Source of the DNA: Daphnia pulex
Taxonomy: Eukaryota; Arthropoda; Branchiopoda; Diplostraca; Daphniidae
Assembly (NCBI RefSeq): GCF_021134715.1
Contig: NC_060024.1
Location: 13,132,974 to 13,196,973 of the forward strand
Direction: 5' to 3'
Length of the DNA stretch: 64,000 bases
In this document: piece by piece, positions 1 to 64,000 of the stretch
Layout of the letters: each line of letters begins with the position of its first letter
How positions within the stretch are numbered: the stretch's first letter is position 1
Program-made: the position numbers and the translations under genes
The notes under the pieces: generated by a model
Database searches by the model: none
Told to the model about the DNA's origin: nothing
What the model saw: only the letters and a program-made list of their open reading frames with translations

Positions 1-271
1 AAAACAGTTAGTGCGTATTTCTCTTCTTCTTTCTAGTCGTCCGTAGCTTTTGTAGACACTATATTCACCACGTCGCTTGTTGCAGTGGAAAGTTTTCGTG
101 TGTAGTTCACCGAGCATTGACATTAATTCGTTAAACAATAACATATTCTATTAACGACGAAAGTGATTATAGTATAACTTGAGTAAGTGTATTTTTGTGT
201 TTCCATAAAACAATCATCAGAAGAAACACATCATAGTTAAAATTTTTTTTACATCAAAATTTAAATTCACA

Positions 272-3200
272 ATGGCTGGTAAAAATTCTGTCGAACAATG
301 CTCCGTCGGAATACATTGCAATTCTCCCTGTTTTCTATCAAGATATGTAAAAGAAAATTTCGAGTTACACACATTAGATGATTTAGAAGAAGAAATACGT
401 CAAACTATTCATTTTAGAAGTAATATGGAACACATTCCGACTATTTGTAATCATCACAAATCAACTTATACTACTCGATTTAAATCTTTTAAACAAAGTA
501 AAAAATGTGACAATCCTTTTGGGAATCACTTGCAAAAAAAAAGACCTTTAGGTTTATTTACAGTCACCCTTGCGTCGTGCGTAAAAGTGTCTTCAAAAAC
601 CAAGTTTCACTTCTATCCTGGACAAATATTGTGTGACAATTGCAATCAAAACTTAAATTCACTAGTTCTCCACAACGCTAATGAAAAACAACCACTCAAT
701 ACTGAAGAAACTACAAATAATCAAAATGCAACTCAGGTAATCTTTATGTTCATTTGAACAAAATATTCCACTAATAACCCATAATAATGCCTACTTTTTT
801 ACAATTGATAAACAAACAACTATATCTATTAAAGTAAATAGGGTACTAGTTCAACTACCAAAAAATTCAAATGAAGTATTACATTTCCGTATAAAGAATT
901 AATAAAATCCCAAAAAATACAATATAAAACTTGAAAGTTGAAAAAAATAATAACCACCTAGCGATAAAAATAAAAACTACATAGTACGTACCTCATTTGT
1001 AGCCAGTTTGGATGTATTATATACAAACAGGAGATTACTGCGCGCGACGTGCTAAATTTAGAGCGTTACATTAAATCACAATCACATTATTAAAAAACTC
1101 ACAAGCATTAAATTTAGAGTGATATTCATTAAGTAGTATTAAATTGTTAATTTAATGCTTCCACTTTTTGTTACGATAAATAAAATTGTGCAATAAAATT
1201 GCCCATTTATTTAGCACATAGCATGCAAGTTATCACCATGCGCATTCATTTGCTTTTAATATAATGCAAAATATTAAATCTTTTTATTATCGCGTAGAGG
1301 GCCGCCTGCGAAGGATTTTCCACTGAAAATGTCGACGGTACATCACAGGTAACCATATCTATTATTAATTGTGCATAAAAAACATAAACATTTCACTAAT
1401 ACTATTATTGTAACGTATTGAATGGATAGGCCTTTTGACTGTTTCCACTCAATACGTTACATTGGTAACAACTTGTTATAACAACAATCTATCTGTCTTG
1501 CATGCTATTGTGGATTCTGTTTTCTTTTTCGTCTTGCTATGTTTTCTTATTGTGTGTAAAATTCACGTCAGGTGCGGTCTCCAATTTATTGGATGTAAAA
1601 ATCACAGCCATCGACGTTTGTACCTTTTGACTCTAGAACCCCCGTGTGGTTATTCCGAATGCACAAGATCTACCAATTCTTGGGGACATTCGAAGACACT
1701 GTTGAAAGGTTTAGCGTCCGTACCCGGAACACGGCGTGGATCTTGCAGTGGGATAGGGATTGACTGACGTGTAATTATTGGCTTTCAATCAATTACGTAC
1801 GAGTCAATCGTCACTTTCTTTTGACTATGTTAAATTGAAAGCAGACCATATTTTCCCTCCCATTCGTATATCGGGGTAAAGTGCACCACACGTTGTATTG
1901 CAGTTTTGTTTCCGTCAAAGCTGCTCTGCCATTTTTATATTTTCCCTCCCATTCGTATATTGGGGTAAAGTGCACCAAACGTTGTATTAAAAATGGCAGA
2001 GCAGTTTTGGCGGAAACAAAACTGCTCTGCCATTTTTTTATATATGTTCTGTACAGCAGTTGTTTTACCGATTGCTCTGCCATTTTTTTAGTTATGTACA
2101 GCAGTTGTTTTGTTATTCCCAATATCACGAATATCGGATTTTTAAACTTCGATCAAAAAACAGTTAACACCTTTAAATTAATAGGTTTGTAGTTCAACTA
2201 CGAAAACTTCAAATGAAGTAATATCAAAAAAAGAAAAACAAATTCAACAGGTAAATAACCATAACCATAACAGATATACAATATTTTCATTTAAACAATT
2301 TCACCACGTTTAAAATTTAACTATTTGAATTTCACAGAAAATACCATTATCCGTAGAAAAGAAAACTCATGAATCAAAGTTGAAAACTGGAAAACAATTT
2401 CAACAAGTAATTATATTTATTTTTACATAAACTACTATCTATTACTAAATAATTCTAATTTTTACAGCAAGACAAGATTGGCATTAAATCAACAATAAAA
2501 ACTCGATCTACAATTGAAAACCCAGTTCCGTCTTGCAGTAATCACGAACTTAAAGACATCCATATGACTGAAGTATAAATTAATATAAATAAAGAATGCA
2601 TAAATCGCAATTCACTTAATTAAGTTGATTCATTTTTTAAATACATTAATCAATAATTATTTTAATATTCTTTTCATTACAGATTTCACATTCGGATACT
2701 CCTTCAATAAGACAAACCAATATTCGTTCAAGAACTACAGTAAGTAACCAATTAAATCTACATAAACACTTGCTGAGTGAAAATAATTTTTACTATTTAA
2801 AGAAAACGCCATCTAGCAATAATTTTCTCAATTCTTTATGTATTGATAACTAAATAAATAATTCAAAAACTATAATATCTATAAATAGCGTAACATTATT
2901 AAATTCTACATTCAGTTTTCGAACTCGAAGTAATTTTACAACAACTTCATTACGCAATGAATAATTCTTTAAAAAAAATTAAATTGATGTCTACTACGAT
3001 CAAATTTATTCTAACCCACAACTATATGCCATCTAGCGATAAATTTCCAAATTCTTTATGTTGATAAATCATTTTAATTGAAATTCATAAAACATTATAA
3101 TTTAATTTATGAATAACGCAGAAAAATTGTAATAATCATAAATTGTTTATCACATTTAATATTCATTCATCTTAAAACAAATTGAAATCAATTCTCTTTG

Positions 3201-6200
3201 ATCAAATTTATTCTTGCCACTACATTTACGCCATCTAGCGATAATTTTGTAATTTTATGTTGATAAATATTTATGTAAACATTTTCAAATATACCACAAT
3301 TTATCATTAAATGGCGTATAACATATATTTAAAAGGGTAATAATCATAAAATATTTATCCCATTTAATAATCAATCATCTGAAAACAAATTGAAATCGAT
3401 TCACTTTGAAAAAATTTATTCTTACCACTAAATTAACGCCATCTAGCGATAATTTTGTAATTTTATGTTGATAAATATTTGTGTCAAAATTTTCAAATAT
3501 ACTACAATTTATCATTAAATGGCATATAATTGATATTTAATTCGAAATTTGGTTTCTCGGACTACAAATAATGTCAAAAACAATTGTCATGAAAAAAAAC
3601 TCGTTTCAAAATAATAATTCAATCTATCCAATAAGTGTACACCATCTACCGATAGCTTTAAAAACAACTTTCAAACATATAACTATATTTCATTTCAAAT
3701 TAAGCTTAAGATTTACCAACACTGTTGAGTCAAATAGAACTCATGAAAAACTACATTGTGTAATTAGTTTTTGAAGTTGAGTTTGAAGTTCCATCACCAA
3801 TATATATTTCAATAACAAAAATACAACAGTAACGACACATTGGACATAAATTTTTAAACAAATAAAGACATATTAACAAAAACAGAATCATTACATTGGT
3901 CAATCTAAATAAATAATAATACATTTATTTTCTTCCATTCATTAGTTACCCAAAGCAGCAACAACAAATCCAACTCCGAGCGTCACACAGCATCCACTAC
4001 AAGAAGAACAAGAAAAAAATCAGCACACCAGCACAGCACTCAACACGAAACAACATGACCAAAAAGAAAAGAAAAAAGAATATCAGCGCAGATATTTAGC
4101 CAAAGTAAAAATACAAAAACAAGGAGCCGTTCATTATAACGCTCAACAAGAGCTGCTCTCCACAAACATGAAGCATGCTCCTTCCGTTGAGCAAATGGAA
4201 AATGCAGAAACAAATATCGTGGCAGCCCTGATGAATCTCGTAACCAACACTGGACTCGGCCGCTTTCCTGAAATCACCACGTTGATGGACAACTGGCAAG
4301 CTGCTGCCAATCTGGATCCAAACGCACCTCGTCCAACCATAATTTCCAACATCATCAACGAAGTCAACCAAAACGTCACCGAAGACGACATGAGTCGCAT
4401 CGTCGAAGAGTTCTTGCAATCATGGAACATCGAAGCTAAACTATTTGCTTGCGCCAGCTGTGGAATGAAAGCTTTCGAAATGGGAACCGATCAAGCACAT
4501 TCCGTACCCATCGATCAACTGAGCAGTTTACTTATGTCCGATACCGACATAGAGGAATTACTCAGCATCCCATTGAAATTCAGGTACACTCACATTCACT
4601 TACAGACGTATCATCTTCTTATACATAATATACAAATTTGAATTATTAGACCCATGGTTAGTTACTACCAATCAACAAGCAACAATCATTATTACTACCT
4701 GCACCGTGAGTTCGTCACAAGCCAAGCAGCAGCTTCATCCGACGGACAAGATACAGAACACGCTACCCTGTGTTTGCCTTGCTATGAAGCAGCGATTCAC
4801 GATAGAAAAATCCCCATCTTATCTCTCGCTGCAGGAGTCGATTTCGGAAACGCCGATCGCATTTTTTTGCCAACCCTGACATTGGCTGAAGAATACGTGA
4901 TTGCTACTGCAAGATTGTTTATCTTAATCATTAAACTATCCGGTTACCAACACGGAGAACGCCAGAGTGGCAAACTGGGACACGCAATAGTCTTTCCCCA
5001 ATACGGCCCGCAGCTCGAAACAGAAATTCGCAAAGCTCGCATTCAACGACACACGGGGATCTTCCCATGCTTAGACAATATTTACGACACGATAAGCATC
5101 GCTTTCGTAGGGTCAGATTTACAGTGGGCGGCAATGGCGGTTAACAAGTCACATCGCGCATTTAAACCCATTCGTGTTCGCTCCGCCGTCATCTACATGT
5201 GGTTGGCGGCTTTAAAAGCTTGCAATTCAAGATACCGAGACATCACCATCGACGACTCGGAAGAGATGACCGCCACTCTGGAAAGCATCCCAAATCAATT
5301 AATCCAAAAAGCCACGGTTGTTGGCGATAAATGCGAAATCGAAATCGATCGACTTGTTCATGAACAAATTCCACAGCCTGTGAACGACGACGACCAGGAC
5401 AAACTCATCGAGGAGAATCCAACTGGCTACCCGATGTCCTTCCTGACAAGATCCGGTGACCCGAAAACAAACAACACTTCGGCGACAGCCATAGCATTTC
5501 AAAGTAATTTTCACGTGATTTGTTTCTTTTTCACACACGAACACTGTATAACCAAAAGTTTTTTCCTCATAACACTCAGGTATCGCCGCGTCCATAGGAG
5601 AATCAAACAACCCTCAAGGCGACCAAGCTACAGCGCAAGAAATTTCCACCGATTCCACTCCGGAAGAATTATTAGAAGCAGAGCCAAACTGCATCGACAT
5701 CGAACAAAGTGTGGAACCTATCAACGAATTTGAAGAAAACCATCATCTTCTTTATTCGGCGTTCCCTCACCTCTTTCCTTTGGGAAAAGGACTTAGAAGA
5801 ACGAACAGCGTCCCCCAAAAAGATGTCTACCACATGGAGAATCAATGGAGTGGCAAGTTTGCCAAATGCTTGCGTTTTCAGTTTCTACTGTTTGATCAAA
5901 TGCAACGACACTCTGCAGCCCGAGCCGTCAAAGCCAGCGTGCTTTCAAACACGGTGTCCATGACAAAATTCAGCGAGATGATTGCAAACCCAGCATTCAT
6001 CGGGCAACTGGAACACGCCAAAAACCATCCCAACACGACCGAAGCCAAAGCTCTTCTGGCCAAAATGACACCACACATCTCTTTGGTCAACCGCAAAGTT
6101 CCGTACAGTGCGGCAGAAAGAAAAGCGGCCGTCGGACATCTGATGAATATGGTGCGCTATTACGGGCCCCCCACCATTTTCAACACCATCTCCCAAGACG

Positions 6201-9200
6201 ACATCCACGGATTGCTCAACATTCGTTTAACTTTAAACATGAGAAACAATGCCACTTTCCCAGCTACTGAAGACGGATTTGCCGAAGCCCTCCGCCAACA
6301 ACAAACTGAGTTTCACTCAATCCCCATTCATCCGTCCGCTCTCAGAATCCTTCTGGCAGAGGGACCCGCTTTTGCGGCAAATATGTACTACAAGACGTCC
6401 AACAGCGTCTTTAACCACCTATTCGGAACACCTCCAGACAGTGAGGGCAAAAAGAAGACTGTACCCCTTGCCCATCGCAAAGCGGGCATTTTTGGAACAC
6501 CGATTGCCGCTTTCGGATGCACAGAAGAGCAGAGCCGTGGATCACTCCACATGCACAGCCTCTTTTGGGGAGGACTCACTCCGATGATGCTGCAAGCAGT
6601 TGGGGGAATCCCAATTCTAGCAAGACACATCGCCAGCGCCATCAATCGTACCGTCATGGCTCAGCTTCAACCGGAGATTCACGTCCGTCATCTCCTGCGT
6701 GATTTCCACAACGAATCTCCGGCTCACGCAGCCCTATTCAAATGCAACAACCCCGTCACCGAAAAGAGGAAATTCATCCAAGATTTCCAACGCACCGTGG
6801 ACTTGAGCAACGTGCACGTTCACGGTCCGTCGTGCTACCACACCAGAACGGGTGAAGTGTGTTGCCGATTCGGCAAGCCAACGCACTTGAGAGAGGAAAC
6901 GGGCGTCGAACAAATCGTGGCAATCAAAGCCGACCCCAAGAAGCCAGACATTTCTTTCGAGGTCTTGCCCGCCATTCAACCACCAGCCGAAGCCACCACC
7001 ACCAAGCGAAATTATTCCAACATTCCAGTAGCAATACGTGACAACCGAATGATCATGTATTACTTAAAACGACCCGCAATCGCGCCCATCGCTTCGGATT
7101 CCACGCCAACCACCGATCCTCCAACTCCCACGCTAACACTTCCTGCAGACCTACAACAGCAGTTCGACACCCTGACCACGGAACAGCAAGAAAAAGTCAA
7201 TCGAGCTCTGATCGCGAGGAACGGACTGGTGGTAGATTACAGTCCCGTTCAATCAGCGGTCGTTGGATGCAACACCAACGCCAGTCTACTTGGAAGCGAC
7301 GCTCAAACCAAAGCCGCCCTCTGCTACGTTTTGAAATACGTCACTAAACCACCGGCCGAATTAGCTCACACCTTATCCCTTCTCCACCACGCACGACGAA
7401 CCATCGAACTCCATCCCTCCAGAGCGACAGATACCGGAACCGTCATTCGCACAGGGATGCACTATCTCAACCGAATCGTCAATCAACTAAGTGGAGCCAT
7501 CGAAATATCGGCTCCGATGGCAGCTGTAGCCATTCAAGGAATGCCAGCCGAATTGTGCTCCGACACTTTCTGGGTGGCTTACGTCACAGCCGCCATAGCA
7601 TACGCTAAACACCATCGCGAGACCTCGCCCACGAGCACGGGAGACAACCTCAACGAATTCGACGATGTAGACACCAACGATTCGGACATGGAAGAAGAGA
7701 ACGACGAAACCAACAGCGACGAAGACATCATCAGCGATGACGAAGAAAGCAACACCAACATCGAAGACATCAACGATTTGAATCATCATTCTGATCACGA
7801 AGAAACAGTGGTGATTCACAACGTGAATGGCGATCTCACGCAGGATGAGTTTTTCAACCAAACCGAACCATTGGTCCTCTCCCCCGAAGACAAAACCAGA
7901 CTCGCGACTCAATCGGACGAAAACATCGTCTCTACAGCAAATATCTACGTCAGCGACAAGAAAATAGTAGCCGTTCCTCAACATATACACTACGCCTACC
8001 GAGGTGGCGAATTGCATTTGTTGAGTCTATACGAGTACGTGGCTCTCATTGACGTCATTCCAAAACACTGGAAAAAGCAACCAATGGATCAAAACAGCGA
8101 GGAACCGGACACAGCAAGAGGGCGAGTAGCGAATAAGACGTTCGAATTCCTCATAGGCCATCCCCTTCACGGTAAATATACACTTGCTTGAATTTCACAA
8201 AAATTCCAAACTCTGCACTAATCGACTTTTCATTCTTTTATGTTCATATCATTATAAAATACAGGGACTCACGTCCAAAGGATCCGATCGAAAACAAAAA
8301 TTCCTGTTTTAGTAGGATCACCACCAGCTCCACCAACAGCAAAACCCAGACAACGCACCGCCGCGTGGACGTCCCAAGCACGAAAATTCGCCGATTATAT
8401 CCTAACGCTGTACCGCCCTTGGCAAGTTGAAACCGCTGATAAAAGTACCTTACCAGGATCAACATTATGGAACGATCTGTGCCAGTACATGCACACCCTA
8501 GAACACGGACACAATCAAGAGGGTCCATCGTTCCTAAATCGCATTCGTTCCAAATGGATCACCAACGCAGCCCACGGACTTCGCATTTCCGGCGAAGATA
8601 GAACAGCGGCCAGCAAGCATCGTTGCCAGTGCGCCAAGCAATGGAACAAAAAAGACGGAAGCGAGTCTCTACGATCGACGCTCGAACCTCCAGAAGGATC
8701 GACACTTCTTTCAAACGACATTCGAATCCAAGAAACCATGGCGGCAACGGCGGCTCAAGAAAACATCAACATCTTGCGCGAGAGAGCTTCGGCCGACGAC
8801 CTGTTGGAGAGAGCCAATCACTCACACTTGGAATACTACCAAGCCACCGCGTTGGCTCTGCGACGCCTCTTCCAGCCGCAAGAACATCAGCGAGCGACGC
8901 CACAAACACCCACCTCGGCCAATCACATGCTGCGATCGGACAACGACGACAGCAACCTCCACGGTATTTTAGCCCGATTGCGAGCCGACATCATTCACCC
9001 ACCATCTACCGACGGAAATGACGACACCGTCGTTCCCGGACTTTGGACCACCAACCAACACCTCCCTCAAGGTACCCGGCTATCCGACAAACTCAATGTT
9101 TCTCAAAAAGCCATATGGAATCTGGCCAACGCTTACTTCGAGGAATTCCGGCGCTTCAAAGATGGACAAGGGCCGAAACCGAAACCCTTCCATCTACTCG

Positions 9201-11226
9201 TGCACGGAGGACCCGGCACTGGAAAGTCATTCCTTGCCGAGTGCATTCAAGAAGCAGCTGCAGCGCTGCAGTTCACGATGGCCTGCGTCGCTCCCACTGG
9301 CATCGCGGCCAGCAATCTACCAAATGGAAGAACGATGCATAACTTCGCTTCGATTCCAATTTTTCACGACAGTCGGAGCTTTCTGCCGAAACTGAACGCC
9401 ATGAAATTGGCCAACATTCAAGAGCGAGCGCAACATGAAACGATGGTGTGCAAAATCATCGACGAGATTTCCTTCGTCGGACCAGAACTCTTCGCCCAAG
9501 ATGACTGTCGCATGCAACAAATGATGGGCGACAACCATCCTTTCGGCGGCGTAGCCATGATCATCATGGGAGATTTTAACCAGCTACCACCAGTAGCACC
9601 AGCCGAATCGTTGTACGCCGCCCTTCTAAAGTACGTCAGCACTCAAGCTCCCACAAATCCTCACACTGCATCGACCGGGCCAAGCACGCGAGGCGCTCAA
9701 TTGTTCAGCCAATTCCGCAAAATTGAATTGACTCAACAAATGCGAGCGCAAAACGATCAAGAACACATCGAGTTTCTCAAAAAACTCAGATCCGCATCCA
9801 GCGATCCTAAAACAAGATCGATGGACACCATCAATCATTTGAAAGTCATTACCAGAAATGATATTGCGCAAGACCCAACTTGGATGAAGGCCCCTATCGT
9901 GGTAACCAGCAACGAAGAGCGCTACCGCATCAACGAACACCAATTGCTGATGCTGGCACAACAGCAAAATTGTCCACGACTCGTCTGGTTTCAACCCATC
10001 ATCGGCATCGTTGCCAACGGCTTGAACCAGACTCAAACGAATTACCTCTACGCCACGTCACCACAGTTCAAAGGTATCTTTGTAACCGGCGCTCCTGGTT
10101 TCCTGATGTCCAACATTAACCCCAGGAGAGGACTTACCAACGGGACTCCGGTCACCTTTCACTCCTTAGTGCTCGATCCCAGAGAAGATCGCCAACGACT
10201 CGTGGCCGCCATCACCGAAGGTAACAACGACGACGTAATTCTACAATACAATCCCACCCAGGTCTTGGTCAAAATCACCCACGCCGATCCCAACGACTTC
10301 ATCAGTTTCACCGCAGTAGAAGGAGAAGCCGTCATCCCTCTGTCGCAAACACACACCAGCAAACCATTCGCTATCACCGTCCTGGGGAAACTCAACAAAA
10401 TCAAACTGCAAACAATTTCACACGGCGTTGACTGGGGATTTTCCGTCACTCTTCATAAGATACAAGGACAAACCTGCTCCAAATTAATCGTCGACCTCAA
10501 CCATAGACCCTTCATGCCGCAAATCACTTTCCCCGGATTCTACGTGGCTGTCTCTCGCGTTCGACGAGCTCAAGATCTCCGCATCATGCCTCTTCAACCC
10601 AGTAGCTACAATTTAAAGTTCCTCAACGGGCTACAACCATCCAAAAAACTCATCACTTGGATGAAAGGTTACAATGCGCACGGAGATTGGGATGCCAGAC
10701 TCATCCCATCTGAATTGCTCGACACGCCGCTGACTACTAAACGCAAAAAAAAGGATACACCAACAACAAGTATTTCAAACTGCCGAATCAATTTCTAATA
10801 ACTTTATAACAAATGAATTGTTTTTTTCCTTTTTTTACAGAACCTCCCTCAAAAAGCACCAAAACTAAAAAGGCGCCAGCACCACCGAAAAAAATGAAAA
10901 CGCACGATACAATCAACGTAGGCGCCTCTACTTCCAGTCAACCAACAGCCCCATTACCGCACACTTCTACCTCGTCTTCAATTGAAATGGAATTTCCTAC
11001 CCTGAGATGTGAAACAATTTCAGAAATCAACGAAGACAATACTTCCCTTTCTCAAGTCATCATCACTAGACCTATTGCACGCAGCGAATCGTCTACAACT
11101 TCATCATCATCGTCACTTTACAGTACATTCAACATCAGACATCTGTCTTCAGTAGAATGTCTATTTCTCTTTATGTTCATTCTATGTATTCTGAGTATCA
11201 TTGGAATGGTAATCTACTTCAACTAA
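272..11226 (+). CDS. Helitron Rep/helicase polyprotein, ten exons, about 2572 aa
   Basis: Predicted to nick, transfer and unwind single-stranded transposon DNA. Exons by phase-matched GT-AG junctions: 272-736, 1298-1348, 2338-2406, 2468-2572, 2683-2739, 3949-4583, 4650-5503, 5580-8171, 8265-10769, 10841-11226; the sum is 2573 codons. Exon 1 encodes a Cys/His-rich region (C10, C16, C20, then TICNHH, KKCDNPF and a CxxC), perhaps zinc-binding. Exon 3949-4583 holds the basic helical start typical of Helitron Rep proteins. The HUH motif HMH is at 6548-6556 and the two catalytic tyrosines of YVLKY are at 7325 and 7337. Helicase motifs: Walker A GGPGTGKS near 9206, Walker B IIDEI near 9455, GDFNQLPP, LTQQMRA, HKIQGQT and YVAVSRV. 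The last exon adds a Ser/Thr/Lys-rich tail ending in 20 hydrophobic residues (11161-11220). The five short 5' exons are less certain than the rest; the 1298-1348 exon is the weakest. Confidence 0.87.
1409..2111. repeat. GC-rich block of hairpins, inverted repeats and direct repeats
   Basis: Seen directly: a 17-bp hairpin with one mismatch (1409-1425 with 1445-1461); an imperfect inverted repeat (1758-1776 with 1791-1810); two 52-bp direct repeats (1848-1899 and 1937-1988, about 94 percent alike); a 35-bp inverted repeat (1902-1936 with 1989-2023, two mismatches); a perfect 20-bp hairpin with a 9-nt loop (1989-2008 with 2018-2037); and two tandem copies of a unit with CTCTGCCATTTTTTTA (from about 2025 and 2074). 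The block is more GC-rich than its surroundings and looks like a nested non-autonomous insertion or regulatory hairpin region inside the Helitron. Confidence 0.7.
2790..3720. repeat. Degenerate tandem repeat, about 205-bp unit, five copies
   Basis: Units are anchored by GCCATCTAGCGATAATTTT or a variant. The CCATCTA core starts at 2809, 3029, 3231, 3439 and 3642, giving spacings of 220, 202, 208 and 203 bp. The third and fourth units are most alike, sharing the core, a TTTTATGTTGATAAATATTT stretch, an ACAATTTATCATTAAATGGC stretch and AAACAAATTGAAATC further on. The array lies wholly in a predicted Helitron intron, so it does not change the protein. Confidence 0.8.
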
Positions 11227-12710
11227 TAAAATACTGTACTGTACCCATTCAAAACTCATATTAATAACGCTCACTACTGTATGCATTAATAAGTTTTCGT
11301 CACATAAAATAAATCAATAAACCATTTGAAAAACATCACCATGTACGAAACATTCATTGAACCCGAATGTCATCTTATAAAATATAAACTTTTTCATCAG
11401 TCAGATAAAATGAAAAAAGAAAATGCTTCAACTCCATTTTTCATTCCACGTCCATGACCTGATAACTGAAAGAATTCTGTCAACGAATTCACTGAAGTGA
11501 CTAGATACAAACATATTTTTTTAAAATGAGGAATGTACATTGACAATGTAACATACAGCAACTCTCCTTATTCCAATCCACTACTTTCCTTCTCAATTAA
11601 AAAACTTAGAATTTATATACTATAAATGAAATACAAACATTAGCCGCTAGGTGTCACGACGAAAACTATCAATCGCAATTTTCAGTGCCCTATCTACTTA
11701 TCTCTAATGTATCATATCCCCTTACAATAAAAAAAATCTAAGAATCCTAATAAATGACAATAATATTAACCGACCTTCAAAAAACCTTCCAATAACAAAC
11801 AAAAAATTTCTTATTTCAATATATTTCTTCACAATCCATTAAATCGATTCAATCATACCATTCGAGCAAGATTACAAAAAAAATTTTGTCAATAAAAATT
11901 ATTAATTGCCAACACCATCTTCCGCAAAAAAAATACAACAAGCATCAATCATTCAAACATTTATATCATTCCTATCTCTGCAATTCATTACATAAAACAT
12001 TCCATATAAATGAAAAAAAATAGATTGACTCACCACAGCTTTCATTTAATGTTTATCACATTTCAACATTTCACTTCGATAAAAAAAACAATCTTCATTG
12101 CTTTCACTTCATTAAATTGTAACACATAATAATTCACACAACATTAGCTAAACTCATCACAATAATTCATATCACTAATCACTATTCATATCTGACAAAA
12201 AACTCACTTTAAAAAAATTCTTCTCACAAAACTGATGCACCAACTAACAGACAAATATTCAACAGCAGCCAATTTGAAACAACAACTTTCCAACTAAGAA
12301 TCTGAATCAACACTGAATATCTGACTGTAAAACATCAAGAAAAAAAGAAAAACACAAGGTTATACTAAGAATAATGTGATATCAACAGTACTAAGAAAAC
12401 ATCAATCTAAATGAAGAACTAACCAAGGCCACGGACAAAATAACAACCACGAAACACTGGCCCTGCCAAATTTATTTCCTTTCCTCTGATTTTATTCGAC
12501 ACAAGAGGTGCAACAGTGAGGTATAGAATGACAAACAGAGAAAACAATACGAAAACTTAATTTTTAAATTTCCTAATCAAGAAAAAAAACGAAAGGAGAC
12601 TTATAAAATCTCGAAGGTGCCACAAAGGGGCTTGATTAATGGTTAATGAAATGGACTCTGTCATTTTTTCGTTGCAGCAGAGAAAACATTGGGTAGTACG
12701 TTTATAAATA

Positions 12711-12856
12711 AAGTAAATACGTTAAGTTTATGATAATTGTGTTGCTTAAAGGACTTGTTCTTTTTTATTTAACATACTTAAGAAGCATCAACATACTTTT
12801 TAAAACTTTAAGTACGTTAAATCTATGATAAGTGTGTTGCTAAAAGTACTTGTTCT
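12711..12856. repeat. Two direct repeats of about 50 bp
   Basis: Copies at 12711-12761 and 12808-12856 share AAGTAnnTACGTTAA, a TnTATGATAAnTGTGTTGCT core and ACTTGTTCT, about 85 percent identity. Short ACATACTTA repeats lie between and after them (12772, 12791, 12861, 12885). No function is evident. Confidence 0.65.
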
Positions 12857-13239
12857 GTAAACATACTTAATTTCATTTTTATAAACATACTTATTTTTTT
12901 GTAAGCATGTTACACTTCGAAGAAGCATGAAATTTTGCTTTTCAGTTTGTTTATAATTCTTACCAAAAAGCGTAACGTGTTAAGTAATCTTAAAGTGCTG
13001 AAATAGGGCTAAAATAAGCATCCTACCGAGCTTCCGTGTAGCTTTTAACTGTCGGTCAACAGTATCAAAATAATGTTTTACCTGTCTGACAAGAAAAGAC
13101 TTCAAATATACTAGGATAACTAGGAAATTATGTTGGATCGTGTCGGATTTATGCGGGTTTTTTTTTTTTGCAAGATTTTTGCGGGATTTTGAAGAAAATC
13201 GTGCAAGATAAAGTGCAGGATTTTTAAAAAAAAAAAAAA

Positions 13240-13270
13240 CGGATTTTCGGGACTTTTTAGGCAACCCTGC
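13240..13270 (-). repeat. Possible terminal inverted repeat of a DNA transposon
   Basis: On the minus strand the sequence reads GCAGGGTTGCCTAAAAAGTC and continues into CCCGAAAATCCG and an A/T-rich run. A CAGGGTTGCC start is common at the ends of invertebrate cut-and-paste elements. The partner end was not found, so this is a candidate only. Confidence 0.3.
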
Positions 13271-13361
13271 ACGACTTTGCTATTTCAGAAGTGGCAGCAC
13301 TGGTGGAAACAGAGAAGAAGTTCAAGACTGTGGTCGTTGGCCATAGACTAAACTTCATAAA

Positions 13362-16300
13362 ATGGCTGACGTGCCTGATATTGACTTGTATGCCGACGAT
13401 CTTGGTGATGATTTTCATGGTGTAAGTTTACGTACTTATTTATAGTTACCGGAAGAATGCGATGTTAATATTCTGTAGTTCGTTTATCAATAACTTATTT
13501 ATGTACATTTATGTTCATTTTCTGTTGTTATCCCACCGCAGTGTTTGGCGTGGCGTCTTTGCTGTTTACCGTTATTAGATGAGACAGCATCATTTAACTT
13601 ATTTTCTTAACTGATTACAGGATGGTGACGAACAAATTGGCGATGGCGTTGACTTGTATGATGACGTCTTGACATCTTCAACGAGCATCAAGCAGGAACT
13701 AAATGGAAAGGAGAAGATCTCAACGCTATCTTCTCATATCACATCCAGCTCTCTACATGGTTCATCTTCATTGATCGGAACTCCACTTCAGCTTCATGGC
13801 AGCAACAGCTCATCACAATCCAAAAGGATCCAGTTGTACGTGGGCAATCTGACGTGGGTACGATTATTCAAACCTTTCCATTTATAAAACCAATTGTTCA
13901 AAGTGTCGTTTTATTTATCTAAAAAGTAATTGTGCTGTATATCGAATCATTCCCAGATAGTTCCCAATTGTTTATTTTTATTTTATCGACATTAATCAAA
14001 TTGTTAAGTCTGTGATATCAACCTAGCCACCATGTTGTTATGATGGAGGGGCTATGATGTGTGATAAAACTGTATGATGGCATTCAAAATTGAAAGAAGG
14101 GCATCATGAATGTTGATGTATGTATGTGTATGTGAGAAGGCATACCAATTCAGGGACATGAACGACCATGCATGTTGTACGCTGTGTATCTGCACTTTTT
14201 AAATAATTTTTTTTATCATCTATTGATCTATCATAAGTAGTCCATCAAAACTTATCATTAGCCCCTATCAAAACCTTTGACTGAAGGTTTTTGAGTTGTG
14301 TTGTATTACGTTTCTCAGGATGCGGTCCTCCATAGAACTCCCCAGAAAAAAAATTCTTGTCAATCAGTTTTGCGTAACTGATGTGCCACATCCATCGCCC
14401 CATGTTTTTTTTTCTCCTTTGATCTCTGAAATCGTCATCTCTGCCAAACGATATTTGAGTCGAATGAATTGTTAGTTTGGGGTGGGATATCGCTTGATAT
14501 GACAATCTCAGCCACGTATTATAACAACCGCTGGCGCCCATGTGCAGGAACATCTTTGATGATGACAAGAAAAAGAAACTGCACTCTGGCATACACTCAC
14601 TACAAATTGCGCGGCTGTGTAAAGGTGCCCGATCAAAATATCTTTTATTTGACCAATACAATTATGGTATGGATGTAATCGGCAGAAAACGATTTTCATG
14701 CTTTGTTTTTCTATATTATCTTTCTTTCTTTTGTTTTTTAAACAAACAAACCCAATCCAAAACAACAACAAACGACAACGACACAACATCAATTTTGTGG
14801 TTGTTGGACAATACAGTGGACCACAGATGCCGACGTGGAGAATGCAATCAGCGCGATTGGCGTCCAAGACCTGGTGGAGGTGCGATTTCATGAAAACCGA
14901 GCCAACGGCCAGTCGAAAGGCTTCTGCGTCATCACCGTCGGTTCCGAGATCAGCGCTCGTCAATGCATGGACAAACTTCCCAAAAAGGATCTGCACGGAC
15001 AGACGCCCATCGTCACCTTCACATCCAAACAGGCGCTCAATCAGGTAAGATCAAAACATTTCTTAATCGTTTAGTGCTGCTAGACGAATTTTTTCCAAGT
15101 GCATACCAGTAGAACCATTGACTGTCTAAATTGAATACAGTTCAAAGGTGGGAAAGTGTAATGCAACATTAAAACCAATCAAGTCTGTAAACCTACAAGT
15201 GTCGTACAATTTAACACTTAACGGACGACTTGACTGGAACATCTTTAAACATTTATGTTTTATGCATTTCTTTTAATGTCAAAATATTTTTCTTATTCAG
15301 TTTGAGGCGCAGTCAAAGAGCCGCCCATCTAGACAATCAAGTCCTCCGCGGAGTACCGGTTCTGCTCCATCCGGAGTTCCGTCGCTAACAGTCGGATTAC
15401 TCGGACCTCCTCCAATGAATGGGCCTCCTCCTAGGATGATGATGGGTCCGTCAGCTTCTTCATCCGGACCCCCACCTTTAACGAGTCTCTCATTACCTCC
15501 GCCACCTTCAGTTCGTGGTCCACCGACACCCGGAGGCATTCCCGTTCCGCCACCGACGCATCACCTTCTTCCACATCCGGTCATGTCACCTACGGTCGTA
15601 CCGCGAGGTCCACCACCCGGCATGGGGATGCGTGGGCCTCCGCCCGGAATGGATATGAATCCTCATCGTATTCCGCCTCCTGGCAACGGCCGGCCAGAAT
15701 GGGCCAACATAGTCCAGCAGCCAGCTCCTCACGTCAATCCGGCATTCTTCCCTCCGCCCGTTGCGGCACCTCCGCCTGGATTCCCTCCACCGATCGGCCC
15801 ACCACCACCATTCATCACTGATAATCGGCCACCGCACACCAATGAGCCGCCAAACGTCAGTGAAGCCGAATTCGAGGAAGTGATGGGCCGCAACCGAACA
15901 GTTTCTTCTTCCGCCATTGCTCGAGCTGTTGCGGATGCCTCAACTGGTATGTCTTCAAGCTTCATTTTGCTCATTGAACCAAAATCAGTAGTAACTTATC
16001 TGTCTTCTTCATCCAATCAGGTGATTACGCCAGTGCAATCGAGACGCTAGTAACGGCCATTTCGCTCATCAAACAGTCAAAAGTGGCGCATGATGAGCGC
16101 TGCAAGATCCTGGTGTCTTCCTTGCAAGATACGTTGCACGGCATTGAGGCCAAGAGCTACGGATCACGAAGAGGTACCCGCATCATCTAGTTTCTTCTTT
16201 TTTAAAAAACATTCTTAACGTGAAATTGTTTTGATTGTAGAACGATCCCGGTCGAGAGATCGCGAAAGGAGGAGAAGACGTTCACGCAGTCGGGAGCGCG

Positions 16301-16689
16301 AGAGGCCCAGTGAACGGGACCGGGACAGAGACCGTGAAAGGGATAGAGAAAGGGAACGCGAGCGTGAAAGGGACTACGTTGAACGTCCAAGGGAGAGAGA
16401 GCGTGACCGAGACCGCTCTCGAAGTCACGAGCGAGACTACCGAGAAGTGCGTAACCCGCGAAATTACGAAGAACGTTACTCTTCGCACGAAGAGTCCAGG
16501 CGAGGAGATTACGGCGGCGGAGGAGGTGGTGGCAGTGGTCGCGGTGGAGGATCTGATCGAGACAAGGACCGTGAAAGAGATGGTGGAGGCGGAAGTATGC
16601 GAGGCGGACGAGGCGGCGATCCAGGGATGGATCGGGAACGTGAACTACGTTCTCGTGACGACAGGGAATCCCGGAGCATGAGACACTAG
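13362..16689 (+). CDS. CPSF6: Cleavage and polyadenylation specificity factor subunit 6
   Basis: CPSF6 is the large subunit of cleavage factor I (CFIm). It binds the CPSF5/NUDT21 dimer and UGUA elements in pre-mRNA in the nucleus and steers poly(A) site choice. Exons 13362-13421, 13621-13857, 14817-15044, 15301-15946, 16021-16173 and 16241-16689 join in phase to 590 aa. The RRM runs from about residue 88 to 170, with LYVGNLTW split from WTTDADVE exactly as in the family, then [12 protein letters not shown] Pro/Gly-rich middle (about 190-345) is followed by the conserved [15 protein letters not shown] helix and an RS/RE-rich tail from about 442, with a Gly-rich insert. The family usually has about 550 aa. 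The start is the ATG opening the acidic IDLYADD motif. An AATAAA lies at 16904. Identity is very secure. Confidence 0.96.
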
Positions 16690-16903
16690 AAGACGAGCAT
16701 CATATACGGATGAGAAATGAAACAAACAAAACGATTGACAACTTTAATTATCGTCATTAATCAGAATATCTTTCTCCCCTCGCGTATTTACCGCGACTTG
16801 GTAGCATTTAAACACACGTATGAACCACGATTTTTTTTATTTCGTTTAATAATTTGCTTCGGTGTGTCACTCCCTCCCAAGTCCCTAAAAACTTTCTTGA
16901 AAC

Positions 16904-16909
16904 AATAAA
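16904..16909 (+). terminator. Poly(A) signal of CPSF6
   Basis: AATAAA 215 nt after the CPSF6 stop codon, with a T-rich stretch after it; the likely 3' end of the transcript. The next gene on the left-going strand converges on this point. Confidence 0.6.
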
Positions 16910-17531
16910 CATTTTCAATTTCATTCACTACTTTTGTACGTCATCGGTTGATTTCTCGAAACATTAGTATTTAAGTCCATGAAATGTAGAAATTGATTAC
17001 AAAAGATGTGATGGATGTTGAATTCACTGGGCGGTTTATCAGTCGGTAGTAGAGTCCCGACGAAAATCAATAGTGGGTTGCGCCCGACATCTTCGATTTT
17101 GTTCGTCTCCATTCACATCAAATTCAAGATTTTTCGGATGCGTGTTGAAATGGAAAGGCGATGTGAGGTTGATGATGATTTATAGAAGGGGGGAAATCCT
17201 CAAGTGTGTATTGCGCATGTGGAATGAGCACGATTTTTAAGCCCGCAACTCTTTCACACAACAAAATGCGCCCATGTGATACAAGTCCGTTTGTTTTGCA
17301 ATTTAAAAAAAATGATGAAAAGCCCAGGATTGCAGCTGACGCCACTGCTGGTCACACACAAAAAAATGGATGCCAAATAGGAGGGGAATCATAGTAGGGG
17401 AGGAGGTGAATGACGGTTTTTTTTCACAGCGACAAGGAGAAAAGAGAAAAAGTGGAGGAGCTTCTGCTTTGAAAATTATTATCTGCACAACAGGTAAGTG
17501 TGTGTGTGTGTATGTGATAGACCGGAATCAA
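16910..17531. other. Convergent 3' region of CPSF6 and the SR gene
   Basis: About 620 bp between the CPSF6 poly(A) signal and the stop codon of the minus-strand SR-protein gene. It should hold that gene's 3' UTR. No open reading frame here looks coding; a short GT run is at about 17500-17515. Confidence 0.6.
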
Positions 17532-18157
17532 TTAATCGGCATACTTGCTGTAGCTGGGGGAACGTGAACGACTGCGTGAGTCCCTGCAATAACAAAAAGA
17601 AAAGTTTGTTTTGATGGCTTTTGCAACAGGAAGAAAATGTCAGTAGTTAAGGATCTTACCTGCGAACTCGGTCGCGAGAGACTGATCGAGAGGCTTTCCT
17701 GTCGCGGAAACGATCACGACTGCGTGAACGTGATCGTCTGGGTGAGTATCCACCACCTCTCCTTGCTGGAGGCCCACCACCTCCTCTGCGGTCTCCACCA
17801 CGTCCACCACGGTCTCCACCAAAGCCATTACTTCTCCTCTTGCCTGTAGACATTTCCACCTTCACTCTGGCACCACATAAACGCCTGTGAAACACAATAG
17901 CATAAATAACAGATTGTTTGTTGTCAATAATCAACTGCAACTCACACTCCATCAAGGGCACGAACTGCATCCTCTGCATCTCTCGGGTCTTCAAATTCAA
18001 CAAAGGCAAAGCCAGGGGGATTTCTTGCTACCCAGACATTTCTCAGTGTGCCGTACTTGCTGAAGGCTTCTTCGATCTCGCCTCTGGCCGCGTTAGAGCC
18101 TAGATTGCCAACATAGACTTTACAACGCGGATCCCAGTCTTGATGGCGGGACGACAT
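17532..18157 (-). CDS. SR-family splicing factor, SRSF3/Rbp1-like
   Basis: A nuclear splicing regulator that binds exonic enhancers through one RRM and recruits splicing machinery through its RS tail. Minus-strand exons 18157-17946, 17884-17660 and 17583-17532 join in phase to 162 aa. The RRM (about residues 11-84) has the RNP2 motif VYVGNL, the RNP1-like GFAFVEFE, and the [14 protein letters not shown] signature of the SRSF3/SRSF7/Rbp1 group. A Gly/Arg-rich linker is followed by an RS tail ending SPSYSKYAD. No CCHC zinc knuckle is present, which favours SRSF3/Rbp1 over SRSF7/x16. Length matches SRSF3 (164 aa). Intron 1 cuts the RRM at the codon after LDG, a conserved place. The gene is tail to tail with CPSF6 and head to head with UBASH3. 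Confidence 0.94.
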
Positions 18158-18806
18158 GGCAGGTGCTTTGATGGCAAACGACGATAGAACGAGCAGTTGT
18201 AACCGTTGAGTTTGAGTTGAATAAAACGGAGCTTAGTCACGATATCAAAATTTGTGTATCAATAAACTGTATTACCTGGTATATTACGAGTATAAATGGG
18301 CGAAACAATATTTAGTTTGACTGTCAAAAGCAAAGAAACGCGGCCTGAGTCCAAGAGGAGGGGAGACGCGTCTAGCCGGTTGTTTCCAATTACTCGATGT
18401 AGACAACCACATATTCAATTCGCATTTGTCTTTTTCTTGTTGCCAGTTTTCAATAAAAACATACGCCGCAAATTTGAACGAAAGAGATTTGGCAATCACG
18501 AACGCATTTTATTTGGTAAAAAAAAATAACAAAAATGCAGAAAAGATAAGTGTCATTTCATTTTGTTAATGAAAATTCGTTCGAGTCATGAAAAGGTTTG
18601 AAGATGTTTACAAATTTTTATTCGATCTTAATTTAATTGCTCTTCTTCATTACAGTCCACTGGCCATGTTATCTTCAACACCATTCCACTATATTTAGAG
18701 ACATTATCGGGATATTAAAATCGAATTTCGGTATTATTAGGGATTCTTATCTCATCGCTGCTCATATGCGTCACCGTGCAAACTAAAAGTATTCGTCTTG
18801 AGAGAC
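18158..18806. promoter_or_regulatory. Divergent intergenic promoter region, SR gene and UBASH3
   Basis: The 649 bp separate two start codons that point away from each other, so both promoters must lie here or in 5' UTRs. There is no clear TATA box at a fitting distance from either gene. No further gene seen. Confidence 0.5.
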
Positions 18807-21341
18807 ATGGCTGAACTACCACCCAGAAAGAATGCAACTCCGACAAAATTGACAAAGCTGTTGATCTCACCTCTGCAGGTTCTCCTGCAGATGGGTTTTC
18901 CAAAACACAGAGCGTAAGTCACCCTGTAGCTCATAATACTCGGCACAACATGTAATTCTGTTTGTTGCTTTTACAGGGAAAAAGCCCTCGCTGCAACTGG
19001 ATACAGAAATGTTCAGTTAGCATCAGACTGGTTGCTGGCCCATGTGAACGACCCCACCTTAGATGACCAACAGCCTAGAGAGTATCTTCTTTACCTGTGT
19101 CCGGCTGGCTATCTGCAAAGTCAATTGCAGGAATTTTGGGCCAGATCAGTTCGAGAGTGTGGCAGAAACGGTGCTCATGAGTTCCTACCCCATGTCACTC
19201 TAGTTCCCCCTTTCAAGGTTTATCAACAATATATATATCTACTGAAACTGGCATCATTGTAACTGAGTGATTGATGTTAGGTACCTGACAGCAGTGTCCC
19301 CAGCATTGTGAGCCTCCTGGAGAGGATTACAGAGCATGAGAGCCACCCCATTCCTGAATTAAGACTAGAGACCTACATTTCACAAAACTTTATGGGCTTC
19401 TTCCTCAATCAAGACTCTGCTGAAGTCATCAAAGTCATGGCTTCTCGGTTTGCTAGGGAACTAGCGCAAATCAGTATACATTTACGAGATTATTATTTTA
19501 TGGCTCCAGAACGTTTCATTAGCTTTGATTCTTATTGCGTGTTTTACAGACGTTGCAGCGGAAGCCCACACACAAGCCCTTCACCTGACGTTGGCATACA
19601 ATTTTCCATCTGGTCAATTCAGCACACTGGAATATCTTGTTAGAGCTCTGAATCCCAACAATGGCTATTCTCATTGGCAACTACGACTTTACTCGAGAGA
19701 TATCCGCCTTTCAGGGAAGAAAGTCTACAAGGTCGTCTTCCCGCACGTTCCCCGTGAAACGGACGAACTGGAATTGCTCCTGGGCGATTTTGTTTACGTC
19801 GATCCTGAAGCCTGTAATAATTCCATCGACGGGTGGATCGAAGGCATCTCCTGGCTTACTGGTAAATAAGTTCTTAAAAACTATTATTCTCTTGAATTCG
19901 ATTTAGAAACTGCGGCTTCTTCAGGTTGTTCGGGTTTTCTGCCAAAGAATTATGTCGAGAAAACTGCCGAATCGGACGCCTGGACCCTGCACAAGTACCG
20001 CCCATATAATTAGATAGTTCATAATCGAATTTGCTTGTTAACATCAAACTGCTGTTAACAGGAGTGTGGAGTTGAATCCATCCGCTGACGACTTGGACGA
20101 AATCGACGGAATTTCAGCATCAAGCGATCAAGCCCGGAGATTGTTGAGTCAAGTGTCGCCGGAATTGGGTTCTAACAGCGGCAAAAGTTCACCCACCGTT
20201 CGCCAGGAAATTAGTCCACCAAGAGGGGTGGCCGTTCGACCAACAGAGCTTTCAAAATGTACGGAAAACTACGTCAATTCCGATTTAGATATGGCCGGAT
20301 TGTCTCCTGTGGTTGAACGGCCTCTAGCCTTCAAACAGGGTCCTCGACGGTTGTTTATAGTCCGCCACGGAGAAAGGGTCGATTTTACATTTGGCACCTG
20401 GATTCCTTACTGCTTCGATGAATCAGGTATGTCGGATTATTCAAATTAATAGAAAATTTGAATTTTAAAATTATTCGTTCATCTTGCATTACAGGTAAAT
20501 ACGTCCGTAAGGATCTGAACATGCCTCTGAGCGTTCCCAAACGTCAGGGATCGCCCGAGTCTTTCTTCAAGGATTGCCCGTTGACTATCCTGGGAGAAAC
20601 GCAAGCTGGACTTTTAGGCCAAGCTTTACGCTCTGCTGGCGAATCCAACAAGATCCAGCACGTCTACTGCTCTCCTTCGCTTCGCTCGCTGCAAACGTGC
20701 CAGAACATTCTGAAAGGCCTGGAGATTGAGCAGTCGATCCCGATTAGTTTGGAGCCGGGATTGTTCGAGTGGCTGGCCTGGTATCAGGACTCGATGCCGC
20801 AGTTTCTCACACCTTCGGAGATGCTGGACGCCGGCTTCCGTCTCCGCGAGCAGCACCAGTACTTTATCGACTTTAGCGAGCTTTGCGACCGGCGTGAGTC
20901 AGCTGAACAGTATTACATGCGCTCGCATTACGTCACCCAGTGCGCCCTCCGCTGCACTGAGCACATCGGTAACATTCAAATTGGATTTTCAAAAGAGTCT
21001 TGATCCATCCCTCTCATTTGAGACTTAATTATCTTTTAATCGAAAAAGGTGGAGACGTTCTCCTGATCGGACATGCCTCGACGCTGGATGCCTGTTCCAG
21101 ACAGCTGGTGGGTGGATTACCGCGATCGGCTCAGGAGTTATCGAGAATCGTCCACCGGATCCCTTACTGCAGTTTGGCCGCCGTCCAGCAGCAGCAGCAG
21201 CAACAGTGTCCAGAAGAGCCGGCCGATGATTCAGCCGAGGAAATTGGTAGTAAGCCCCGTTGGAAATTAATCGAGCCACCTGTCCCTCCTATGACTTATT
21301 CCGCCAATTTACGTTTTGATTGGCAAACTTTGCTTCCATGA
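18807..21341 (+). CDS. UBASH3: UBASH3/Sts: UBA, 2H, SH3 and histidine-phosphatase protein
   Basis: A cytosolic signalling suppressor. In vertebrates it dephosphorylates tyrosine kinases and binds ubiquitin and Cbl; arthropod relatives of the phosphatase half are often named ecdysteroid-phosphate phosphatase. Exons 18807-18913, 18977-19217, 19281-19473, 19550-19861, 19925-19994, 20062-20426, 20495-20968 and 21049-21341 join in phase to 684 aa. The UBA spans about 20-60 ([12 protein letters not shown]). The 2H phosphoesterase has both HxT motifs, HVT (H108) and HLT (H192). The SH3 spans about 240-300, ending in [20 protein letters not shown]. The phosphatase starts RHGER (H410), has SPSLRSLQT (R493) and ends with GHAS (H596), so its catalytic core is complete. 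A six-Gln run follows near the C-terminus. Human paralogues are 623-661 aa. Confidence 0.95.
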
Positions 21342-24300
21342 GTCTGTGTGCCTCTCTCTCTTCCAAGGTTATGTGCAACATTCCGCCCCGCCCAGAGTTC
21401 AAAGTGCATATAACAAAAACTCCTCTTGACATACCAAATATTGTTTTCAAGTGAATACTTGAAAGCCCGCCGTTTCACGCAAGCCTTTTTTAATATTAAT
21501 ATTATTTAAAAAATAAAATGTCCTTTTTTTTCAAATTTTTGCGCAGTAGAATTTTAGTGTGTGTATGTAACTCCGCCCCCCGTCCGTCCGTCTATAATAA
21601 GCTTTAATATTTTTGGCTGTCGCCAGAATAATACAAAATTTGATCGTGTGAAAGAAATTTGAATCGCCATCCACTGATGACTTTCCGTTTCTCAAATTTT
21701 TCCAACATTTCTTGTCATTTTAGTTTGGCTGAAAAAGAATAGCGAGGAAATATTTTCGAATCTTTATTTCATGGCGGGCTGCGCACACATAAGAGAGAGA
21801 GACGCACACATGACTGGTCAGAAATCCTATCGAGTTTATCGGCAACAATTTTGAAAGACATGCAAGGCCGGCGCTCCTTGTCAGGGAGCGAGAGAGTCTA
21901 CATATGTGTACACACATTCTTTTCAGATAAAATTTCTCTCTCTCGTGTCTCTGTATGCGGAATTGATGAACTACCACTAACTTTTAAGGCAGCTCCCTTC
22001 TCAAAAAACTGACCCTCCTCTTCCTGGTCACTTGTCTCGATCTCCGGTTACTGCAAAAACCGAAGATTTTCTAGTGATTCTCCGCCTGGCGAAACGGAAA
22101 TTCTTTTATTTATTTTTATGGCCAGAAGAATGTCAACGCTCACACGTATAACGTCACTACTGGCCGGCCATCCGTCTTCTCCCCGTTTTATTTGAAATAT
22201 TTTATTTGCCCAGGTGGAAAATTAGTCAGGACAACCACACAGACGCGCATCGATTGCGAAGAAACGCCAAGTAAAACGATTATTGGCTTTTTCGTCAAAT
22301 AGAATCACATCAAAGATGTGCTGACCAGCATCGACGACGACTGGTTTTTAAAAAGGCAAATATTATACATACAGCAGCAGCTGTATTAGCATTTATGACT
22401 GGCCATTGGCCCCCGCCGGCCAAATGCGCATTTGAATGGCAAGACCAATTTGCGCCATGCAATTCAAAACGGACAGGACAGGCTCTGTAAAATATTCTAG
22501 CTTAAAGCCATTTTGCAAATGAGTCGTACGACTCGGGACTCATTTTTTTACCTGGTCGCCGGGTCCCCCCCTCTTATTACGTCAATCTCGGTTACTGCGC
22601 AATTAATGTGGGTCAATAGCCTGCTGCTGGACGCTTGCTCAAGTTCCGGCCAGCAAGTTTCACTCGCTCGCCTCAACTTTCTATTGTTTGTTTCACATTG
22701 ATTTGCCGACTGGACTTGGATGTCGCCAACTTTGGTGGGACCACCCGATGTTTGGTTATCCGCACACATGTCAAGTGTCAAAGAGTCGGAGAATATAAAG
22801 TGCTGGGCTTGATTGTCCTCACGTCAACTGGGCACACATCATAGGAGAAGCCCGTCGCATCGCAAAAAGGGACGGACAATAAAATGCCGCTGACGTCGAG
22901 TTTGTCTTTTTCTATCTCATGTCGCAAAATGGCGACCAACACAGAAATTCTTTGAATCATCTGGGGGGGTTTCTAACCGGACGAAATTACCGTCGACTGC
23001 AATCAAAATGTAAAAAGAAAAATGTTCCGAGTCATCCGCCGGGAAGGAGTGCCGGGCCGTGTGAATAAGATGTGCAGATCACTGCCCTGTCAGCCAATAA
23101 ATTTATTCGTTTCTTTTTTTAAAATGCGCTGTGCTGTATCAATCGGATTGTTGAGTTGATTAAGAATTTCGTGAATCGAAAAATCTCAATTGCGCATCTG
23201 TCTGCGTCGTTGAAATCTATTGAAAGAGAAAAATCGACCAATCAAATTGATGGCTAACTTTTTATTTCTATTTTTTTACGAATCTGTGAGGAGGTCCTTA
23301 TATTCAAATCATTGGGGATATTATTCATCCCGGTTGAAATCAGCGGGACCATCTTTTTTCTTTTCCTCGTCTTTGTGTGTGTGTGTGTGGGGATAGACCA
23401 CACTGTCCGAAGTATAGCTATTAAAGTCACGATCCAACCTAATTTATACTATAGTGCGTAGAAGTCTAAGCTCTATTACGTTGAGCGATCAAAAACTTTA
23501 TTAGAATCTCCCAGGCAGCAGCAGCAGCAGCCAAACTGGACAGGCAAGTGGGCCAACAGGTGGTGGAAATGGGCCTGTGTGTTTTTGTGTGTGTGTGTCT
23601 GGCGCATCAAAAAGAAGAAGAAGAAAGCTCATTACGTGTGCATATGGTCAACTTATTCCGCCAGAAGAAGAAGAATGTTTAAGCGCATTTATTATCAACT
23701 CGGCGGTGGATAAAAAGTCAACACGGCAAAGAGAAGTTCTCCATCAACTCGAAAAAGAATAAACGTTAAAGCAAATGACGGCAATTGAGCGGGCAGACCG
23801 GAGGGAATCCGTCCGATCATTTATGTATAGACGAGATTACATCAAAGTGCAGCTCTCTAAGCTGAGCAACTGAGAACGCTCGAGGATTAAATTGCGCTTT
23901 AAAGAGATAAACTATCTAGCCGCTCAGGAGAGAAAAGAAAAATATCACGAATATTATTACGTGTACACAAGGGGGGAAAATCGTGAGCAGTTGGAATGTT
24001 AATCATATCGTGTGTTATTTATTACCATTTTTTTTTTGTTTCTTTCGTCTCGTGAGTGGCGGGGATTTAATTTCTAATTGAACGCGGACAAACGACGCGA
24101 TTGGCGCAGTTCGGTAGATGGCGTTGCCATTTTTCACGGTCGATTTTGTTTTTCACTTCCTAAACGACTTTTTTTCATTTCACATTTTTAAAATGAAATT
24201 CCTCGCACGACTAGAGCTCGAACCTTGAAGTCACTTCGATAAAAGTTTTTCAGCGCCGTGTTACTTCCGGACTGTGTTCCCAAAAAAACATTTCTCGGCC

Positions 24301-26987
24301 CATTAGGCGTCGATTGTTATTACCGTAGTCAAAATTTAATTTGATTTTTTTTTCATCCGTCTATATACTCTGAAATACATTTCAAGGTACTGCCATTATT
24401 TATTTAATACTATACACACCTGTCACGTAATGAATTCATTTTTTTCCCGACTGATTAAGATCCTGGGCGGAAAAAAATTTGACATTTCGCCCGGAAGGCA
24501 GTACACATTTTCCTCATTTCTCTTTTTTTTAAATGAGTCATTAAAAATGAAACAGTTATTTCTTCTGATTATTGGAATTCCTTAAGAGTCCTTCTAATGA
24601 TCTTGTGAATGTTTTGTGTCCGTTTTGGCTTGTATAGAAAATGGCCTCGCTTGGTGTTTTTTTTGTGCACAGATTGACCATTTCTTTTCCGGGAACGATG
24701 ATGAGATGACAAAATCATTCGGAGAATATCGACACAAAATTACAAAATCCCGCGAAATCTTCCGTGTGTCCAGTTCACGGAAGCGGAGCGTCAATCACAT
24801 GTTGTTGTTATTGGCTGGCGGAATAAAAAAAAAATAAAAATCGCTGAATTATGCATTACACAAAAAAGAAAGAAAAATATCGTGTGGGCGGCGGGAGAGA
24901 TGAGCGTGACTGGACGAAATATATCGTTCCTTTAGAGGGGGGGGGGGGGGTTGTATATCTTATATATAGTACCCGGCCGGCGATTATCGAAAGATGAGAG
25001 ACAAACTGTTGGGGGATAGAAAAAAAAACGCGAAGGCCAGCGCACGAGTCACACACACAAGAATATTATAGAATCTGAACGATTGTTGTTATTGTACCAA
25101 CATGATTTCCCTACCCCCCATCTCTCTCTTGTGGCGGTCTGCGTGTCTTATGTAAGAAGAATAATAAAAAAAATGTCGATATAAATACACCCAAAAATAT
25201 ATTTTTTCTTTTTTCCCGCTCACGACCAATAAATATACACCGACGATATAGGAAAAATCCCGCAACAGCTGCGATAGGATTTTTTTTTTTTGGGTATTTT
25301 TTCGGCCGTTTTATTTTAGGATTCGATTTCAACAATTAGATACGGACGGGGTCCGGCAGCCGGGCCAATAATAAAGTCGAAATAAAAAGATGTAACGATT
25401 TCTTTTGTTTTTTAAATATTTTAAAAAAGGAAATGATGGCCTGCGGGGAGTTGGCGTCGGACCTCTTGACCCTTAGTCACAAGGGGGGGAAGAAAAACCC
25501 GTGAAAAGTGGCGTGAAAGAATCGTGTGTTAAGTCCATCCAACACTGTAAGATGAAAAAGAAATAATGTTTTCCTTTTAAAAAATGAGAGAGAGAGAAAA
25601 AAAGAGCCTGATTTATCGTCTGTATATTTATTACATAAAAGTAGATAAAATATATAGCCAGAGGGGTCGGTCGGATCTATCCACTATATTATTATTATCT
25701 GTTTTTTAAGACTTTTGAATAGAGAAAATGTGTGGCTGGACCCGAGCACAATCTCTAGTCTCTCTCTTGTGTGTGTGTACATCTTTTTTCACTTGTGTGT
25801 CACTGTGATTCCGTCTTCCATCAACTTGACTCCCGCGGGAGGGGATGCTCCCGTTTTGATATACTGCGACAATCTCCTAAATGGTCGAGCCGGAACGGAG
25901 TGCGGGAGTCAATGGAATATATAAAATATATTCGGGCAGTAATTAAAAATTAAATAAATAAAACGTCGGGACTTGATTTCTTTATTACTAAACCCCCCAC
26001 CACCATTTTGCACGCCCAGCGAGAGAGAAAGAGAATTATGATTCAACCGTCGTTTTTCCAGCGTCAATTTATGACTTTTGATCTTTTTTTTTAGGTTTTT
26101 GTATTTAGCGCGTCTTGAACGAAACAAAAAAAAGAAACACACATCGTTGTCAGGTTGTAAAATACTCAAGTGCAAGAGAATTAATCAAACGAAACAAAAA
26201 AAAAAGAAAATGAACAGAAATTTTTTTTTGTTTTTCACGGAAGATACCTTCTTATATAAACTGTATATCAACATGGGGGGGGGGGGAAGCTCTCCAAGAC
26301 ACAAACACTGTGATGAGTTATATACGTCGTTTTCAAACACACTAAACAAAAAATTCACATTTTCTATTTTTTTTTAATACGTTGATCGTTTTCAAAGTAA
26401 TAAATCTGTTTGAAAAACATCGTCACGTATTCGGGTGGCCCAAAAAAAAAAATTTTTGTTTTTTTACACGCAGAAGAAAAAGTTTTGACGTCATCAACAA
26501 GGCGGAGGACGGGAAAAAAAAAATATGTACTTTTTTTTTTTTCTTTTCCCGTGACAAAACAAATGATCGGTTTGACTCTTAAATCATCTCTTTTTCTATA
26601 CACACACACACACGGGAGGCATATGACACCCACACGCCAATAAGAAATGAGGGGGATACTATTTTTACAACGGTATTATTATTAGACATTGTGTGGTAGT
26701 GGGGTCGTAAAAACAGGCAGTCAAAAAAAAAAAGTCTTTCTTTAATTTTTTTTTTCTTTCAAAATATCGAATCGTCTAAATCATCTCGAAGAAAAGTGAA
26801 TGAACGAAGCCCAAAATAGAAAACAAAATAATAATAATAATAATAAAGGAAAGCCTTGCCATTTTGTTTTGTCCAGTCTTTTTTCGTTATGTACAGCCGA
26901 AAAGTCTCCCAATTGAAATTTTTCTTTGTGTGTGTCAGTGTGTGTCTGTGTGGGGTCCGCTCTTTTTCTGTTGTTGTTGTTTATTAT
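21342..26987. other. Gene-free stretch between UBASH3 and the kinase gene
   Basis: About 5.6 kb. It probably includes the 3' UTR of UBASH3 (an AATAAAA lies near 21516) and a long 3' UTR of the minus-strand kinase at the right end. Otherwise it holds simple repeats: GT at 23374-23390 and 23584-23599, CAG at 23515-23532, G14 at 24937-24950, GA runs near 25585, ATA at 26829-26846. All open frames here are short and low in complexity. No RNA gene was recognised. Confidence 0.65.
24937..24950. repeat. Homopolymer G14
   Basis: Fourteen consecutive G. Similar runs are at 26275-26286 and 33046-33055, the latter near C runs at 33168-33177. They may be length-polymorphic and are error-prone in assemblies. 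Confidence 0.85.
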
Positions 26988-34525
<7,538 letters not shown>

Positions 34526-35516
34526 CTTCTTCTTCTTATTCTTCTTTAACAAATAAATCAAAACTGATAGTCAAAAACGGAAAAACGTTGGCTTTTATGA
34601 CGACAAAACGTCGTCCATTCTCTTCATTTCCTCGTGTTCCACACACACCACGCACTTACACACACACACACACACAATTTTTCAACAATGACCCATTTGT
34701 CCAATCCGTCAGTGGTCGGGAGTGGTCACTCACACACACAAACGAAATTGTTGGTAAAGAATTTCTGTGCACTTGGAAATAAAAAGAGAACAGCACAGCA
34801 GCACGAGAATTATTCGACTGTCTACCATTGAGTCCCGGAGTGTTCTAAAAGTTTGTGTGTGTGTGTGACTAGGATGGAGGGGGGAAATAACAGCAGAGGG
34901 GGACCCAGACAGCTGTGCTGGTTGCGCCCCCTCCCAAGGTGAAGCCTCCCTCTGGTGGAGTGCCCAGCGGCGATTTTATTTTCTTCTTCTTCTTCTTCTT
35001 CTTCTTCATCATTTCTTTTTATTTTTCCTACTTTTCTTCTTTACTTCTTTTGGGCTGCTCTTTTGTAATTCAAACTCGCGGAGAGCCGCACACATTTTGG
35101 GCTGATTCTCTCTCTTAAGGAGGTCTCTCTGGACCAGAGAGATTATTTCAACGCAATGACAAATTGCTGCTTCGTGAAAATGAATGCCATGCCTATATTC
35201 GAATAGAGTTTAAGGAGTAGAGTTCCGTTTGTCCTTCAATCCTCACGGACGACAATATTTCAACTGTCAGTTTTCAAAATAAAGAGGGAAAATAGATTCC
35301 ATCGCCACCTATAGATGATTTCCATCACTACTAAAGGCGCCATCTAACTTGTCAGGTACACAACTTCAATCATAATAAATAACCAATGACTTTACAAAAA
35401 TCTTTTGATTCGATGTCTTTGGCAATCACGTTTTAGTCACGCATGATCCACAGGCAATAGAGCACTGCTCTATAGATCTTGTAGGTATACTTTAGTATAG
35501 TTAAAACGAGGTAGCC
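34526..35516. promoter_or_regulatory. Divergent region between PRKX-like and RETSAT genes
   Basis: Nearly 1 kb between two start codons facing away from each other. It has a TTC/CTT repeat at 34981-35006, CA runs near 34658-34675, and GCGCCATCTAACTTG at about 35337-35352. No TATA box at a usual distance was found for either gene. Confidence 0.45.
34981..35006. repeat. TTC trinucleotide microsatellite
   Basis: About nine uninterrupted TTC units in the divergent region between the kinase and RETSAT start codons. Confidence 0.85.
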
Positions 35517-38406
35517 ATGCTATTTAACGTGGCACCGCTATTGGACGGCAGAAACCAAGCTGGGGTTATTCTAGCCGTTTTCTTGGGTTATTACATCAAG
35601 CGACGTTTCTTCACATCCAAAAAGCGCTCTATTAAATGGAAGAACCCCTTTGCTCAAGACTCTAGGTCCCCCTTGACTCCACTGGTTACTGAACAAGAGA
35701 AACGTGATGAAATCTTGAAGAAAGGTTGGAGTATAATCCAGTTCTCGATCCGAGTTATTGCTTAATCCATATGATTTTTATATTTTTATAGCCTTTACCA
35801 AACAGCTTGCCACTGAACACCAATGGGATGCTATAGTTATTGGAAGTGGCATGGGAGGTAATTTTAGTTCTAATGTTTATAAAGGCCCATGTATGTCATT
35901 TGTTGCATTTATTAGGTCTCTCCAGTGCAGCCCTGCTCAGTAAAGCAGGTCTTAAAGTCTTGGTTCTTGAGAAGCACGGCAAATGTGGTGGCGCTTGTCA
36001 CATCTTTAAAGCAGAAGGCTATGAGTTTGATGTTGGAATTCACTATGTTGGGAATCTTACCCGTCACACCCTTAATAAAACTTTGTTGGATCAAATTAGC
36101 GATGGACAAATCCAGTGGGCTCTACTTGGTATAAGGATATTTTCTCCCAACTCACTGAACCTTTTAGAATGTGTTTGATTTAAATTCCTTTTTGTCTTGT
36201 TACGTTTCAGAAAACAATTTCGACCGTGTGATTGTCGATGCCATGTCTCCAACGCAACGCGAATACAATATTCCGTCCGGTCGTGGTGTTTGGAAAAATC
36301 AGCTGATTGAGCAATTTCCCGAAGAGCAAAAAGCCATCGAAACTTTTTTCTCAATGGTCAACAAAGTGACCCGTCAAACCAAAGCCTGGGTTATGGTCAA
36401 AGTGATTCCCATCTGGCTGGTCAAATTGATAAGCCTGTTTGGCTTACCGCGTTTTTTGAGCGACTTTTATGCCCTGGGTGGCCGTACACTCAAAGACGTC
36501 ATTGAGGTTCGAATTAATCTGCGCCTCCTTAATTGCAATCATATCTCTTTAATCTTTATCTTGTTCTTTTCTTATCACGCGTAGAGCTTAACGAAGAACA
36601 AGGATCTACAGCTTCTATTCGCCTACAGCTGGGGAACCTATGGCGGTATAATAATTTATTATATAAAAATTAAATATTAAATATAATTATTAAAATTCGG
36701 TATAATAATTGTTAGAGCCACCGAACCGCAGCAGCTTTGCCCTGCAAGCTCTACTTCACGCTCACTATGAAGACGGTTTGAAATTCAATTACATATAATA
36801 GTTGATTCAACCAGATGTGGCAACTTTTGTTTTGATTGCTAGGGGCTACGTATCCGATCGGAGGAGCTTCAGAAATCCCATATCGAATTGTTCCGGTCAT
36901 TGAACGGGCGGGAGGTCGCGTCCTGATGAAAGCCCCAGTCTCCCAGATTCTCACAGAAGATGGGAGGGTGACGGGTGTTCGTGTGGGCAACAAGGAGAGT
37001 TCCGCAGTCGATATCTTCGCCCCCATAGTCATTTCTGATGCAGGTATAGAGTCGAGACGTAAATGTTTAAGCTAAAGCGCCAGAGGAAAGAGAATGAACG
37101 CCATGGCAACCAAAAAAAAGGGGCCACACAACAATTCGAGTCAACCTAATAATCGATTATCGCATTTCCACGTAAGGCATCCACAACACTCTTATGGACT
37201 TGCTTCCGGAAAACATTGCCAAAACGTCTCCCGCTTGGCCTTTAACCAGTGCAATGAAACCAGGAATCGGTTGCTTGAGCGTTTTTATAGGACTTCGGGG
37301 TACGGCTGAAGAATTGGGCCTCAAAGCCGAAAATCTCTGGGTCTTTACCGACTCTAGCCTTGAAGATGTAACACCCGATACTATATGTTAAAATGGCTCG
37401 GACTATATTTGATGATGTTGGCTCTTTTTAATTCAAATTATAGGGATTTAACAACATTTTCGATGGTAGAACCCTGGATGATGTGCTCTACAAGCCTTAT
37501 CCAGCCTTTTTCGTAGGGTTCCCTTCTGCCAAAGACCCTTCGTGGGAGAGTCGCTATCCAGGTAAAGTTAACTGAGCAGAATTTTGATTGGTTTGGATAA
37601 TGACATCATTCTGGCTGATTAGGCCGCAGTACCATCACGGTCGTGTCGTTCGCCCCGTACTCTTGGTTTGCTCAATGGTCGGATTTGACGGTTAAGAAGA
37701 GGGGCGATGAGTACGATTCGCTGAAAAATGCCATCGGTCAACAAATCATCGATCAAATTACTCATCTCTACCCCGACCTGAAGGTGAGTCACCTATCCAT
37801 TCAGATTTCTATAAATGGTCAGAGCAAAAGGGCAAATGCCGGCTTGATCCCGATTTTTAAACAGACACGTCATCTCACATCTTGATATTGTGCGCGTAGA
37901 ATGCCATCGATTATTTTAGCGTTGGGACTCCAATTACTAATGAGCACTACCTTAACGCCAAAGAAGGTGCCATTTACGGCCTGGAACACGGCGTCGAGCG
38001 TTTCAGCCCGAAACAGGCGTCACTGTTGCGTCCCGAAACCGGCATCGAAGGTATACCACACACACACACTCAGTACATAGTCGTAATGATGATGATGAAC
38101 TTGCTAGTAGACGTTGTCGCCATATTATTACGACTGACTCGAGTGCTCATTTCTTTCAACAACCACTAAATAACCTTATACGGTGTCCCATCCATCAATT
38201 CATTCTACCCTCATCCAGGATTGTTTCTCAGCGGGCAGGACGTGATGTGTTCCGGTTTGGTGTCTGCAATGCTGAGCGGCCTTCTCTGTGCCAGCTCCGT
38301 CTTGAAAACTAATCTTTTCAATGACCTCATTCTATTGCACAAGAAAGTGAAGGCCGCCGCCGCTGCCGCCGCCACGGCTCAAAGCCAACGCAGTAAGGAA
38401 GACTAA
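35517..38406 (+). CDS. RETSAT: All-trans-retinol 13,14-reductase (retinol saturase)
   Basis: An ER-membrane FAD/NAD-dependent oxidoreductase that saturates the 13-14 double bond of all-trans-retinol; it belongs to the phytoene-desaturase-like carotenoid/retinoid redox family. Exons 35517-35724, 35792-35857, 35916-36128, 36211-36506, 36585-36645, 36716-36775, 36843-37043, 37177-37367, 37444-37561, 37623-37783, 37900-38050 and 38219-38406 join in phase to 637 aa (human 610). An N-terminal hydrophobic segment (about 15-27) is followed by the FAD motif DAIVIGSGMGG (82-92) and EKHGKCGGACH. Later come YPIGGASEIPY, FPSAKDPSWE and the C-terminal FLSGQDV that closes the FAD site. The tail has a run of Ala (KAAAAAAATA), absent from the usual family end. 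The donor after 37367 is weak (GAT/gtaaca); it is chosen because it alone keeps phase. Confidence 0.94.
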
Positions 38407-39049
38407 GTACATTTCGCCTTCCGGTTGACTATTTTTGATTCATCATTGTCAATCGTGAATAACAGTGCCATGGTTTTGCAATTTCTTGGCCAGAAAAAAA
38501 CAAACAAACTAAATCACTGCTGTCCTGTTGCGTCACACCATATAGTCTGTCTATTGTTTACTCAACATAAGAAATATATATGTACGAACTTATGATTTTG
38601 GTTTCGTTCACACAGCGTGAGTCGTTTGAGTATTTATCAGTGTCGACTTATCTCTGATGGGTGACGCTTCGATCGAAACTTTTCCTGTGTGAGGGGAGTT
38701 TTAAGTTACGGTATTTTCCAAACTTGGAAGGTTTGTAGCAAATTAATATTGTCACGCGCTCCTACAAGTTTGGAATTAACAATTTAAAATATTTTTTTAT
38801 TACGGATTTGTGAAGAAATTTTTCGTTTTAGATTTTATGACGTCGCAAATTGTTTGTTAAGGAAAATTGAGATGCAGCACTTAGCCGGAGAGCTTTGACC
38901 GGAAATTAATTTTAGTAAACATTTTTGATTTGCAAATTTATTTGAAAAAGTCGGGTGTATCGTATATTGAATATATAAAACATTGTTGTGTGGCAAGAAT
39001 TAATTGGATGAACCATTGGCAATTCAGGTCGTCAATTCAAAATGTGTTG
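38407..39049. other. Convergent 3' region of RETSAT and R1
   Basis: About 640 bp between two stop codons on opposite strands, AT-rich. No gene seen; it should contain both 3' UTRs. Confidence 0.55.
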
Positions 39050-40402
39050 TCAGAATAATAAATAATTGTTACTTAGATAGACGAGCACCGTCCAGCAGGT
39101 TAGGCCAACCACCAGTACGTGAAATGTAATTACAAATTCAGACGCAAGTCCACTATTTGGTGGTTTATTCGTCTACAAATTAAAGAAATGGTTCATTTGT
39201 AATGAATTAATTTTGTTTTTACAGCCAAAAAGACTTACAGTAGGTGTTGTAGTCGTTGTTGCCTCGGCCGTCGGCGTCGTAAGAATGCTCGTCGAATTTT
39301 CTTCTTCTTCTGTAGTGTTGAACATTGTTTCAGTAGTTGGTGTAATAATGTCACTGCTGTCGCTGGTCGCGTCAGAACAACTCGCATCCTAAATCATTTG
39401 AAAATAAATAGGTAAAACCTGAACGGAGTAGGAGTCAGTTATAAGACTATATTCACCGTGGATGATAATGTTGTTGGCGGAGTTATAAGCTCGGTGGTAG
39501 TAGAGCTTGGAGAAATGGTTGTAGTTGCCACATTAACGACTTGGACAGGGTTAGCCGCCAGAGTGTTTACCCAAAATACTGTTCCGTTCCTCAGGTAAGT
39601 TGTTCTACAATCGATAATTGTAGGTGATCAAAAAAGAATCAATTTGACTTCTGGTTTTCCAATACCTGAAAGTCACCGATCCGACAAAATATTCCGGCGG
39701 TGTCCAGTAAACCGTTACGAACTGCTTGTCGTCACTGGCTTTATGCGTGACGGCGTTCTTCATCAGTCACGCAATCAAACACAAAAGTGAAATTATTGTA
39801 AAAAACAAAGTTGGGACAACTTATTACAGAATTTGGGATTCCGTTCGAGCAGCTGATGACTTGGCCATCGCTGGGCTGGAAAAACGAGCCAATCGAGTCA
39901 TTGTTTGCGTTTGCGTCGTCATAAGCCACCAGAAAAAAGCCTCCAGCGTCAATCGAATCCACCCAAATGATTATAATCAATATCGGTTTGAGGGGTTATT
40001 TGATAATACCTTAAATAAATGTATACCTTTGAAAGCCATTTCGTTGCCCAAAGACCTTTGTTTGATGGTAAGCCTCAACTGAACGGCGTCAGCACCGCTA
40101 TTGGTTATGACTTTCTATTTGCCATTCAAATTTTAAAAACATTTGCGGTCTAGTTATTATATCTTATTGATTTATAACATTACCTTGTCGGTGTAAGTGA
40201 AGAAGGGGTGATTACCGATTTGCGGTGGCACTCCGTGGATGGATTCCATCGGCGAACAACTGCTGATTGGAACGCTATCGGAAAAACCATTCACATTATC
40301 GGCGCAATGGATTACCAGCCGGAAAACTATGAGCGCTGCAATAACTGTTGATGATGAGCAAGTTGCGTATCGACGTTTAGTTATTACTCCTCGGATCCTC
40401 AT
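39050..40402 (-). CDS. R1: Reeler-domain protein with Thr-rich stalk and membrane tail
   Basis: Likely a secreted, membrane-tethered Reeler protein, related to insect putative defense proteins. Minus-strand exons 40402-40184, 40114-40027, 39940-39828, 39757-39666, 39604-39457, 39388-39239 and 39172-39050 join in phase to 310 aa. A long basic N-region precedes a hydrophobic signal core. The Reeler domain is divergent: SSCSPMESIHGVPPQ, then GFFLVAYDD, ISCSNG and NAVTHK. After FWVN the chain becomes a Thr/Ser-rich stalk of about 90 residues. An extra exon (39239-39388), absent from R2-R9, encodes an acidic part with one Cys (DASCSDATSDSSD, TTEEEENST). The last exon gives a hydrophobic tail, either a transmembrane helix or a GPI signal. 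It is the most divergent and first member of the cluster, opposite in strand to R2. The acceptor before 39940 has a poor pyrimidine tract. Confidence 0.85.
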
Positions 40403-41645
40403 TTTTGTTTTAAGCCAATGCTGGCCGCAACTCTTCCTATTGGGATCTGAGGATCCTCAGGCGTCCTCATCAGGTGCTACATAGATGAACATATTGTGTT
40501 TGATGAGAGCGGATCCATATCTTACGGCAGAACTCATTTACCTGAGTTACCTGATTATGCCAGAAAACTATGGTTACCGCTAGATATCCATCAGGGCGAC
40601 TATCGCAAGGCATTGAGTTAATAGTGGCCATCGACCATGAATATTATCCGTCCAATTTACGAGCGGCGAGGGTGCGGCTACATGATGAAAGCCAAATTGT
40701 GTTTCTCAGCCGGAATCTGTTTGATGATCGGTTGCGGGGTAGTTTAAAAAAAAAAGGAAAACGAAAATGGGATATGAACATGGCCGTTTTTATCTCTCGA
40801 TAGACTCAAGGTTAGTTTATCAATTATCAGCCTTCGGGTTTGGAAAGGTTAGACCCATCACGTGGCCATATATCAGCACAAGCCCCGTGTCATTCACTCC
40901 TATAAAACGTGACTCAACTAGTCGTGGATTTCTACTAAAGTATCAACGGCTGATTGGTGCGGAAAAATTCTGCGAATGTTTTTCATCTTTTAATTGGACA
41001 CGCTAATGAAGTTTTTTCCGTGCCAGATAATTACGTAATGTTTCTATCCATAGTAAAAATAGCGCTGGGAGCGGGCAAAGGTGTATTATCAGACAGCAGT
41101 TTCAACGTTTGTTGACCGGTGGCCGAAAAATCAATCCACTTTGATGATGCACAGACGGCGTCACCGATAACAAAAAAAGACACCTGACTGAAAGCTACCT
41201 TGATTTGTTGACTTGACGATAACGCTATTAGCCAAGCGGCTAGGTATTTATATATAGAAGGAATCTTATCACAAAATATCTCATAGGATATGCGCTATTG
41301 CGCTTATTCTATACGATTTTTACGCTTTCGTCTTACGTGAAGTCAAAGATGAGACACGTGCAAGGCCCTTTTTTTCACATAAGGTTAAACTGACAGGCAA
41401 ACTAGGACTGACTCACCACATATTGCAGCTAACACAAATATAATTTAGAAACTCGTCAAACTGACAATCTGTTGGCGCTATCTGAACTTGCGAGGTTATG
41501 GAGTTATATACTAAAATGAGAGATACATAAAAATCAACTAGAGCCAACGTAGTATATATATGATGCTCTGGTTTTCTCGCACTGCCAAGAGTCAATTAAC
41601 ATCCAGCAGAGAAGAAGCTCCAGCACATTCAGTTGTTTATACACG
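40403..41645. other. Divergent region between R1 and R2
   Basis: About 1.24 kb between start codons facing away from each other. A TATATATA lies at 41553-41560, 93 nt before the R2 start. The palindrome-like GGATCTGAGGATCC is at 40442-40455. Open frames here look non-coding. Confidence 0.5.
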
Positions 41646-42708
41646 ATGTATTGCAAGAACTTGTACACCTGTGCTGTCCTCGGCGCCTTACTCCTGGTGC
41701 TGGCGCCCATCCACCGGGTTAATGGAGAAGAAGAAGGGGCTCCCACTGCCGCCTGTGCTACCATGACTCCTGGACATCCATTCGATCCGCAACTTCTCAG
41801 CTCGGCTCCGTTCAAGACAGAAATTCCGGCCGGGGTATATAATATAGACATGGTCGATTTTCAACTGATTGTTTGACTTTTAATCATCCGGTAAATTAAA
41901 ATAGAACTCGATCCCGATGGGTGACACCGTGAAGATTGAACTACGCGCGCAAAATTCATTAATTCCGTTCAAAGGTGAGTATATACAATTCATGGCGTAT
42001 TATATGAAATGATTTCATTCAAGTTATTCCCTTCGTTCTGTTTTATCAGGTTTCCTTGTGATGGCATTTGACGTGAACGATGATACTAAACCCATTGGCA
42101 CATTTAAACTTCCCAGCGACGGAAAAGTCATCGACTGCCTGCAGGGCGTTGGGGTAAATACGCAAATTGATATACCCGACTTGATTTAATTATAATTAAT
42201 GTGAACTACAACTAAAACGCTTAATTTTTGAAAAAAAAATCAAAAGAATGCGGCTACGCATAAGTGGAATAACGACAAGAAATTGGTGACAATCGACTGG
42301 ATCCCGCCCACTTCAGATTACAAGGGCACCGCCAAATTCATGTTAGAACTCATTCCTAATTGTTTTTGGTCTAATAACTCTTTCTTCAAATATAGTAAAT
42401 ATTAATTATGTTATTGTTCGTATACGTAGGACCACTTACGTACACAACATTTCAACATTTTGGGTCAAGACGGAATCGATTACCGTTTCGTTCGTGGAGG
42501 AAATTACTACAGTAACGACAACACAGGTATAGTTAAATAAACTATGGTTAATTTTTAAGAGAAACAACTCAACTTTTTTTTGTGCCATATTATTCTCATT
42601 CGATTTTCAATGCAGGTTCCGACCACCACCCCGAGTTCAGCCTCGCAATCGAGCAGTATGTGGGTCGGCCTGATTGCCTTTTCCTTGTTGACCTTATTGA
42701 TGCGATAA
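41646..42708 (+). CDS. R2: Reeler-domain protein, probable GPI anchor
   Basis: Predicted secreted, surface-anchored single-domain protein. Exons 41646-41834, 41905-41974, 42050-42153, 42247-42341, 42430-42526 and 42616-42708 join in phase to 215 aa. The signal peptide (about 1-26) is followed by GAPTAACATMTPGHPF, the start of the Reeler domain, then TEIPAG, GFLVMAFD, PIGTFKLPSDGK, a conserved Cys (IDC), NAATHK, FWVKTESITVSFV and a short Thr-rich linker. The last exon ends SSSMWVGLIAFSLLTLLMR, a small-residue site plus hydrophobic tail typical of a GPI signal. At the fourth junction the usual Arg of FRTTY is Met because the exon ends AT before gttaga rather than AG before gt. AATAAA at 42838-42843 is a likely poly(A) signal. 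Confidence 0.9.
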
Positions 42709-43415
42709 GCTTTTTTCAAAATGTCAAGATACACACCTCAGCCTATACTTGACTCTGGCTGTTGAATGTTCTAGTTGATACAATTATAATGAAGCAATCA
42801 TTCGTGTACTTTAAATAGTTCAATTTGTGAACGAAACAATAAAAGCGAGTCCCATTAAAAGCCATCCATTCCATATGTTCTATGTTCTATATAATATAGC
42901 TTATAGCTATATTATTGGCTGTCGCTGTAAAGGTTTCGATAATGCGCAATACTAGTAGCTGAAATATCAATAGGAAAACTATACCGCGTCAACACTTTTC
43001 AGTTATCGATAACCGCAAGATGAATAGCCGCTTTTCAAACAAGGGGAGGGAATGTTATCAATCAGCAGCATTAGATATACGTATCGCACGATTGTGGCAT
43101 CATCCGATGACAAGCGCTTATTTATTTTTCAAACCCGCCCTACATGAGTAGGCTATAATCGTTTCAATGATTTTTAAAAATCCTTCAAGTCATTACTGTA
43201 ACAGATAAGGTCATTCAAGTTGAAAATAATGTCTCTTTTTTCAATCAAGGGTATGTGTTTTAATTATTTCTACCATGAATGGATCATCGTTACACGACAA
43301 TAATTACAGTCACATCATTTACTTACTGTCCATCTCCCACTTTTCTTGGTTTCGGTTGAATATAAATAGAAAAGAGTCTCCGATGAAGGACCAGCTCACA
43401 TCTATAGACATCAAC
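42709..43415. promoter_or_regulatory. R2 3' UTR and R3 promoter region
   Basis: About 700 bp. It contains the R2 poly(A) signal (42838-42843) and, near the right end, a TATAAATA at 43361-43368, 55 nt before the chosen R3 start codon. That position puts transcription initiation after the upstream in-frame ATG at 43383 or very close to it. Confidence 0.55.
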
Positions 43416-44540
43416 ATGTTGGACAACAAGAAATTGACTGCTCCCTTATTCCTGTTAGTTGTGATATCCATCGGCCGGATCGAGGCCTTCCCGAACGGAG
43501 CTCCAAGTTCCGCTTGTACAACCATGAGTCCTGTGCATGGGTACCCCCGATTCCCACCTCAAGTCACTCCATCGCCCTTCCAGACGGAAATTCCGGCCGG
43601 GGTAAAAATACGAAACTGTTTGAAATTTCCAAGAATAATTCAAGTTAGACTGTTTCGCAAGTAATAAAGAATATTCGGGATGAAATTTGATAGGAGTACG
43701 CCTTGATGGATAAGGCAGTGCGACTGGAATTGCGTTCCCAAAACGAAATGTCAAAATTCAAAGGTATAAAGAAATAACTGTTGTTTCAAATCATTCACGT
43801 CTATAACTGATGGGTATAGGTTTCCTTGTGATGGCCTTTGACAAGAACAATGATGCACAGCCAATCGGAACTTTTCAATTGCCCAGCGACGGCAAATTAA
43901 TGAACTGCACCGCAGATGCCCTGGTAATAAGCGATACACATCTCGCAAAACAAAATGAAATTATAAAATGTCAAAATAATCTTAAAGGATGCCGCTACGC
44001 ACACATTCAACAATGAAAAACAGTTGGTGACGGTTGAGTGGATTCCGCCGATGAATTATTTGGGCACGGTCGTCTTCAGGTGAGCATCATTACTCCATCA
44101 GCACACCTTTGAGACGGAATATATGCCAATACAAATGTTTTTGTTTTATTTCACCCGTGCAGGACCACATACGTACAAAACGTTTCCACATTTTGGGTCA
44201 AGACGGAATCGATTGCCGTTTCTTTTGTGGCGGATATTCCGACAGCCAATCCCAGCCAGCCGTCGGTGGCAGTGACACAACCAACGGTAGTAGTACTTGA
44301 ATAATTATGTTTGTTTTCTTTAGCACCATCATATCAGCCGAATTCACATCGTATAAAATCGATTCTTTTGTGTCGCCGTCATTATTATTGTTATATATTC
44401 TGCTGGGTGGATAATAGGTGGCCAACACCCCCAATTCCGCCCCCCATCCATCGACCGGCAGTTTCATATGGGCTGGTCTGATGGCCGCTGCTACCTCGTT
44501 ATTACTTATCCCTTCCAGACAAATTCAACTGTTGGCCTGA
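43416..44540 (+). CDS. R3: Reeler-domain protein with hydrophobic C-terminal tail
   Basis: Exons 43416-43601, 43694-43763, 43820-43923, 43988-44079, 44163-44286 and 44418-44540 join in phase to 232 aa. The signal peptide (about 1-24) ends before FPNGAPSSACTTMSPVHG. The domain then follows the family order: TEIPAG, GFLVMAFDKNN, PIGTFQLPSDGK, MNC, DAATHTF, VVFRTTYVQ and FWVKTESIAVSFV. The linker has repeated Pro/Ser/Val/Thr. The tail (SFIWAGLMAAATSLLL) is followed by a polar end, IPSRQIQLLA, longer than in its neighbours; this may weaken GPI processing or make a short cytoplasmic end. In-frame ATGs exist upstream (43275 and 43383), but the TATA box at 43361 and the family length favour 43416. 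Confidence 0.88.
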
Positions 44541-45592
44541 TGGCATCACCAGGTGCGGACAGCACACGACTGGGCGTGAATTCCAATCGTTCGCGGTATT
44601 TTTTATTCGCGCAACCATGACAACTTTCAAACTTAGCAAAAAGAATGTACTAGCAATGGAATAATAAACATACAATAGCATACCTGAAAGGATACGTTTC
44701 TGTGTGGTTGATACTCGACACCCAATTTCTCCTGCGGTGGGCAACGGTAGGATAATCTACTAAGATTTTTGTCAATTCTGTTTTCCTTGAAGATATAAAA
44801 CATCGGGGTCTCTGCGGTTTTAAACAATATTACGTCCGAAAGCTATGCAATTGTCGAATCCAGGTATTTTTGGCAGCCTGGAAATATGTACCATTTGCAA
44901 TATAGCGGTACTATATATTCACGGTCGTTCGTGAACCACTAATAGACGCAATCACTACAAGACAGGTAATAATATCACCCATATGACTTTATACCGCCTG
45001 TATCCAAAAAGTCCGTCTAGCAAGTGAACTGCTGCGCCATTTCTATCCGCTTCCTTGTATACCTGTACAGTGATACTTTTCTACATTTGGTGTCTGATGT
45101 GTACGCATGAAGAATAAACGAAAAAATCAAATCTGGTTTCTTTTGAATCAAAGCGACGCCCACAACAAAGCTAAAGTCAAACGAAAATTAAAAAAGCGAA
45201 AATTTTGGAAATTGGATATTTTGCCATTCGTTTGAAACTTTGAACCAAAACCCAGAAAATTCACTTTTTGACATTCAGAAAAAGAACAGCTGAATGTCTA
45301 AACATAACCAGGTATAAATGCACTTTGACTCTAATTTTTTTTTGTAGGCTTACATAAAACAATCTTACATAAGGGACTTTTTCTCATCTTCCCCACATAA
45401 ACTAATCCTGCTGCTGCTGCGCTATCTCCTGCGCTTGTGAGACTATCCCTATGACCAACATGGCAGCAATTGTCTACATATACAGCTCGCGTACCATTCT
45501 TTCGTACCCTGGGTTCACATTTGTTATAACTAGACGAACAGAATAGGCGACGGAAGAAAGACCTGCTGCCCGCATAATATTCAGTCTTCAAC
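44541..45592. other. Spacer between R3 and R4
   Basis: About 1.05 kb, AT-rich, with no coding sequence recognised. No good TATA box was seen near the R4 start; a TATAAATG lies at 45313-45320, but it is 280 nt away. Confidence 0.5.
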
Positions 45593-46800
45593 ATGTCGTA
45601 CACCAAGAACGTTCACACCTGCCGCGCTGCTGTCGTCGCCGCTTTTCTCTTGGCTGTGGCATCCATCGGCCGGATCGATGGATCGCCCACTGGAGCGCCA
45701 ACAACAGCCTGTGCCACCATGACCCCCGGACATGGTTTCGATGCGCAACCCACCAGCTCATCTCCTTTCAAAACTGAAATTCCAGCCGGGGTAAATTTGA
45801 AAAGGATTCCAATTCGATGAATTCAATTTTTAGATCAATGATCGTGTCGATTGACTGTTAATGGAATTCGATTGTTGCAAATTCATTTTGATAGGAAAAT
45901 GTGTTGATGGATGAGACTGTGCGACTGGAACTTCGCAATAGTGTCCCTAACGGATTATTGTCGTTCAAAGGTGAGTTTCACAAGTTTGGAAATTTCATAT
46001 CCAAAATGCGTTTGTCCACTTTCATCTTCTTGGGAGCACTTGGAAATGATTGAATGTTGAATTTGCAATATCCATCAGGCTACCTCGTAATGGCATTCAA
46101 CAAGAACAATGCCACCCAACCCATCGGCACCTTCAAACTGCCCAGTGACGGACAGCTAATCGATTGCATTGGTGGTGTGAAGGTAAATCGAATTTTTATA
46201 GAGAATAGTGTAGAAACTTTGAAAATAATCGTATAGCTCATTAGATAGCTGTATATACTGTACTTGATTTTTAATTATTTTTAAATTATCAAGAACGCTG
46301 CTACGCACACATCTAATAGCGACAAGCAACTGGCGACAGTCGACTGGGTCCCTCCAAAAGGCTTCATGGGCACAGTTATTTTCAGGTAACAAATTAACTT
46401 TTTATTTATGTGTGTTCGCATTTGCAGATAAAAACTATGAAGTGTGAAAAATGTCTTTTGCTTCTGTCGAAATTGATTGCTTAATTAAATTGCATTCATT
46501 TGTTCATCATCAGGACAACCTTCGTACAGAATCAGGCGACATATTGGGTCAAGACGGAATCCATCGCCGTCACCTTCGCGATGGCACCAACGGTACGAAA
46601 CCCATACATTATACTATTCTTTCGACTTTTAACTCTTATCAAATCATCTATATCAATTTTTTCATTTTTGCGCCGTCATTATATTTGGACTGATTATTAT
46701 ATAATAGGTTGCTCCAACCGTGCCGAGTTCGGCCTCCCAGCCGGCCGGTATGTGGGCCGCTCTGGCAGTTGCCTCGTTGCTGGCCTTTGTCACGCTTTAA
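45593..46800 (+). CDS. R4: Reeler-domain protein, probable GPI anchor
   Basis: Exons 45593-45790, 45895-45970, 46079-46182, 46294-46385, 46514-46592 and 46708-46800 join in phase to 213 aa. The signal peptide (about 1-30) is followed by SPTGAPTTACATMTPGHGF, then TEIPAG, GYLVMAFNKNN, PIGTFKLPSDGQ, IDC, NAATHTSN, VIFRTTFVQ and YWVKTESIAVTF. The linker is very short (MAPTVAPTVPSS). The tail GMWAALAVASLLAFVTL fits a GPI signal. Two possible N-glycosylation sequons lie in the domain (NNAT and the THTSNS area should be checked). AATAAA at 46981-46986 is a likely poly(A) signal. R4 is the closest to a plain family consensus. Confidence 0.91.
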
Positions 46801-47147
46801 CGATAAGCTCGTCACATCACGCGGTGCTGGCGATAATATGGTATATTATTAAGGCTATGACTTGTGAAATGAGTTTATGATTTTTTCTATATAGCTGATG
46901 TATAATAGACTAAATGGTACACGGACACTCGGTTATATATGTTGTTGCTCTGTACTCGTATCATTTCCGTTTTCACTGAAAATAAAAACCCCTCAAACAA
47001 TACGTCTATAAAACACCCATATAAAACGTTGCAATGTTTTTAACAGCGTTTGGAAATTGGGTTGCGCAATTGGGAAAACTATAACGAGCACAAAGATTAT
47101 AAAAGAATTATTACGTCCCATTATGACGTAATCTATGTGAGGTACAA

Positions 47148-47163
47148 CCAAAAGAGGGCGCTA
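47148..47163 (+). promoter_or_regulatory. CTCF-like binding sequence
   Basis: CCAAAAGAGGGCGCTA matches most positions of the animal CTCF core (CCASYAGRKGGCRS). It lies in the largest spacer of the Reeler cluster. A single short match can arise by chance. Confidence 0.3.
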
Positions 47164-48074
47164 GTAAAGTGTTTTTGAAAAAAATGATAAAATGTTTGTC
47201 TCACGTGAGAAAAGAATAGGTAAAAATGTTGGGGATGATTACTGATTAGGTGACTGCATTTTCTATAGAGTATCGACCGGCGCTCGGTAAAATGTGATGG
47301 ACAACTATAATGAGGAATATTAATATCGTTGTCGATCCTGATTTATGAACGAGTTTGACGCCTTCCGGGTCCGGGGATTTTGTCGGAGAATTCGATAAAA
47401 ATTTGACAATTACCATTTGACATGTGCAAATCATAGTTGATGTTGGTAATAAGAAATCCAGAAGCAATCTCATGATTCAAAGGAAAATTGTCCTACAATA
47501 ATAGTCGATGACGTAACTTTGACTTTGTTTCGCTAATTTTGAACAGCAAAATTAAAATTACGTAACTTCTCAATAATTTGATACAAATTCACGGAGGAAA
47601 CATCCGAGAATAAATTAGCAACGCAGAATAAATATTTAGCAATAAAATTCACGGAGAAATAAATTTGCAACTAAAAATTAATTTAAAAAAAATCGTCACG
47701 TTGTTGTTTCTAGTGGATCCAGAACAATCTATACCTAGTCATCATTCAGATCAAATAATACGCTGACAGAAAAATCAGCTTAAGAGTTATGACGTCTATG
47801 CTGTGGTATAAAGCATCAAACGAATAATATTGTTTTCGAGCTTTGCTAGTTGGTTTCGATCCCGATAATTGTTGCTATAGGGCTTTATTTGTTCAGTAAA
47901 CTGTTTTCCTATGCTGCCGGTCAAAGTGTAAACGAAAGACAACAACATGCTACCTGGGTTATTGCTCAATAATCATCCTAATGAAATTTATTCGGATAGA
48001 AAAAGAGGGGGGGGGGATCACGTAAGCGTCTAGCCAACCGAACTGCTCTCCGTCCGATATCGCCAGCGTTTAAT

Positions 48075-48401
48075 GCGCACGGCACTACCGACCGTTGGTT
48101 ACATGGACGCGATCAAGGATCACGCTGCGCACGGCACTTCCTTGATACTCACGAAATGCTCGTTTCCAACCTCGGATTTTTCCGTTTGCCCGGCAATTTG
48201 AAATAGTTGGCGCCAAAGACAACACGAAATTGAAAGAAAATCGAAGACGATCAAGCGCTTCAATTGAATGAATCGAGATTTTTATTGGCTGCCAATCACG
48301 ATAGAATCAGCATATTATATGGGATCCGAACGTTCCTTGTCGCGGTGACGTTGGGTGTCTAGTTTTGCGCACGGCACGACCGTATTTTGTGCGCACGGCA
48401 C
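48075..48401. repeat. Four copies of GCGCACGGCAC
   Basis: Exact 11-mers at 48075-48085, 48127-48137, 48367-48377 and 48391-48401, all in the same direction, inside a locally GC-richer stretch (about 48010-48420). Spacing is 52, 240 and 24 bp. Confidence 0.75.
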
Positions 48402-49688
48402 GTCTGGAGACGTGACTACACTCCCGAGTCAGGACAGGTATAAGAAAAATGAGATAGTACACGATAGAAAGGGTGGCAAGAGCGTTCGGCGGGTGGTGAA
48501 CGGCTCCGGTGATCGGGATATGGGTTTAGCCCGGCGAGGGGGAATATTTGCTGATGGGAAAGTGAACCTTTCAACTTGATTATTCCACACAAGTTATTTG
48601 AAATCCCCCAGCTCAATAAAGCAAAGGAAAATAGAATAGAATTTTCAGCATCAGGGTGGGCCCATTATTTCCATTGTACTAAAAGGTTCTTCCGGCCATG
48701 GCCGAGGTTAATTATATTTCTTAAAATTGTCGTTTTAATATCGCCACCGACAATCTTAGACAATCAGATACAAAAGGGGAAATTCCGTGTTGAAGAGCGA
48801 CGACACATTTTTGTTGAATTGATGTATTCATGTTGAGGTGTCATACTTTCGCAGGCAGCAGTCGGGCGATCCTGTTGCCGATTTATGGTTAAAGGGAACC
48901 AAGAATCAATCAGAGTCTCATATTAGTCCGAGTATACATGACACATCATCTATATACTTTGACCACCAGATTTGGATTGGCGATTATTTAAGACAACTTC
49001 TATTAATGGGATCCTGTAATGCGAATCTTTCGGTATGAATTATGACATCCAATTATCGTATAGGAAAATCTCATCATGTCCTTTCTATATAGGCCGGATG
49101 ACAAAGAAATCAAGTCAACCTAATATAATTCCAATGGAGGCTGCTGTTTGATCCTTGTCTCCTTGAACCGCGGATCCATGGACCGTCAACTGGATCGCGG
49201 ACTGCTTCCTGCCAAAGTATATGGCGTCTCAACAAGAATATGGGAATGGCTAAACAAAAGTTTTTCGATTTCTTGGAAATTGACTGTGGAAGGTATATCA
49301 AAATAACCAACTGATTTAACATTTTTTTTCATTTCTAGATGATTTAATTCTGCATTAATTCAGGAATGATTTTGATGATGGACGAACCGAGCTAGGATCT
49401 TTATATTAGTTACCCGTAATACATTTCCCCACCAAATCCTATAAAGTTATCTTTTTTATATTACCCTTTTTGACCAAATTTGACGACACGTGCTGAGCAA
49501 GGACGCATTTTTCAAATGGAATCGGATGCCAAAGTCCATCTCGTTCACCATCGCCCGGACATCCACGCGCAGGTAATGAGAGAAGCGGGTGGTTAGCACA
49601 GCAGCCCGCGCTTAACAAACCTTTTTTTTCACGTAGATGAGACCCTGACGACGACTCTATTGTGGCATCACTTATTGGCTTGAGATTG

Positions 49689-49704
49689 TATAAATACTCC
49701 GGGT
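49689..49704 (+). promoter_or_regulatory. TATA core promoter of R5
   Basis: TATAAATACTCCGGGT begins 64 nt before the R5 start codon. R6 has the same TATAAATACTCCGGG at nearly the same distance. Confidence 0.7.
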
Positions 49705-49752
49705 TACACCGATTTGGGTGATCAGTACGTCCCAATACATTCAGTCTGCAAC

Positions 49753-50666
49753 ATGTCTTTTCTCGATGCCACCCTTAGCGCTATCGTCGTCGGTGCCCTG
49801 TGGATTTTGATTTTGGCGCCAGTCGATCAGATCCATGGAACACCAATGGGGGCTCCTATTTCTGCCTGTGAAACCATGACACCTGCCCATGGATACGACG
49901 CCCAAAATTCGGCATCCCCCTTCAAAACGGAAATTCCAACTGGGGTAAAACACAATTAGGATTTTGCAGAGTGAATAATATTTGAGGTTTGATTTTAAAA
50001 TATTTTTTGGCCATTGGGATTTTTAGGAGACCGCCTTCATGGACGACCCCGTCCATCTGGAACTTCGCAGTCTCTCATCCGGAACTTATTTCAAAGGCAA
50101 TTAACAAAGCAGGAATAAATGTTTGTTCATTTTATGATGGTGCTAACTTTTTCCCGTTTGAATGATATTAGGGTTCCTTATTATGGCGTTCGACAAGGAC
50201 GACACTTCGGCCACACCTAAACCCATCGGCACTTTTAAATTGATCGAAGGCAGCGATGGTCAACTCATGGATTGTTCCGGCAAAGTATCGGTAGGCCTAA
50301 TGCGAATTATTTTTTTTTTAATTTACTAAACGACACGCCTAAAAATGTATTAGAATGAATTAATTGAATTTCTGTTATGTGTCACACCCAGACCGCTGTT
50401 ACGCACACCAACAATGTCGTGAAGAATTTGGTGAGGATCGACTGGCAACCACCCAAGTATTACATGGGTACAGCCATCTTCAGGTAAGATTTGTCCATTT
50501 CCATTTAAGATGATTGGATTATACTAATAACTGATAATATTGTTACGTGTAATGCAGGACCACCTTCGTCCAAGACGTTTCCACCTTTTGGGTCAAGACG
50601 GAGTCGATTTCTGTCACTTTTGTGATGCCCGACGGGAGCACCCACGATCCCATGAAAGACGTTTGA
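49753..50666 (+). CDS. R5: Reeler-domain protein lacking the anchor, probably soluble
   Basis: Exons 49753-49944, 50027-50096, 50172-50290, 50392-50483 and 50558-50666 join in phase to 193 aa. The signal peptide (about 1-29) is followed by TPMGAPISACETMTPAHGY and the usual motifs: GFLIMAFDKDD, PIGTFKLIEGSDGQ, MDC, TAVTHTNN, AIFRTTFVQ and FWVKTESISVTFV. The protein stops after MPDGSTHDPMKDV, with no hydrophobic tail; no downstream anchor exon was found before R6. It is therefore likely a secreted form. The second intron starts with GC, not GT (AAAG/gcaatt), the only such intron in the cluster. Other members have GT at this position. Confidence 0.88.
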
Positions 50667-51411
50667 TTTCTCTTGCTGAAATAATCGTCCATCGAACACT
50701 AATAATTGAATTGCAATATCACACATGGGCAAATGGAGTTAATTGATGGATAGAATATACACACCAGCAATAGTTTGGCAAAACAAAAAAAGCAATTCAT
50801 TCTTTTTAAATAATGATGCATAAAATAAACTAAATTCCGGTTAGTTGCGTTTTGAAAAATTAAAACATGAAAATCTAGAGAAATAACTAGACACTCGGGA
50901 AAATCCCTATAAAACCCATAAACTATTTGATTAAATAAGGAGACAAATAAAAATGAGCTCCAAAAATATGAAAAGTTCTGAAACATTTCAATTTCTACTT
51001 TACGACTATGAATTGCATGCCAAAATATGATGGCGTGTTTATATAATGAGGATAATTATATATAGAAGGTAGTCCTAATATCGCTTCATAAATATGTTTT
51101 TCCCATCAATGACCATACAGATAAATTAATAAAATATGTGACTTGTATATGCTTCAAGCAAACAATCAGACGATTATTGCACAACATTTGAGAGTAAATA
51201 GCTTGGACGATGTGAAGAAAAGACGTCAAAGTCCATTTCGCCCATCATTGCTTTCACACCGGCAATGTCAAAAGGGCGACCAGTCCGTATAGCAAGCTTA
51301 GCAATCTTTATTAGAAAGATATAGACGCGCGCGCTACATGAGTGCTGGTATAAATACTCCGGGGAGTTGGACAGACTGGCCAGTTCAATTCACCAGTCAA
51401 ACAACAACAGG
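50667..51411. other. Spacer between R5 and R6
   Basis: About 745 bp, AT-rich, holding the R5 3' UTR and R6 promoter. I looked for a final anchor exon for R5 and found none. Confidence 0.55.
51349..51363 (+). promoter_or_regulatory. TATA core promoter of R6
   Basis: TATAAATACTCCGGG begins 63 nt before the first ATG of R6 and is identical to the R5 box. Confidence 0.7.
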
Positions 51412-52455
51412 ATGATGATGTCGTGCCAAAAGTCAACCGTGTTCACCTGCGCTGTCGCCAGTGCCTTTCTGCTGATCCTGGTGCTGCCCAGCATCCATGG
51501 AACACCAACTGGAGCACCGGCTGCTGCTTGCAAAGATATGACACCTCAACACGGTTACACACCGCAAACCTCTGCATCTCCTTTCAAGACTGAAATTCCC
51601 GTCGGGGTAAGTATATAGGCCTACACACTTGTGATGGATTTGAGTCTTATGAACGACACGATTTTCATAATTGCATTGAAATGTATAGGAGTACGTGTTG
51701 ATGGACGACCCCGTGAAGTTGGAACTACGATCCTCATCTGCTGACACTTTCAAAGGTATTATTCAACAACGAAATGCCCCGCATGTTAATTTCACAATAG
51801 CAAAGTGTGCAAGGGCCCCATCGGTTGAATTGAATATCTGATTTGTTGATTGACTCTGTTACGCAATTTTTTGATCAGGTTTCCTCGTGATGGCGTTCGA
51901 CATAGACAACGATTCCAAGCCGATCGGGACTTTTAAAACTCCCGTTGATGACCAGGCTCAACTTATGAGTTGCCCTAGTGATGATGTGGAGGGTACGCTG
52001 GTAAGTGAATCAATCGAATTCAATCAATCAATTCTACAAGCTTTAATTTATTGATTATATCTAACAATTGCAGAATGCTGCTACGCACACAAGTAATTCA
52101 ACCAAGTCCTTAGTAAATCTCGAATGGCAACCACCATTGTATTACATGGGAATAGCCGTTTTTAGGTGAGAATTGATTTGAGATTTAATCTGTTTGCATA
52201 CTTTTTTGTGTAGCTATCTGCTAAATTTAAATATGCGACATGCCAAGCGCTGCGCTATGAATCAAATTTATGCTAAAGCAATTTACGGTGATTTGTTTCA
52301 GAACCACGTACGTGAAAGATGCGATGACGTACTGGACCAAGACGGAATCAATTACTGTTTCGTTCGTCATGGAAATTCCCAATTCTGCCACTAGCCTATC
52401 CAGTGTGTGGGCCGGCCTAGTGGCCGTCTCTTTGCTGGCCTTCCTAATGCGGTGA
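51412..52455 (+). CDS. R6: Reeler-domain protein, anchor fused into exon 5
   Basis: Exons 51412-51606, 51689-51755, 51879-52000, 52074-52165 and 52302-52455 join in phase to 209 aa. Three ATGs in a row start the signal peptide; the first is used here, and 51418 would fit the MS start of paralogues. Motifs: TPTGAPAAACKDMTPQHGY, TEIPVG, GFLVMAFDIDND, PIGTF, MSC, NAATHTSN, AVFRTTYVK and YWTKTESITVSFV. The tail SVWAGLVAVSLLAFLMR is encoded in the same exon as the FR junction, so the last intron of its paralogues is missing and the linker is only about ten residues. The box TATAAATACTCCGGG lies 63 nt upstream. Confidence 0.9.
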
Positions 52456-53488
52456 ACCTTATCACATCCCTCGTTGGTGTAGCACACGTTAAACCCGCTG
52501 CTGAGCACACAAACCCCGTCTACTTCATTTCACGTCATCAGTATTTTCAAGAAAATTTAGTCCCTCATCGTCGCTGAACTGCAGTGCCTTAACATGTTCC
52601 AAATATACAAACAAACGCGCATAATTGTTCACTCGAGAGTCTTTTATCCGTCACCGTCATCTCGTTTTAATACACAATCGCTTCAAGTGACATCAGCAGT
52701 TTTTGGAAAATTGCCCGCGGGACTCGTAGAAGGCTGAACGACAGCAAAAGGGTTCAGAGAAAAATGTGTCGTGTCATTTCTCACCATTGTCTATTATATA
52801 GTTCTCAGCCTTTTCGTCGTCGATGTATAAAAATCTGTTGACACTGGTCACGCGAACAGATTCGAATCATTTCAAAACGCAAGCGTCACCATTACATTAT
52901 AGCGTGCATGGTTTGATCGGGTCCGCCCTTTTCCGCTCGTTTTTAATTTTTTTTTCTCACATTGAAATCACAGGGAATCACGCATACTATGTCCTCCCTA
53001 TATCAATCGGAAAACCAATACCGGTATATACTCAACCGAACGAATAATTCAGCCACTTTGGTTGAGATATTAAATAATTAACCAGCAACCGCGTGCGCTT
53101 TTTGGTGACGAAATGCAAGTTATAGAGGAAACCCCGAAAACCAACTTTCGACATTTTATTGTTATGATGGAATGATAAAGCCGGTTTCACACGATATATA
53201 TAATAGCTGGCGAGAGAGTCGACAGCACACCGCTTCCTTATTATGATATTATATTGTGGAAGGTAAAGGAAAAGAAAGCCACTTTTTTGTATAATTTTTA
53301 TTATTTGGCAATCGCGGGGCTGTGATGAAGGGAAAGTTATATCAAGGGGGTTTAGATGATCAGAAGTTTGATATCCTTAATTCAGTTTAATTTAAATTTT
53401 AGTTCATCAGATTTGGCAGTATGTGGTTTATAGCGAAAGAAGGAATTGTGAGATTTGGTGCTGGAGCGTTTTTTTAAAACTGGAAGAA
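52456..53488. other. Convergent 3' region of R6 and R7
   Basis: About 1 kb between the stop codons of R6 (+) and R7 (-). It marks the point where the cluster changes strand. AT-rich, no gene recognised. Confidence 0.55.
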
Positions 53489-54519
53489 CTATCGCACTAG
53501 GAAAATGAGCAACGAGAGGAAAATCAAGTTGCCACACGTCACACTGACGAACTGTGACGGGGCCAAATTCTTCTTCGGGGTAACAGGAGCCTAACAGAAA
53601 ATTGCAATTAGAATGTTGATTAAAAATATTCATCGTAATCAAGATCGTTCGGTTCTTGTACTGTCGTTGTTGACGCTGTTGACGGTGGGCCGCCGATGGT
53701 GACAGTTTCCGATTCGGTCTTGACCCAAAATGTCATTCTCTCTTTTACAAATGTAGTCCTAAAAATAATTTGATATGGTTAAATAAAACAAATCGCCGCG
53801 CGCTAAAATTATAATATTCACCTGAAGATAACTTGACCGGAATAGTCGGACGGAGGAGTCCACTCGAGCTTGACAGAGGTCTTAGGGGATGGATCGCTAT
53901 GCGTGGCTGCGTTCTAAAACGTTTGTTGGCAATGAATAGTATATAGGCGTTTGAACATGATTTAGTTGCATCATCAAAAGAATGAAACTTACATTCAAGC
54001 CGCTGTGACAGTCAATTAATTTGCCGTTATTGGACTGTTTAAAGGTGCCAATCGCTACGGATGGATTTTTGGTATCGAAAGCCATCACAAGGTAACCTTG
54101 ATAATGGTTCAAATTCACACGGAAAGTATTCCAATAATTATCATATAACCGCAATTGATTTGAACGGGTCGACGTAATTTACCTTTGAATGGATTTTGAA
54201 TATTACTGGGATGCAAGTCCATCATTATGGGAGTGTTGGTCGAAACCATCTCCAAATCAAAATTGCGCCGTTATAATTTGAAATCCCTTATAATTTGTCA
54301 AGAAATCATTCTTGTAGCCTTATTTACCTTATCGGAAACAACCGTCACGAAAGGCGATGGGCCTGTCTGAGGGTCGGGTCCATGGCCGGGTATCATACTG
54401 ATACAGGCCGCTGTAGGAGCTCCACTGGAAAGTCCCTGGACCTGAATGGGCCCGGCCAGGATCAGCAGCAGGACACTGACGGCAGCGCAAGTGAACGCGG
54501 CTTTCATGTTGTACGACAT
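53489..54519 (-). CDS. R7: Reeler-domain protein, probable GPI anchor
   Basis: Minus-strand exons 54519-54328, 54249-54183, 54096-53993, 53913-53822, 53758-53662 and 53590-53489 join in phase to 217 aa. The signal peptide (about 1-26) is followed by LSSGAPTAACISMIPGHG, then GYLVMAFDTKN, AIGTFKQSNNGK, IDC, NAATHSD, VIFRTTFVK and FWVKTESETVTI. Exon 5 ends after SSTTT-type residues (STASTTT) at a GT donor; at 97 nt it is the same length as exon 5 of R2 and R8. The last exon ends in CGNLIFLSLLIFLVR, an anchor tail. If that donor is skipped, the frame reads on to a TAA at 53620 and gives an acidic soluble end (PNDLDYDEYF). Confidence 0.86.
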
Positions 54520-55007
54520 GTTGAAGACTGGCGATGCTTGGCTGACTTGAGCTCGATTACAATGACATTCCCGTAAGACCACTTCCTCAATTTTGAGTTT
54601 TTACACTATAGGTACTACTACCAAATCAAAGGAAACTAGTGGTAGATTAACAGTTTGAATTTGGTGTCTGGAGCTTGGTTGGAAATGTGAGGTTTCTTCA
54701 GTCGTGCGTGATAAGAACAAGGAACAGTGGATTCTACAATTATTTTATTTCAATCAGTTTTTGTTTGTGGTATCATATTGGTGTCAAAATAACCGCACCG
54801 CCGTTTTATTTGTCGCGCCAATTTCGTTTTTTTTTTAGATTTAAGAAGAAAAGTTTTCAAAAAGGAACAAATGGGATTATAAGCATCAATTATAAAAATA
54901 TGTAGCGTTCACAATTCGCACACAATTTGGCTGCCGGACGTCGGTGCGAATGTCTAGTAGTCTATAGTTTATTAATGCGACGTTGTCATATCCGGATGTC
55001 GGGGTGC
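54520..55007. other. Spacer between R8 and R7 (both minus)
   Basis: About 490 bp containing the R7 promoter and R8 3' UTR. No clear TATA box at the expected distance and no further gene. Confidence 0.5.
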
Positions 55008-56071
55008 TTATCGCACCAACAGGAAGGCCAGCAAGGAGGCGGCTATCAGACCGGCCCACACTGTGCTAGACGACGAGGAACCAGATCCTTTTTGAGTCAT
55101 AGGGGCCTGTTTTTACCAATTCAAATGAAATGCGGAACAAAGAAATTTAATTCAAAGTTTTGTCATTTTTGATCCATTGCGAATTTTCACCTTTGGTGAT
55201 CCTTTGCTGGTTGTTTCCATCACGAACGAAACGGATTTCGACTCCTGCTTGACCCAAAATGTCGACTTGCCTTTGACGAAGGTGGTCCTGAAATGGAACA
55301 ATGGGGATAAAATATTTGCCGTTATGTTTGCCATAAGTTTGTATAGAAAGACCTGACACACTACGCACGAACTCACCTGAAAACAACTTGGCCTGAATAG
55401 TTTTCGGGCGGAAACCATTCAAGCGTCACCGAGCTTTTCTTGACGTTCGTGCTGTGAGTGACGGCATTCTGCTCGCAAAATTACATCACAAATAATGTAT
55501 AGAACGTTATTAATATTCAGTTGAGAATATTAGCATCGATTTATATACCTGCATGCCACCAGGGCAGTCGATGACTTTGACGTCATTGGCGGACTGTTTG
55601 AACCGGCCAATAGGTCTGGGATGGGCCGAATGATCATTTTTATCGAATGCCATGATGAAATAACCTAATAATAACGTTCAGATGCCTGTTCAGATATCTG
55701 CAACGGGATGTTAAGTTACACAGTTATACGTACCCTCGAAAGCAATTTGCGGATCGCTGGAGCGCAGTTCCAGGTGGACGGAATTATCCATCAAGACAAT
55801 TTCCTAATACAAACAAAGATGATTGTCAAACATCACACCAATTACTTGCATCTGTCAAATTTACCCCGTCCATCAGGTGAATGAGAAATGGAGACGGGCC
55901 GAACTGGGCATCGACGCCGTGTTGCGGAATCATGTCGCCACAGGAAACTGTCGGGGCACCATTCGAATATCCTTGGGTCTGTTGAACGGGTGCCAGAATC
56001 AACAGCAACAAGACACTGCTGATGACGGCGGCTGAAGCACAAACGAACGCGGCTTTCCCGTTGGACGGCAT
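55008..56071 (-). CDS. R8: Reeler-domain protein, probable GPI anchor
   Basis: Minus-strand exons 56071-55865, 55803-55734, 55664-55549, 55468-55377, 55287-55191 and 55106-55008 join in phase to 226 aa. The start is the ATG at 56071; a longer frame upstream would need a TTG. The signal peptide (about 1-33) precedes YSNGAPTVSCGDMIPQHG. Motifs: GYFIMAFDKND, PIGRFKQSAND, IDC, NAVTHSTN, VVFRTTFVK and FWVKQESKSVSFV, where the usual Thr of KTES is Gln. A Ser-rich linker (GSGSSSSST) leads into VWAGLIAASLLAFLLVR, a good GPI tail very like that of R6. Confidence 0.9.
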
Positions 56072-56683
56072 GCTCAAGACTGACTTGACGTCCGTCGCCT
56101 ACCTGCCTATAGCTATAGTGCTGTGTGTGTGTGCATGTAGGCTCTATCACAGCCCACCCTCGAGCGCTTTGTTAATAACCATATTTCCTTAAGAAAGATT
56201 TTTGGCCGGAAGGAAAGTTTCTATAAGTATATATGAGGAAATCTTAACTCTCGGCTTTCTACTTCCACCTCGTTAACATTTTCGTGATTCATTTGAAAAC
56301 CAGGAACGTTTTTTGAGCCAGCAATCATCAATGTAGTATTTATTCAAATCTGTTTTGGTGTTATACAAATGTTTCTAGTTTTTTTACCTGTATAATGTTC
56401 AGACTTTCCATCAATTCAACTGGAAAATGATTTATAGATAATAGCTGAAAACGGATGAATTATATTTGTTAAAAGTTTATTGGTCACATTGACTACCGTC
56501 TCTATTATTATTATTCCGTCGGATCTGTCCATAAGAATTGAAAGTGTACAGTGAACAATTTTTTTCGGGGGGGTTATCCTACATCATCTATAATATTCAA
56601 CTCGCATAACTTATAGAGTTTTCGTGCATTTAGCCTATTATTACAAAAATAATAAGTTGCCGCATCTATTATATAGTTGGTTA
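56072..56683. other. Spacer between R9 and R8 (both minus)
   Basis: About 610 bp with the R8 promoter and R9 3' UTR. No gene recognised. Confidence 0.5.
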
Positions 56684-58176
56684 TTATCGCATCAAAAAGG
56701 TCAGCAAAGAAACGGCGATCAAACCGGCCGAGATACTGCTGGAAGGCGATGAAGATTCCGCTGCTGGCTTCACTGGAGCCTATTAATTCAGAAACAAAAA
56801 CAAACAAACAGTTAATCGAATTAACAATAGCCCTCCCGGCAGCAAACAATTTTAAAAATAAAAATTCAAACCATTGTAGTCATTTTCTGATCGTGATCGT
56901 GATCGTGATGTGATTGTGTTGGCGCTGGCATCGTGGAAGTCGACATGGGCGCAGTGGTGGTGGTTGTTGTTGTTGTCGGTGCTTCGGTAGTTGTTGTCGT
57001 GGTTGTTGTTGTTGCAGCTGGGATTTCCAAAACAAAAGCGACAGCTTTGGATTCCGTCTTGACCCAGAATGTCGCCTTATTCTCCACATAAGTCGTCCTG
57101 AAAGAAATTCGAAAAACAAAAAAAACAAGCCCACAGATTGAATTAGGTCATTTTTATCCATAGGCACGTCTGCGTATTACTAAATAATAATAATCCGAAT
57201 TTCGCCCAGACCCCAAGTCAGGTATTTATAGACGGGCGGGCCCTTGAGCCAAACAGCTGTAGCTGCTGTACACACACAGCCGCCCATGGACAATTGGTTG
57301 TATTGCAATGCGCCAAATATTTCTCACCTGAAGACCACTTGGCCCATGAAGTTTTGAGGTGGGACCCACTCGAGCGCCACTGATTTCTTTTCGAGGTTAT
57401 TCGTGTGCGTGACGGCGTTCTATACAAACGTACAGCAAACAAACAAACGAAAAGAGAAAGAAAGACATCACGATTAGCACACAGTCGGGGAGGGGGAAAC
57501 GGGCTAAACCCATTAGACGCAAATTGAAATGAGAGACTCGTATACCATTAGGCCACCTGAGCAGTCAATTAGTTTGCCGTCCACCGGTTGTTTGAAGGAC
57601 CCGATGGGTTTAGACTCGTCGCTCTTGTCGAATGCCATCACGAGGAAACCTGTTGCACAGCACGATGAAAAAAAAAAGATGAATTTAAGTATTATATCAT
57701 CATTCTTTTATTTGGGCTGGGGGGCGGCCATGTCCTTCGAGAAAAGTCAAAATGGTTGCCGGGAATAATCATTTAATAATCAAGACACAACACACGATGA
57801 TATTGCGCATATTACCTTTGAATCTATTCACGCCGTTCAGTTGGGGACGCAGCTCGACTCGCACTGAGCCGTCCATCACTACCGTCTCCTGTCAATTGCC
57901 ATAATATCGTCGAACATAGACGAGTTAAAACATGAGCCGACACTTTTGCGTATAATATCAACGGAGACAATTTGAATTTACCCCGTCGAGAAGCTCCGTC
58001 ATGAAAGGAGATGCACTTGTCTGTGGGCTGGGTCCGTGGCCGGGCGTCATGGAGGCGCAGGCCGTCGTCGGGGCTCCATTGGGAAATCCTTGAATCAGGT
58101 GAATGGGGGCCAGGACCAGCACCAGGACCACACTGACGGCAGCACAGGTGAATGCGGCTCTCTTGCTGTACGACAT
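56684..58176 (-). CDS. R9: Reeler-domain protein with mucin-like stalk and His/Asp cluster
   Basis: Minus-strand exons 58176-57982, 57888-57816, 57649-57546, 57419-57328, 57097-56872 and 56779-56684 join in phase to 261 aa. The signal peptide (about 1-29) precedes FPNGAPTTACASMTPGHG. Motifs: GFLVMAFDKSD, PIGSFKQPVDGK, IDC, NAVTHTNN, VVFRTTYVE and FWVKTESKAVAFV. Exon 5 is 226 nt instead of 79-124 nt in R2-R4, R7 and R8, because it adds about 45 residues: two runs of seven to eight Thr, then TSTMPAPTQ and the cluster HHDHDHDQ. The Thr runs look like an O-glycosylated stalk; the His/Asp cluster could bind metal. The final exon gives a Ser-rich linker and ISAGLIAVSLLTFLMR, a GPI-type tail. The donor of exon 5 (ATG/gtttga) is weak but phase-correct. 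Confidence 0.89.
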
Positions 58177-58926
58177 GTTGAAGACTGAATGCGCCGCTGA
58201 ACTTTCTTTTGTGTAATATAGGCCAACAGCTACTATTAGACAGTCTCAGCAGCGGAGCGCTTGTGTGTTGTTTGTGCTGTATACACTCCGCGCAGGGCGA
58301 GAAGAGAGAGAGAGAAACTCCGGCCAACCTTGGAAGCTTTTAAATGAGTCAAGGAAATCATCGAACGAAGGTTTGTCCCCCAGACGCGCGGGCCAGCAGC
58401 AGCAGCAGCGGCCAACAACAGCATAATATTGAATTGAAGGACGATGGCGAGCAACTCTTTTTTAGCCATCGCCCGTTTCCTGATCGGAGATTTGACATCA
58501 ACTTAATACGCTAGTCCTAAATAGCTTTCCTCATATAGAAGCTGTATGGAATATACTAAACAGTATATACGCGTTAGCATTGGAAAGTGTGTTCTTCCAT
58601 TGTACAGCAAGGTTCTATTTCTTTTTCCCAGCAGCCCAACAGCCCTTTTGGTTAGATTTTTTTTGTTTTGTTACATTCGGTTACATTGACGGTGTGTATT
58701 TGGGCAAGTCATTTCTGGAGCTCGGGGCGTCGAGATTTTTTCTTCTTTTCTTTCGTTGAGAGACTTGACTGTATCCGCCAACGCAAGTTAAAAGAACATC
58801 CAGACGTATAAAAAAACCTTCTGGGGGAGACGACGATCATAAGAAAAGAAAAAAAAAACTTTCACGCGTGACTCTACATATACGAAGTGGTATGGGATAG
58901 ATTGCCTATAAGGCCACACTATATAG

Positions 58927-58934
58927 TATAAAAG
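58927..58934 (+). promoter_or_regulatory. Candidate TATA promoter
   Basis: TATAAAAG is followed by TCATTC at 58950-58955, which matches the arthropod initiator TCAKTY with its A 25 nt from the box. An ATG at 59100 opens a 22-codon frame starting with Gln repeats and with a possible donor (AAG/gtgaca) at about 59153. The product is unknown. Confidence 0.4.
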
Positions 58935-60742
58935 CCGACCTTTTTTTTCTCATTCCATCAGCCCGAGATATTACATGTTTTTGTATTAGATTCTTTCGAA
59001 AAAGGCAGTCGATACTGGTTTTTCTTTTTTTTGTTTAATTCGTCCGTCCGTTCGGTCCGGCTTGAGCCGGCGCGTTTTAGTCGTGCTGGGTGAGGCATCA
59101 TGCAACAGCAGCAACAAGCAACCTTTTTGAAAGGAAATGTATGTCCAGCTCAAGGTGACAGCTCATAGCCATCGAGGAGAATGCTCATTTCGTTGGCTTC
59201 GCCCTCCGTGAGTAAGTACTTACGTAACTATCCTTGGTTCGATTATTTACTTTCGGGCAGCTGTGCACCAGCAAATAATAATCAACGAGACCGTGTATTA
59301 ATTGGTTTCACTTTTTTGCTTTTATTATGGCCGCAGATGGCTAGATTCGTCGATTTGATGAATATGTTACGGCAATAATTCAATTGGTATCAACGCTGTA
59401 CGGTATAATTAGCAGAGAGCCATCCAACTCTTTGCTATAGATACGCCGTCATCAAATTCAGTTCGAGTCCAATGCGCCGATAACAAGCGTCCAGAAAGGG
59501 AAAGCTTTTTTTTCCCCTTCAAGTCTCACTAACGCCCGACGGCCAATGAATAATGACACCAACCCAGACACACACAACATAACTGTATAGAAAAGAAAAA
59601 ATCGGTTTTGATGTACAGTAGCTGCTGATGTTCAGGATTTAAGGTGACGTTGCGCATCAGCATTTACCACGTTACGTTGTTTGTCTTTTTGTGACCTTGT
59701 TATTCCAAAACGATGACTTAAACGAAATGAGATCATCCGACACACAGGAAATAATCGGAAGAATCTTTGGACTAGAATAAGTGATGCAATGTCATTAGTC
59801 CGGGAAATTTGACAGCTCCTGTGTGCTCTAAATACGTGAATTGTTTGTTCGATATTTCCATCAGCCCAGTTTTTTGGGGCTACGACGTAGGGTCACCCAC
59901 CGATGTGTGTGGCCTCTAATACTAATGGGTGAGAAATTGCCCACTTTCGAAATTTTGATGAGATCAAATATTCCAAACCAGGAGGTTATACTCCTAAGCA
60001 CATCCTGAATAACCAGTTCATGATTTTCCTCGTCAACTCCGCTTGTTCAATCATTTTAAATTTGACGATTGCAGAATCAGATGCTCATGAAAAAATCAAA
60101 CAGGAATGCGAATCATTCCGTTCCGCTGGTGTTTAGGTAAGAAATAGAGACTGACCGGAACTATAGGCACCGCCTGGCACCCGATACTCTGGCGTGCAGT
60201 GACTCAGTCAGGATGCGGGTTTCTTACAAATACAATACAACCTCAGTGCTGGATGTTTATTACCCTACGGCAGTTTTGTTATAAAACTTGCGACATCTAC
60301 CGGGTTTTTACCAACGAAATGCTGCGGGTTGTGTGTTAGTGTACGTACCTGGCACGACCGGTGTTTACTTTTTAGTTTTTACAGACTTTTCTGCGCACAA
60401 GCTTACGTCATTTCGGAAGACAATCTTTCGCTTTCAGACTCTATTGAGCACACTAAAAGCAACATTCCGGGAAAGTTTTTTTTTGTCTGTTTTCATTCAT
60501 GTTGTATCACTGGTTGTATGTAGAGGTAGCTAAGTAAGTGGTTTTATTACAGTAAAGAGTTAACAATTTGTACTTGATCTTGGCAGTTTTCCAGCAAAAT
60601 CAAAAAATAAAATCGTGCTCAGGTTAATAATTATGGCGTACAAATTTAAATACATTGAATGGAATATTGGAATAGCCTGAACAACTGAAAGAGAATGACT
60701 GAAATTATGATTTGTTTTTCTTTCCAAAAGGCGCCGTCGAGC

Positions 60743-61430
60743 TATATAAAATTTGCAACGCTGCTTTCCCCATTTTTTACGGAAGTTCGTCTGCACTGCG
60801 ATTCAAAGCACTTCGGACTTCGCTGTCGCTGTAGCTCCGTCATAAACTCGCCGTTGAAGTTGCAAACTTAGCTTAGTGCTGGATAAATGTTTAAGCAGTT
60901 TTATTCATTGTTTGGTTGTGATGGACAGTTGCCAAATTTTTACCGTTCGTGCGAAATGTTGTGATGTTTCTCGATATCCCAATCATAGCACCTGTGTTAT
61001 TCCTGGGCATCGCATTCTCCAAGTCCCAACACGTGGTTGGATCAAAGCAGTAAAGTCAAAGAAATGAATAAATGATAACTCAAAAGCCCAGGGTGTACAG
61101 AACACGCAGGTAGAAGAAATGTGGATGGATGGATTATTTTGCCTGCCTTGGATTTTCGTGGATTTTCAATCTTTGTGCTAAAAGCAAGAGGCCTGAAGTC
61201 GTGAAGTGTTTCACCTGTGTTAGTGCCAGTCTCTATGCTGGAAAAGAATTGGTTGATGTCAGAAAATTTGCTTCGATATGTCTTTGCCAAGCCAATGTTA
61301 CTGAAAAAATACAGCAAGTCTTTAGCCTTGGAAATGCAGTGTATTAATACTGTCTATGAAGCGGCTACATAGTAGGTAACTATTTACATTGTCTCCCTAA
61401 TCTGTTTCATTGCTGGATGTTAAGAATAAA
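60743..61430 (+). ncRNA. Possible non-coding transcription unit
   Basis: TATATAAA at 60743-60750 sits before a moderately GC-rich stretch with only short open frames (25 codons from the ATG near 60886), then AATAAA near 61065 and 61422. This is promoter and poly(A) logic only; no homology or structure supports a particular RNA. Confidence 0.2.
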
Positions 61431-64000
61431 TCATGAAATTAATCATCACAATTTAAAAAAAAATTCAAAGACAATTTTACTTGGGGAATTTTCTTTGGGT
61501 GAATTGGTTAGCACAATATGGCACGCTGTATAACTATTATGCCACCTTAATTACCTTTTCAATTTATTTGACAGGCTTTAACAGATTTGAAAGGGTATCC
61601 ATACTTACCAGTGCAGAATAGATCGGATTGAACCAATTCCACAGCTTTTATTCGCTTTTATTAAGTTGTCTGCTGCCTTTTTGAATCTCCTTGTTAAGTT
61701 CAGACTTAGAATGGTCACACTCTTATTTTGAGGTATTGCTACAACCTTCTTTGAAACTTTTGTCATCTAATGCTTACTGTACATTTTCATATTAGGTTAA
61801 TCTTGCGCCGCTATTCCATGGATTGAATCCATTGGTGGAAACTGACGAGAGATCAGCATCACCATTTTTAAAGAGGGTTATGGCCCATGTCCATTCGTTC
61901 CCAAGTTAAAAGCTAGCAAGCAACCACCAACCTTGGTCGAGTCACGAAAAAAGCCAGACAGCCGGCCCGGAAATAGTCACGCCAAGCCCAATAAATAGCT
62001 AGCAAGCAAGCACTGTCGTCGGTCGTGCCAAGAACAAAAAGTAGCAAACAAACAACTATACCATTGCTGGACGTGACTGTCGTACGAAATGCCACCTGCG
62101 CGTTTCCGTGTCGTATTTTCCTTCCCTTCACGCGTTTTCAAACAACTCTTCTTTCTTCTAAGTAGATCATGGCAAATAACCGGGGAACATTTGAAGTCAA
62201 AGTAAGGATAAAATCCATAATTTCGGAGTTTATTTCTTTAGAAGCAGGAAAGTGAGTAGTTCAAAAATCCGAAATACAGACCAGCTGGGATTTTCTATAA
62301 TCATCAGAAGTGAGAAACTACCAAATATTCAGTTTTCCCCACCTCATTTCACTCTGTTGAGATAAGATGTATGTTTCTAATCAGATTAATTTAAGATCAT
62401 TAGCTTTTGCGGGCAATGTGTGTGGTTATGCGTTATTCTAACGTTTGATAGAAATATTAGTAAACTACGTGGGTCTCTCAAGGAGAGCGTTGATATTAGT
62501 TTTGGTGGTGATTCTGAGATGTTAATAATCGGAGAATAAAAACTAATTTTGTTTTAATCATTTCGTAGTTTGATGGCAGTTAACATCATATGACGAATGG
62601 CCTTGTGGACTAATCCAGTGGAAGCCGATGAACGATTCCACCCCCTGCTTCGTCTATGATTCAGTAAACCAAGTTCGGACTGGCCCAGTGGAGTGAGACG
62701 GCTACAAGTAGTAATACTTGGGGAAGTTACCCGGCCATTTACGTCACATCGGATTACAACATCACCGCGATGACTCCGACGCAGTTAAATTGCCGGAATG
62801 GTCACCGGATATCCCATCCATCTGGTTAAATTCTACAAAACTATTTGTTGCTATTCCATTCGTTCAGTTGTGTTCGGTTTTACAGGAGGCTAAATCTTCA
62901 TTAGAGTGGTCCTAGTTCACCCCCCAGTCAATCGGGTTAGACAAATTGACCTGCAGCCGGTCTTATCGCATTTCCGACTTGGACATTGGTGCAACGTACA
63001 AGTAGGTTCGTATTTAGTGCAATTTCCTTCTTGTATTTTTGTTATTCACGTGATTTATCCCCTTCTGGCCTCTCCCTTTCTTACATTGTTTTAAAAACAT
63101 GATATTTTTAATAAGAAAAAAAAATTTCATTCAAGGTTCGCCATCTCTCACATCGGTCTATTACAGAAGTAGTCAACGTTCGAGTACAACGGCGTACAAG
63201 ATTGTACCACGAGTTACGATGATCATCGATCTGGCCTACCCTTAACTGTCTTTCTAATTTTTTTGTTTTCTTTTTAATGCGCATTTAAACAGCGCATTTT
63301 AAATTAGATAGGTTTGCGTTAGACTTTGTGTTTGAATCCAACCGGTACCAATAGTGTCAACATCATGGTCGCACATCCGATCTGGAATGTGACGTCCATC
63401 TTAGCATAGGGCTGAAGGTATTTAATAATGTTTTATTCTTGAATCCATCGTGTTTGTAGCTCAGAGCTAGTCTTCAACTGCCACGCACTAGTCCCGTGTT
63501 CGAACATAGTAGTTTAACATATGTTTGGGAAACATTCTGTCTATTGTTTGTAGGTTAATCATTGTATTCAACGTTGTATTTTCAACTGATATGATGATGA
63601 GATATTTTCAAGTCAGTTATTCTAAGAATTCATTTTAATACTTTAAGTAAAACAAACTATTCGAATAAAATCTAGATCAGTGGCCTAAGCGATTTTACCT
63701 GTTTTGTAACTTTGAAGTATCGTCATGTTTTTTAATCTCGAAGGGTTAAATTCTATCCCGGCCCGCCCCTCAACGTCATTCAATTACTCGTTTTTATAAG
63801 ATGGCTTAGAATTTTTTTCAAATTTATGAGTTGGGGCAGTTAAGGGAGGTAAGTGGGACTAAAAATAGTTAAATTCGCTAAACTTTTTCATCTCTTTAAA
63901 AATTTCGTTCAAAATAATGTTAAATGTTAATAGTCATCCCAGGATAATTTTCAAAAGAGAAGCGAGAGAGGAAATCTGGGAAAGCCGTTTTGATGCAATG

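Follow-up and report, generated by a model that had tools for sequence, protein, structure and literature searches.

In the shrimp Litopenaeus vannamei, three Reeler genes (LvReeler1-3) are induced by Vibrio, knock-down of LvReeler leads to higher mortality and a higher bacterial load in the gills, and recombinant LvReeler inhibits Vibrio at 30-60 uM (PMC12113285). PcReeler of the crayfish Procambarus clarkii binds microbial polysaccharides and suppresses biofilm, according to the summary given in PMC12113285, and PIXR of the tick Ixodes scapularis acts on bacteria at the gut surface and limits biofilm, as described in the available portion of PMC5543126. For Daphnia itself, the accessible part of PMC12102780 reports that a family named 'putative defense protein 3' is under selection in D. 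galeata (p 0.0032) and expanded in D. magna (N = 1), and the main text of that paper contains no instance of the word Reeler; the name 'defense protein Hdd11' is tied to the Reeler domain in the available text of PMC5126049. The initial annotation of the DNA described here had pointed out that the Reeler family includes immune members, which agrees with the antibacterial action of the shrimp and crayfish Reelers (PMC12113285). Its further suggestion that the system may be undescribed in this animal group is not supported, given these crustacean proteins and, as far as the accessible part of that source goes, 'putative defense protein 3' of Daphnia (PMC12102780).

Here we describe a cluster of Reeler genes in Daphnia pulex, which we read, with a probability of roughly 60%, as a lineage-specific tandem expansion of microbe-binding Reeler proteins of the Noduler/PcReeler type, mostly turned into cell-surface forms. 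The name 'putative defense protein 3' is used elsewhere for Reeler proteins, and the Daphnia family of that name is likely to be the genes of this cluster. Nine gene models, A to I, exactly fill positions 39050-58176 of the window (the whole 64,000-nucleotide stretch analysed, contig C8, 13132974-13196973), from the end of gene A (-) at 39050 to the start of gene I (-) at 58176, with A on the minus strand, B-F on the plus strand and G-I on the minus strand:

Gene A, 39050..40402, minus strand: 7 exons, 310 aa; signal peptide, Reeler domain, T/S/P-rich stalk of ~100 residues and hydrophobic C-terminal tail (spliced model and Pfam).
Gene B, 41646..42708, plus strand: 6 exons, 215 aa; exon 6 (42616-42708) encodes a GPI-type tail.
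Gene C, 43416..44540, plus strand: 6 exons, 232 aa; exon 6 (44418-44540) encodes a hydrophobic tail and, after it, a longer hydrophilic end.
Gene D, 45593..46800, plus strand: 6 exons, 213 aa; exon 6 (46708-46800) encodes a GPI-type tail; Reeler E 7.5e-32.
Gene E, 49753..50666, plus strand: 5 exons, 193 aa; without hydrophobic tail; intron 2 is GC-AG (50097-50171).
Gene F, 51418..52455, plus strand: 5 exons, 207 aa; the last intron is absent, so that exon 5 also encodes the GPI-type tail.
Gene G, 53489..54519, minus strand: 6 exons, 217 aa; exon 6 (53590-53489) encodes a GPI-type tail.
Gene H, 55008..56071, minus strand: 6 exons, 226 aa; exon 6 (55106-55008) encodes a GPI-type tail.
Gene I, 56684..58176, minus strand: 6 exons, 261 aa; T-rich stalk of 68 residues; GPI-type tail in exon 6 (56779-56684).

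All nine spliced models are uninterrupted reading frames from ATG to stop codon and predict proteins of 193-310 aa, each with an N-terminal hydrophobic signal stretch. The Pfam Reeler profile (PF02014) scores above cut-off in every one of them (best E 4.1e-35), and the match in gene D spans profile positions 1-131 of 131. The core exons are shared, with phases 0,1,0,2 for introns 1-4 in 9/9 genes, and 43 of the 44 introns are GT-AG, the exception being the GC-AG intron 2 of gene E. Because of the Pfam scores and the common phases, chance resemblance among the nine genes can be excluded, and the initial annotation was right to describe nine intact Reeler paralogues forming a local tandem expansion. 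Upstream of the ATG, an initiator-like TCAGTY lies 12-17 bases away in five of the nine genes (B, D, E, H, I), and of 2157 other ATGs, 40 have a similar TCAGTB within 25 bases; the sequence TATAAATA is found at -55, -64 and -69 in genes C, E and F, respectively.

The cluster unit is larger than the nine genes noted first. Searches of the species' own genome (133.19 Mb, 13 contigs) with the Pfam family and two cluster proteins as queries, supplemented by tblastn over fetched stretches, gave at least 30 Reeler loci, 24 of them on C8 (nine inside the window and 15 outside it) and six elsewhere (three on C5 and one each on C9, C10 and C11). Since these counts are built on own-genome searches, they are lower bounds. 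At least 19 loci lie within ~205 kb of C8 (12,985,790 to 13,191,149), ten of them between 12.986 and 13.118 Mb, beyond the nine in the window. Two weak matches (E ~0.02), at 225-287 of locus L039 and at 48812-48865 (-) of the window, were dropped from the count. Five of the 21 outer loci were submitted as proteins to Pfam and all five contained the Reeler domain; many of the outer spliced models, which come from an automatic aligner and have unreliable 3' ends, follow the same exon plan as the cluster. A divergent Reeler exon on C5 at 8.129 Mb (L028, E 2.5e-12) is off this common plan and may belong to a larger multidomain protein. As for the surroundings, a Helitron-type mobile element with DUF6570, Helitron_like_N and PIF1 helicase domains extends over three reading frames at 4642-10795 (+) of the window, a gene of the flavin-dependent amine-oxidase/NAD-binding type (PF13450, PF01593) lies just left of the cluster at 35837-36178 (+) and on, and a Sema-domain gene is located left of the Reeler region, at ~12.976 Mb on C8.

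To place the nine genes among the others, we built a tree from 29 of the 30 loci, leaving out the partial C5 8.129 locus. Cluster membership required one label change on this tree, compared with a mean of 7.8 in shuffled data, and none of 500 shuffles was as low; the branch uniting the nine genes is weak (support 34/0; present in 36% of 200 bootstrap trees), which counts against the reading that we prefer. The closest relatives are same-strand neighbours, with support of 94/89 for E/F and 88/99 for G/H/I. Synonymous differences (ps) among the nine genes are 0.57-0.86 over 36 pairs, and because synonymous sites are thus near saturation, we regard the nine copies as old duplicates. Elsewhere on C8, the loci at 12.9858 (L038) and 13.1180 Mb (L039), 132 kb apart, are 95.5% identical over 2.16 kb (dS 0.03) and share a further 587 bp at 91.8% identity, and this pair is a recent duplication within the same region. 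Some exons are unusually alike, such as exon 5 of genes B and C (synonymous difference 0.20). Gene conversion between copies was considered and rejected as unproven, since none of the 28 pairs tested gave a significant run (lowest p 0.089). The age of the copies and the lack of a significant conversion run both fit ordinary tandem duplication with drift or subfunctionalisation, in which the copies would differ in place or time of expression and bind the same ligand with no recognition arms race, and the tissue expression of the shrimp Reelers does differ among paralogues (PMC12113285). We consider this alternative rather unlikely, and the selection tests bear on it in both directions.

The near-saturation of synonymous sites led us to use site models in place of pairwise dN/dS (of the 36 pairs, 22 have a finite dS and give omega values of 0.09-0.34; the other 14 have no finite dS). 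The models M0, M1a, M2a, M7, M8a and M8 were run with our own code, not PAML, on genes B-I, gene A being left out as saturated, and they compare paralogues rather than alleles. Overall omega is 0.228 (M0, genes B-I), and the Reeler core is mostly under purifying selection. This low value counts against the reading that we prefer and speaks for drift or subfunctionalisation, as does the comparison of M1a with M2a over 142 codons of genes B-I, the set to which M2a was confined, in which positive selection was not significant (p 0.41). On the same 142 codons M8 improved on M7 (p 0.002) and on M8a (p 0.011, ~10% of sites at omega 2.2), and on a 95-codon set, from which every column within three of a gap had been removed, the corresponding values were p 0.0004 and p 0.001, with 8.8% of sites at omega 3.4. 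The M8a/M8 statistic for the 95-codon set (2dlnL 10.86) was reached by none of 58 null simulations (18 + 20 + 20, drawn from the 95-codon M8a fit; largest 7.85), which argues against drift, whereas the 142-codon value of 6.42 was reached by 3/58 of these same simulations, drawn from the 95-codon fit, and is borderline. Because 3/58 simulations pass the nominal 5% threshold, the M8a/M8 test is not badly inflated. Sites with a posterior above 0.7 are 68, 76, 88, 89, 126, 133, 135 and 138 in D numbering; they lie near the ends of conserved segments and, judging from the alignment, probably in loops. Taken with the negative M2a result and dS near saturation, the evidence for positive selection at some Reeler sites is suggestive.

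The alignment has 29 invariant columns, among them two cysteines that could pair, and gene D is 30-58% identical to the other eight proteins. The core motifs had been described as held with little change; the quoted motifs are indeed present, but they have diverged in gene A (FFLVAYDD, SIGSF, FWVNT), whose Reeler domain is the most divergent of the nine. Beyond the domain, the stalk that precedes the tail varies from ~12 to ~100 residues with 40-62% Thr/Ser/Pro (its limits were cut roughly, and in genes A and C it takes in some tail). A hydrophobic C-terminal tail is found in eight of the nine proteins, with a mean hydropathy of 2.03-2.39 over 15 residues and an onset 15-24 residues from the C-terminal end; in gene E the C-terminal hydropathy is 0.84 and the protein ends shortly after the domain. 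Seven of the eight tailed genes encode the tail on the last exon of a six- or seven-exon plan, the tail of gene F lying within exon 5, and in a comparison of genes B and I the tail-encoding exon 6 shows 80% identity over 66 bp (E 2.4e-10). A constant ectodomain with variable stalk and anchoring, as initially proposed, is therefore right in outline, with the tail conserved and its loss in gene E as the exception. The stronger wording, that everything after the domain is remodelled, stands for the stalk and fails for the tail, since a hydrophobic tail kept in 8/9 proteins leaves free remodelling of it unsupported.

The tails of B, D, F, G, H and I match the pattern expected of a GPI-attachment signal, a call made from hydropathy and position alone. 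Gene C is atypical for GPI in having an extra hydrophilic end, and gene A, also atypical, could have a transmembrane end. Judged by these features, all eight tails probably fix the proteins to the cell surface, and gene E is predicted to be the only fully secreted member of the nine. Because of its GC-AG intron and lost tail, gene E may be a released form, or it may be starting to decay. The unlike stalk and tail states of such close copies as E and F also speak against drift or subfunctionalisation. For the 15 outer C8 loci, tails were judged by splice enumeration without a null, and the calls are weak for that reason; the same procedure missed the tails that had been modelled by hand in C, G, H and I, and its top candidate for B was a false tail. 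It gave a stalk or tail for the C8 loci at 13.0039, 13.0640, 13.9105, 10.9049 and 10.8848 Mb, read-through stops just past the domain for 12.9954, 13.0009, 13.0623, 12.9858 and 13.1180, and no call either way for 13.0513, 13.0586 and 11.9642, while the aligner models of 13.0254 and 13.9103 contain a stalk or tail. On these predictions, several outer loci seem to have T-rich stalks and tails, and anchored and released forms appear to be present in the same genomic cluster.

Reeler domains also occur in non-immune proteins, such as reelin and spondin, and the cluster could instead encode surface or matrix proteins related to these (adhesion, cuticle, gut lining) and expanded for a structural role. 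The solved structures nearest to the cluster proteins are those of the reelin-N domain of Spondin-1 (three distinct sequences, E 4.7e-5 to 9.9e-5), and the T-rich stalks resemble mucin-type surface coats, both of which are in line with such a role. We nevertheless judge it very unlikely, because Reeler is the only Pfam domain above cut-off in the nine proteins, and a single-Reeler layout is that of the arthropod immune members and unlike the architecture of spondin or reelin. A fourth structure match (2dng, E 0.045) and a Hamartin match in one member (E 0.0088) were taken as chance.

In the reading that we prefer, a tandem expansion of microbe-binding Reeler proteins, the tail would be a GPI-attachment signal, and because it is read in this way, most copies are proposed to sit at the cell surface, on epithelia or haemocytes, with gene E released. 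The Reeler domain would bind microbial surface polysaccharide, as its crayfish, moth and tick relatives do, and binding at the cell surface is, by this analogy, the most likely mechanism. Its outcome would be microbe capture, aggregation or an anti-biofilm action there, and the ligand range would have been widened by duplication and loop divergence, which is the weakest step. A more far-reaching version, which we hold to be unlikely, is that at least 19 genes in 205 kb form a GPI-anchored, mucin-stalked Reeler receptor array on Daphnia epithelia or haemocytes, in which the fold is fixed and the loops (D numbering 68, 76, 88-89, 126 and 133-138) diverge under positive selection, making a germ-line repertoire of microbe traps with gene E and the tail-less loci as soluble versions.

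Compared with the described systems, LvReeler1-3 and PcReeler are like the cluster in being crustacean, in combining a signal peptide with one Reeler domain and in having several paralogues (PMC12113285). They differ in that the shrimp proteins (143-159 aa) stop where the domain does and have neither stalk nor tail, whereas 8/9 cluster proteins have both; in that three genes are reported in shrimp and at least 30 loci are found here; and in that antibacterial action is shown for the shrimp and crayfish Reelers (PMC12113285) and is a prediction for the Daphnia cluster. A domain spanning nearly the whole of a soluble protein, the layout common to Noduler, PcReeler and LvReeler, fits only gene E and not the other eight. 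The insect proteins Noduler, Hdd11 and BmReeler1 are likewise secreted and single-Reeler and are immune-induced, as far as the available text of PMC3616906 and PMC5126049 goes, and the six insect species tabulated in the former have 1 to 3 Reeler genes with at most four exons and no tail. PIXR also belongs to a paralogous arthropod Reeler family, with seven paralogues, three of them with a signal peptide; these are secreted, and no tail is mentioned in the available portion of PMC5543126. 'Putative defense protein 3' is a defence family of the same genus as our cluster, and the accessible part of PMC12102780 mentions neither a cluster nor tails. Judging by the listings of the literature searched, we found no report of a Daphnia Reeler cluster, of a GPI-anchored Reeler protein, or of a large Reeler cluster with surface tails. 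The cluster thus looks like a known immune protein family that has been enlarged and modified, not like a new one. The arthropod Reeler defence proteins in the cited literature are few and soluble, whereas the Daphnia set is large and, by prediction, mostly surface-anchored, and the picture of the family is corrected in that anchored and released forms appear to occur together in one genomic cluster. Daphnia is a main model of host-parasite coevolution, and such a set would make a clear, testable candidate locus for bacterial recognition at the gut or gill surface.
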